The translations under genes were made by a program, and so were the position numbers. From Planctomycetota bacterium (GTDB lineage: Bacteria; Planctomycetota; Phycisphaerae; Sedimentisphaerales; Anaerobacaceae): 41,334 bases of DNA. Numbering within the stretch: the first letter of the stretch is position 1; every line of letters begins with the position of its first letter. A model generated the notes under the pieces. That model did no database searches. It was given only the letters and a program-made list of their open reading frames with translations, and was not told the DNA's origin. Shown piece after piece: positions 1-41,334 of the stretch. The DNA is taken from contig JACNGQ010000107.1 in assembly GCA_014384025.1 (NCBI GenBank), positions 1-41,334 of the forward strand. The letters are read 5' to 3'.

Positions 1-1
1 T

Positions 2-88
2 GATGGACTATGGTATTACGATGATGGATACGAAAACAATCCAAGATACCATAAGAAGATTGATGCATTGCTACAAAAAAAGAAATAG
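2..88 (+). CDS. C-terminal tail of a gene entering from the left (partial, unknown)
   Basis: An open frame runs from the window edge to a TAG at 86-88 and encodes 28 residues rich in Tyr, Asp and Lys, ending in LLQKKK. The composition (YYDDGYENNPRY then a charged lysine tail) looks like a real protein C-terminus rather than random translation, but it is too short to identify. No start is visible because the gene would begin outside the window. It could still be chance. Confidence 0.4.
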   Translation, partial: DGLWYYDDGYENNPRYHKKIDALLQKKK

Positions 89-204
89 ACATATTATCTC
101 CAATCCTGACAATTAATGACCAGGCGGCTGAAAGTCTTTAGATTGAAGATTGATGATTTGATTGAAGATTGCCGCAGTTTAGTTTTGAGTTTTGAGTTTT
201 TAGA

Positions 205-355
205 TTAACCGCATGGGCTAAAGCCTATCCTACGAAACTGGATTCCTGCTTTCGCAGGAATGACAAATCGGGGCAACCACGCGGGGAAAGTCCCTACATT
301 GAACAACACAGCGAGACAGATACGTAGTGAGGGCGGTTCGCGAACCGCCCCTACA
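205..355. repeat. Cluster of short REP-like palindromes
   Basis: Three inverted repeats lie close together in the non-coding stretch 89-536. GGCT-aa-AGCC is at 216-225. ATTCCTGC-tttc-GCAGGAAT (8-bp perfect arms, 4-base loop) is at 242-261. A perfect 20-bp palindrome made of gggcggttcg and its complement is at 331-350. Read on the minus strand, the second gives the peptide VIPAKAGIQ, a well-known false-ORF signature of dispersed palindromic repeats (dRS3/REP-like) in many bacterial genomes. The minus-strand frame over 205-411 is therefore not a gene. The rest of 89-536 holds A/T-rich short direct repeats (ttgagtttt repeats near 180-200) and nothing else I can recognise. Confidence 0.7.
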
Positions 356-536
356 ACAATAATGGCAAAGTGAATCATATGATTATTTTGGGGATAGAAA
401 ATGGCTGACATGTCTTGTTGAACCTGTCAGAATATTGTTGAAATTGAGATTAAATTGCGATATTACGAGAACTGAAGTTTTCAGGAGTGTTTCTGTGGAC
501 TGTAAATGGGAAATCTGAACTCAGAGGAATTTGTAA

Positions 537-1508
537 ATGGCGAGTCGTGAGGAGCAATTGGAGACAGGACAAAGGGCTATTGAGGGATTGCTGTGTGAGT
601 TTCGGGCGGGGAATATCGGGCAGCCGGGTGTCGAGAAGGTCAGGCTGGGGCGACATTTGGGGGATCTTTCGAAGCGATGGGAACAGAGGTTTCCGGGGCT
701 TCCCGACCGGTGGCCGAAGCACGCCCATAAAAGAAGAATACCCGGGCCGGGGGTCAGAGACGAGTATCTCAAAGATATCATTGCCAAGCTGCTCGAAGGG
801 ATCGAGGGCGAAAACTATACTATCGTTAATCCGGCCTGCGTGTGGGGCAGACACGCGCGGGATTTGGCGAAGCGATTGCCGGGCTGGAGAGTTCTTGCGA
901 CGGATATCAATCCGCGATATGACCGGTTCTATGACCGCTGGCCATGGAGCCGGACGCCGGGCAATTATGAGTTCATTAAGGATGACATATTCAATCCGAA
1001 GGCGGAAGCAAAGCCGTCGGCGGCTGTCTTCTTCGGGGCGTGCGCCTCGCTTTCGGATGCGGCGATGGACTACGCGATAGAATCGCATTGCCCTTTGTTG
1101 GCTGGCAGGGCGTGCTGCCACGCGATGATCGGCGGCAATATCGATATTGTCAAGCAGCCGGACTTCTGGAACCGGGTGTCTAGATTACAGATCTTCATAT
1201 TCGCCAAAAGATTGGCCAAACTGAAGGCCAAGGGCCACTATTTCTCGCCCAAGTACTCGGCCAACCACTACCCGAGAAGTGAGACGGCCAAGACGCTGAC
1301 CAATTCGGATGAATTAATCGAGGTGGCCCGCAATGCGGTCAGCAGCGATATCTGCAAGAGCATCATCGACCTGGACCGCTATCTCCATTTAGCTGAAGCC
1401 GGGTACGATGTCTGGTACAGGGCAGAGATGTTCGTCGCGGAACTTTCCACGAAGGCACAAAGACTCGAAGAACCGCAGAGGAATGGCAACACTCCGGAAC
1501 GCCCTTAG
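537..1508 (+). CDS. Class I SAM-dependent methyltransferase-like protein, orphan
   Basis: The product is a 323-residue protein. The middle region reads like a Rossmann methyltransferase core: NPACVWGRHARDLAKRLPGWRVLATDINPRY resembles motif I (a hydrophobic strand then a helix) followed by an acidic D-x-N after the second strand, which in this fold contacts the SAM ribose. The stretch KDDIFNP looks like motif II/III. Motif I is not the classic GxGxG, because Ala-Cys-Val-Trp-Gly-Arg replaces it, so SAM binding is plausible but not proven. No signal peptide or membrane segment is seen. The neighbours are a repeat cluster upstream and a convergent operon downstream, so context gives no substrate. 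The region is more G+C-rich than its flanks. Overlapping frames on both strands are shadows. Confidence 0.6.
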   Translation: MASREEQLETGQRAIEGLLCEFRAGNIGQPGVEKVRLGRHLGDLSKRWEQRFPGLPDRWPKHAHKRRIPGPGVRDEYLKDIIAKLLEGIEGENYTIVNPACVWGRHARDLAKRLPGWRVLATDINPRYDRFYDRWPWSRTPGNYEFIKDDIFNPKAEAKPSAAVFFGACASLSDAAMDYAIESHCPLLAGRACCHAMIGGNIDIVKQPDFWNRVSRLQIFIFAKRLAKLKAKGHYFSPKYSANHYPRSETAKTLTNSDELIEVARNAVSSDICKSIIDLDRYLHLAEAGYDVWYRAEMFVAELSTKAQRLEEPQRNGNTPERP

Positions 1509-1691
1509 TGAACAAACGCCGCTTATGGTTGCCTACAGGTGTTGATTTCGCCTGGGTGGTACGTCACTCTATGATTATGTCGTGGCTTTGGAGCTGGGGA
1601 GGATTAGGGTGGCCACATGGAGACCTATAGAGCAAGCCCCTAATTGACATGCTCACTCCGGTCGAAATGAAACGGATTAAGATAACCGCTT

Positions 1692-3191
1692 TTACCAGAT
1701 TTTGATTTTTTGTTCTGGTTTTTTCAGGCCGGCGGTCAGGGCTTTTTTTCGGAGGAGGTCGCCTTCTGTGAAGGGGCTGTGGAAGAAGAGGACCTGTACT
1801 ACTTTTGGATATTTGTTTAAGGCAACTAAGGCTTTGGACCATTGTTTGGGGTAGTTCTCATTAAGGCTTTGGGCCAGGTCGAGGCAGATTGCGGAATAGG
1901 CGGCAAAGGCGAGTTTTTGGGTGTCGGTTTCGTTTTTTATTGTGTTAATGATTGCGGATTTCTGTTCGGTCTGCAAGTGGGCTATTTGATTTTCAAGATT
2001 GGGCAGGGGGACGATGTTCATTGGTTTTTCGGTAGGTATTTGATAGACTATTTGGCCGGAGATGTTTTTTCTTTGACCTCCGTTTTCTATGATGACACAT
2101 TCAGCCAGGTCGATAATCCGGTCGGCGAAACTGGTGATTGTTTCGTCCATAGGCATGTTATCTCGTGTAGTATTATGGTAGCGGTCAACTATTTGCCAGT
2201 TTTGCTGCATCATCCAGCGGCAGCCCTTGATTACACCGATGATGGTGCCGGAAGTAGCTGCGTTGTTATCGGCATCCCAGCCGAAATTGAATGCGGTGAT
2301 AAGGGTCTTTACAAAGTCACCCCGGCCGTATAGCAAGGCGGCAATGGTCGAGGCGGTATTGAGTTCGTGTCCGTTTCTATCTCGCATCTCGCCGCCGTGC
2401 AGGCTGTACTTTTCTTTGACGATCCGGCGGGTTGTGCGCCAATCATGGGGATATAAGCGATGCCATTTGCGGACATCGTTTACAATAGTTCTGATAGCGC
2501 AATTTTTATCAATAGCTTTTAGGCCGGAGTCGATAATATTGTCTATATCGTCTGTTATGAAAGCCGTAGCTATCATGGTTGTGAATAACTGTGTTGTCTG
2601 AGCGGGTTCGGCATCGATGGTGACACGGGTGTAGTTCAGGCCGATTTTTGCGGCTGTCTGGGGCATTGCAGGGGCGACGAGACCGAATGACTCGCAGATG
2701 AACTGGCCGGAAATGTTGAAATTGGCCCATGGGTTAAAGACAATGCTGCCTGTCAGGGGCGGCTGGAAACCTATGTCCATCAGTTGGCGGGCGTATTGGT
2801 TGGAACACCAAATACGATTGTTGATACGCTCTAACCATAATTGAGTAATCAGCTCAGGCGGCAGCAGGACGGTGTTGTTACGCTGCATTGCGACGATGTA
2901 AACCCATTCGAGGTCTGTGTCATCATCGGTTCGGGCGCCTTCGAGGAGGGCGGGGGTATATTCTTTTACATTACCGGGGGCGTTGATGTATTTCATCTCG
3001 TGTTCGAGGCCGTTTAGATTGCCGAGTAACTGGCCGAGCAGGCCGCCACGGATTTTGTCACGAAGTGTCTCGGCAGGCATATCAATCGATTGATCGAAGT
3101 TGTCTGCTGCGTAAGTAAAATCATTTATTGCAAGAGAGGCGATGATTGAAAAAGTAATGGTTGTTGTTGTGATAAAATCTTTGATTTTCAT
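1692..3191 (-). CDS. Secreted ADP-ribosylglycohydrolase-family protein
   Basis: This 499-residue protein starts at an ATG preceded by GGAGA six bases upstream. Residues 1-28 form a signal peptide (KIKDFITTTTITFSIIASLA...TYA). The ADP-ribosylglycohydrolase fold is shown by IRGGLLGQLLGN at 48-59, TDDDTDLEW at 88-96 (dinuclear Mg site) and a late GWDADNNAATSGTIIGVIKG motif equivalent to the family's GxDxDTxAAxxGxxxG. In the late motif the usual DTN is DNN. Classic family members remove ADP-ribose from proteins, but exported planctomycete versions are of unknown substrate and may act as general glycoside or nucleoside hydrolases. It is the last gene of the minus-strand operon, 33 bases after the AraM-type gene, so a role in processing the same nutrient is likely (inference). 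Confidence 0.85.
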   Translation of the reverse strand: MKIKDFITTTTITFSIIASLAINDFTYAADNFDQSIDMPAETLRDKIRGGLLGQLLGNLNGLEHEMKYINAPGNVKEYTPALLEGARTDDDTDLEWVYIVAMQRNNTVLLPPELITQLWLERINNRIWCSNQYARQLMDIGFQPPLTGSIVFNPWANFNISGQFICESFGLVAPAMPQTAAKIGLNYTRVTIDAEPAQTTQLFTTMIATAFITDDIDNIIDSGLKAIDKNCAIRTIVNDVRKWHRLYPHDWRTTRRIVKEKYSLHGGEMRDRNGHELNTASTIAALLYGRGDFVKTLITAFNFGWDADNNAATSGTIIGVIKGCRWMMQQNWQIVDRYHNTTRDNMPMDETITSFADRIIDLAECVIIENGGQRKNISGQIVYQIPTEKPMNIVPLPNLENQIAHLQTEQKSAIINTIKNETDTQKLAFAAYSAICLDLAQSLNENYPKQWSKALVALNKYPKVVQVLFFHSPFTEGDLLRKKALTAGLKKPEQKIKIW

Positions 3192-3224
3192 GTTGTGTCT
3201 CCAAAAGAGGTATTCTAAGGCAAA

Positions 3225-4541
3225 TCAAGCTGTAAGCCAAGTATCAATGATTTCATTAGCGGAATCGGGAAGGATGCCGAGTATCCATGCGAGGTCAATA
3301 ATCGTGGGGCGTTTTCGGATTTCGTGCATATGGAGGACGGCGGTCATCAAACGTTCACGTGAGCATTTGATGTCTGCATAAGTGTGTGCGGCGCCGGCGG
3401 TTTTGAGGCAGTTTTTGATTTCGTCAGGAGAACGAACTTGCTGACGGGCGGCGGAAATAAAGGACTGCCATATTTGGGCATCGGTTAGTTTTTCATATAT
3501 GGTTTTAAGAGCAGATTTTTTCAGGTCGTATTGATCGCGGACATTTTCGGCCAAGCCAGCCCAGAAGGTACTATCGATGTCAGAGGGAGGGGAGAGAGGT
3601 TTGGGAGTTTCGATTTTGAAAATTCGTTCGTAGAGGGCTGCGGAAAAAATAGTGCCGATGCCCACCTGCCTACCATGAAGGTCATGGGGAACGCCGTCGA
3701 GACTGGACATCATGTCAAGGGTATGACTTAGTAGGTGCTCGCCGCCGGAGGCTGGTGCTGAAGTACCGATGATGGTCATAGCAATTCCGGAGTACAACAG
3801 GGCGTTGAAAAGGGCTTCTATGGCGGCAGGCCGGCGGGTCTTTATATCTTCGGGTTTGTTAAAATAATATGGCTCCAAAGAATTGATAATCTCGCTGCAG
3901 TACCGGCAGAAGTTTTCATTGCAAAAGATGTTGTTAAAGAGCCAGTCGGCGGAGCTGAGGGGTTTTGCAATGGTGTCACCCAGACCTGCGGCGGTCAGCT
4001 CAGATGGGGCATTGATAATAACAGATGGGACAGCAAATACGGCCAGCGGGGCACGGGCGGTTATTAATGTTTTTACACCTTTTAGTGTGGGAGCGACGTT
4101 GGCGGCGGTATAGCCGTTCATGGTTGCGGCGGTCGCAACGACGGCGTAAGGCAGGTCGTGTTCGAAGGCTGACCATTTGGTGAGGTCGTTTATGACGCCG
4201 GAACCGACTGCAAGGGCGATGTCGGCGGGGGGGAAATGCTCATTGAGCCAGTTGTGAGTAGTGTCATTGCAAACAGGGCTGCCGTGAGAAGAATCAGGGA
4301 CAATGATTTGGTGTACGGACCAGCCTGCTTGTTCGAGGACTTCCCTGGCATGGCGACCGAGTATATCAAGGGTTCGCAGGTCGGCAACTAAGACGATGTG
4401 ACGCCCGTTAACTAAAGAGCTTAGCACCTCGGGTAAATGCACAAGGGCATCTTCCGAATAGATAATGTTTCTTATGGGGACCTTGTGGCTGCGTCCGCAT
4501 TGGCAAGTAAAGGTTGTATCGAGCAATTTATCGAGGTTCAT
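3225..4541 (-). CDS. araM: sn-glycerol-1-phosphate dehydrogenase (AraM/EgsA family)
   Basis: The 438-residue product matches the NAD(P)-dependent glycerol-1-phosphate dehydrogenase family, which interconverts dihydroxyacetone phosphate and sn-glycerol-1-phosphate. Visible features are the N-terminal CQCGRSH segment (13-19), the nucleotide loop GSGVINDLTKW (113-123), TAATMNGYTA (137-146), and metal ligands Asp189 (GLGDT), His269 (SGGEHLLSH) and His289 (HGRQVGIG). Its ATG overlaps the symporter's TAA (TAATG), so translation is coupled. In Bacillus AraM makes G1P for a membrane ether lipid. Here the surrounding phosphodiesterase, transporter and glycosidase suggest the opposite direction, oxidising imported G1P to DHAP (inference). 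Iron-type alcohol dehydrogenases are distant relatives, but the Gly-Ser-Gly and HGxQV signatures favour AraM. Confidence 0.9.
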   Translation of the reverse strand: MNLDKLLDTTFTCQCGRSHKVPIRNIIYSEDALVHLPEVLSSLVNGRHIVLVADLRTLDILGRHAREVLEQAGWSVHQIIVPDSSHGSPVCNDTTHNWLNEHFPPADIALAVGSGVINDLTKWSAFEHDLPYAVVATAATMNGYTAANVAPTLKGVKTLITARAPLAVFAVPSVIINAPSELTAAGLGDTIAKPLSSADWLFNNIFCNENFCRYCSEIINSLEPYYFNKPEDIKTRRPAAIEALFNALLYSGIAMTIIGTSAPASGGEHLLSHTLDMMSSLDGVPHDLHGRQVGIGTIFSAALYERIFKIETPKPLSPPSDIDSTFWAGLAENVRDQYDLKKSALKTIYEKLTDAQIWQSFISAARQQVRSPDEIKNCLKTAGAAHTYADIKCSRERLMTAVLHMHEIRKRPTIIDLAWILGILPDSANEIIDTWLTA

Positions 4542-6373
4542 TATATAATCTTTTCGACTATTACCTGTTGGCCATCAGTAAAATGTGCGGTAGCGGCGTC
4601 TTCCGGGCTGATAAGCATTGATTCATTATGTTCAGCGGCGGGGAGGCCGGCTTTGAGGTGGACGGAACGCAACCCTCCATACCACCAGCGGGTATGGCTG
4701 GCGTATAACAGGTCGCCCGGTTCGGCAGCCATTTTATCCAGCGCAGATTGAGGGAGGATAACCGTGTCGTTGCCTGCGAGGCTTTGATCAATTTTGGCTT
4801 TGAGGCGGACTTTTTCACCCGGCCGGAGATTGGGCTGGCCTCCTTTAAAATTACGCATAGCGTCAATTTGGGTTCCGGCGACGAGGCCTTTTAATTTTGC
4901 TTCGGCTTTTGGTTTGGTAAATAGTGTTACAGAAATACCAAGAGTTACTGCCGCTGACAAACCGAACAAGGCCCGCATGAACTTATAGCTGTCCGGACCC
5001 ATTCCGAAATCAAAAGGGCCGACCAACAAATCCGGCCAGATGAAAGATAAGCCTATAAGAACGGCACCACCGGTGATAGTGATAAATGCGGCCGCAGGGG
5101 TGTAACGTTTCCATATAATCCCGAGAAAAATAGCAGTCAGAACCGGAGGCGTGACAGCGGCGGTGAACATGCTGTGTGCGCCGTAAATTGTGTCTTTCAT
5201 GAATATCGGGACAAGAGCCAGGCCGAGACCGGCCGCACACAGGCTTGTTATCCGTGCCACGCGGAGATAGTGTTTGTCGCTGCTGCCGGGTTTGACGTAA
5301 GGCCTCCAGATGTCATTTACGAATATCGCGCTTACGGCATTTATCAGGGTGTCGGCGGTGCTCATTAATGCGGCGGTCAAAGCGGCGAGAACGAAACCGA
5401 AAACACCCGGTGAGCAAAGAAAATGAGCGGCCTTTACAAAAGCATCGGAAGGTTCGATAGATGCCTCGCCATTGTTGACAAGCGCCCTTGCAATCCATCC
5501 GCCGCAACTGGTGGCGATGGCGGCAAGCGGAGCCAGGACGAGGATCCAGCAGACAACCATCCGACGGGAATCCCTGACACTTTTCAGCGAGAGAAATCGC
5601 ATGATAAAACCCTGGTGCATGAGCATAAGGGCCCCGGTGTTGGCCAGGCCATCCTGGACGTAGATGCCGATAAAACTGAAATTGGGAGGCGCGTTGAAAT
5701 CCGAAAAAGCATATTTATGTTCTTTCGGAAGAAGTGCCCAGAATTTACCAAAGCCGCCAAAGTGATAAATGGCAACGGCGAACAATCCCAGGCCTGCGAT
5801 GAGCAATATAATTCCCTGAACAAGGTCGGTCATAATAACGGCCGTTTGGCCTCCAATATATACGTATAAGGCCACCGCTACTGCTGTTACTATCGCGCCG
5901 GTCATAATCTGCCAGCCCAGAAGTGTGTGCAGGGTTTTTCCTAATGTGATAAGATTGATACCGATGTATCCGACGAGGTAGAGCAGGATAATAAACGTTG
6001 CGGCGATGCGTGTTTTTTTGTCAAAACGTCTTTCAAGGTACTCGGGAATTGACTGAATTTTCATATAGTAAATGATTGGTATCCAGACCAGGACGAGAAT
6101 TGGCATCCAGAACCAATCATTGAGGTAGGACTGTGTGCTGCTAATGCCATACTTAAATCCGACGGTGCTGTACTTGATGAAACTATAGCTTCCGACTACT
6201 GTGGCAACGCAGGAAAAAGAGATGAGCCACCATGAAAACCTTTGTCCGCCGAAAAAGAAGTCTTTGGTAGTGGTAGTATATCGACCGAAATACAGGCCGA
6301 AACCCAGTACCGCAACGAAATAGAACAGCATAACTGTATAGTCAATTTTCCCACCGATGACCTGGGCAATCAT
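4541..6373 (-). CDS. Sodium:solute symporter with extra C-terminal domain
   Basis: A 610-residue polytopic transporter of the SSS family (LeuT fold). N-terminal features include GLYFGRYTTTTKDFFFGGQRFSWW, the typical SSS segment after TM1, and a run of many hydrophobic helices to about residue 485. The start was set at the ATG at 6373, which has GGAGG six bases upstream and overlaps the stop of the small upstream gene (ATGA); a TTG start seven codons earlier is possible. After the membrane part come about 125 soluble residues ending in SPEDAATAHFTDGQQVIVEKII, which resembles double-psi beta-barrel tails (DA...DGxxVxV); this addition is not part of the core family. The substrate is unknown; operon context suggests a sugar, a glycerol phosphodiester product or an amino sugar. 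Confidence 0.88.
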   Translation of the reverse strand: MIAQVIGGKIDYTVMLFYFVAVLGFGLYFGRYTTTTKDFFFGGQRFSWWLISFSCVATVVGSYSFIKYSTVGFKYGISSTQSYLNDWFWMPILVLVWIPIIYYMKIQSIPEYLERRFDKKTRIAATFIILLYLVGYIGINLITLGKTLHTLLGWQIMTGAIVTAVAVALYVYIGGQTAVIMTDLVQGIILLIAGLGLFAVAIYHFGGFGKFWALLPKEHKYAFSDFNAPPNFSFIGIYVQDGLANTGALMLMHQGFIMRFLSLKSVRDSRRMVVCWILVLAPLAAIATSCGGWIARALVNNGEASIEPSDAFVKAAHFLCSPGVFGFVLAALTAALMSTADTLINAVSAIFVNDIWRPYVKPGSSDKHYLRVARITSLCAAGLGLALVPIFMKDTIYGAHSMFTAAVTPPVLTAIFLGIIWKRYTPAAAFITITGGAVLIGLSFIWPDLLVGPFDFGMGPDSYKFMRALFGLSAAVTLGISVTLFTKPKAEAKLKGLVAGTQIDAMRNFKGGQPNLRPGEKVRLKAKIDQSLAGNDTVILPQSALDKMAAEPGDLLYASHTRWWYGGLRSVHLKAGLPAAEHNESMLISPEDAATAHFTDGQQVIVEKII

Positions 6374-6594
6374 ATTGTTCCTCCGTTTGCCCAATTAGGC
6401 GCCAGAAAGGTAAAAAAGCAAACGATAGCCAGCATCAGCAGGAAACCTGCGATGAGTATTATTAAGAGCCGTCGGTCTTCGGTGGTTTTAAGGTTTAGGT
6501 ATCCCCCGCGTAAACCGCCCCAGATTCCGATGAGGCATAATAATGCGCCAACACCGAACTGGCAGACGATAGGCCAAACTCGCAGCATATTCAC
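6370..6594 (-). CDS. Small two-helix membrane protein coupled to the symporter
   Basis: This 74-residue protein has two hydrophobic helices: a VWPIVCQFGVGALLCLIGIW segment near the N-terminus and LLIILIAGFLLMLAIVCFFTFLAP near the C-terminus, joined by a short charged loop (KTTEDRR). The GTG start has AGGAG nine bases upstream; an ATG two codons later is an alternative. Its TGA overlaps the symporter ATG as ATGA. The strict coupling argues that it is a real gene and that its product works with the transporter, like the small membrane partners found beside some other secondary transporters. I do not recognise the family. Confidence 0.7.
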   Translation of the reverse strand: MNMLRVWPIVCQFGVGALLCLIGIWGGLRGGYLNLKTTEDRRLLIILIAGFLLMLAIVCFFTFLAPNWANGGTI

Positions 6595-6627
6595 TTGCAG
6601 TTTCTCCTGTTCATAAAATCATGAAAA

Positions 6628-7461
6628 TCAATTAGCGGACATTTTTTGCCGGATAGACGCTTTATCCTTCAACTGTTGTCTGAGCCATTGGGGGCGATTA
6701 GTGGTTATTCCAGCTACTCCGAGCCCTATGAGGCGGATTGCTTCTTCCTGGTCGTCAACTGTCCAGACATAGAGCTTTTGTCCCGAAGCTTTAACGGCAT
6801 CGGTAAATTCTTTTGTAACGCCGGCGTAATGAACATCAAGTCCGTCAAGGCCTTTATTTCTGGCTATCCGGACGAGCTGAGGATCGTGTGGGATCCATTT
6901 TTCAGTTTCTTTTTCTTTTTCCGTCCCCTTAAGCCAATACGTGGGAATGTTAATAAGCTCCTTAGACATTGTCACCGTCTCAAGGTCGAATCCAATAATT
7001 ACGATTTGGGACATTTTGCCGCTTTGAGTGATGAGCTTTTCAAGGATGGGTAAAATCTCTTTGCCGCATTTGATTTCAACATAGAGTTTTCGCCCGGGGG
7101 GTATTGTCCTGATAACGTCGGCCAGAAACGGTATTTGCTCACCGGCATATTCCTCTGATTTGAAACTTCCCACATCAAGCTTGCGGAGTTCCCGGGAGGG
7201 GGTGTCTTTAATATTAAGGTCTGTTTTGCCTGTGCGCTTTGTCGAGGCATCGTGAATTACGAGAATGCGATTATCCTTCGATAAGTGCACATCCACCTCA
7301 ACATCGGCTCCTTTTTCCCAGCCAAGCATCACTGATGCCATTGTGTTCTCAGGTGCCAAGTATGACGCCCCCCGGTGTGCGATAATTTCTACGGATTTCG
7401 TACATCCAGATATAATTACAATGGATAAACAGAACAACATTTGAGCAATCAATCGTTTCAT
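6628..7461 (-). CDS. Glycerophosphodiester phosphodiesterase, lipoprotein
   Basis: The 277-residue product has a lipoprotein signal with lipobox IISGC (Cys20), so it is probably anchored in the outer or inner membrane facing the periplasm. It is a GDPD-family enzyme: the HRGASYLAPENT block (His29, Arg30, Glu38) and EVDVHLSKDNRILVIHD (metal ligands in ExD, catalytic second His) are intact, and the barrel continues to GVAGITTNRP near the end, typical of the last strand. It hydrolyses glycerophosphodiesters to glycerol phosphate and an alcohol. It lies 33 bases upstream of the small membrane gene and symporter, consistent with releasing the compound that is imported and then oxidised by the AraM-type enzyme. 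Confidence 0.92.
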   Translation of the reverse strand: MKRLIAQMLFCLSIVIISGCTKSVEIIAHRGASYLAPENTMASVMLGWEKGADVEVDVHLSKDNRILVIHDASTKRTGKTDLNIKDTPSRELRKLDVGSFKSEEYAGEQIPFLADVIRTIPPGRKLYVEIKCGKEILPILEKLITQSGKMSQIVIIGFDLETVTMSKELINIPTYWLKGTEKEKETEKWIPHDPQLVRIARNKGLDGLDVHYAGVTKEFTDAVKASGQKLYVWTVDDQEEAIRLIGLGVAGITTNRPQWLRQQLKDKASIRQKMSAN

Positions 7462-7639
7462 TTCTTATATCCAATTTCAAATAAGGTAAGTGACAGTATC
7501 GAGCATATTATATTTTCCGGCCTGCTCACGATCCGGACTTATCAATAATAACCCTCCGATTATAATACCTTGACTGAGTTCTGTAAAATGAGAAATGATT
7601 GTTTTGATTAATGGTTCTCTGCATTTTGACAATATTTGA

Positions 7640-9247
7640 TTAGTCCAGTTTTCTGTAATTAATACCTTTGGCTTCGAGATGTTTGAGATGGTGGCGGAGG
7701 CGGGTGACAAAATTTCCATAGCTCTTCAATTCATTTTGAGACCATCCGATTTCGGCCAGGGCAATTGCACGGGGATAGGCCATATACTCAAGATGCTTTT
7801 GGGTGGAAATATATTCTCCCCATAGCTGGCCCTGGACTCCTAATATATGTACGGCTTTTTCCGGTGTAATCGCTTTCGGAATCGGATCGTATTGATAGAC
7901 CTTTTCCAATGGAATAAGCCCACCGATGGCCAGAGGTTCATTCACTGGAGCACTTTGGTAGTAATCAAAATAAGTGTGTGAAGTCGGCGCCATAACAACA
8001 TCGTGTCCGGCGTTGGCTGCGGTGATTCCGCCGTGAATACCACGCCAACTCATCACCGTAGCTCCGGGTGCGAGGCCGCCTTGCAGGATTTCGTCCCAAC
8101 CGAGCAGTCGCCTGTTGTTCTGAATCAGAAAGGCGTCCATCTGTTTGATAAACCAACTGTGCAACTCATGGGCGTCCTTGCAGCCCAGTTGTTTCATCTG
8201 TGTCTGCATCTCAGGGTCGTTTTCCCACAGTTTCAAATTTGCCTCGTCGCCGCCGATATGAATGAATCGGCTGGCAAACAGGTCAATAACTTCTGCAAGT
8301 ACATCCTGCATAAATTCCACCGTCTCGGGACGCGGAGCCACCAGGCCGCCCAACGCTGCCCATCGCTTATCGAGTGACATACCCTCTACACGGGCGGGAT
8401 TGATACCTATATACGGATAGGCATTTATCGCTGCACCGGCGTGATATGGCATCTCGATCTCGGGCACTATCGTGATATGGCGTTTCTCGGCGTATCGGAC
8501 GAGTTCGCGAATCTCCTCCTGCGTGTAGAAGCCGCCGTTGCCACCACTGCGATCTCGATTCGAGGCGAGTTTCGTCAGATTCGGATGCTTCTTGATTTCG
8601 ATTCGCCAGCCAATGTTGTCGGTCAGGTGCATTTGCAGCCGATTGAACTTGTGCATTGCCATGCCGTTGAGAAACTTCTTCACGTTATTAACCGTGATGA
8701 AGTGCCGTGCCGGGTCGATGAGTAAGCCCCGCCATTGAAAGCGCGGATAATCAGTAATCTTAAGGCATGGCACTTTCCAATTAATGTCTTTGACTTGGGT
8801 TTTGCTGAAGATTGATGCCGGAAGAAGTTGCAGCAGGGACTGAATTCCATAGAAAAGTCCCGCCGGCTGTTTGGCGCGAATTAAGATTTGCTCGGCAGAG
8901 ACATCGAGTATGTATCCTTCAAGCCCCGGCTGCGATATTCGCGGATCAATTACCAACTTAACAACCCGGGCTTTCGGTCGTGCTTTGGAGGCAAGTTTCA
9001 ATCTATAGCCCATTGCAGGCGCCAGAGCATCAATAAGTTTCGACGCCTCAGCTTGTGCATCTTTTTCTGCAATGATTCGTATTGATGGTTTGAAGACGAA
9101 GAAACCATCATGGTATTCCACAGAGACGGGTATGGGAATGATGTTATTGGTTTCGTTGTGCGAACCGGTTACTGCGGCAGGTGTAAAAAATATTAAGGCC
9201 AATGTAACTAAGGTCATGGTAATTATAGTATGTCTATCGGTTTTCAT
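7640..9247 (-). CDS. Secreted beta-N-acetylhexosaminidase (GH20)
   Basis: A 535-residue protein with an N-terminal signal peptide (about 1-29), a GH20b-like domain 2 (about 35-160) and the GH20 barrel starting at YPRFQWRGLLIDPARHFI (167-184). The catalytic pair is Asp334-Glu335 in HIGGDEANLKLW; HLTDNIGWRIEIKKHPNLT (207-225) and VPEIEMPYHAGAA (261-273) are also typical. It cleaves terminal beta-linked GlcNAc or GalNAc from glycans by substrate-assisted catalysis. AGGAG lies nine bases before the ATG. It is the first gene of the minus-strand operon and is divergent from the alcohol dehydrogenase gene. A 178-base gap separates it from the phosphodiesterase gene, so that gene may also have its own promoter. 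Confidence 0.93.
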   Translation of the reverse strand: MKTDRHTIITMTLVTLALIFFTPAAVTGSHNETNNIIPIPVSVEYHDGFFVFKPSIRIIAEKDAQAEASKLIDALAPAMGYRLKLASKARPKARVVKLVIDPRISQPGLEGYILDVSAEQILIRAKQPAGLFYGIQSLLQLLPASIFSKTQVKDINWKVPCLKITDYPRFQWRGLLIDPARHFITVNNVKKFLNGMAMHKFNRLQMHLTDNIGWRIEIKKHPNLTKLASNRDRSGGNGGFYTQEEIRELVRYAEKRHITIVPEIEMPYHAGAAINAYPYIGINPARVEGMSLDKRWAALGGLVAPRPETVEFMQDVLAEVIDLFASRFIHIGGDEANLKLWENDPEMQTQMKQLGCKDAHELHSWFIKQMDAFLIQNNRRLLGWDEILQGGLAPGATVMSWRGIHGGITAANAGHDVVMAPTSHTYFDYYQSAPVNEPLAIGGLIPLEKVYQYDPIPKAITPEKAVHILGVQGQLWGEYISTQKHLEYMAYPRAIALAEIGWSQNELKSYGNFVTRLRHHLKHLEAKGINYRKLD

Positions 9248-9418
9248 TAGTGACTTCTCCTATATATGAGAGCTTAAAACATTGCATTCGGATGTCTGAA
9301 ATAGGTTTTATATCATATTTTTATTATCCGGGCGATGCTTTCCATTCAATAATTATAGGAATTGATAGTTGGCAAAAGAAGTAATAAAACGTTAAAATCA
9401 TGAAAAAAGGAGTTAAAT
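9248..9418. promoter_or_regulatory. Divergent intergenic region between GH20 and alcohol dehydrogenase genes
   Basis: This 171-base A/T-rich region must hold the promoters of both divergent units. AAGGAG at 9407-9412 sits six bases before the TTG codon chosen for the dehydrogenase. I could not find a convincing -35/-10 pair with a 16-18 base spacer or a strong operator palindrome. Confidence 0.4.
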
Positions 9419-10576
9419 TTGCTTATGGCTGATATATCACAATTCAGGTTCCCTACTGACATACGCTTTGGTGTTGGCGGGCGCTGCGAGCTGGCTGAAT
9501 TTGCCCGGAAGTACAAGGTGAGCCGGCCTTTGTTAGTGACAGATTCGGGGTTGCTTAAGACCGAGGCGTTTGAACTGCTTGAAGAGCAGATGAATATTAT
9601 CTGGCCCGGGGCGTTTGCGCGGTTTACGGATGTTCATCCTAATCCGACAGACAGGGACGTCGAGGGTGCGCTTAGTGCTTATTTAGAAGGCAAATGTGAC
9701 GGTGTGGTGGGATTGGGCGGCGGCAGTGCGCTCGATGCTGCGAGGGCTTTACGGCTTAAGGTCGCTTTTCCTGATGCAGAGTTAATGGAAATGCCTTTCA
9801 ATGAGCTGGGGCAGTTGGTTCCTATGTGCGCGATTCCGACTACGGCAGGCACCGGCAGTGAAGTGGGGCGAAGCAGTGTTATCACGATACAAAAGATGGG
9901 TAGAAAAGCGATTTTTGGTGCACAGCCGTTGATGGCCGAGATGGCGATACTGGACCCTGAACTGACTGTTGGATTGCCCTCAAATTTGACCGCTTCGACC
10001 GGTATGGACGCGATGACCCACGCTATCGAGGCGCTGGTATGCACCGTGTTTCATCCGATGTGCGACGCTATTGCTCTTGAGGCAATCCGTATGGTATGGC
10101 TATACTTGCCGAGGGCATATTCCAATGGAACTGATATCGAAGCTCGCGGAATGATGCAGGTGGCCGCTGCGATGGGTGCGGTGGCTTTTCAAAAAGACCT
10201 CGGGGCGGCACACTCTTTGTCACATCCATTGTCAAGTGAGTTTGGTATTCAGCATGGTCTTGCAAACGCCATTTGTCTTACGCCGGTTATGAAATATAAC
10301 AAAGAGGTATCGGCGGCCCAGTATGCCAGGGTTGCACAGTGTTTTGGAATCAATACTTTCGATATGTCGGAAAGTGAGGCCGCGGAGAAAGCTATCGAGG
10401 CAATTCAAGATCTTAATAAACGTATCGGAATACCTAAATCGCTGAGTGAAGTGGGTATAAAAGAAGACCAGCTTGAAATGCTGGCGAAAAAGGCCTTTGA
10501 GGACCCATGTCATCCGTCGAATCCCCGGCCATGTACCGAGCAGGATTTGCTTATGCTTTACAAAGAAGCTTTTTGA
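9419..10576 (+). CDS. Iron-containing alcohol dehydrogenase (group III)
   Basis: The 385-residue protein has the family dinucleotide loop GGGSALDAARAL (100-111), the PTTAGTGSEVGRSSV block (140-154) and the iron ligands Asp197, His201, His265 and His279 (MDAMTHAIEAL, LGAAHSLSHPL, IQHGLANAI). It interconverts an alcohol and an aldehyde with NAD(P)H. The TTG start has AAGGAG six bases upstream; an ATG two codons later is an alternative. It is 45 bases upstream of an aldehyde ferredoxin oxidoreductase and co-oriented, so both probably act on the same aldehyde. Some members act on phosphonoacetaldehyde or lactaldehyde, so the exact substrate is open. Confidence 0.9.
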   Translation: MLMADISQFRFPTDIRFGVGGRCELAEFARKYKVSRPLLVTDSGLLKTEAFELLEEQMNIIWPGAFARFTDVHPNPTDRDVEGALSAYLEGKCDGVVGLGGGSALDAARALRLKVAFPDAELMEMPFNELGQLVPMCAIPTTAGTGSEVGRSSVITIQKMGRKAIFGAQPLMAEMAILDPELTVGLPSNLTASTGMDAMTHAIEALVCTVFHPMCDAIALEAIRMVWLYLPRAYSNGTDIEARGMMQVAAAMGAVAFQKDLGAAHSLSHPLSSEFGIQHGLANAICLTPVMKYNKEVSAAQYARVAQCFGINTFDMSESEAAEKAIEAIQDLNKRIGIPKSLSEVGIKEDQLEMLAKKAFEDPCHPSNPRPCTEQDLLMLYKEAF

Positions 10577-10621
10577 GCAGTATTTAATTGCAGGCTTTCT
10601 TACTTGCAGTGGAGATATGTT

Positions 10622-12529
10622 ATGTCTAATGGTTTTACAGGAATCATTCTTCGAGTTAATTTGAGCACAGGTGCAATCGAAAAGCAAAAGTTCGACGAAG
10701 ATTTCTATCGTATGTATATGGGCGGGGGGGCTTTGGGAACGTACTTTCTTCTTAAGGAAACTGCTTCCGACATAGACGCTTTAGCCGAACAGAACATATT
10801 GACCATTGCGCCGGGAGTTACTACGGGAGCGCCGGTCAGTGGTGTTAGCCGTTGCTGTGTAACTGCTTTGTCACCGGTTACCGGCGCTATTGGTGACAGC
10901 CAAACGGGAGGAAATATCGGGCCGATGATTAAACGGGCCGGTTACGATGCTATTGTTATTTCAGGCAAATCGAAAACACCGGTTTATTTATTAGTTGAGG
11001 GGCAAGACGTACAAATAAAGCAGGCAAGTCACCTACAAGGTCAAAATGTTCTTGATGTGTATGATGTTCTTACGAAGGAACTGGGCGGCGGTAAACTCAG
11101 CATTTTGCAGTGCGGACCGGCGGGTGAGAAACTCGTACGATTTTCATGCCTTGTGGCTGATTTGAACGATGTTGCGGGCAGGACGGGTATGGGGGCCGTT
11201 TTTGGAAGTAAGAATTTGCGTGCGATTACTGTTAGAGGTGAAAATAAAATCAACTTTTCTGATAATGAGGGGCTGAGGAAATTAGGAAGGCTGGCTTCAG
11301 AACGTCTGCCCGATTCGGGATTTCCAACAACACTGAGTAAGTATGGAACGCCGGGGGTGGTGGGATTTCAGGCCGAAGCCGGAAACCTGGCTACGCACAA
11401 CTACTCTCGCAGCTATCACCAGGACTACAAAAATCTTGATGGGGCCACTTTTGAGCCCAGTATAGGAACAGGTTTTACGACATGTTTTGGCTGTGTTGTT
11501 GGATGCCGCAGGAAAGTGAAAGCAGAAAAACCTTACAAGGTAACCGACAGGCTTGGCGGGCCGGAGTTTGAGACGCTTGGGCTTCTGGGCTCCAATCTGG
11601 ATATTACCGACCCGGTGGCTGTGGCCAAGGCGAATGAGCTATGTAACAATTATGGAATAGACACTATAACTATGGGGGGGCTGGCTGCATATCTTTTCGA
11701 ATCTGCGGAGAAAGGTTTGATTACGCCGGAGGCAACGGAGGGTAAGTCGCTTGGCTTTGGTGACCCGGAAGCACTTATTTGGCTGATTGAGCGCGTAGCT
11801 GGACGAAAGGGCATAGGGGATGTATTAGCTGAGGGATTCGAGGCCGCAATCGAGCACTTCGGGCAACAAACCGCTGCTTATGCGATAAATGTGAAAAACA
11901 ACGGCTTAGCTGTACATATGGCACAGGTCAAACCAAGCCAGGCGCTGATGTATGCGGTTTGTCCAATCGGACCCGACCATATGTCGTCGGAGCATGACTG
12001 GCTTTTGGCAAGTGATTCCGAGGCACGCAAAGGACTGGGTATTTTCAAATCTGCACAACCAGCTTCTGCGGAGCAATCCGGAATTCGTGAAGCCGCTTGT
12101 TCGTATGAGATGGACAAAGTGCGCATGACTGTTTACACACAATATTTCTATAGTATGCTCGATACATTATGTTTGTGTATGTTTTGCTGGGGGCCGGGAA
12201 ACCTATTTAATTACCGCGAGCTTGAAGATTTACTCAGCTATACCACCGGCTGGGAATGTACGCTATGGGAGTTGATGAAGGTCGGCGAACGACGGGTAAA
12301 TATGATGCGGCAGCTCAATGCCAAAAGAGGTTTTACTCGTGAGCATGACCGTCTTCCGGAAAGGCTCGGTAAGGCTTTGCCTGATGGTCCGGCAAAAGGT
12401 AAACACGTTGACAGCGAGGCTTTTGAGAAGATGCTGGATAAGTATTATGGTTTGATGGGCTGGGACAGTAAGACGGGTAATCCAACCGATGCCAAATTGC
12501 TCGAACTCGGCCTGGAGTGGACTCTTTAA
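10622..12529 (+). CDS. aor: Aldehyde ferredoxin oxidoreductase (tungsten-pterin)
   Basis: A 635-residue protein, about the usual AOR length. The N-terminal domain (LRVNLSTGAIEK...GGGALGTYFLL) and the [4Fe-4S] ligands Cys288, Cys291 and Cys295 (CFGCVVGC) plus a distal Cys near 517-522 (LCLCMFC) match the tungsten AOR family. It oxidises aldehydes to carboxylic acids and reduces ferredoxin in the cytoplasm. The ATG at 10622 was chosen because GGAG lies seven bases upstream. It follows the alcohol dehydrogenase gene. Reduced ferredoxin from this enzyme is a natural electron donor for the ferredoxin-linked hydrogenase encoded at 27-40 kb (inference). Other AOR-family members (FOR, GAPOR, WOR4/5) differ in substrate, which the sequence alone does not settle. 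Confidence 0.93.
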   Translation: MSNGFTGIILRVNLSTGAIEKQKFDEDFYRMYMGGGALGTYFLLKETASDIDALAEQNILTIAPGVTTGAPVSGVSRCCVTALSPVTGAIGDSQTGGNIGPMIKRAGYDAIVISGKSKTPVYLLVEGQDVQIKQASHLQGQNVLDVYDVLTKELGGGKLSILQCGPAGEKLVRFSCLVADLNDVAGRTGMGAVFGSKNLRAITVRGENKINFSDNEGLRKLGRLASERLPDSGFPTTLSKYGTPGVVGFQAEAGNLATHNYSRSYHQDYKNLDGATFEPSIGTGFTTCFGCVVGCRRKVKAEKPYKVTDRLGGPEFETLGLLGSNLDITDPVAVAKANELCNNYGIDTITMGGLAAYLFESAEKGLITPEATEGKSLGFGDPEALIWLIERVAGRKGIGDVLAEGFEAAIEHFGQQTAAYAINVKNNGLAVHMAQVKPSQALMYAVCPIGPDHMSSEHDWLLASDSEARKGLGIFKSAQPASAEQSGIREAACSYEMDKVRMTVYTQYFYSMLDTLCLCMFCWGPGNLFNYRELEDLLSYTTGWECTLWELMKVGERRVNMMRQLNAKRGFTREHDRLPERLGKALPDGPAKGKHVDSEAFEKMLDKYYGLMGWDSKTGNPTDAKLLELGLEWTL

Positions 12530-12551
12530 GGTTCTTTGTGTGGAAATTTAA

Positions 12552-13412
12552 CTAACGTCCGGCCATGGGGAGGACGAGCTTATTTAGCCAATTGACGAAT
12601 TCGCATTGCCGGATTTCGTCGGAAAGCACATCGTCGTCGATAGCTAATTGCCAGCGCAGGTCTTTTCTGTCCGGTTCTTTTGCGAGTGCCTCCATAAGCT
12701 CGACAAGATTCACCATGTCCTGGTGGGTTCGGAAGAAACCGGCTTTGATGAGTTTTTTCTCCCGAGCAACAATTAATCTGGCCATTTCGTGCAGATCGTA
12801 TTCGGGATGGTACTGTGTAGCCCAGAAAGTTCCGTTCTTATGCGTTACTGCTAAAGCCTGAACATTGGCGAAGCTGTTACCAGCCAGCAAAACTCCGCCG
12901 GGAGGGAGCCTGGTAACCATATCATCATGGCTTACGAAGCCTTCAAATATACGGGGCTTGCCTTCAAACATTGGGTGATTGTATGCTTCAGGTGTTTGGT
13001 GAATTTTACGACCCATTCCCATCTCACGTCCTTTGGGATTAGGCTCGACCCGGCCACCGGCGGCGAAGGCGGCCATTTGTATCCCCCAGCAGCTTCCGAA
13101 GCTTGGCACTCCCACCTCGTAAGCGTTTTTGGCCAATTCGACTTGGGTAGCGACGCTGGAATTGTCTGTGTCAAAAATAGTGAGGTTGCAGCCCGTCCAG
13201 ATTATGCCGGCATAATTGAGGAGGTCTTTTGCCGATGGCATATCCACACCGGGGTCACTTGGTAGTAAAATATCATATACAGCTTCCTTCAGGTGCTGCA
13301 GAAGCATATCTGTGTAAAGCTCCCAGGCGAGTTTCATTCCGGCTGTCTGGAGGTCGTCACGGCTTTGCTTAGGATAGCCGTCAATAATAAGAAATCGTAA
13401 GGGAGTTGTCAT
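12552..13412 (-). CDS. Class I glutamine amidotransferase-like protein
   Basis: A 286-residue stand-alone GATase domain. The nucleophile elbow is GSCWGIQMAAFAAGG (Cys108) and the His-Glu pair is in TQYHPEYD (His202, Glu204), so the catalytic triad is complete. GMGRKIH...GFVSHDDMVTRLP resembles GMP-synthase-like class I GATases. About 70 residues follow the domain and have no recognised function. AGGAG is six bases before the ATG. It is convergent with the aldehyde oxidoreductase gene (22-base gap) and sits 26 bases downstream of the HAD gene, with which it is probably co-transcribed. A gamma-glutamyl hydrolase or an amide-transfer role are both possible. Confidence 0.8.
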   Translation of the reverse strand: MTTPLRFLIIDGYPKQSRDDLQTAGMKLAWELYTDMLLQHLKEAVYDILLPSDPGVDMPSAKDLLNYAGIIWTGCNLTIFDTDNSSVATQVELAKNAYEVGVPSFGSCWGIQMAAFAAGGRVEPNPKGREMGMGRKIHQTPEAYNHPMFEGKPRIFEGFVSHDDMVTRLPPGGVLLAGNSFANVQALAVTHKNGTFWATQYHPEYDLHEMARLIVAREKKLIKAGFFRTHQDMVNLVELMEALAKEPDRKDLRWQLAIDDDVLSDEIRQCEFVNWLNKLVLPMAGR

Positions 13413-13438
13413 CCGTCGCTCCTGTAGTTATGGGAACC

Positions 13439-14203
13439 TTATTGTTTGTTTAGCTTTTCCAAAATGGCCGGTAAATCCTGAAAGTTACTGCAGATGGCAT
13501 CGGCCTTAGTGTTTTCACTGCAGCGGTCTTTGACCACCGTACATAAAACGGCACGGGCGCCCACGGCATGTGGACCATCGATATCTTTTAATTCCCGGTC
13601 TCCGATATGTACAATCTCGCCGGGCTTGACACCAAGGCCCTCGGCTGCCGCTTCGAAGACGGCTGGGTTGGGTTTGGCGCAGCCGATTTCATCAGAGAAA
13701 ATAAAAGAACTGAAATATTTCAAAATATCGTAATCGGCTAATAACTGTCGAAGAGCACGACCCGGGCTGAAAATGGCGTCTGATATTACCCCCATCTTAT
13801 ATTTGCCCTGTAGAGAGCTTAGGGTTTTGGCTACTTCCGGCGCCAAATCAGGCCGCACTGCTAATTCCATCTCTTCGTGCAGCCGAACCAGCTCATCGAA
13901 CTCAGGCTCCGGCAGATTACGTTTCAGGCCTTTGAGCAGGACCCAGAGCCGCTGGCGAACCGTCCATGTGACATTTTGAGCGTACCATACCTGGCGAAAT
14001 GCAGCATCTGTAGTGTCGTAAGCCAGGTCAATCAGGTCTCTTGCAATTGGTTCATGGTGTTCTAAGAATTGCTGAACCAGGTTTCGTCGTTCAACAGGTT
14101 TGGGTGCAAGTCCCTGCTTTTTTCGTTTTGGCTCATCCGAATCATCGATGAAAACGGTGTCCCACAAATCAAATGTAATTGCTCGTATTCTTGCTTTATC
14201 CAT
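13439..14203 (-). CDS. HAD-superfamily hydrolase
   Basis: The 254-residue product begins with the HAD motif I in TFDLWDTVF (nucleophile Asp12, with Trp in the second acidic position, as in many FDxWxT members). A helical cap follows (about 40-125), then motif II in MGVISDA, motif III Lys in GCAKPNPAVFEAA, and motif IV in IHIGDRELKDIDGPHAVGARAVL. It probably hydrolyses a phosphate ester or a related bond in a small molecule. The ATG at 14203 was preferred over the TTG before it. The absence of the usual second Asp in motif I suggests it may not be a standard phosphatase. It shares a transcription unit with the amidotransferase gene; the substrate is unknown. Confidence 0.8.
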   Translation of the reverse strand: MDKARIRAITFDLWDTVFIDDSDEPKRKKQGLAPKPVERRNLVQQFLEHHEPIARDLIDLAYDTTDAAFRQVWYAQNVTWTVRQRLWVLLKGLKRNLPEPEFDELVRLHEEMELAVRPDLAPEVAKTLSSLQGKYKMGVISDAIFSPGRALRQLLADYDILKYFSSFIFSDEIGCAKPNPAVFEAAAEGLGVKPGEIVHIGDRELKDIDGPHAVGARAVLCTVVKDRCSENTKADAICSNFQDLPAILEKLNKQ

Positions 14204-14326
14204 CAAAACTTATCTTTGCTCCGAGATGCAGGCTCGGCATTGACAATATTTCAGAAGCGGTGCTCTTGCTGCAAATGCTACAATCTCCAAAGTCTTATGA
14301 TGTAGAATAGAATTGTACCAAAGATT

Positions 14327-15109
14327 CTACTCCTCCACATCGCCTGTGTACCATCTGGTAGGAACGTCTTCACCGGTGGTTCTAGCAATCTCGGATACAT
14401 GGCCATCAAGCCAGTTGGTCATTGAAAAGTCGCGGTGACGAAAACACTCCTGGACCGTGTCATGCCACTGATCTCCAGACCAATTGCTGTCAACAAAGCC
14501 GCTGCCACCCTCGTTGCTCCGACGCCATTGTGTTAAATTGATACGTCCTCCGGGACCGATGCAAAACATGTCCGAAGTAATACTATCCAATTTCTGCTCT
14601 ATGTGGTCCTGAAAAGCAATTATCTCGCTTGGGCGTTTGAATTCAGGGCTGGTGTCAATATTTTTGTTTGTGATGTAACCATTGAGGCCATACGAGCAAT
14701 ATGCGAAGTAATGCTGAACCAGTCTTCCCCATGCTGGCCCATTTTCAGGCCAGTCATCGACCCGTTCGACACCGGGACAGGAATAGATTTTTTTGTTTTG
14801 GGCGTATGGAAAATACGCAATTCCCCAATAGGACCAAGATTCATTCGGGCCCAATTGTTTAACCACGGCTGGATTTGTGTATGCATTATCCCAAAGGCCG
14901 TTGTTAGGTGAGTTATGCGTTTTTCCTTCATGGTCGTCGGCGTACATTCGCAGGGCGAGCCCTACCCCTCCAACATGTACTTTGCAGACTGTTTTTCTTG
15001 CCTGTGCTTTCGCGGCCCTTAGAGCAGGCATTAAAATCGCCAACAGAACTGCGATAACAGCAATCACGACCAGTAGTTCAATTAAGGTGAAGGCTTTTTT
15101 GTTTTTCAT
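14327..15109 (-). CDS. Pseudopilin-like protein, H-X9-DG type
   Basis: A 260-residue protein with a type II secretion/type IV pilin-like N-terminus: a short basic leader then FTLIELLVVIAVIAVLLAILMPAL, with cleavage expected before Phe7 and the conserved Glu five residues into the mature protein. The C-terminal part contains HRDFSMTNWLDG, an exact H-X9-DG motif, the signature of the DUF1559-like prepilin families that are expanded in planctomycetes. It should be anchored in the inner membrane or extracytoplasmic. AGGAGG lies eight bases before the ATG. The neighbours do not encode a secretion machine, which is usual for these scattered copies. Confidence 0.9.
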   Translation of the reverse strand: MKNKKAFTLIELLVVIAVIAVLLAILMPALRAAKAQARKTVCKVHVGGVGLALRMYADDHEGKTHNSPNNGLWDNAYTNPAVVKQLGPNESWSYWGIAYFPYAQNKKIYSCPGVERVDDWPENGPAWGRLVQHYFAYCSYGLNGYITNKNIDTSPEFKRPSEIIAFQDHIEQKLDSITSDMFCIGPGGRINLTQWRRSNEGGSGFVDSNWSGDQWHDTVQECFRHRDFSMTNWLDGHVSEIARTTGEDVPTRWYTGDVEE

Positions 15110-15303
15110 CTTTTTTGCCTCCTGAAGAAATATTTTATACTATGTCCGGAAATCAGGTTTACATAACTGCCTGACTAAACTTATTACCTATACAATACCA
15201 GAAACCGTCGTTTGTTTTCAAGTTTTATTTGTAAATATATGGGCTTTATTTTGACGAAAGTAAACGTTATCTGATGCCGCCCGGCATGAAATCTCTAAGT
15301 AAT

Positions 15304-16788
15304 TTAACTACTTTCGGGCCAATATCTTTCAGTAATAATTTTATCTTCTGTAAAGAAGTTGATAATCGCTTTTCCCTGGGCTTTTATATCTGCAAAGAGC
15401 GATGCCTTCATCCCGCCGAAAGGCAGATAGGCTACCGGGGCCGGGATGCCGACATTTATACCGATCATTCCGCATTCTGTTTCGAGCTTGAACTTGCGTG
15501 CGTAATAACCATTCTGAGTGTAAATCGATGCTCCGTTGCCATATTCGAGGTTGTTAATGATTTGTATTGCTTCATCGAGAGAGCCGGCCTTCAGAACCAC
15601 TACGACCGGGCCGAAAATCTCAGTACTGTGAATCTCCATACCCGGCTTGACATCGGTAAATACTGTCGGGCCTATGAAGTATCCGTTTTCACAGCCGGGC
15701 ACCACAATACCGCGTCCGTCAAGAGCCAAGGTTGCGCCTTCTCTGATACCGGTTTTTATCATATCAAGAATAAACTGTTTTGACCTGGCCGAGATCACGG
15801 GGCCCATAACCATAGATTCATCAGCCACCTCAGGGTCGAGAGGATTGGCAACCAGAACGTTTTTTGAAGCGTCAACAAATTTATCACAGATTGTTTTGTA
15901 CATATCATTTCCAACTGCAACTATCGCCGAAGCCGCCATGCAGCGTTGTCCGGCACAGCCATAACAGGAAGTTATCATGTTGCGGAGCATATCATCGACC
16001 TTGGCATCGGGCATTGCCACAAGGTGATTTTTAGCTGAGCCCATTGCCTGACAGCGCTTTTGGTTTTGGGCACACTTTTCAGAGACGATTTTACACGTTC
16101 GGGTTGAGCCGACCAGAGAGACACCTTTTACAAGGGGATTTTCTATAATTGTCTGGGCAACGACTTTATCTCCATTGACCAGATTGAAAACTCCTTTAGG
16201 TAAATCAGTCTGGCTAATGTATTCTGTAATCAACTGCATCGTAAGAGGCACTTGTTCCGAAGCCTTGACTATATAAGTGTTGCCCGTTGCAATGGCGTAA
16301 GGCAGGAACCAGAAGGGAACCATAGCCGGGAAATTAAACGGTGCTATCATTGCAAAAACACCTATCGGCAGGCGAATAACTTCGCCGTCTATATCATACG
16401 ATGCGCCTATTAGCTTATCTCCCTGCTGCAGTACAGGCATATTACAAGCGACTTCTATGTTCTCGAAGATTCGTTTCATCTCAGCCCGTGCATCCGGCAG
16501 TGACTTTCCCATCTCTTCGACAAGTGTCCGGGCGATTTTCTCTTCGCTTTCGCGAAGTAAACCGTCCAGTTGGAATAAAGGCTGAACCCGACGGCCAACA
16601 GGGGTTTGACTCCAGGCCTTAAACGCTTCGGCAGCGGCGTTGACAGCACGATTTGTTTCGTCGGGGGTTGATAAAGGTACTTTGCCAATAATCTGTCCCG
16701 TACATGGATTCTCGATATCTAAATAGCCGTCATTTTCAGGTGTAATCCACTTGCCATTAATATAATTTTTGACAGTGTTTATACTCAT
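15304..16788 (-). CDS. mmsA: CoA-acylating aldehyde dehydrogenase, MmsA type
   Basis: A 494-residue ALDH-superfamily enzyme. IAPFNFPAM (149-156) holds the conserved Asn, and the catalytic Cys is Cys283 in CAGQRCMA. The segment QAMGSAKNHLVAMPDA carries the MmsA-type MGxxKNH in place of the ELGGK of hydrolytic ALDHs, which removes the general-base Glu and fits CoA-dependent acylation. The end, PFGGMKAS...FFTEDKIITERYW, is also MmsA-like. Known members convert methylmalonate or malonate semialdehyde to acyl-CoA. As the last gene of a phosphonate operon, right after PhnX which releases acetaldehyde, it may instead make acetyl-CoA from acetaldehyde, or act on phosphonoacetaldehyde (inference). Start: ATG after a GGGGTAG sequence. 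Confidence 0.88.
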   Translation of the reverse strand: MSINTVKNYINGKWITPENDGYLDIENPCTGQIIGKVPLSTPDETNRAVNAAAEAFKAWSQTPVGRRVQPLFQLDGLLRESEEKIARTLVEEMGKSLPDARAEMKRIFENIEVACNMPVLQQGDKLIGASYDIDGEVIRLPIGVFAMIAPFNFPAMVPFWFLPYAIATGNTYIVKASEQVPLTMQLITEYISQTDLPKGVFNLVNGDKVVAQTIIENPLVKGVSLVGSTRTCKIVSEKCAQNQKRCQAMGSAKNHLVAMPDAKVDDMLRNMITSCYGCAGQRCMAASAIVAVGNDMYKTICDKFVDASKNVLVANPLDPEVADESMVMGPVISARSKQFILDMIKTGIREGATLALDGRGIVVPGCENGYFIGPTVFTDVKPGMEIHSTEIFGPVVVVLKAGSLDEAIQIINNLEYGNGASIYTQNGYYARKFKLETECGMIGINVGIPAPVAYLPFGGMKASLFADIKAQGKAIINFFTEDKIITERYWPESS

Positions 16789-16840
16789 TCTCTACCCCAA
16801 TATATTAATCTGCTCTAAAACTTTTGAAGAATCATAAAAT

Positions 16841-17674
16841 TTAGGGTCTGTCGCCCATTTTTAATCTTTGTTCGATTTCGCTGATAACGGCGGGCACATC
16901 TGAAATGGATTCGACTACATAATGAGCACCGGTTTTAGCCAGACCATCTGCGGCCTTGTCCACTTTACGTTTCACTTCCTCGGCGGGTAAAGCGGCCAGC
17001 TCCTGAAGATTGAGCCCCACCTCGTTGCCGGTTTTGGCCAGGCCGATAGTCCATGTTCCCGCATTCAGTCCTTCTTCAATGCCCGGTTTGGTATCGTCAA
17101 CTTTGACGACTGCTTGTGGAGGAAAAATGCGCGCTTGCTGCATGTTGCTTATGACCATCCATGGCTCAGGCCGGCCTGCAGGGACGTCGCTGGCACAGGA
17201 ATTGACATCAGGGCTATAGCCTTGTTTTTTTGCCTCACGCAGGTTTATCTCCATGGCTTCAGTGAAATAACCGCTGCTTGAACCTATTTTTATCCCGCGG
17301 CTTTTCAGCTTATTAACAGCTTCGACTGTTCCCGGAATCAGTTCAGTATAATCTGCAATGCAGGCAACCTGCAGCGGAACGAAATCTTTTTCGAACATAT
17401 CCTGCACATCCGCTTCGGTACACTTTTTATTATGCACCTGCTGCCAAAGCATGGCAACCTCATCCTGTTTTGATATTGCTCTTATGTGGTCGAGCTTTTT
17501 AAGACCCATAGGACGACGGGCCTGCTCCATCGTAATCTCCACGCCACGGCGTTTGAAAACCTCAATGAAGACAACCGCAGGGGCATAACAGCCATAATCC
17601 AAAGTTGTTCCCGCCCAATCGAGAATAACCATTTTGACTGGACCTTTATAGGTTCTGTTATATACAAAATCCAT
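16841..17674 (-). CDS. phnX: Phosphonoacetaldehyde hydrolase (phosphonatase)
   Basis: A 277-residue HAD enzyme with the phosphonatase signatures: the nucleophile Asp19 in ILDWAGTTLDYGCYAPAVVF and the Schiff-base Lys60 in RRPMGLKKLDHIRAI, then SSSGYF, CASDVPAGRPEPWM and VKVDDTKPGIEEG. Length and motif order fit PhnX. It cleaves the C-P bond of phosphonoacetaldehyde to acetaldehyde and phosphate in the cytoplasm, second step of 2-aminoethylphosphonate degradation. AAGGAG lies six bases before the ATG. It is co-directional with the PbfA-like gene (54 bases upstream) and the aldehyde dehydrogenase gene (52 bases downstream). Confidence 0.96.
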   Translation of the reverse strand: MDFVYNRTYKGPVKMVILDWAGTTLDYGCYAPAVVFIEVFKRRGVEITMEQARRPMGLKKLDHIRAISKQDEVAMLWQQVHNKKCTEADVQDMFEKDFVPLQVACIADYTELIPGTVEAVNKLKSRGIKIGSSSGYFTEAMEINLREAKKQGYSPDVNSCASDVPAGRPEPWMVISNMQQARIFPPQAVVKVDDTKPGIEEGLNAGTWTIGLAKTGNEVGLNLQELAALPAEEVKRKVDKAADGLAKTGAHYVVESISDVPAVISEIEQRLKMGDRP

Positions 17675-17728
17675 ATCATACTCCTTATCATATTCTTAGT
17701 TACATTTGTTGTTAGTCTATAAGAATAC

Positions 17729-19093
17729 CTATCCTTCAACTTCCTGAAGACATTCATCCAGGATGTTCAAGGCTTTGTCCATTTGTTCTTTAGTAATGGT
17801 TAATGGGGGTGTCAGTGTTATGATACTGCCCATTGTTACCTTAAAGTTAAGCCCTTTGCTTAGTGCGCTGTACATTACCTGCTCAGCTTCTTCAGTTGCC
17901 GGTTCCTTTGTCTTGCGGTCTTTAACCAGCTCCATCCCCATCATCAGCCCGAGACCTCTGACTGCCCCGATTATTTTGTGCTGCTGCATCATTTTGCGCA
18001 TTCGATCCATAGCATAAAGACCCATTTTTTTCGCATTAGCCGTCAGATTGTCTTCTTCGATACATTCGATTGTTGCGAGGGCCGCTGCACAGGCGACGGG
18101 ATTCTTTTCATGGGTATAATGGCCAAGGGCACGATCGGGCATAATGTCTAAATCCTCGCGGGCTATAAGAGCGGCCAATGGAAAAATTCCGCCGCCCAAA
18201 CCTTTGCCGATGACAAGCATATCCGGAACAACGTCGAAGTGCCGGCAGGTAAACATTTTCCCTGTACGGCCGAGACAATGGGGTATTTCATCGAGTATCA
18301 GCAATGCGCCATATTTATCACATGCCGCACGAATTTTTTCCCAGTAACCAATTGGAGGGACAATCGACGTACTTCGTACAGTTTCAGCTATCACGGCCGC
18401 GACATCGCCTTCTTTACTCAAAACATACTCGACATAGTCAGCACATTTGAGATTGCAGTTATCCCCGCATCCCCAAAGGCACCGGTAGCAGTCCGGCGGG
18501 GGGACATGCTCGGTGCCGGGCAGGAGCGGGCCTGCATCTTTGCGAAAGATAGCTTCTCCACTGATAGAGATGGCATCGAGCGAGGCACCATGGAAAGAAT
18601 CCCACATTGAAATCGTCTTAAATTTACCGGTTGCCATCCTTGCCAGTTTCAAAGCCATTCCAATAGCTCCTGTTCCGGCCGGTGCGAAGAGAACCTTGTT
18701 TAATTTTCCGGGAGCCAGTTGGGCAAGCTTTTCGGCAAGTTTTATAGCAGGAATATTGGTATAGCGGCGTGTGCAGAAAGCAAGCTGGTCCATTTGATTC
18801 CTGACAGCTTCAATTACCCGGCGGTTGGCAAATCCGACCTGATGTACGTTGTTGCCGTGGAAGTCCATAATGTCACGGCCCTGAAGATCTTCAAGGTTAA
18901 TGCCTTCACAGCCAGACAGGACGTTCAAACATGGAGTTGAGAGTGACTGATGCAAAAAATACTTAGCATCCAAATCAAGCCAGCGCTGAGTCTCGGCGTT
19001 AATATGCTTTTTAGCCCAGGCCCTGCGACGCGGGGAGATATTCAGGTCACCTTCCGAGAGCATGTTGTCGAGATTTTCTTTTTTAAATTGCAT
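17729..19093 (-). CDS. pbfA: Class III PLP enzyme, probable (R)-1-hydroxy-2-aminoethylphosphonate ammonia-lyase (PbfA-like)
   Basis: A 454-residue fold-type I PLP protein of the class III aminotransferase family. Visible features are APAGTGAIGMALKLAR (138-152, phosphate loop), SFHGASLDA (166-173), the acidic pair in LLILDEIPHCLGRTGK (264-279) and PLP Lys297 in VIGKGLGGG. A Cys-rich segment CYRCLWGCGDNCNLKC (202-217) occupies a loop that is also Cys-rich in relatives. The family includes ordinary transaminases, but PhnW already supplies AEP transamination here. A class III homologue placed between phnW and phnX is the arrangement described for PbfA, which converts (R)-1-hydroxy-2-aminoethylphosphonate to phosphonoacetaldehyde and ammonia. 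The name rests on context and family, not on a diagnostic residue. The first ATG was preferred over a TTG seven codons upstream. Confidence 0.65.
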   Translation of the reverse strand: MQFKKENLDNMLSEGDLNISPRRRAWAKKHINAETQRWLDLDAKYFLHQSLSTPCLNVLSGCEGINLEDLQGRDIMDFHGNNVHQVGFANRRVIEAVRNQMDQLAFCTRRYTNIPAIKLAEKLAQLAPGKLNKVLFAPAGTGAIGMALKLARMATGKFKTISMWDSFHGASLDAISISGEAIFRKDAGPLLPGTEHVPPPDCYRCLWGCGDNCNLKCADYVEYVLSKEGDVAAVIAETVRSTSIVPPIGYWEKIRAACDKYGALLILDEIPHCLGRTGKMFTCRHFDVVPDMLVIGKGLGGGIFPLAALIAREDLDIMPDRALGHYTHEKNPVACAAALATIECIEEDNLTANAKKMGLYAMDRMRKMMQQHKIIGAVRGLGLMMGMELVKDRKTKEPATEEAEQVMYSALSKGLNFKVTMGSIITLTPPLTITKEQMDKALNILDECLQEVEG

Positions 19094-19133
19094 CTTAGTT
19101 TTTAAATGACACAATAGTATTTATGTTAATGCT

Positions 19134-20255
19134 TTACTTAAGTTTAACACCCATCTCGGTGATTGTCTGGTTGATTGCAACCAGCAGGGCTTTGATATCG
19201 GCTTCGGAGATTCGGCCGATATTACCAATCCGGAAGCAATTGGCATCACTGACCTTGCCGGGGTAAATTACATAATCCTTTTGATTCAGACTTTCATAAA
19301 ACTCTTCAAAGGAAAAACTGGGATCATCCGGATACAGAAACGAGGTGATAATATATCCCTGGTTTTCAGGTCTGAGGTATTCTTTAAATCCCATCATGCG
19401 CATACCTTCGATGAGAGTTTCGTAATTTTTACGATAACGCCCGGCCCTACCATTCACACCGCCTTCGGTCTGAATCTCCTCAAGGGCCTGACGAAAAGCC
19501 GCAAGAGTATGAGTAGGTGGGGTAAAACGAAATTGACCGTTCTTTTCAAGGCCCTGATACTGTTCCAGCAGGTTGAAGCTTACACTGCGAGCGTAGCCGG
19601 CAGTTTCTCTGAGCGAGCTGAGTTTGCATAAAATAAATGAAAAACCGGGCACGCCCTCAATGCACTTGTTGGCGGAGGAGACAAGATAATCAATGTTGAA
19701 TTCGTGTAGATTAACAGGCACTGCGCCGAAACTGCTCATAGCATCTACAAAATACCTTGCGTCGGATTTTGCAACAAGAGCCCCGATTTCTTTGATAGGA
19801 TTGATAATTCCTGTGGTCGTTTCGCAATGCACAACTGAGACGCTGGTGATTTTGTTGTCGGACTTTAGCGTATCTTCTATTTCACTAAGGTCCGGTATTG
19901 TGTTTTCGGGATATTCGAGTGTGATGGTATCAATTTTAAGCACTGATGCGATTTTAGCGAGCCGTTTTCCATACGCTCCGTTGATAATTATCAGCAGCTT
20001 ACCATCGGGCGGGACTGTAGAAGAAACGACTGCTTCCAGGCCAAAAGTACCGCTGCCCTGCATAAGAACGGCAGTGTATTCATCCGGCTTAGCTCCACCC
20101 AGTTCAACCAGTTTTTGCCTGATTTCCTGAACAATTGCAATAAATTCAGAATCCCGAGAGCCCAGGTCTCGCAGCATAGCCTGTTTAACGGTCTGACTGG
20201 TAGTCAGAGGTCCGGGAGTAAAGAGGATTTTATCTTTCATTTTTTTTGTTTTCAT
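19134..20255 (-). CDS. phnW: 2-aminoethylphosphonate:pyruvate aminotransferase
   Basis: A 373-residue fold-type I PLP enzyme. It begins ILFTPGPLTTSQTVKQAML, a segment typical of the PhnW/AGT family; GSGTFGLEA (68-76) is the PLP phosphate loop; VHCETTTGIINPI (142-154) and VDAMSSFGAVPVNL (170-183) follow; PLP Lys197 lies in SSANKCIEGVPGFSF. It transfers the amino group of 2-aminoethylphosphonate to pyruvate, giving phosphonoacetaldehyde and alanine. Its ATG overlaps the transporter's TGA by one base (TGATG), so the start at 20255 was preferred to the TTG one codon earlier. The order transporter-phnW-pbfA-like-phnX supports the function strongly. Confidence 0.95.
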   Translation of the reverse strand: MKTKKMKDKILFTPGPLTTSQTVKQAMLRDLGSRDSEFIAIVQEIRQKLVELGGAKPDEYTAVLMQGSGTFGLEAVVSSTVPPDGKLLIIINGAYGKRLAKIASVLKIDTITLEYPENTIPDLSEIEDTLKSDNKITSVSVVHCETTTGIINPIKEIGALVAKSDARYFVDAMSSFGAVPVNLHEFNIDYLVSSANKCIEGVPGFSFILCKLSSLRETAGYARSVSFNLLEQYQGLEKNGQFRFTPPTHTLAAFRQALEEIQTEGGVNGRAGRYRKNYETLIEGMRMMGFKEYLRPENQGYIITSFLYPDDPSFSFEEFYESLNQKDYVIYPGKVSDANCFRIGNIGRISEADIKALLVAINQTITEMGVKLK

Positions 20256-21946
20256 CAAATAGATTCCGAATTATTGTCAGAGACCTGTTTATGAGCTTCG
20301 GGGATCCAGTTCCACTTTATCGCGAGCAGGCTGCCTGCAATAAGGGCTATTGCTACAAAGAAATAGAACAAGCTGTCCCAACCGAATTTTGTTGCTATGT
20401 AAGCGACTATAAAACCCGATACCATCTGTCCGAGTGAGCCGACGCCATTAATTACGCCGGAGGCCAGTCCGGCTGCTTTTGGTGAACATGCGTCAATAGC
20501 CGCGGCGCCCGACATCAAGGCATCCGGGCCATAGGTAAAGAATCCTATCAGAGAAATTCCGATTGCGTTACCAAGGTGGCTCCATGCGGCTAATTGAGGA
20601 TGGAAAAAGCAAGTAATGGCCAGGCCCCACATACCCAGGGCTCCCACAGGCATTCGCCGAGCCTGAAAAAGTTTGTCTGAAACATAACCGGCGGCTATTA
20701 CACCGGCAAAGCCCACGGCTTCAAAAAGAATAGAAGTATAACCCGCCTCTGAAAGGCTGTAGCCGAGATGTTCGACCATATATAAAGGCAGCCAGAAAAA
20801 TATTGCGTATCGCCCCATTTTCGTGAAGAAATACATTAGACTGATAAGCCACACTATGGGGTTTTTCAGAACAACAGCAAGCAGTTCTTTTGATGACAAT
20901 TTTGAATTAATTTTGGGATTCCCGGCGGATTCGCTATCATCGGTATCGTCTTCGGCAATTTCCGGAAGGCCTGCATCTCTGGGTCTGTTACGCGTGAAAG
21001 TGATAAAACACAAAGCTATAAGCGTTAGCACAACGGCGGGAATCCAAAAGCTGCGACGCCATTTCAACTTGAATTTTTGTGGATAGGTCTCTTGCAGCAA
21101 GGTCTTGTTGAAGGAAATACACTTCTTGCCTTTTAGTTCTTTTTTGCGCTGTTCAGGTTTTTTCGCAATCAAATTCTCTATGTTAGCGGTGGTTCTATCT
21201 GATAAGTTGATGCCTTCAAAGCGTTGTTTGTCGTAAAGCCATGGACCCTGGAGTACCGTATTTAATTCTGATACCATTGCCTGAAGCAGCATTTCGGAAA
21301 CAGCTCCTGTACCATCATATGCACTGAGCAATTGTTGGCTTTCGGATGAAAATTGCTCTCCAAGATACTTCGAGAGCGAGTTTTGCTCGTCGCGCAGTTG
21401 AATTGCCAGACCAGACGGGTCTTTCAGGTCGCTCGCTCGCAGCAGTAAAGGGTGTGTTACTATAAATGTTGCAAGGCCCGTTGATACAATTGCGCCAATG
21501 ACATAACAGGTTGCCCACCAGGACAAAACCACTCCCCGTTCTTTTCGCCGAAACCAGGGAGCCATATTCTTGACGGTCCCGGACCAGCCAGTTGATTGCC
21601 CGGTCCCATTGATACACAGCAACATGCCAAACATAAATAATGCCGGGCCAAAGCCCAGAAATACATTCGCAAATATTGATAGAAACAGCCCGATTCCAAC
21701 AATCAGTCGAGGACCATACTTGTCGGATAAAAATCCGTTGTAAAACTGGCCCAGCGCATAAAACAGACTGTAGAAGAACAGGAGCTTCGCGAAAATATCT
21801 TTTGTAAATCCCATGTCTTGAGTAAGCAAAGGCATGGCAATGCTAAAATTCTTACGGCATAAATAAAAACCGCCATAGGTCAGCCACGTTATCGCAAAAA
21901 TCCGGTAACGCCAAAATCGATATTCCCTGGTAAGTGTAATTGCCAT
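20255..21946 (-). CDS. OPA-family MFS transporter (GlpT-like) with large periplasmic insert, probable phosphonate permease
   Basis: A 563-residue MFS protein of the organophosphate:phosphate antiporter family. YLCRKNFSIAMPLL (28-41) carries the substrate Arg31 equivalent to GlpT Arg45, and MGRYAIFFWLPLYM in TM7 carries the second Arg; DKYGPR follows TM2. Typical GlpT is about 450 residues. The surplus is a hydrophilic stretch at about 165-297 between TM5 and TM6, which in MFS topology faces the periplasm. As first gene of the phosphonate operon it probably imports 2-aminoethylphosphonate or a related phosphonate, perhaps in exchange for phosphate (inference); glycerol-3-phosphate is the main alternative. 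The Shine-Dalgarno sequence before the ATG is weak. Confidence 0.87.
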   Translation of the reverse strand: MAITLTREYRFWRYRIFAITWLTYGGFYLCRKNFSIAMPLLTQDMGFTKDIFAKLLFFYSLFYALGQFYNGFLSDKYGPRLIVGIGLFLSIFANVFLGFGPALFMFGMLLCINGTGQSTGWSGTVKNMAPWFRRKERGVVLSWWATCYVIGAIVSTGLATFIVTHPLLLRASDLKDPSGLAIQLRDEQNSLSKYLGEQFSSESQQLLSAYDGTGAVSEMLLQAMVSELNTVLQGPWLYDKQRFEGINLSDRTTANIENLIAKKPEQRKKELKGKKCISFNKTLLQETYPQKFKLKWRRSFWIPAVVLTLIALCFITFTRNRPRDAGLPEIAEDDTDDSESAGNPKINSKLSSKELLAVVLKNPIVWLISLMYFFTKMGRYAIFFWLPLYMVEHLGYSLSEAGYTSILFEAVGFAGVIAAGYVSDKLFQARRMPVGALGMWGLAITCFFHPQLAAWSHLGNAIGISLIGFFTYGPDALMSGAAAIDACSPKAAGLASGVINGVGSLGQMVSGFIVAYIATKFGWDSLFYFFVAIALIAGSLLAIKWNWIPEAHKQVSDNNSESI

Positions 21947-22143
21947 ATCTTCTATCCACTATTAATCAATGTAATGTTGCTTTATACATAACAGGTTTCT
22001 CTAAGTCATTAACTTTGTTATTAGTGAAGCGTATTTGGATTCTTGCGATGAATGCATATTGTTATGAAGATTTTCCTTTTCGAGTCCTTTTCAGTGCTAA
22101 ATAACTGATAATCAAACCGGATTTGCTGTGAGATATCTTTTTT

Positions 22144-22187
22144 ATGGCATATCCTGTTTACAGGTAATACGAATTGTATTATGGCAT
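22144..22187. promoter_or_regulatory. Paired palindromes, possible operator
   Basis: CCTGT-tt-ACAGG (22153-22164) is followed without a gap by TAATAC-gaatt-GTATTA (22165-22181), and the pair is bracketed by direct repeats ATGGCAT at 22144-22150 and 22181-22187. Such a compact symmetric block between two divergent genes could be a regulator binding site for either unit. No regulator gene is adjacent, and palindromes of this size can occur by chance in A/T-rich DNA. Confidence 0.35.
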
Positions 22188-22301
22188 GCTCGAAAGTAAT
22201 GTCAATGAAGAATTGATAGCTGGTGCTGTTTGTTTCAATCTTTGTCTTTGAATTCGAGAAGTCACTGCTTAAAAACTCAATGTATAAAATAAGGATTATC
22301 C

Positions 22302-22331
22302 TTGATGAAAAGGGGTGTAATATGGTATAAA
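22302..22331 (+). promoter_or_regulatory. Candidate sigma70-type promoter for the secreted protein gene
   Basis: TTGATG at 22302-22307 and TATAAA at 22326-22331 are separated by 18 bases. The start point would be near 22338, giving a leader of about 185 bases before the ATG. It is one candidate in an A/T-rich region, and a weaker TTGAAC/GATTAT pair (22383/22406) also exists. Confidence 0.3.
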
Positions 22332-22523
22332 TAGAATTAGTTAAACATGTGCCTGAAACAAAAAAACTCTCGTCCGGCTAAGTTGAACAGATAGCCGTGT
22401 GAGTAGATTATGTATTTTTGAATCGTCGTGACTTTGTGATGGAGGATGAGCATTTCCGATAATCACTATCGGCTTTTTCAATTAAGATTGTTTTCATTTA
22501 CATATTTTTCAAAAGGAGGATTT

Positions 22524-25500
22524 ATGATGTCCAAGAAATTATTCTATTTATCTCATATTATAGTGTTTAGTCTGATTCTGACATGCACAGCCAATGCCGC
22601 TGATCTTGTCGGATGGTGGACATTCGACGGAGATACGCTGGATTCGTCCGGTTTGAATAATGAGGCGACACTTGCCGGTGATCCGGAGTATGTCGAGGGT
22701 TGGCTCGGCCAGGCTGTATTCCTTGACGGGGACGACTATATAACGATGGACGGTGTGGCTGACAATATTCAGGGTAATGACATCACCATGAACGCCTGGG
22801 TCAAGACGGCCGATACGGGCGATTGGTTTTCAATCAATAGCAGTACCGGCGGCAATGTGGCTTTGCTTGCTACTGATAACCAGCGATTGGCGATGTATGA
22901 TAATGGCTACGAAGGCCATTCGACAACTATCGTTACCGATGGCCAGTGGCATATGCTGACTTATGTGCGGCGGGGCAGTACCGGTTACATTTATGTCGAT
23001 GGCGTACAGGAAAATAGTCACCAGGCGGATTTCAGCCTCAGCGCAGACGACCGCTGGTCTCTGGGACAGGAATGGGACGGCGAAGTGCCAAGTGATTTTC
23101 TGACAGGCACTATTGACGAGGTCCGCGTATATAAAGGTGGTCTGACCGATGAAGAGGTGATTGGATTGTTCAACAGTTCCACAACATCAGCGACCGCGTG
23201 GAGGCCACAGCCGGCAAATGGCCAAACGGAGGTCATGACAAATGAAGACCTTACCTGGGCCCCCGGTCTCGATGCGGTTTCTCGTAATGTTTACATTGGA
23301 ATAAATGAGGCCGATGTGGCTGCCGGTACCGGCGGAACGTCTCAAGGCAACCAAACGGCACTAAGCTACGACCCAGGTACGCTTTTGCCGGGAGTTACAT
23401 ATTATTGGCGGATTGACGAGGAAGCATCCGATGGCACGAGCATGCCCGGTGATATCTGGAGCTTTACAACAGTTGAGTTTGTGATTGTGGATGATTTCGA
23501 GGATTACAACGATTATCCACCGGACAGGATATATGATATTTGGAAAGACGGATGGGATGACCCTTCGAACGGTTCTCAGGCAGGTTACACAGATCCTTCT
23601 TTTACTGAGCAAACGATAGTTAAAAGTGGTGTCCAGTCCATGCCGTTTTTCTACGATAACGGCGCCTCTTCCTATTCTGAAGTTGTGCACACATTTGATA
23701 CTTCACAGGACTACACCCTAAACGGACTGATGGGGCTGACTCTTTGGTTTCAGGGCCGGCCGGCCAGCGTCGGCAGTCTTAGTTTTGATGCGGCGACTCA
23801 GACCTATATCATGACCGGCTCCGGGGCGGACATAGGAGGGACGTCTGATGAATTCCACTTTGCATACAAAACTCTCAATGGACCCGGTTCGATTGTGGCT
23901 AAGGTCGAGAGCCTGAGCGACACTCATTCCTGGGCCGAGGCGGGTGTGATGATCCGTAACACGCTGGAGGCGGACTCAATCCATGCGATGGTGGCAGTAA
24001 CACCGTCGGGCAGGGTTGCCTTTCAGTTCAGGTCAACTGTGGCCCAGGATAGTCACAGCACACATACCGGTACCGGTGTGATTACCGGTCCGCATTGGAT
24101 CAAACTAACGCGTTCGGCCAGCAACGTATTCACCGCTGAGCACTCTACCGATGGTGTCAACTGGTCACTTGTACAAAGCAATGATCCGGCAGATCCATCA
24201 AGCTGGAGCATGCCGATGGGCCAGAGTGTTTACGCAGGTCTTGTTGTTTCTGCTCACAATGCCAAAGCGACATGCGAGGCAACGTTTTCTAATGTTACGG
24301 CCGGTTCTCCCGGACCGTTTGTTGAGTCGCAGGACATAGGAATTTCCAGCAATTCTCCTGGCCCGCTATATTTAAGATTACAAGATACGTCCGGCATATC
24401 CGGCACAGTATTTCATGAAAATGGTAGGGAGGCAGTTTTTGCCGATGACTGGCAGTTGTGGGCAATTCCCCTGGAAGAATTCCAGACTGCAGGTGTGGAC
24501 TTAACAGCGATTAAAGAGATTGCCATTGGTGTCGGCGATAAGGACAATCCCCAATCTGGAGGCCTTGGCAGGCTGCTCATTGATGATATTCGACTGGTTC
24601 GCCACATACCAACTACAGGAAGAATCCTGCTATTTGAAGAAGATTTCGAAAGCCTGGTTTTGGGACCTAATGTGGATGAGGCACTTGCCGGCGGTGAAGT
24701 TTGGACAAAGATCCCCCCGGATGGTTGGGCAATTGATGATAGTGGTGTTCCCGGAGCCGGAGATGCGGCCAATGATGGCGTTACTGAGTGGGCCGGATGG
24801 AGTTTCGCGAACAAAACATGGTGGGCGGAAACAGCCGGTGACCAGGATCGCAGCCAATTCGTGTTGGCAAATGGTACGATTGCTGTTGTCGATCCGGATG
24901 AATGGGATGATATGGCCCGTGCCGAGGGTCTGATGAATAGCTTCCTGATTACTCCTGAGATTGATGTATCTGCGATAAAGGCTGGAGCAGGAACATTGCA
25001 GCTCAAATTTGATTCGAGCTGGCGTCCGGAAGACACACAGACTGCGAATGTCACGGTACAATTCGATGGTGGCGATCCCATCGAAGTAATGCGATGGGAA
25101 TCCCAGCCTGGAGCATCCTTTAAGCCCGATGCTACCAGTGAGACCGTTACAGTAAACATCGGCCGGCCATCAGGTGCCAAAAAGATGGTCGTTACATTTG
25201 GTATGCTCGATGCCGGAAACGATTGGTGGTGGGCAATTGACAACGTACAGGTCAGCGGGAATCCGAGAGAAAGAATCGTTGTCCTTGCAGAGGATTTCGA
25301 AGGCCTGGAGCTTGGCCCGAATGTGGATGAGAGTTCCGGTGATGAAGTATGGACTGATACGCCACCTGAAGGTTGGATAATTGATGAAAGTGGTGTGCCT
25401 GGAATCGGTAATCCGGCTACTGACGGTGTAACCGAGTGGGCCGGATGGGCCTTTACCAATAAGGATTGGTGGATCGGCGTAGCTGGTAATCAAAGGCGAG

Positions 25501-26615
25501 TTGAATTCGAGCTGGGTCAAGGTACTGTTGCTGTTGCTGACCCGGATGAGTGGGATGATGCGGATCATGCAGATTCGGCGGCATCGGGCTGGTATAAGAC
25601 TTTCCTCAGTACACCTTCACTTGATATAGCCGGTTTTGAGGCCGGCTCGGTTCAGATTAAATTCGATTCAAGCTGGCGTCCGGAGTTTGATAGCGATTAT
25701 CATCAGACGGGAAATCTGACCGCCTCCTTCGATGGAGCAGAGCCGATAGAGCTATTCCGATGGGAATCCGACCCGAGTAGTGCGAACTTTAAGCCCGATA
25801 CATCAACTAATGAAACTATCATCGTCGATTTGGAAGTTCCTACGGGAGTTACAAGCGTTGTCTTGACGTTTGGTTTATACGATGCAGGTAATGACTGGTG
25901 GTGGGCGATTGACAACCTGGAAGTCAGCGGTCTTCCCAGAGAAAGAGTTATTGCACTTTACGAGGACTTCGAAGGTTTGGAATTGGGTCCGAATGTGGAT
26001 GAGAGTTCTGGTGATGAAGTATGGACGGACACGCCGCCCGAGGGTTGGATAATTGATGAAAGTGGTGTACCCGGAATAGGTGATCCGGCTACTGATGGTG
26101 TGACCGAGTGGGCCGGATGGGCCTTTACCAATAAGGATTGGTGGATCGGCGTAGCTGGTAATCAAAGGCGAGTTGAATTCGAGCTTGGACAAGGTACTGT
26201 TGCTGTTGCTGACCCGGATGAGTGGGATGACGCGGATCATGCAGATTCGGCGGCATCGGGCTGGTATAAAACCTTCCTCAGTACGCCTGCAATTGATATT
26301 TCTGGTTTTGAGGCTGGTACGCTTCAACTCAAATTCGATTCGAGCTGGCGTCCTGAGTTTGATGACAATTATCACCAGACAGCAATAGTGACTGCCTCTT
26401 TCGATGGAGCGGATTCTTTCAGATTGCTACTTTGGGAATCCGATGGCAGCAGCCCGAACTTTAAACCGGACGCAACCAATGAAACGGTCATAGTTGATTT
26501 AGAGAATCCAGATGGGGCCACGAGTTTGGTTTTGGAATTTGGATTATTCGATGCCGGCAATGACTGGTGGTGGGCGATTGACAATGTAGAAGTCATCGGC
26601 AATATTGCTGAGTAA
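22524..26615 (+). CDS. Giant secreted LamG/FnIII-like protein with three tandem C-terminal repeats
   Basis: A 1363-residue exported protein. The ATG at 22524 (or the next codon, also ATG) follows AAGGAGG; a longer frame from 22446 lacks a Shine-Dalgarno sequence and would bury the signal peptide. In order: signal peptide 1-25 (ending TANA-AD), a LamG/concanavalin-like domain (about 27-222, DLVGWWTFDGDTLDSSG...GTIDEVRVYKGGLTDEEV), an FnIII-like unit (about 226-320, RPQPANGQTEV...YYWRIDE), a DFEDYNDYP segment and a DUF1349-like lectin fold (SWAEAGVMIRNTL...), then three repeats of 217-224 residues from about residue 700. Each repeat has DFExLxLGPNVDE, PPxGWxIDxSGVPG, FDSSWRPE and DAGNDWWWAIDNVxV. 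No catalytic domain or C-terminal anchor is seen; it probably binds glycans or forms surface structure. Confidence 0.85.
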   Translation: MMSKKLFYLSHIIVFSLILTCTANAADLVGWWTFDGDTLDSSGLNNEATLAGDPEYVEGWLGQAVFLDGDDYITMDGVADNIQGNDITMNAWVKTADTGDWFSINSSTGGNVALLATDNQRLAMYDNGYEGHSTTIVTDGQWHMLTYVRRGSTGYIYVDGVQENSHQADFSLSADDRWSLGQEWDGEVPSDFLTGTIDEVRVYKGGLTDEEVIGLFNSSTTSATAWRPQPANGQTEVMTNEDLTWAPGLDAVSRNVYIGINEADVAAGTGGTSQGNQTALSYDPGTLLPGVTYYWRIDEEASDGTSMPGDIWSFTTVEFVIVDDFEDYNDYPPDRIYDIWKDGWDDPSNGSQAGYTDPSFTEQTIVKSGVQSMPFFYDNGASSYSEVVHTFDTSQDYTLNGLMGLTLWFQGRPASVGSLSFDAATQTYIMTGSGADIGGTSDEFHFAYKTLNGPGSIVAKVESLSDTHSWAEAGVMIRNTLEADSIHAMVAVTPSGRVAFQFRSTVAQDSHSTHTGTGVITGPHWIKLTRSASNVFTAEHSTDGVNWSLVQSNDPADPSSWSMPMGQSVYAGLVVSAHNAKATCEATFSNVTAGSPGPFVESQDIGISSNSPGPLYLRLQDTSGISGTVFHENGREAVFADDWQLWAIPLEEFQTAGVDLTAIKEIAIGVGDKDNPQSGGLGRLLIDDIRLVRHIPTTGRILLFEEDFESLVLGPNVDEALAGGEVWTKIPPDGWAIDDSGVPGAGDAANDGVTEWAGWSFANKTWWAETAGDQDRSQFVLANGTIAVVDPDEWDDMARAEGLMNSFLITPEIDVSAIKAGAGTLQLKFDSSWRPEDTQTANVTVQFDGGDPIEVMRWESQPGASFKPDATSETVTVNIGRPSGAKKMVVTFGMLDAGNDWWWAIDNVQVSGNPRERIVVLAEDFEGLELGPNVDESSGDEVWTDTPPEGWIIDESGVPGIGNPATDGVTEWAGWAFTNKDWWIGVAGNQRRVEFELGQGTVAVADPDEWDDADHADSAASGWYKTFLSTPSLDIAGFEAGSVQIKFDSSWRPEFDSDYHQTGNLTASFDGAEPIELFRWESDPSSANFKPDTSTNETIIVDLEVPTGVTSVVLTFGLYDAGNDWWWAIDNLEVSGLPRERVIALYEDFEGLELGPNVDESSGDEVWTDTPPEGWIIDESGVPGIGDPATDGVTEWAGWAFTNKDWWIGVAGNQRRVEFELGQGTVAVADPDEWDDADHADSAASGWYKTFLSTPAIDISGFEAGTLQLKFDSSWRPEFDDNYHQTAIVTASFDGADSFRLLLWESDGSSPNFKPDATNETVIVDLENPDGATSLVLEFGLFDAGNDWWWAIDNVEVIGNIAE
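24621..26612 (+). repeat. Three in-frame tandem repeats of about 650-670 bp
   Basis: Repeat units start at 24621, 25272 and 25944, aligned on the codons before DFE and on the shared atgtggatgag at 24670, 25321 and 25993. Unit lengths are 651, 672 and about 669 bp. Units 2 and 3 share long stretches that are identical or nearly so, for example the roughly 80 bases beginning at the GAGTGGGCC near 25433 and 26105, while unit 1 is clearly diverged. This points to a recent duplication or conversion of unit 2/3. Confidence 0.9.
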
Positions 26616-26977
26616 GTCTTATAGTTGAAAAACGACTATGGCCAAATTGGGCTGCGAAAAGCATCTGCGAGGCCAAGCCATTAGCCAATGATTGTTTATC
26701 AATTCGGAGCCTATAGCGATTTATTAGCTACAGGCTCCTTAATTATTTCACAATACAAAACAAATCGAACAGCTATCTCCCCCAGAAAAATCTCATTATT
26801 GAGAATTCGTAGATTAAACATCCTTACCAAAGCTGTTTTGTCAATTTTTTTTGAAATCAACAACATTCTTTCATTTATATTTTTGTGAATATCCGCATTT
26901 TTGGCTCTAAAACCATGATTCAAAATAATTAAGCATATATATTTTTGAACCTCACTAAAAAAATAATGTTAATTTTG
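26616..26977. other. A/T-rich spacer upstream of the rex promoter
   Basis: No gene is supported here. Two short opposing open frames (near 26688-26923) have no Shine-Dalgarno sequence or family resemblance and cover the stem-loop and the A/T-rich leader, so they were rejected. Apart from the stem-loop at 26706-26738 I see nothing specific. Confidence 0.6.
26706..26738 (+). terminator. Stem-loop downstream of the secreted protein gene, possible terminator
   Basis: GGAGCCTATAGC (26706-26717) pairs with GCTACAGGCTCC (26727-26738) with one A-C mismatch and a nine-base loop. Only two T residues follow directly, so it is a weak intrinsic terminator, but it is about 90 bases after the stop of the giant gene and before the rex promoter, where a terminator is expected. 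Confidence 0.55.
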
Positions 26978-27006
26978 TTGACGTATATAACGAATATATA
27001 TACAAT
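26978..27006 (+). promoter_or_regulatory. Sigma70-like promoter of rex and the hydrogenase operon
   Basis: TTGACG at 26978-26983 and TACAAT at 27001-27006 are separated by exactly 17 bases, each matching five of six consensus positions. Transcription would start at about 27013, immediately ahead of the Rex operator. Confidence 0.7.
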
Positions 27007-27019
27007 GCAGCGGATAGAG

Positions 27020-27039
27020 CTTGTGTATGTGAACACAAG
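27020..27039 (+). promoter_or_regulatory. Rex operator (ROP site)
   Basis: CTTGTGT-ATGTGA-ACACAAG is a perfect inverted repeat with 7-base arms and a 6-base spacer. The inner 18 bases (27021-27038) fit the known Rex consensus TTGTGA-N6-TCACAA at ten of twelve arm positions. The site lies just downstream of the -10 box and 26 bases upstream of the rex start codon, so bound Rex should block initiation or early elongation. Rex leaves DNA when NADH is high, so the operon should be induced under reducing conditions. Confidence 0.85.
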
Positions 27040-27064
27040 TACAAACTATAGGATAGTATGATTT

Positions 27065-27688
27065 ATGAGATACAGCAGAATACCAGATGAGACTATTCGA
27101 CGGCTGCCAATATATTTGCGAGGATTAATTCTTGCGTCTGAACAGGACCAGAAGAACATATCAAGTACTAATCTGGCAGATTACGTTGGTATTTTTCCCT
27201 GGCAAATAAGAAAGGATTTTTCGTACTTTGGTGATTTTGGAACTCGTGGGGTAGGCTACAACGTTGTAAAACTCATGAAGGAAATTAAAAGAATCCTTAA
27301 ACTAAATATTGACCAGAAAGCAGCTTTGGTTGGAGTAGGTAATCTTGGTATGGCAATTTTGGCTTTTCCCGGCTTTGGTATATATGGCCTGGATATTGCG
27401 GCGGCTTTCGATGTTAATCCTAAAATAATTGGTAGAAAAATAAAGAATATCACGATTGAAAACATCTCTAGACTGAGTGGTATAAAGAAAAGGAAAATAA
27501 AACTTGCAGTTATTGCAGTGCCTCGTAAAGCTGCTCAGGAGACGGTGGATGTATTGATCAAAGCGGGTGTGAGAGGAATTTTAAATTTTTCTCCGTGTTA
27601 TTTAATAGTACCAAAAAAAGTGAAAGTAATAACTATTGATATTTCGATGGACATGGCCCGTTTGCCTTACTATATGCCGGCAAGTTGA
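27065..27688 (+). CDS. rex: Redox-sensing transcriptional repressor Rex
   Basis: A 207-residue protein of usual Rex length. Residues 1-80 form the winged helix, with the recognition region RKDFSYFGDFGTRGVGYNV (49-67) that is the family hallmark. The Rossmann domain begins AALVGVGNLGMAIL (GxGxxG at 90-95) followed by the acidic Asp in AAAFDVNPKIIGRKI, expected to bind NADH/NAD+. The C-terminal domain-swap helix is present. It senses the NADH/NAD+ ratio and represses fermentative and hydrogen-metabolism genes. Its own promoter carries a matching operator, and the hydrogenase genes follow on the same strand after 71 bases, so it is most likely the first gene of the operon and autoregulated. Confidence 0.96.
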   Translation: MRYSRIPDETIRRLPIYLRGLILASEQDQKNISSTNLADYVGIFPWQIRKDFSYFGDFGTRGVGYNVVKLMKEIKRILKLNIDQKAALVGVGNLGMAILAFPGFGIYGLDIAAAFDVNPKIIGRKIKNITIENISRLSGIKKRKIKLAVIAVPRKAAQETVDVLIKAGVRGILNFSPCYLIVPKKVKVITIDISMDMARLPYYMPAS

Positions 27689-27759
27689 TTTGTTAACACA
27701 AGTGATTATTCTGTAGTTTTTAAGATTATTAAATTAACAGATAAATATTGGTGAGTAAT

Positions 27760-28815
27760 ATGCAGACTGTTCTTATAAGTGAATTAAAGCCATTTCTGGA
27801 TGCCCTTGCTGAAGAGATGGACCTGTATGTTCCGAAGAAGTCCGGAGAGCATTATGTATATAATAGATACGACTCTTCTGCCAATGTCCAGATTGAATTC
27901 AATAACATTCGCACTTGTATGCCTGTAAAAGAGTTTTTATTCCCCTTACGAGAGCTTGCAGCAGTTTACCCGCAGCCAATTGAGCCGAAAGAAATAAGGC
28001 CATTTGCAGTTTTCGGGCTAAAATACTGCGATTTGCGTTCTATAGAAGTTCTGGACAGAGTTTTTGCGGAAGATGAATTCGAAGACTTGTTATATGTAAC
28101 CCGCAGGAAGAACATGTTCATAATATCATCCGATTGCTCTGAGCCGGCGGAGAGCTGTTTTTGTGATGTTTTAGGCGGAAAGCCCTTTGCTCAAGCAGGA
28201 TTTGATTTGAATGTTTCGCAGGTAAAGAACCAATATATTATCGAGACCGGTTCGCAAAGGGGCGAAGAATTTATAGAAAAACACTCCAGTCTTTTCACAG
28301 AGACGACCGAAGCCATATTGGCTGACCGGGACAAGAACAGAATTGAGACACAAAATCAACTTGAGCAAAATAATACAAATCTCAAGTTCGATGTTCCGGT
28401 TAACGAGATGGTTGAAAAAACCCAGGATTCTGATGTTTATGACGAAGAAGCGAAAACTTGTGTTGAATGCCAGGGGTGTACGCGGGTATGCCCTACCTGC
28501 CATTGTTTCTATCTTTATGATACCAAGCAAGAGGATTATTTTACAAAAATGAAGATGTGGGACAGTTGCATGAGGATTGCTTACGCTGAAGTTGCTGGTG
28601 GTACCAATCCCCGAAAGGCTCTTGGCAACAGACTCAGGCATCGTTTTATGCATAAGTTTTCATATTTTTTTGAAAGATACGGTATCGATATGTGTGTTGG
28701 ATGCGGCAGATGTGTTGACGGAGAAGCGGGGGACGTGGATATACGCAGAGTGTTAAAAAGATTGAGCGAAGAGCTAAAAGGTAAAGACAATAGAAGAGCG
28801 GAAACTGCAAAATGA
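27760..28815 (+). CDS. hydB: HydB/AsrA-like iron-sulfur subunit of the hydrogenase diaphorase module
   Basis: A 351-residue protein related to the beta subunit of cytosolic sulfhydrogenases and to anaerobic sulfite reductase subunit A. It has DCSEPAESCFCDVLGGKPFA in the middle (about 127-146), one ferredoxin-like cluster with Cys234, Cys237, Cys240 and Cys244 (CVECQGCTRVCPTCHCF) and a second motif Cys312, Cys315, Cys318 in which the expected fourth Cys is Glu322 (CVGCGRCVDGEAGDVDI). It should relay electrons between the flavin subunit and the rest of the complex. ATG at 27760 was chosen with GGTGAG four bases upstream. Its stop overlaps the next gene's ATG (ATGA). Such a subunit is unexpected in a membrane-bound group 4 hydrogenase. 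Confidence 0.88.
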   Translation: MQTVLISELKPFLDALAEEMDLYVPKKSGEHYVYNRYDSSANVQIEFNNIRTCMPVKEFLFPLRELAAVYPQPIEPKEIRPFAVFGLKYCDLRSIEVLDRVFAEDEFEDLLYVTRRKNMFIISSDCSEPAESCFCDVLGGKPFAQAGFDLNVSQVKNQYIIETGSQRGEEFIEKHSSLFTETTEAILADRDKNRIETQNQLEQNNTNLKFDVPVNEMVEKTQDSDVYDEEAKTCVECQGCTRVCPTCHCFYLYDTKQEDYFTKMKMWDSCMRIAYAEVAGGTNPRKALGNRLRHRFMHKFSYFFERYGIDMCVGCGRCVDGEAGDVDIRRVLKRLSEELKGKDNRRAETAK

Positions 28816-29633
28816 ATAGAAATCTCTACCAACCTATAAACGGCGGTATTGTTGATATTATAGATGAATCGCCAACGATTAAAAGTTTTGTCGTTGTACT
28901 GGAAGAAACATTCAAGTTCGAAACAGGCCAGTTTGTGGAGCTGACTTTACCCGGTGTCGGTGAGGCGCCTTTTACTCCTTCTTCATCACCTTATGATACT
29001 AAAAAGATGGAAATAACGATCATGAAGGCCGGTAAGATGACCGCTTTATTGCATGATTGCGAAAAAGGACAAAAAATCGGTATTCGGGGGCCTTATGGAA
29101 AAGGTTATCCGGTTGAAGATTTTGTCGGCAAGGACGTCTATATAATCGGTGGAGGTGTGGGTTTAGCGCCAATAAGGTCTTTGTTTTTGACACTTGTTGA
29201 CAGAATAGAAGCTTTTAAATCTGTTGTTTGTCGATTTGGTGCAAAAACGCCTGATGATTTTATTTACAAAAACACTCTTTTTGATTCCTGGCAGAAAATT
29301 GATGGTGTAGATATCAAACTGACCGTAGATGGAGCAAGCGGCAACTGGGACGGTAATATTGGTGTAGTAACCACTATACTTTCCTCTAATGATGTTGAAA
29401 TATCTAATGCGGTAGCGGTTGTGTGCGGCCCGCCGATTATGATGAAATTCGGTACTTTGAAATTATTGGAGTTCGGATTTAGTCCTGAGCAAATATATCT
29501 ATCTATGGAAAAAAATATGAGCTGCGGAGTAGGCAAGTGCGGCCACTGCATGGTTGGCAAGTATTATGTCTGTAAGGACGGTCCTGTCTTTACCTATGAC
29601 GAGGTAAAAGGTTATCCGAACATCTGGGATTGA
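28812..29633 (+). CDS. hydG: HydG/AsrB-like FAD/NAD(P)-binding diaphorase subunit
   Basis: A 273-residue ferredoxin-NADP reductase-like protein. The N-terminal barrel has GQFVELTLPGVGEAPFTPSSSP (FAD site), then the nucleotide domain with IGGGVGLAPIRSLFLTL and VVCGPPIMMKF. The C-terminus binds a [2Fe-2S] cluster via Cys238, Cys243, Cys246 and Cys254 (CGVGKCGHCMVGKYYVC). This is the architecture of sulfhydrogenase gamma and anaerobic sulfite reductase B subunits, which exchange electrons with NAD(P)H. No sulfite reductase AsrC gene is present, and a hydrogenase follows, so it probably serves the hydrogenase. The start overlaps the previous stop. Confidence 0.92.
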   Translation: MNRNLYQPINGGIVDIIDESPTIKSFVVVLEETFKFETGQFVELTLPGVGEAPFTPSSSPYDTKKMEITIMKAGKMTALLHDCEKGQKIGIRGPYGKGYPVEDFVGKDVYIIGGGVGLAPIRSLFLTLVDRIEAFKSVVCRFGAKTPDDFIYKNTLFDSWQKIDGVDIKLTVDGASGNWDGNIGVVTTILSSNDVEISNAVAVVCGPPIMMKFGTLKLLEFGFSPEQIYLSMEKNMSCGVGKCGHCMVGKYYVCKDGPVFTYDEVKGYPNIWD

Positions 29634-29686
29634 AAATCGTCGCGTATAAAACAAAGTATTAGATACGAAATAAGAGATACGTAATT

Positions 29687-30271
29687 ATGAACGCAAAGTT
29701 AATAATCGACCTGGCAAAATGCAGGCTTCAGGAAGAATCCGGGGTGCAGTGCTCGTATAAGCACCATCCAGAAAACAATGGATTTGACTCACTGCTGGAG
29801 CTGATTCGTTTTGCCTTGATATGTCGCAGGTGCGAGGCCGCGCCATGTATCAATGCCTGTCCGCAGGGGGCTTTAGAGAAGGTGCCGAGCGAAAAAGGCA
29901 ATATAATGGACAAGGTGTTGTTAGTCAGTTCCGGCCCAAAGGGAGCTTTGGAGAAAATGTCGAAAAAAAATGATGATGCCGGAATTCTTAAGCGGGCGAA
30001 TATGCTATGCACCGGCTGCGGCAGTTGTGCTATAGCATGTCCGTTCGGTACGATATACACCGATTTGATTCCTTTTCCAAGCAGCATATGTGATGTATGC
30101 AAAGACAGATTGGCGCCGGAAGAAAAACCATTGTGTGTAAGTACATGTCAGGACGGAAGCCTGGATTATAAAGAAGCTCATGCTGAAGATGGAACGGAAG
30201 AGGTTTTCGAGGATATAGTTGTTAAAGTTCCCGATGGTGCATTATGGGAGCCATTCTTAAAGAATAAATAA
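29687..30271 (+). CDS. Polyferredoxin electron-transfer subunit (HycB/HydN-like)
   Basis: A 194-residue 4Fe-4S protein of the HycB/HydN/DmsB-like type. Three cluster motifs are complete: Cys46/49/54/58 (CRRCEAAPCINACP), Cys108/111/114/118 (CTGCGSCAIACP) and Cys135/138/150/154. The N-terminal motif is degenerate: Cys12 and Cys22 keep the outer spacing of CxxCxxCxxxC, but the two middle ligands are Gln15 and Ser18, so one cluster is probably lost. It sits between the HydB/HydG pair and the membrane hydrogenase core, as expected for a connecting wire between the two modules (inference). A 53-base gap separates it from hydG. Confidence 0.88.
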   Translation: MNAKLIIDLAKCRLQEESGVQCSYKHHPENNGFDSLLELIRFALICRRCEAAPCINACPQGALEKVPSEKGNIMDKVLLVSSGPKGALEKMSKKNDDAGILKRANMLCTGCGSCAIACPFGTIYTDLIPFPSSICDVCKDRLAPEEKPLCVSTCQDGSLDYKEAHAEDGTEEVFEDIVVKVPDGALWEPFLKNK

Positions 30272-30285
30272 AAGGCAGAGAAGAA

Positions 30286-31230
30286 ATGACTGAGGCATTA
30301 CAGAATATATTTTGGATTCTGGTTTTTCCAGGTTTTGTGTTTACCATTGTATTGGGCCTGGTTGCCTGCTGGATAGTTCGCAAGGTCAGTGCTCTTGTGC
30401 AATGGAGAGTCGGCCCACCGCTTTTTCAGCCGTTCTACGATGTTATGAAACTGATGGGCAAGGAAACACTTATACCTCAGGATGGCCAGAGAGCCGTTTT
30501 TATTGCGGCCCCGATTGTCGGTTTAGCAGGCGTACTATTGCTTTCGACGATGCTCTGGCGGACAACTATCACCCAGAATGATTTTGTCGGCGATATTATT
30601 GTGGCGATTTATCTGATGATTCTTCCTTCATTGGCATTGATTCTCGGCAGCAGCGCCAGTGCCAGCCCCCACGCGTCAATCGGCACAAGCAGGGAGATGA
30701 AGCTTGTGATGGGCTATGAACTGCCGCTTGTTTTGGCCTTCATCATAGTAATTATAAAAACCGGCGGCCAGTTGAGTTTAGCTGAAATTACTAAATTTAC
30801 ACCTGCCCTTAGTATATCCGGAATGCTGGCTTTTCTCGTTTCATTATTGTGTATTCAGGCAAAACTCGGATTTGTTCCTTTTGATATAGCTGAGTCGGAA
30901 ACTGAAATTGCAAGTGGCTTAATTATGGAATATTCAGGTCCTTTGCTTGCGGTTTGGAAAATGATGCAGGCGATGATGCTGGTGGCTCTGCCGCTGTTTT
31001 TGGTAATGGTGTTTCTTGGTGGATTTGGTACTACTGCAGGATGGCCATTAGTATGGGGTATCGGCAAATATGTTTTGGTACTGGTCCTGATAATCCTGAT
31101 AAAAAATACAAATCCGCGTGTTCGGATTGACCAGGCGATGAAGTTCTTCTGGGTGTATTGCGGAATCGCTTTGGCCATAGCTATTATACTTGCATCAATA
31201 GGTAGTTATTATGACATCAACTGGCTGTAA
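30286..31230 (+). CDS. mbhM: Membrane anchor subunit of energy-converting hydrogenase (NuoH/MbhM/HycD-like)
   Basis: A 314-residue membrane protein with about eight helices. VQWRVGPPLFQPFYDVMKLMGKE (39-61) is the conserved cytoplasmic loop of the NuoH/HycD family and ISMFDIAESE-type segment FVPFDIAESETEIASGLIMEYSG (about 199-221) carries the acidic residues proposed to couple electron transfer to ion movement. It anchors the hydrophilic hydrogenase arm to the antiporter arm. The gap to the polyferredoxin gene is 14 bases and that to the small subunit gene 9 bases, with AAGGTGAG before the latter. Confidence 0.94.
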   Translation: MTEALQNIFWILVFPGFVFTIVLGLVACWIVRKVSALVQWRVGPPLFQPFYDVMKLMGKETLIPQDGQRAVFIAAPIVGLAGVLLLSTMLWRTTITQNDFVGDIIVAIYLMILPSLALILGSSASASPHASIGTSREMKLVMGYELPLVLAFIIVIIKTGGQLSLAEITKFTPALSISGMLAFLVSLLCIQAKLGFVPFDIAESETEIASGLIMEYSGPLLAVWKMMQAMMLVALPLFLVMVFLGGFGTTAGWPLVWGIGKYVLVLVLIILIKNTNPRVRIDQAMKFFWVYCGIALAIAIILASIGSYYDINWL

Positions 31231-31239
31231 GGTGAGTTT

Positions 31240-31671
31240 ATGAGTTGGAAAATTTGGTCATTAAAAAAATCGGTATGGGTCTTTCACGTTAATACCGGCG
31301 CATGTAATAATTGCGATATCGAAATAGTCAATTTACTGACGCCGAGATATGATGTGGAAAGATTTGGTATCAAGTTAGTAGGCTCACCACGACATGCTGA
31401 TGCTCTGCTGGTAACCGGCGTGGTTACCGCACAGGCGGCACCGAGATTACGGGAATTGTACCGCCAGACTTCAAAGCCCTGCGTTGTCTTTGCAATGGGA
31501 GCTTGTGCTTGTCAAACAGGTATATTTAACGGTGCTTACCATGTGGTTGGGCCGGTGGATAAGATAATCAGAGAAGTTGATCCTAATGCAATTATCGCTT
31601 ATGTGCCTGGCTGCCCACCGAAGCCGGAAGCCATGATATCCGGTGTAGTTAAGGCGCTGTCGATTTTATAA
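31240..31671 (+). CDS. mbhJ: [NiFe] hydrogenase small subunit, group 4 (NuoB/MbhJ/HycG-like)
   Basis: A 143-residue protein that binds the proximal [4Fe-4S] cluster next to the NiFe site: Cys22 and Cys25 (GACNNCDIE), Cys89 (MGACAC) and Cys125 (VPGCPPKPE). The short, signal-free form is that of group 4 energy-converting hydrogenases and complex I NuoB; CxxC spacing favours hydrogenase (MbhJ/HycG/EchC) over NuoB, which has adjacent Cys-Cys. It passes electrons to protons at the large subunit. Confidence 0.94.
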   Translation: MSWKIWSLKKSVWVFHVNTGACNNCDIEIVNLLTPRYDVERFGIKLVGSPRHADALLVTGVVTAQAAPRLRELYRQTSKPCVVFAMGACACQTGIFNGAYHVVGPVDKIIREVDPNAIIAYVPGCPPKPEAMISGVVKALSIL

Positions 31672-31683
31672 CAGGACAGGAAT

Positions 31684-32124
31684 ATGAACCAGGAAGAATT
31701 AAATAACAGGTTGTCGGAAATAAAAGATAAGCTCATAAATATTGAGCAAACGAAGGACAGCAGAATCTTTCTTTTATGCGAGGCCGAAAATAGTTTTGCC
31801 GTCAGTAAGTTCTTATTTGAAGACCTGGCTTTAAGATTTATGATTGCTACAGGGATCGATTCTGAAGATTGTTTTGAAATTCTTTATCATTTTTCAAATG
31901 ACGGGACTGGTTGTGTTGTTACCGTAAAGGCCTTTATCCGTGACCGTGAAAATCCTTCTATAGAATCTATTACCCCGTTCATACCCGCTGCAGAGTGGAT
32001 AGAAAGGGAGATATACGACATATTGGGAATCGAAATTAAAAATCATCCTAATATGAGAAGATTGATTTTGGCTGATGATTGGCCCGAGGGTGTTTATCCT
32101 TTAAGGAAAGATTTCAAAAGATGA
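31684..32124 (+). CDS. mbhK: NuoC/MbhK-like accessory subunit
   Basis: A 146-residue protein with the NuoC (30-kDa) signature at its end: ITPFIPAAEWIEREIYDILGIEIKNHPNMRRLILADDWPEGVYPLRKDF. The glutamate-rich WIEREIYDxxGI helix packs against the large subunit in complex I and Mbh. It carries no cofactor. The stop overlaps the large subunit ATG (ATGA at 32121-32124). In some related systems this part is fused to the large subunit (HycE), but here it is separate. Confidence 0.92.
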   Translation: MNQEELNNRLSEIKDKLINIEQTKDSRIFLLCEAENSFAVSKFLFEDLALRFMIATGIDSEDCFEILYHFSNDGTGCVVTVKAFIRDRENPSIESITPFIPAAEWIEREIYDILGIEIKNHPNMRRLILADDWPEGVYPLRKDFKR

Positions 32125-33338
32125 AAGAAAGCGTAAATAAACCGATTCTTGCAGTCGGTCCGTTTCATCCGCTGCAGGAAGAGATGGAATATTTCCAGCT
32201 TACCGTTGATGGTGAAATCGTAACCGATATAGATGTCAGGATATCTTATAACCATCGAGGTATAGAGCGGCTGAGCGAAACACTGCAGTACGATCAGATT
32301 CCGTTTCTGGTTTCGCGTATATGCGGAATATGCTCGGCGTCACATCCCTTAGCATACATAAATGCTGTCGAGGAGATTGCCGGGATAACACCGCCTGATC
32401 GTGCTTTGTACGTCCGCACGATTATAAACGAGCTTGAGCGCATCCACAGTCATCTGCTGTGGGTCGGTCTTGGGGGGCACTTTATCGGTTATGACACAGT
32501 TTTTATGTGGGCGTGGAAATACCGTGAGCCGGTCCTTGATTTGTTGGAAGCAATTACGGGCAACAGAAACAATTACGGGAACGTTAAGGTCGGTGGCTGT
32601 CGGGAAGATATTCCCAATGAGCTTATCCCTAAGATACTTAAAGAGCTCGATTTAGTCGAAAAGAAAACAGATATGCTAACCAAGGCTATTCTTGACGACC
32701 CTGTTCTGCACGTACGGCTTAAAGGCGTAGGAACACTGAGTAAGGAAGACGCCATCAGCTATGCGGTAACTGGCCCGACCGCCAGGGGCAGCGGAATTGC
32801 CATTGATGTCAGGCACGATGATCCGTATGCGGCTTACGCAGATTTAGACTGGAAGGTAATCACTCAGACGGAAGGTGATGTTTTTGCAAAAGCTGTTGTT
32901 CGGCTTCTTGAGATCTTCGAAAGTATAAAGATGGTCAGGCAGGCCCTAAAAAAACTCCCTGATGGTCCTATTGCTGTTGAGGTAAAGGAAATACCCCCTG
33001 GGGAGGGTTTTGGTCGCGCCGAGGCTCCAAGAGGTGAAACCTTCCATTACATTCGCAGCGACGGCGGCAACAGGCCGGTTCGACACAAGGTAAGAGCACC
33101 GAGTTATGTCAATGTACCTTCGTTTAAGGCATCATGTATCGGTCAGCATATTGCTGATGTAACGCTTACACTTGCTGCGGTTGACCCTTGTTATAGCTGC
33201 ACCGAAAGGTTGGCGGTTGTCGATGGGCGTAAAAATGTTGTCCATGATTATGATGCGCTTTTGAGATTGTCTCGTGAGAAAACTGCACGGATTAAGAAAG
33301 AAATCGGCGTACCTGAAATTAAGCTGGAGGATTTCTAA
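32121..33338 (+). CDS. mbhL: [NiFe] hydrogenase large subunit, group 4 (MbhL-like)
   Basis: A 405-residue catalytic subunit. The N-terminal nickel motif is R66-I-C68-G-I-C71-S-A-S-H75 and the C-terminal one is D355-P-C357-Y-S-C360-T-E-R, so all four Ni ligands are present; this distinguishes it from NuoD, which lacks them. After DPCYSCTER a 42-residue tail follows, consistent with removal by the maturation protease encoded at 40114. It reduces protons to H2 (or oxidises H2) in the cytoplasm. The true start is the ATG overlapping the mbhK stop; a longer frame from 32079 is an artefact of overlap with mbhK. Confidence 0.96.
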   Translation: MKESVNKPILAVGPFHPLQEEMEYFQLTVDGEIVTDIDVRISYNHRGIERLSETLQYDQIPFLVSRICGICSASHPLAYINAVEEIAGITPPDRALYVRTIINELERIHSHLLWVGLGGHFIGYDTVFMWAWKYREPVLDLLEAITGNRNNYGNVKVGGCREDIPNELIPKILKELDLVEKKTDMLTKAILDDPVLHVRLKGVGTLSKEDAISYAVTGPTARGSGIAIDVRHDDPYAAYADLDWKVITQTEGDVFAKAVVRLLEIFESIKMVRQALKKLPDGPIAVEVKEIPPGEGFGRAEAPRGETFHYIRSDGGNRPVRHKVRAPSYVNVPSFKASCIGQHIADVTLTLAAVDPCYSCTERLAVVDGRKNVVHDYDALLRLSREKTARIKKEIGVPEIKLEDF

Positions 33339-33339
33339 A

Positions 33340-35217
33340 TTGAAGGAAATGAATATTCTCTATATCTCTGTCTTTTTGCCGCTGATTGTGGGCTTTTTGA
33401 TGTTATTTTTGCCGAATAAAATAAAGTCGGTATCAAGGGCATTAACGTTTATTATTTCTGTTGTTACATTTGTGCTTGGCATTAAGATATTTACCGGGGG
33501 TGAATCTGATTACATTTTACCTATACTCCAGTTGGGTGAAAGTTTAGGCGGCCTGGAACTGGAACTGATGCTGACAGTCAAACCTTTGGGAGCATTTATA
33601 TTAATGTTTGCGATGGGCTTTGGCCTGTTGATAACTTTATATTCATTAAAATCTGTCGGCGCAAATACGAAACGCATCAATGAGTATTACGGTGCGATTT
33701 TGCTTACAATAGGCGGCACCGCGGGCATACTGCTTTCCGATCACTTACTGTTTTTGTTGGTATTCTGGGAGATTGTTACCGTCTCGTTATATATTTTAAT
33801 AACTACGGGAGGCAACAAGTCCAATTTTGCAGCGACAAAAAGCTTTGCAATGATAGGTGCCTCCGATGCTGCGTTCATGCTCGGCGTCTTTATGATATGG
33901 AAACTTTCGGGAACATTTGTCATATCAAATATTGACCTGGCGACTAATTCGACACTTTCGATTATAGCCTTCCTGTTGCTTATGACAGCCGCAATTACCA
34001 AAGCAGGCGCATTGCCCTTGCATACATGGGTGCCTACAAGCGGAGAATATGCGCCGGTCTCGGCGATGGCACTTTTGCCGGCCGCAATTGATAAGCTTTT
34101 GGGCATTTATCTGCTTGTGATTGTTGTGCGAGAAATATTTGATATTCAGCCGGGGGCCTTGACTGTTGTATTGTCAATCATAGGCTCGGCTACGATTGTT
34201 ATCGCCGTCATGGTTGCGATGGTTCAGCACAACCTCAAAAAGCTGCTGTCATATCACGCTATAAGCCAGGTCGGTTATATGATACTTGGTATAGCAACAT
34301 GCACGCCTGTAGGTATCGCAGGTGGTATATTCCATATGCTGAACAACGCGATTTATAAGTGTTGCTTATTCTTATGCGGCGGTGCGGTCGAGCAGGCTTC
34401 CGGAACTGCTGAACTGGACAAGCTTGGTGGACTGGGAAACAAAATGTCCATCACTTTTACCACCTGCCTGATTGCAGCTCTGAGTATTTCCGGGATACCT
34501 CCTCTTAACGGATTTGTTTCCAAATGGATGATTTATCAGGGTGTAATTAAAATGGGAACACAACAAACCGGTGGAACTGCCGGCTTTTGGCCCATCTGGC
34601 TTACTTGTGCTATGTTCGGAAGTGCGCTTACTTTAGCCTCGTTTGTAAAACTCATACATTCGATATTCCTATCCCGCCTGCCGGACAAACTCAAAGATGT
34701 TAAAGAAGTATCCCCGTTCATGACGGTTCCAATGGTTGTGCTTGCATCACTCTGCGTGTTTTTCGGAGTATTCTACCACGTACCGCTCAAACTTTTCATT
34801 TATCCTGCGTTGGGTATAGAACCAGGCTCAGCAATTTTTGGCACCTGGATGTCGGGCCTTTCCACAATCCTGTTAATAATTGGTATTGGTCTTGGATTGC
34901 TCATCTGGCTTTTTGCGAAATTGTCGAAGAATGTCAGGATTGTACCCACATGGACCTGTGGTGAAGTGCAGAGTAATGAATCAATGAGAATACCCGGGAC
35001 ACATTTTTACAAAACTGTTTCGAGAATGAGCGGTCTTAAGCAGCTTTACTCTGGTCAGGAAAAAGGATATTTCGATCCTTACGATCAAGGCGGAAAAGCC
35101 GGACTGGGTCTGACTGCTTTTCTGAAATGGCTTCATTCCGGTGTGTTGCCGGTGTATTTGACCTGGGTAGTTTTGGGATTATTGATAATTATATTTGTAA
35201 TTTGCAAAGTTCAATGA
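33340..35217 (+). CDS. Antiporter-like membrane subunit (NuoL/HyfB/MrpA-N type)
   Basis: A polytopic protein of about 625 residues in the proton-conducting transporter family. Key conserved residues are seen: Glu in LLVFWEIVTVSLYIL, Lys in TKAGALPLHTWVPT and the LLSYHAISQVGYMILGI helix. The last part, TWTCGEVQSNESMRIPGTHFYKT, resembles the HyfB/HycC C-terminus. It likely forms one ion channel of the complex. Either TTG at 33340 (GGAGG nine bases upstream) or ATG at 33349 could be the start; the longer frame from 33274 lies inside mbhL. It is the first of two antiporter-like subunits in the operon. Confidence 0.92.
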   Translation: MKEMNILYISVFLPLIVGFLMLFLPNKIKSVSRALTFIISVVTFVLGIKIFTGGESDYILPILQLGESLGGLELELMLTVKPLGAFILMFAMGFGLLITLYSLKSVGANTKRINEYYGAILLTIGGTAGILLSDHLLFLLVFWEIVTVSLYILITTGGNKSNFAATKSFAMIGASDAAFMLGVFMIWKLSGTFVISNIDLATNSTLSIIAFLLLMTAAITKAGALPLHTWVPTSGEYAPVSAMALLPAAIDKLLGIYLLVIVVREIFDIQPGALTVVLSIIGSATIVIAVMVAMVQHNLKKLLSYHAISQVGYMILGIATCTPVGIAGGIFHMLNNAIYKCCLFLCGGAVEQASGTAELDKLGGLGNKMSITFTTCLIAALSISGIPPLNGFVSKWMIYQGVIKMGTQQTGGTAGFWPIWLTCAMFGSALTLASFVKLIHSIFLSRLPDKLKDVKEVSPFMTVPMVVLASLCVFFGVFYHVPLKLFIYPALGIEPGSAIFGTWMSGLSTILLIIGIGLGLLIWLFAKLSKNVRIVPTWTCGEVQSNESMRIPGTHFYKTVSRMSGLKQLYSGQEKGYFDPYDQGGKAGLGLTAFLKWLHSGVLPVYLTWVVLGLLIIIFVICKVQ

Positions 35218-35224
35218 GGTTAAT

Positions 35225-35776
35225 ATGTATATCTTCTACTTCTTACTGATTTTTATGATAATCGCTGCTATCATTGCGATAGAAACTAAAAATCTGTTAA
35301 GTTCCGTAATCTGCATCAGTGCCCTCGGATTCGGCGCTTCTTTGATGTTTCTTTTTTTACGGGCGCCGGACATTGCGATAACACAGATTGTGGTGGATAT
35401 TTTGGCTTTGATTATCCTGATTCGCTCTACAATCTCACGCGATCTCACTTTTATCAGTGGTGACAAAGAATTCTTCGGGACGGTCGTTTCTGTTGTTATT
35501 ATTTTCATAATATTTTTAGCCGGCGTAAAAGTATTTGAGACATTGCCTGATTTTGGAACCGCCATCTTTGCCCGAGTACCCAATGCTGCTTCTCAGACAT
35601 ATATCAAAGAGGGACTTGAAAAGACGGGAGCGGCGAACATTGTATCATCTGTTATTTTGGATTACCGCGCCTATGATACACTTGGAGAGGCAACTGTTTT
35701 ATTTACTGCTATTATAGGAGCAACTGTAATCCTGCGAAAAAAAGCAAAAAAACTGCTGGAGGAACCTGATTTATGA
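35225..35776 (+). CDS. Fused MbhD/MbhE-like (MrpA C-terminal, DUF4040) subunit
   Basis: A 183-residue membrane protein. Residues 1-75 have the DUF4040/MbhD pattern (ICISALGFGASLMFLFLRAPDIAITQIVVDILALIILIR), equal to the last helices of MrpA. Residues 90-183 look like MbhE, with helices around SVVIIFIIFLAGVKVF and the conserved end ILDYRAYDTLGEATVLFTAIIGATVILRK. In Pyrococcus these are two genes, while in Mrp they are part of MrpA, so this is an intermediate arrangement. GAGGT precedes the ATG and the stop overlaps the next start. Confidence 0.9.
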   Translation: MYIFYFLLIFMIIAAIIAIETKNLLSSVICISALGFGASLMFLFLRAPDIAITQIVVDILALIILIRSTISRDLTFISGDKEFFGTVVSVVIIFIIFLAGVKVFETLPDFGTAIFARVPNAASQTYIKEGLEKTGAANIVSSVILDYRAYDTLGEATVLFTAIIGATVILRKKAKKLLEEPDL

Positions 35777-36234
35777 AAGGTATGACAATAATAGTAAAAA
35801 CTATCAGCAGTTGGGTTAAGGTGCTGATAGTGCTCTTCGGTATTTATATAATTCATTCCGGGCATCTTAGCCCCTGCGGGGGCTTTGCCGGTGGTGTGTT
35901 TTTAGCATCGTCTTATCTGCTGCTTATGCTGGCATTCGGCAGAGACGTAGTCGAGAGAGAGTTGCCACCGTCTGTTGCTCTGAAAATCGCCTGTTGGGCA
36001 GCTTTCACTTTTGCTGCGATAGCGATTAGCGGATTATTTTTTGGTAAAAACGAGTTTTTCTGGAATTATATTTACCAAAAATGGTTAGCTGGCGCGGGTA
36101 TCGAAGTTCATTTTATAGCAGCAGGGACCATATCCTTGGCCGAGTTTGCGATTGGATTGTTAGTTGGAGCGTTATTATTCCTGGTAATATTGAATCTTTC
36201 GACATTTAGACGAGATACGTCAGCCAGCAGATAA
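35773..36234 (+). CDS. mnhB: Mrp-type antiporter subunit B (MnhB/MbhF)
   Basis: A 153-residue protein with about four helices. HSGHLSPCGGFAGGVFLASSYLLL (28-51) is the hallmark of MnhB/MrpB (GHxxPGGGFxxG), with Cys in place of one Gly. It is a structural and coupling subunit of the Mrp Na+/H+ antiporter arm. The ATG overlaps the stop of the preceding gene. Confidence 0.93.
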   Translation: MKGMTIIVKTISSWVKVLIVLFGIYIIHSGHLSPCGGFAGGVFLASSYLLLMLAFGRDVVERELPPSVALKIACWAAFTFAAIAISGLFFGKNEFFWNYIYQKWLAGAGIEVHFIAAGTISLAEFAIGLLVGALLFLVILNLSTFRRDTSASR

Positions 36235-36331
36235 ATAAGTTTGCACCATTGGAAATTGTATTATGAGGTAATAATAAGATAATAAAAGAAGATATAATAT
36301 AAATTGGAAATTTTTTAATGGGGTAGTATTA
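36235..36331 (+). other. Widest gap inside the hydrogenase operon
   Basis: This 97-base A/T-rich gap breaks the otherwise tight operon. TTGGAA (36249-36254) and TAATAA (36272-36277), 17 bases apart, could be a weak internal promoter for the second half of the antiporter genes. I see no terminator hairpin, so read-through is likely. Confidence 0.25.
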
Positions 36332-36700
36332 ATGCCTTATGCACTTTGCTTTTTACTGTTTATGCTCGGCCTATATTGTGCGGTCGTAAAAAAGAATATG
36401 GTCAAGATTGTCATAGGAATTTTGATCATGGAATATGCCGTCAATCTTTTCCTTGTTATGCTCGGTTTTCGTGTTGGCGGTATAGCTCCAATAATCGACA
36501 GAGCTCAGTATGATCCTGTAATACAGCAGGTTGCGGCCGGTTTTGTCAACAACTCGGTGGATCCATTGCCTCAGGCCCTTGTACTGACGTCAATTGTTAT
36601 TAGTTTAGGTTCATTGGCCCTTATGATTTCAATATGTATCAGAACTTACGAAAAATACGGCACCTTTGATATCACTCAAATAAGGAGATTAAAAGGATGA
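36332..36700 (+). CDS. mnhC: Mrp-type antiporter subunit C (MnhC/MbhG, NuoK-like)
   Basis: A 122-residue protein with three helices, in the NuoK/MrpC family. KKNMVKIVIGILIMEYAVNLFLVMLGF includes the conserved acidic Glu in TM2, and PQALVLTSIVISLGSLALMISI is the third helix (PQALVLTAIVI is highly conserved in MrpC). It contributes to the ion path beside the two antiporter-like subunits. Its stop overlaps the next gene's ATG (ATGA). Confidence 0.94.
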   Translation: MPYALCFLLFMLGLYCAVVKKNMVKIVIGILIMEYAVNLFLVMLGFRVGGIAPIIDRAQYDPVIQQVAAGFVNNSVDPLPQALVLTSIVISLGSLALMISICIRTYEKYGTFDITQIRRLKG

Positions 36701-38214
36701 GCATACCGCTGCCCCTTTTTATTGCTGTTCCCTTAATAATAGCTTTTGTGCTTCCGATGTTCGGCAGAAAAGGCAAGGCTGTTGCAACTGCCTTAGCCAA
36801 TATGGTAACCATTTCACTGCTTGTTTTTGCTGTTGCTTCTATTGGTAAAACCGAGGTTTATGAAATAGGTAAATGGTCTATCCCTCTTGGTATTAATCTT
36901 GTCCTTGACGGCTTAAGCTCTCTTTTGCTTTTGGCTATTAATGTTGTAGCCGCTGCTGCTATGCTCTTTAGCATCAAGTATATGGAACAATACACCGCCA
37001 AGACAAAATACCTGAGCCTGTTTCTGCTTATGGTCGCGGGTATGAACGGTGTCGTGCTGTCCGGAGATATATTTAATCTGTTTGTTTTTCTGGAAATTGC
37101 ATCGCTTGCATCTTATGCGCTCGTAGGTTTTGGCTGTGATCACGAAGAGCTTGAAGCGTCCTTTAAGTATATGGTATTGGGCAGTATAGCTTCGGTATTC
37201 ATTCTTTTTGCGATTGCACTTATTTACGGCAATACCGGCACTCTTAATATGGCCTATATTTCAAAGGCAATCCAGAACTCGGGCTTAAATGCCGGCCTTA
37301 CCTTTGCACTGGCCATGTTTATGGCCGGCTTTGGATTAAAAGCCGCTCTCGTACCGTTTCATGCCTGGCTGCCGGATGCACACCCGTCGGCCCCAGCACC
37401 TATTTCCGCAATGCTTTCAGGTGTTTTGATTAAGGCCCTTGGAGTATATTCACTGGCAAGGATTATCTTCAATGTTTTTGGTGTATCTGTTGCCGTTGGC
37501 TGGGTATTGATTACATTGGGTGTTCTAAGTATGGTCGTTGGTGTATTCCTGGCTGTGGGTCAATGGGACTTTAAGCGTCTTTTGGCTTATCATAGCATAT
37601 CACAAATGGGTTATGTTATTCTTGGATTAGGTATCGGGGCGTTGATACTTGCCAACAATGGCAAAGTTGAGTGGGCGGCAATGGCGATTTTGGGAGGCAT
37701 GTTTCACCTTGTCAACCATGCAGTCTTCAAATCGTTGTTATTTTTGACGAGTGGTTCAGTGGAGATGTCCACAGGCACAAGGCAGCTCAAGGAGTTGGGC
37801 GGGCTTGCCGAGAAATTACCTTTTACGCGGGCAACATGTACCGTAGCGTCGGCGTCCATTGCAGGGATACCCCCATTCAATGGATTCTGGAGCAAAATGA
37901 TACTTGTCATCGCCTCGGTTCAGGCGGGATTTCTGTGGTTGGCCGCGGTTACGGTTATTGTCAGCCTTGTGACGCTTATCTCTTTTCTAAAGATTCAGCG
38001 ATATGTCTTTCTCGGTGAGCTGCCTGAAAATCTCCGGCAGACAAAAGAAAATAAAGGTTTTATGCTCATTGCGATGGTATTTTTGGCCTGTTTATGCCTG
38101 CTTATGGGTTCGCTCGTGCTGGTGCCCGGTTTGAAGGAAAGTATTCTGGAACCGGCTGTTAAGGTGTTGACTGATGGACTTAATTACTCCGCTAATATAA
38201 TCCCAAAGTTATAG
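36697..38214 (+). CDS. mnhD: Mrp-type antiporter subunit D (MnhD/MbhH)
   Basis: A 505-residue polytopic protein of the proton-conducting family. FNLFVFLEIASLASYALV carries the TM5 Glu, KAALVPFHAWLPDAHPSAPAPISAMLSGVLIKALGVYSLARI carries the TM7/8 Lys and His, and RLLAYHSISQMGYVILGLG is the helix-8 pattern. It is the second antiporter-like subunit of the complex and a main candidate for the ion channel. Length and order (C-D-E-F-G) match mrp operons. Confidence 0.95.
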   Translation: MSIPLPLFIAVPLIIAFVLPMFGRKGKAVATALANMVTISLLVFAVASIGKTEVYEIGKWSIPLGINLVLDGLSSLLLLAINVVAAAAMLFSIKYMEQYTAKTKYLSLFLLMVAGMNGVVLSGDIFNLFVFLEIASLASYALVGFGCDHEELEASFKYMVLGSIASVFILFAIALIYGNTGTLNMAYISKAIQNSGLNAGLTFALAMFMAGFGLKAALVPFHAWLPDAHPSAPAPISAMLSGVLIKALGVYSLARIIFNVFGVSVAVGWVLITLGVLSMVVGVFLAVGQWDFKRLLAYHSISQMGYVILGLGIGALILANNGKVEWAAMAILGGMFHLVNHAVFKSLLFLTSGSVEMSTGTRQLKELGGLAEKLPFTRATCTVASASIAGIPPFNGFWSKMILVIASVQAGFLWLAAVTVIVSLVTLISFLKIQRYVFLGELPENLRQTKENKGFMLIAMVFLACLCLLMGSLVLVPGLKESILEPAVKVLTDGLNYSANIIPKL

Positions 38215-38231
38215 AATGAGGATTTGAACGT

Positions 38232-38735
38232 ATGAGACGATTGATATATTTTGTTTTGGCTTTTGTTATTTGGATATTGTTAACCTGGCCTTTTGTCGAG
38301 GGCAAAATCGACGGTCAGGTTGTAATCGCCGGCTTTATAGCCTCAGCATTCGTTTCGATTATGTTCCACGAAATACTACCAAAGGAGCATCACATATTTG
38401 TTTCCCCGGTGCGTATATTCTGGTTTCTGGTTTATATGCCGGTATTTTTCTATTATGTAGTTATGGCTAATCTGGATGTTGTTTACCGAGCCCTGCATCC
38501 CAAGATGCCGATAAAACCCGGAATCGTAAAAATAAAAACAACTCTAAAAACCGAATCAGCAATTACCGCGTTAGCCAATTCCATTACTCTGACACCCGGA
38601 ACTTTAACGGTGGATTTGACAGACGATGGTTTTTTGTATATTCACTGGATTTACGTTAAATCGGATGATGTCGAGCAGGCAACCAAACACATTGCCCAGA
38701 GGTTTGAGTGGTTCCTGAAAAAGATATTCGAATAG
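38232..38735 (+). CDS. mnhE: Mrp-type antiporter subunit E (MnhE/MbhA)
   Basis: A 167-residue protein with two or three N-terminal helices (RRLIYFVLAFVIWILLTWPF...) and a soluble C-terminal part. KPGIVKIKTTLKTESAITALANSITLTPGTLTVDL is highly typical of MrpE. It is needed for assembly of the Mrp arm. GAGGA lies nine bases before the ATG. Confidence 0.94.
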   Translation: MRRLIYFVLAFVIWILLTWPFVEGKIDGQVVIAGFIASAFVSIMFHEILPKEHHIFVSPVRIFWFLVYMPVFFYYVVMANLDVVYRALHPKMPIKPGIVKIKTTLKTESAITALANSITLTPGTLTVDLTDDGFLYIHWIYVKSDDVEQATKHIAQRFEWFLKKIFE

Positions 38736-38741
38736 AAAGAG

Positions 38742-39005
38742 ATGGCTATGATAACGTTATTTTATATTGGCTTATTTATATGTTGCTTCTTATGCCTGTA
38801 CCGAATAGGTCGCGGCCCGAGCGCCCCGGACAGAACTGTCGCGATTGATATTTTAGGCACTATTATAGTAGGCTTTTGTGCAATCCTTGGATTGGCGACT
38901 GGTAAAGATTTTTATCTCAACAATGCCCTGGCATGGGCGCTGCTGAGCTTTATCGGGACAATAGCGTTGGCAAAGTTTTTGGAAGGCAGAAATTTCGATG
39001 ATTGA
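38742..39005 (+). CDS. mnhF: Mrp-type antiporter subunit F (MnhF/MbhB)
   Basis: An 87-residue three-helix protein with the conserved cytoplasmic segment YRIGRGPSAPDRTVAIDILGTIIVG (RxxxGPxxxDRxxAxD of MrpF). The gap to mnhE is six bases and its end overlaps mnhG by eight bases. Confidence 0.93.
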   Translation: MAMITLFYIGLFICCFLCLYRIGRGPSAPDRTVAIDILGTIIVGFCAILGLATGKDFYLNNALAWALLSFIGTIALAKFLEGRNFDD

Positions 39006-39330
39006 TATAATTGGATACATTTTAATAATAATTGGAATATTGTTTGATATTTTCGGTTGTATAGGTTTAGTACGTTTCCCTGATGTTTACAACCGTCTTC
39101 AGGCCTCGACAAAATGTGTAACACTCGGCACATTTTTGCTGTTAATTGGTGTTGCATTAGTCTGTGGTTGGTCGGCTTTGAGTATGAAAGCAATTATTTG
39201 TGCTGTTTTTATATTGATAACATCCCCAACGGCCGCACATGCAATCGCAAAAGGTGCATATGCTTCGGGTGTTGAATTGTGGGAAAACAGTGTTGTTGAC
39301 AAATACGCAGAGGAAATTGATCATCATTAA
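38998..39330 (+). CDS. mnhG: Mrp-type antiporter subunit G (MnhG/MbhC)
   Basis: A 110-residue three-helix protein. GLVRFPDVYNRLQASTKCVTLGTFLLLIG (about 22-50) is the MrpG hallmark, and FILITSPTAAHAIAKGAYASGVELWE is the conserved third helix. With this gene the Mrp set (B-G plus the MrpA C-terminal part) is complete. Confidence 0.94.
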   Translation: MIDIIGYILIIIGILFDIFGCIGLVRFPDVYNRLQASTKCVTLGTFLLLIGVALVCGWSALSMKAIICAVFILITSPTAAHAIAKGAYASGVELWENSVVDKYAEEIDHH

Positions 39331-39393
39331 AAAAAGCTAATTGCTGTATTAATAAATAATAATCAATTAACTATATAATGCGGGAGTATAAAA

Positions 39394-40002
39394 TTGCGTT
39401 TGCCAAAGTTAAGAGAATTGAAAGAAGCTGTGACAGCGGTCTTTTCACCGCGATTTACGACTCGGTTTCCAGCTACACCTTGTGTAGTGCCGGAAAAGTA
39501 CAGAGGTAAACCTGAATTCGACCTCGAAACGTGTATCGGCTGCGGGGCATGTGTAAATGTCTGTCCTACCCCTGGATGTTTAAGCATGGAGGACGACCTT
39601 GAAGCCACCCCCCCTGTACGGAGAATCACACACCGATACGATACCTGCATTTTTTGTGGCAATTGTGAAGCCAACTGCACAACAGAAACAGGCATAGCAC
39701 TCTCAAATGAATGGGATTTGGCCGTACTGAACAGGGAAGATACCATCGAGACTCACGATTTCGAGCTTCAGCTTTGTGAAAAATGTGGTGAAATGATAGG
39801 GACAAAAAAGCATCTTATCTGGCTTTATGAAAAGCTTGGCGCATTAGCCTATACCAATCCTTCTTTGTTGATAGCCAAGAGTAACGAGTTGCACAAAGAG
39901 CCACAGGATGTTGAGCAGCAATCCGGCAAAGACGTCCAAACGAGCGATTTTATGCGAATCCTTTGTCCGAAGTGCAAATGCGAATTGAACATCCGGCTAT
40001 AA
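39394..40002 (+). CDS. mbhN: Ferredoxin-like hydrogenase subunit (NuoI/MbhN/HycF-like)
   Basis: A 202-residue protein with two [4Fe-4S] motifs: Cys47/50/53/57 (CIGCGACVNVCP) and Cys85/88/91/95 (CIFCGNCEANC). In this family it docks on the membrane anchor and passes electrons from ferredoxin or another donor to the small subunit. After the ferredoxin core there are two additional Cys pairs, CEKCGEMIG near 126-134 and CPKCKCELN near the C-terminus, which could bind zinc, as in HycF-type proteins. Start: TTG with GGGAG eight bases upstream. It is unusual that it comes last, after the antiporter genes. Confidence 0.92.
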   Translation: MRLPKLRELKEAVTAVFSPRFTTRFPATPCVVPEKYRGKPEFDLETCIGCGACVNVCPTPGCLSMEDDLEATPPVRRITHRYDTCIFCGNCEANCTTETGIALSNEWDLAVLNREDTIETHDFELQLCEKCGEMIGTKKHLIWLYEKLGALAYTNPSLLIAKSNELHKEPQDVEQQSGKDVQTSDFMRILCPKCKCELNIRL

Positions 40003-40113
40003 ATAGTGATACTCAAGAACTCAAAAACGTAAAACTTTAGCAAGGAATTCCAGGATTTTGCATTGAGAGTCGCAGGTTTCCCTTTTTTGCTTTGCTTATT
40101 GTGAATTGATGCT

Positions 40114-40602
40114 ATGAGCACCGAACAATCACTTCTGACGCAGCTAAATATATTATGCAATTCGGCAACCGTTATTGTCGGGATTGGAAATATCTTAAAA
40201 GGCGATGACGGGGCCGGGCCGCTTGTTTGTGAGCAGCTCAAACAAGCAGAAATCAGTGCCGATCTGATAGATGCCGGCACTGTACCAGAAAATTATATTC
40301 AGCGGATCATCAAAAAAGCCCCACAGAATTTACTTGTCATTGATGCAATTGATTTTGGAGCTACGCCGGGAACTATAAGGATATTTGAACCAGATCAGTT
40401 AAGCTCACACGTAATTTCAACCCACAGTCTATCACCACGATTATTTGTTGATATGGTTTGCCAGGATATTAATATTGATGTATATTTTGTTGGAATTCAA
40501 CCTGCCCAAATACAACTTGGCCAGTCTATATCTCAGCAGGTAAGCCTTGCGATCAAACAGCTTTCACAAACTCTTGCGGGGATATTTCCGCCCGGTGAAT
40601 AA
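40114..40602 (+). CDS. hycI: [NiFe] hydrogenase maturation protease (HycI/HyaD family)
   Basis: A 162-residue endopeptidase. VIVGIGNILKGDDGAGPLVCEQL (21-43) carries the Ni-sensing Asp, LLVIDAIDFGATPGTIRIFEPDQL is the second block with the next Asp, and STHSLSPRLFVDMV carries the His. GIQPAQI and a terminal helix complete the fold. It clips the C-terminal tail of the large subunit after Ni-Fe insertion; mbhL has such a tail. It is 111 bases after mbhN. The hypABCDEF genes are not in the window and must be elsewhere. Confidence 0.95.
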   Translation: MSTEQSLLTQLNILCNSATVIVGIGNILKGDDGAGPLVCEQLKQAEISADLIDAGTVPENYIQRIIKKAPQNLLVIDAIDFGATPGTIRIFEPDQLSSHVISTHSLSPRLFVDMVCQDINIDVYFVGIQPAQIQLGQSISQQVSLAIKQLSQTLAGIFPPGE

Positions 40603-40623
40603 ATCATGCCGATGGACGCAGAT

Positions 40624-41046
40624 TTACTTGCGACTGAGCAGGTGCTTAGCTTTCCTTGCATCATCGCTGGAATCGAAGGCTATATGGAAGATGGCACGGT
40701 TGCCGATTGCTGCCCCGGAAAGACCGCGAAGGTTGATACCCGCCCCGGCCAGTCTCATCGTCAATTCAGCACCATATCCGGGTTTGTTGCCAGTAGCGAC
40801 CCGAATTCCTTGTAGCGATTTGGTTTTCTCGAAACCTGCTTTCCTGGCGGCCCTTATCTGCCTCGCACCCTTTATAGGCGTAACAAAAACTAAGCCTTCT
40901 CCGGCCTTTTCATGTACCCGGCGGGAAATGATAAATTCAAGATCGATGCCCGCCTGAGCAAGAGCGTCAAGTTTCTCGGCCAACGAACCAGGTTGGTCCT
41001 TAATGCTCACAGCCCACACATCAACTGAACTAATATCAACTCTCAT
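40624..41046 (-). CDS. ACT-domain protein (tandem ACT, amino-acid-binding regulator)
   Basis: A 140-residue protein built of two ACT-like units. The first begins VDVWAVSIKDQPGSLAEKLDALAQAGIDLEFIISRR, a classic ACT pattern, and the second contains GAELTMRLAGAGINLRGLSGAAIGNRAIFHIAFDSSDDARKA. No catalytic domain is attached, so it may be a free-standing ligand sensor, and no partner gene is adjacent. The ATG at 41046 has GGGAG seven bases upstream, so the frame's earlier 16 codons are probably untranslated. It is convergent with the maturation protease gene (21-base gap). Confidence 0.82.
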   Translation of the reverse strand: MRVDISSVDVWAVSIKDQPGSLAEKLDALAQAGIDLEFIISRRVHEKAGEGLVFVTPIKGARQIRAARKAGFEKTKSLQGIRVATGNKPGYGAELTMRLAGAGINLRGLSGAAIGNRAIFHIAFDSSDDARKAKHLLSRK

Positions 41047-41305
41047 GATTATTCTCCCAAAAAGTGATAAAAGCTTTACATTAAATATTTTCAAACGCTT
41101 ACATTAATTTGACTTTTGCTGCGGTTTTTGTCAATACCTTTATAATAAAATCTGAAAGAGCTATGTGTATCCTGTTGAGAAATATGCACTAAAAAAACAG
41201 GGCCATTCAAATACGGCTTTTGACTCCGGTGTTCGATGGTATTAGAAGGTTTTGCATAGTATAATAGGTTTGTCCAAAACCACGATAGAAGGTAATTCAC
41301 TTGGG

Positions 41306-41334
41306 ATGGAGATATTAAAAACTGATGACTGGTA
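41306..41334 (+). CDS. Possible start of a gene running off the right edge (partial)
   Basis: An ATG at 41306 opens a frame (MEILKTDDW) without a stop to the window end. AGAAGG lies thirteen bases upstream, which is far for a Shine-Dalgarno sequence, and TATAAT at 41260-41265 could be a -10 box. Only nine codons are visible, so this is weak. The short minus-strand frame over 41091-41300 shows no family features and was not accepted. Confidence 0.25.

Follow-up and report, generated by a model that had tools for sequence, protein, structure and literature searches.

A probable catabolic operon for 2-aminoethylphosphonate and its hydroxylated analog, with an IolA-type dehydrogenase, in an apparently anaerobic planctomycete

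Introduction

The described systems closest to the locus studied here are the phnWX-pbfA clusters, such as those of Vibrio splendidus, and the enzyme PbfA together with its presence in strict anaerobes, e.g., Sebaldella termitidis, has already been published (PMC8154272). With regard to uptake, the 2-aminoethylphosphonate (AEP) permease AepP of Pseudomonas putida, a relative of GlpT, is required for phosphate-insensitive growth, and its gene has been reported beside phnWX in several phyla, including Verrucomicrobia and Acidobacteria (PMC8316502). Uptake by an OPA-family carrier can thus not be regarded as novel.

In this study, we analyzed a 41,334-nucleotide stretch of planctomycete DNA (the window; contig C439:1-41334) from a draft genome of 6.7 Mb in 448 contigs, which is ∼95% complete with 4% contamination. 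The window contains a real operon, whose pathway is mostly known but whose host and arrangement are new. Taken as a whole and with its accessory genes, it very probably encodes the catabolism of AEP and (R)-1-hydroxy-2-aminoethylphosphonate (R-HAEP) by a planctomycete of Phycisphaerae type that is apparently anaerobic.

Results

Operon Structure and Host

A preliminary description of this DNA had reported five genes on one strand with small gaps or overlaps, and our analysis confirmed all five ORFs on the minus strand at 15304-21946 (Table 1). The transporter gene overlaps phnW, and the remaining intervals measure 19 bp (phnW-pbfA), 54 bp (pbfA-phnX) and 52 bp (phnX-ALDH, the aldehyde dehydrogenase gene). 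The order (OPA)-phnW-pbfA-phnX-ALDH was found again in two relatives (L043 and L048) and phnW-pbfA-phnX in Vibrio plasmids (L163 and L164), so the arrangement is not due to chance; synteny of the operon was conserved in L043, L047 and L048.

The nearest relatives of the window PbfA belonged to MAGs of Planctomycetota, Phycisphaerae and Sedimentisphaerales. The search of the host genome yielded no heme-copper oxidase (COX1) and no cytochrome bd, which fits an apparently anaerobic host. In a draft of 448 contigs and about 95% completeness, an oxidase or a second iolA could be missed.

Table 1. Positions, strands and supporting evidence of the features annotated in the window.
Feature	Position	Strand	Evidence or remark
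OPA-family MFS transporter, AepP-like	20255..21946	-	NCBIfam OPA models; 1PW4 GlpT alignment; recurs with pbfA
PhnW, 2-aminoethylphosphonate:pyruvate transaminase	19134..20258	-	TIGR02326; PDB 1M32
PbfA, class III PLP enzyme	17729..19114	-	NF049939; tree with Vibrio PbfA
PhnX, phosphonoacetaldehyde hydrolase	16841..17674	-	TIGR01422; 2IOF alignment
IolA/MmsA-type CoA-acylating aldehyde dehydrogenase	15304..16788	-	TIGR01722; tree and residues; sole genome MMSDH
Pseudopilin-like protein	14327..15109	-	Neighbor kept in L043, L047, L048, L202; operon role doubtful
HAD-family protein, motif FDLWDT	13439..14206	-	Probable accessory
Single-domain class-I glutamine-amidotransferase-like protein	12552..13412	-	Cys (GSCWG) and HPE motifs; probable accessory
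Aldehyde:ferredoxin oxidoreductase (AFOR)	10604..12529	+	Pfam AFOR_N and AFOR_C; convergent with operon
Iron-containing alcohol dehydrogenase (Fe-ADH)	9419..10573	+	Pfam Fe-ADH
Sigma-70-like promoter match	22178..22205	-	TTGACA-N16-CATAAT, 11/12; ~230 bp upstream of transporter gene

Core Enzymes of Aminophosphonate Breakdown

PhnW reached the equivalog cut-off of NCBIfam TIGR02326 (478 bits; cut-off 401) and matched PDB 1M32 with an E value of 6e-107. PhnX scored 329 bits against TIGR01422 (cut-off 220), and in the alignment to the Bacillus cereus enzyme (2IOF) the two share the nucleophile Asp, the Schiff-base Lys and the Arg. The two proteins had been called clear from the outset, and their scores above curated NCBIfam cut-offs agree with this.

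The class III PLP enzyme between them had been suggested to be PbfA, with a phylogeny against known PbfA proteins proposed as a check. It scored 709.3 bits against the PbfA model NF049939 (cut-off 525), compared with 361 bits for the best model other than NF049939 and the overlapping PRK06082. A tree built from 122 class III sequences placed it in a 109-row PbfA clade (SH-aLRT 100) and, within that, in an 87-row clade (98) together with two Vibrio proteins from phnW-pbfA-phnX operons. The host's other class III enzymes included in the tree and other planctomycete omega-transaminases lay outside the PbfA clade, the host's own being far from the window protein; the grouping with ordinary omega-transaminases that the preliminary description had named as refuting its proposal was thus not observed. 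Membership of the protein in Pfam PF00202 is what an ordinary omega-transaminase would also show; against such an enzyme stand the gap between the two scores and the tree placement, on which this reading was rejected as having hardly any probability. Family score, phylogeny and the genomic association of pbfA with phnW and phnX thus supported the assignment as PbfA, predicted to act on R-HAEP. Two points weigh against the operon reading as a whole: the identity to Vibrio PbfA is only ∼50%, and many closer PbfA relatives were encoded without phnW or phnX in the flanks fetched.

Uptake and Upstream Region

The transporter stayed below all NCBIfam equivalog cut-offs, its best match being the OPA subfamily model TIGR00881 (256 bits; cut-off 408). 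In the alignment to 1PW4, it kept the arginines corresponding to GlpT R45 and R269, which we take to be the anion-binding arginines, and relative to GlpT it carries an insert of ∼125 residues between TM5 and TM6. OPA relatives with 47-91% identity were located near pbfA in Planctomycetota, Omnitrophota and Acidobacteriota. Uptake through a GlpT-like OPA protein had been proposed for this operon; membership in the OPA family held, and carriage of AEP, with phosphate-insensitive use of this substrate, is plausible by analogy with AepP, likewise an OPA/GlpT relative encoded with phnW and phnX (PMC8316502). A Pseudomonas plasmid OPA match (H19) was discarded as an AepP candidate, with no phnW among its neighbors.

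The 500 bp preceding the operon contained no Pho box, judged by a consensus that is not defined for Planctomycetota, and the whole window held three matches with up to three mismatches against 2.9 expected. The absence noted in the preliminary description therefore stands, but with matches at chance level and a motif not established in the phylum it is weak evidence for the phosphate-independent control read from it. Sigma-70-like matches in the region were also close to the shuffled mean, so the promoter match in Table 1 is weak.

Exchange at the phnX Position in Relatives

In the relative G509, the operon reads OPA-phnW-pbfA-CSa-CSb-SauS-HADb-ALDH-pilin-pilin-HAD-GATase, followed by AFOR; it spans two contigs, joined by inference, whose junction lies within CSb, where 8 bases overlap and no residues are missing. 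The four genes in the place of phnX encode two citrate-synthase-like proteins (CSa and CSb), a SauS-like CoA-acylating aldehyde dehydrogenase and a HAD protein (HADb). The same four-gene cassette followed phnW-pbfA in three further loci (L045, L046 and L049), and all or part of it occurred in Chloroflexota, Thermodesulfobacteriota, SAR324 and one gammaproteobacterium. The cassette belongs to these relatives and is absent from the window itself. Among 21 genomes searched, the PhnX cut-off was passed by five (the host, L043, L047, L048 and L056), each with phnX at the pbfA locus, and by none of the 13 genomes that carry all or part of the cassette.

CSa and CSb are both of the citrate-synthase/citryl-CoA-lyase-like kind, and the cassette dehydrogenase resembles SauS but scored under the cut-off of that family. 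In a MAFFT alignment with citrate synthase residues mapped by eye, CSa had HG and HxDxDPRA motifs that CSb lacked, and CSb kept an Asp where CSa varies; these complementary motifs suggest that the two proteins may form a heteromer. In some cassette members PhnA was added, over the cut-off in L064 and PhnA-like in the others.

We tentatively propose that the phnX position is a swap site and that the cassette could provide the relatives with a new CoA-dependent, oxygen-independent C-P cleavage, although we rate the chances of this as less than even. In such a route, phosphonoacetaldehyde would be converted to phosphonoacetyl-CoA, from which an enolate-stabilizing step on the citrate-synthase fold would release phosphate and acetyl-CoA.

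Assignment of the Aldehyde Dehydrogenase

The last of the five genes encodes a protein that exceeded the cut-off of the methylmalonate-semialdehyde dehydrogenase (MMSDH) family TIGR01722 (497 bits; cut-off 448.5) and retained the catalytic C283 together with R106 and R282. The two arginines align with R124 and R301 of Bacillus subtilis MSDH, which reportedly (in a 2011 JBC paper) bind the substrate carboxylate, and they were invariant in 36/36 sequences. The tree separated the protein, in a clade of 11 rows (support 100/100), from 25 further MmsA-like proteins found in the class and phylum, and joined it in a subclade with those of L043 and L048 (99/97). With MMSDH as the best family and no EutE, AdhE or SauS model among the top 25 NCBIfam matches, an acetylating acetaldehyde dehydrogenase of those branches was set aside; PhnY, also missing from these 25 matches, was ruled out likewise. 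PhnY proper occurred in L039, L058 and L059, alongside PhnA or PhnW.

The window protein is the sole MMSDH of the host genome, whose iol cluster comprises an iolB-like gene, iolC, a canonical iolD, iolE and an aldolase gene without iolA. The iolBCDE-aldolase order is shared with the relative L204, where the cluster ends in a sister of this dehydrogenase (IolC and IolD over their cut-offs, with an IolE-like protein), and another sister lies in a myo-inositol cluster of L205 (IolD and IolG over cut-off, with an IolE-like protein). Three further clade members stand beside an IolD-like ThDP enzyme and a split transketolase, in a cluster with an RpiB-like protein. These contexts rule out a phosphonate-specific clade; a sulfoquinovose (sulfo-transketolase) origin of the ThDP context was unsupported, the ThDP enzyme being a distant IolD/ALS-like protein. 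On the phosphonate side, just three of the loci seen have the dehydrogenase gene adjoining phnX, and it is missing from a fourth phnX locus (L047). Its place in the phosphonate operon is kept in four genomes, i.e., the host, L043, L048 and G509. A clade member was present somewhere in the genome in 5/5 PhnX genomes checked vs. 2/5 checked relatives without phnX, a contrast too small for significance.

Since the host has a single MMSDH and an iol cluster without iolA, and sister genes lie in iol clusters, the simplest and most likely reading is that the window enzyme serves as the sole malonate-semialdehyde dehydrogenase (IolA) of the genome, shared with myo-inositol breakdown. That four relatives keep the gene in the phosphonate operon suggests a further role, possibly the conversion of acetaldehyde to acetyl-CoA; malonate semialdehyde is no less likely as a substrate.

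Two stronger versions, each with an appreciable but minority chance of being correct, pull this picture to opposite sides. The gene might be nothing but an iolA relocated beside the phosphonate operon, with no part in phosphonate breakdown, and the complementary ends of the L204 and host iol clusters, together with the lack of any other MMSDH, are as expected for such a move; its retention in four relatives is not needed under chance relocation and, with the 52-bp gap to phnX, counts against it. Conversely, a dedicated acetylating acetaldehyde dehydrogenase would turn the PhnX product into acetyl-CoA and make phosphonate a source of carbon and energy. MMSDHs accept simple aldehydes, the gene directly follows phnX in three genomes whose enzymes form a supported subclade, and clade members accompany PhnX in the five genomes mentioned, a contrast that carries little weight at this size. 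The invariant carboxylate-binding arginines speak against this dedicated role, as do the lack of any other iolA candidate in this genome, which has an iol cluster, and the position of the 94% identical G509 enzyme downstream of a PhnX-free cassette. The channeling to acyl-CoA by a MmsA-type enzyme that the preliminary description had put forward was accordingly not established.

The same kept arginines would suit the anionic beta substituent of phosphonoacetaldehyde, an isostere of malonate semialdehyde, and the dehydrogenase is kept downstream of both C-P modules, whose common substrate this aldehyde would be. We nevertheless consider it improbable that the enzyme forms phosphonoacetyl-CoA in a branch beside PhnX, with which it would compete, as no user of phosphonoacetyl-CoA was seen in the window operon; a literature search on this compound returned only unrelated biosynthesis work.

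Downstream and Convergent Genes

The operon had been taken to consist of the five genes above; these are present, but that boundary was drawn too early. The downstream HAD and glutamine-amidotransferase-like (GATase-like) genes recur with phnW, phnX or pbfA in other lineages and probably belong to it, as an accessory pair of the same pathway. The GATase-like gene was rare (1/150 genomes of the class and 4/392 of the phylum), and three of the four phylum genomes had phnW or phnX nearby, namely the host, L184 (phnW) and L185 (phnW and phnX), with neither in L183. It also occurred with pbfA in L043, L047, L049 and L056 (Omnitrophota, 67%), and in L202 of G509. The HAD gene lay beside it in all regions read except one (L192). 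In the FDLWDT motif of the HAD protein, Trp stands at the position that the second Asp occupies in ordinary HAD phosphatases, and the GATase-like protein may be of the gamma-glutamyl hydrolase type.

The AFOR gene was conserved in L043, L049 and L202 and the Fe-ADH gene in L043, L049 and L056, both convergent with the operon. AFOR is a possible aldehyde sink and Fe-ADH a possible aldehyde reductase.

Discussion

The AepP-like carrier would import the aminophosphonate, probably against phosphate. Based on the family assignments, PhnW is predicted to convert AEP, and PbfA R-HAEP, to phosphonoacetaldehyde, which PhnX would cleave to acetaldehyde and phosphate without oxygen. The IolA-type dehydrogenase, AFOR and Fe-ADH, singly or in combination, may then remove the C2 aldehyde; the first of these, most likely a malonate-semialdehyde dehydrogenase, perhaps also takes acetaldehyde. 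The HAD and GATase-like pair would act as probable accessories.

Such an operon would place a complete oxygen-independent pathway for AEP and R-HAEP in uncultured, apparently anaerobic Planctomycetota, link it to a dehydrogenase of the inositol pathway and add two recurrent accessory genes to the phosphonate repertoire. The exchange between PhnX and the cassette is the most interesting lead, and the comparison of relatives opens this possible new route of C-P cleavage to direct testing.

Compared with the phnWX-pbfA clusters of Vibrio splendidus (PMC8154272), the window is alike in PhnW, PbfA and PhnX, and its gene order is that of the Vibrio plasmids; in contrast, it has an OPA carrier where theirs have an ABC system, and it adds the IolA-type dehydrogenase and the downstream HAD-GATase pair. 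Its transporter and AepP (PMC8316502), likened here by published description rather than by the AepP sequence, are both GlpT-related OPA proteins encoded with phnWX, and the window protein differs in the extra loop of ∼125 residues, as measured against GlpT. Relative to IolA/MMSDH (TIGR01722; Bacillus subtilis, PDB 1T90), the dehydrogenase keeps the catalytic Cys and both Arg and exceeds the family cut-off, but it belongs to a separate planctomycete subclade with ∼40-44% identity to other MmsA proteins of the class, and its gene sits in a phosphonate operon. The phosphonoacetaldehyde dehydrogenase PhnY (TIGR03250) is likewise a member of the ALDH superfamily encoded in aminophosphonate operons, whereas the window enzyme falls outside the PhnY family.

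Gene neighbourhoods of pbfA

In pbfA loci of Planctomycetota, the place of phnX was taken by a cassette encoding two citrate-synthase-like proteins (CSa and CSb), a SauS-like CoA-acylating aldehyde dehydrogenase (ALDH) and a HAD protein (HADb), and no PhnX scored above the cut-off (TIGR01422) in 13 genomes with the whole or partial cassette. We consider this cassette a candidate for a new route of C-P cleavage. MtmB-like methyltransferase homologues adjoined pbfA at five loci, and no in-frame TAG was present in their ORFs that were read; these homologues are perhaps corrinoid demethylases for N-methyl-aminophosphonates in anaerobes.

In Desulfobacterota and relatives, PbfA-like paralogues were paired and adjacent, mostly divergent, with the second forming a separate 19-row clade at 46-53% identity. 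Within one Planctomycetota family (L035-L038, L042, L097), PbfA occupied a conserved neighbourhood, and the regions read around it contained no phnW, phnX, phnA or phnY. In Planctomycetota and Omnitrophota, a HAD and class-I GATase-like pair repeatedly lay close either to phnW/phnX/pbfA or to the gene for the OPA transporter.

Features of the window and of other loci (L-numbers)
Feature	Position	Setting
CSa-CSb-SauS-like ALDH-HADb, or most of it	L045:9454-13609; L046:5671-9826; L049:9145-13347; L044:9443-10461 with L202:3-3124; L081, L085, L104, L107, L111	pbfA loci
MtmB-like (PF05369) homologues	L045:6400-7770 and 7671-9188; L089:3465-8172; L096:1234-2604; L071:264-1634; L098:4485-5843	adjoining pbfA
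Second PbfA-like gene	L074, L075, L076, L080, L081, L082, L090, L094, L098, L104, L115, L117, L119, L122	
HAD + class-I GATase-like pair	window 12552-14206; outside it L043, L047, L049, L056, L184, L185, L191, L202	
OPA transporter insert, about 125 residues	window 20255-21946, residues about 165-290	TM5/TM6 interval
iolB-like, iolC, iolD, iolE, aldolase	L210:5456-11391 (G000:C105)	myo-inositol cluster, host genome
IolD-like ThDP enzyme, split transketolase, IolA-type ALDH, RpiB/LacAB-like isomerase	L155:4541-10421; L156; L157	

Transporter insert and inositol clusters

The OPA transporter insert was shared by Phycisphaerae homologues and absent from those of Omnitrophota and Acidobacteriota. 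The myo-inositol cluster of the host genome, which adjoins a sugar ABC transporter, lacks iolA. The ThDP enzyme-transketolase-ALDH-isomerase cluster represents a putative pathway for a sugar or cyclitol.

Follow-up and report, generated by a model that had tools for sequence, protein, structure and literature searches.

Members of the Rex family are described as bound to their operators and repressing when NADH is low, and as released when NADH is high (PMC8063818). Canonical Rex operators are 18–20 bp long, and the published general consensus is TTGTGAANNNNTTCACAA (PMC6391272). In Caldithrix abyssi, rex heads a hydrogenase operon and a candidate Rex site lies 38 bp upstream of it (PMC5317091), and the Rex of Caldicellulosiruptor bescii binds its own promoter and those of the [NiFe] Ech and [FeFe] hydrogenases in mobility shift assays (PMC6391272). 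Rex has also been predicted at hydrogenase promoters in Thermoanaerobacterium. A hydrogenase operon headed by rex is therefore no novelty, as Caldithrix shows. In other regulator families, QacR and CprB (PMC4150764) and Zur and DtxR (PMC4219657) bind overlapping operators as dimers of dimers.

Here we analysed a 41,334-nt stretch of DNA from a Planctomycetota bacterium (hereafter, the window), for which a Rex site in front of rex and a hydrogenase operon had been predicted. This overall picture is supported by the identity of Rex, the conserved order of promoter and operator, and the hydrogenase genes downstream. We establish here the genes, a promoter-like sequence, a predicted operator, their conservation, and the link to hydrogenase and Mrp genes. 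The predicted operator is also larger than first noticed: it reaches position 27045 and holds two overlapping registers, and its presence sets one clade of Rex proteins apart.

Rex and the hydrogenase operon

The gene at 27065–27688 (+) encodes a 207-aa protein with a winged helix and a Rossmann domain and is the sole PF06971 match in the genome. Its original reading as rex was confirmed by the curated model NCBIfam NF003995 (234.9 bits, cut-off 126; other Rex models scored partly above and partly below their cut-offs), by the N-terminal winged helix (PF06971, 58.6 bits over 27) and C-terminal Rossmann (PF02629, 73.3 over 22.3) domains, and by Rex structures as the best PDB matches. The nearest named matches were from Phycisphaerae and Sedimentisphaerales metagenome-assembled genomes (MAGs). 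G90, G92, and G95 of the glycine-rich loop and the Arg-Lys pair of the recognition helix (R49 and K50) were invariant in 23 sequences. Tyr98 of Thermus Rex contacts NAD (PMC8063818); the residue that we map to it, 101 (27365–27367), is Phe in the window and Tyr in most of the clade described next.

After removal of duplicates and four short pieces, 128 distinct full rex genes were retained, and a tree was built from 126 of them, leaving out two without upstream DNA. The window's Rex falls into a clade of 61 of the 126 rows (SH-aLRT 92), comprising 57 planctomycete sequences and one each from Neomarinimicrobiota (L112), Bipolaricaulota (L114), Aegiribacteria (L119), and Fermentibacteria (L123).

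Downstream of rex, all on the forward strand, profile matches identified a HydB-like Fe-S subunit (AsrA/HydB/ShyB homologue; 27760–28815), a HydG-like FAD/NAD(P)-binding subunit (AsrB/HydG/ShyC homologue; 28812–29633), a 4Fe-4S ferredoxin-like subunit (29687–30271), Mrp/Mbh membrane subunits (MrpD-like, MbhD/E, and MnhB, C, D, E, F, and G; 33349–39330), and a NuoI-like ferredoxin subunit (39394–40002). NuoH-, NuoB-, NuoC-, and NuoD-like subunits occupy 30286–33338, and a HycI-type hydrogenase maturation protease (TIGR00142, 119.8 bits, cut-off 119.1) lies at 40114–40602. The NuoD-like large subunit (32115–33338) contains both CxxC motifs, RICGIC and DPCYSC, and the enzyme is therefore a [NiFe] group-4-type hydrogenase; its closest solved structure is the Pyrococcus membrane-bound hydrogenase 6cfw (E 2.4e-86). 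The hydrogenase operon expected behind rex is thus present, and its HydG, predicted to be a diaphorase, is with HydB a homologue of NAD(P)H modules, although both score below the NCBIfam equivalog cut-offs. Over 27760–40602, a group-4 Mbh/Mrp core is joined with these HydB/HydG-like modules. A large subunit 83% identical to that of the window was observed in a Bipolaricaulota MAG (L267, G160:C217:2440-3570), reflecting either recent transfer or MAG contamination.

To describe the genes behind rex across the clade, we used the 56 of 61 rows with readable downstream DNA. Hydrogenase (n = 48) or Mrp (n = 4) genes came next in 52 of them: 19 had a close group-4-type hydB, 29 a more distant hydB (<48% identical), and four Mrp genes. 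Outside the clade, none of 62 readable rows had hydB or Mrp genes next to rex. The four other clade rows include L095 and L113, where rex sits behind the hydrogenase cluster, as well as L011 and L005. We also inspected the Rex-headed Mrp operons of Neomarinimicrobiota, Aegiribacteria, and Fermentibacteria (stretches L278–L280, around L112, L119, and L123), where a large-subunit homologue about 8.3 kb downstream of rex has no nickel-iron cysteine motifs. The target there thus looks like an Mrp-linked oxidoreductase, presumably of the Mbx kind, and not like a hydrogenase, which weakens the notion that every clade member regulates a hydrogenase.

The predicted promoter and operator in front of rex

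The predicted promoter was found as described, with the −35 hexamer TTGACG at 26978–26983 and the −10 hexamer TACAAT at 27001–27006 (+), separated by 17 nt and matching 10 of the 12 hexamer letters. The gene ahead of it (22446–26615) codes for 1389 aa; its product has a LamG domain at the N terminus and internally contains long repeats with 56–72% self-similarity. Promoter-like sites as such were found 41 times in 25000–41334, compared with 35.3 ± 6.3 in shuffles. Across relatives, a TTGACA-like −35 element (≥5/6 letters) occurs within 75 bp before the operator in 59/59 clade sites compared with 34% of shuffles, the best −35 starts with TTGAC in 56 of the 59, and the order of promoter then operator is found again before orthologous rex genes. 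Between the −10 and the operator, these sites have a median spacing of 12 nt; in the window it is 14 nt. The promoter and operator had been said to overlap; this holds for the inferred start region but not for the hexamers, as the operator starts 14 nt past the −10.

The operator predicted in front of the rex ATG (27065), CTTGTGT-N6-ACACAAG, is CTTGTGTATGTGAACACAAG at 27020–27039 (+). Its first register (27021–27038) agrees with the canonical ROP pattern TTGTG-N8-CACAA at 10/10 fixed letters; the window contains no other exact match. The description as near-perfect does not hold for the published consensus TTGTGAANNNNTTCACAA, from which the site departs at 3 of 14 fixed letters; all three mismatches are internal, with only one of four inner letters agreeing. 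The departure at operator positions 11–12 is clade-wide, and the inner mismatches are explained by the two-register reading given below.

The bare pattern is no proof of function, and its rarity was dropped as an argument, because the genome (6.69 Mb, 448 contigs) contains seven exact matches with about 6.4 expected (by arithmetic from ten fixed bases). The significance of the site instead comes from its placement and conservation. One further exact match, TTGTGTATATGAACACAA (L036, C326:23303), sits where one gene ends and another begins and is treated as chance; the two genes are presumably parts of an altronate dehydratase. A scan for further copies, as originally suggested, thus gave near-chance numbers, and no second operon-upstream composite site was found in this genome, so a global Rex regulon was rejected for it.

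A 26-bp composite block in one Rex clade

A Rex site upstream of rex (≥8/10 ROP letters) was detected in 59 of the 61 clade rows and in 38 of the 65 other rows; the two clade rows without one are L095 and L113, whose rex sits behind hydrogenase genes. In 61 relatives' genomes, rex orthologues at least 53% identical have the site upstream in nearly all readable cases, and by coordinate comparison all ten zero-mismatch matches of its 17-bp core TGTGAATGTGAACACAA in those genomes lie just upstream of rex.

We profiled 38 clade representatives (Rex identity <72%) and, for comparison, 33 other Rex sites. The conserved unit in the clade is TTTGTGAATGTGAACACAAGCACNAA, which spans 26 bp and not 18 bp; information content is high between positions −1 and +24, apart from position 22, and drops to approximately zero outside. 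The right flank GCACNAA is conserved, with 0.6–1.2 bits at positions 19–21, 23, and 24. In contrast, the 33 other representatives show the 18-bp ROP alone with an A-rich centre. The layout TTTGTG-NN-TGTG-NN-CACA-NN-CACAAA can be read as a pair of Rex sites shifted by 6 bp relative to each other, and in sequence symmetry it has two overlapping dyads, as do dimer-of-dimers operators. In the window, the block is CTTGTGTATGTGAACACAAGTACAAA at 27020–27045 (+), with four half-sites. Its second register (27027–27044, +), ATGTG-N8-TACAA, has two mismatches, and its half-sites are conserved in relatives. The weak points in the window are the TACAA half-site and the outermost letter, C at 27020, which is off consensus.

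The inner TGTG (≥3/4 letters) is present in 56/59 clade sites (all but L014, L025, and L107) versus 2/38 outside (L149 and L159), with the register picked in both groups by one rule that favours the inner TGTG; here, and in the comparison of block with clade Rex below, the counts cover related sequences and Fisher values overstate their independence. On the tree, the composite state required 6 changes, whereas none of 200 label shuffles needed fewer than 23. The operator of L005 is degraded. L011 has a complete operator before rex even though the neighbours are not hydrogenase genes, and therefore the operator follows rex. These neighbours are presumably sugar-nucleotide genes.

In the order as a whole, the 26-bp pattern (≤3 mismatches) was found in 86 of 158 genomes, with 118 matches versus 7 for the reversed control (our own sum). 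It was present in 79/97 genomes with a clade Rex and 7/61 without; the 18 of 97 clade-Rex genomes lacking a match are partly due to degenerate operators that score under the cut. A total of 28 block places, picked mainly as not adjoining a known rex, were inspected. Four precede rex, and five precede hydB of hydrogenase operons without an adjacent rex (L191, L196, L244, L245, and L249). Single targets are a HoxE/NuoE–NuoF-like pair about 290 bp away (L193), an hdrC-like gene (L248), a nicotinate phosphoribosyltransferase gene (L264, 3 mismatches), and one gene at L247; 15 places had no sensible target. Targets at L245, L249, L196, L193, L248, L247, and L264 were named by profile scan, and those at L191 and L244 by resemblance. 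In the operon around L196 (stretch L282), the motifs RICGIC and DPCISC are present in the large subunit.

Scattered through the window's genus (g1) and G019 are palindromes of 26 bp that are near-perfect, TTTGTGCATGTGAACGCATTCACAAA and its variants (L232–L237, L227, L239, and L240), including two copies in the window's own genome (L048 and L238; C91:642-667 and C302:7558-7583). They share the four half-sites of the Rex operator and lie mostly behind genes, at gene ends, with no operon following; they may be coincidence, a mobile repeat, or a decoy. Composite-like palindromes also occur in three genomes of family f7 (L260, L261, and L264), the L264 copy 40 bp before the nicotinate phosphoribosyltransferase gene. 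The gene ahead of these three is, we assume, parB-like.

Proposed regulation and its relation to known systems

Taken together, it is probable that the promoter drives rex and the hydrogenase operon, and that Rex, released by NADH, represses them through the clade-specific composite operator. Repression by Rex, the response to NADH, and co-transcription would here follow the pattern of the Rex family. A sigma-70-type promoter (26978–27006) would transcribe rex and the ~13.5-kb hydrogenase operon behind it. With little NADH, Rex would occupy 27020–27045 just past the start point and block initiation or promoter escape; given an operator that starts 14 nt past the −10, bound Rex would stand in the way of RNA polymerase at the start point or immediately after it. 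NADH would free Rex from the operator, so that hydrogenase is made as reduced NAD accumulates, and by consuming NADH the enzyme would shut off its own operon again.

For two standard Rex sites overlapping at a 6-bp offset, the simplest reading would be two dimers on different helix faces, the mode shown for QacR, CprB, Zur, and DtxR; judging from symmetry, we put the chances that each 26-bp operator takes two Rex dimers at about even. A broader proposal, offered tentatively, is that in this Rex branch (Phycisphaerae and at least four other bacterial lineages that have Mrp-type or hydrogenase operons) a cooperative dimer pair on the 26-bp operator may form a switch devoted almost entirely to hydrogenase (low-potential electrons), kept while the enzyme was swapped between the group-4 Mbh type and the distant HydB/HydG type. 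Compared with an 18–20-bp Rex switch, such an operator, longer and with two registers, could make the response to NADH steeper and allow a cell to keep two Rex proteins apart. Hydrogenase targets in uncultured planctomycetes are also predicted by it.

The same block may instead be an ordinary Rex operator, a credible though somewhat doubtful reading, with one dimer on 27021–27038 and a centre and right flank that only adjust affinity or DNA shape, or that select against a second Rex. The 10/10 outer register fits this, as does the 18–20 bp length of canonical Rex operators (PMC6391272), and second Rex genes with plain sites do exist in the same order (e.g., L161–L163 and L169–L172). However, the right flank is conserved beyond an 18–20-bp site, and the window's genome keeps the block with a single Rex, for which reason discrimination between paralogues was rejected as its sole explanation.

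Recognition of the block by a different regulator, e.g., a CRP/FNR-type TGTGA-N6-TCACA protein, alone or with Rex, is improbable. TGTGA is present twice, and in G013 (95% complete) and G025 (77%) the block precedes hydB though no Rex was found, an absence that is weak given the incomplete assemblies. Against such a regulator, the right arm is mostly ACACA or GCACA and not TCACA, the block tracks the Rex clade across phyla (L112, L114, L119, and L123), and it remains with the orphan rex of L011. Finally, that the 5′ leader forms an RNA hairpin in place of a DNA operator is highly improbable, and this reading was rejected: the inverted repeat does lie downstream of the inferred start and ahead of the ATG, but its five stem pairs showed zero compensatory double changes in 59 sequences, which argues against an RNA element, pair 3–14 was T–T in nine and T–G in nine of them, and the distance between operator and rex start codon is variable among clade sites (~28–78 nt).

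The Rex-controlled locus proposed here can be compared with several known systems. Among solved structures, the large subunit of Pyrococcus 6cfw is the closest to that of the window. The Pyrococcus enzyme presumably likewise has an Mrp-type membrane arm, whereas the window operon adds the HydB/HydG-like NAD(P)H modules. As in the window, a hydrogenase operon is headed by rex in Caldithrix abyssi, with a candidate Rex site upstream of rex; that system differs in its NAD-dependent [FeFe]-hydrogenase and in its site, cTGTGAATCAATTCACAt, which lacks the inner TGTG and is a prediction only (PMC5317091). C. bescii shares Rex at its own and hydrogenase promoters, with binding shown there and predicted here, but has a global regulon with 18-bp operators, in contrast to the one convincing operon-upstream site in the window's genome (PMC6391272). 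QacR, CprB, Zur, and DtxR resemble the block in having overlapping dyads on one operator with four half-sites; they belong to unrelated families, and the binding of two dimers is proved there, whereas here we infer it (PMC4150764, PMC4219657). Our literature searches turned up no report that we recognised of overlapping Rex operators or of Rex in Planctomycetes, which does not establish their absence in print. As far as our searches show, the clade-specific 26-bp composite operator, with its putative two-dimer binding, is the new and undescribed part of an otherwise familiar arrangement.
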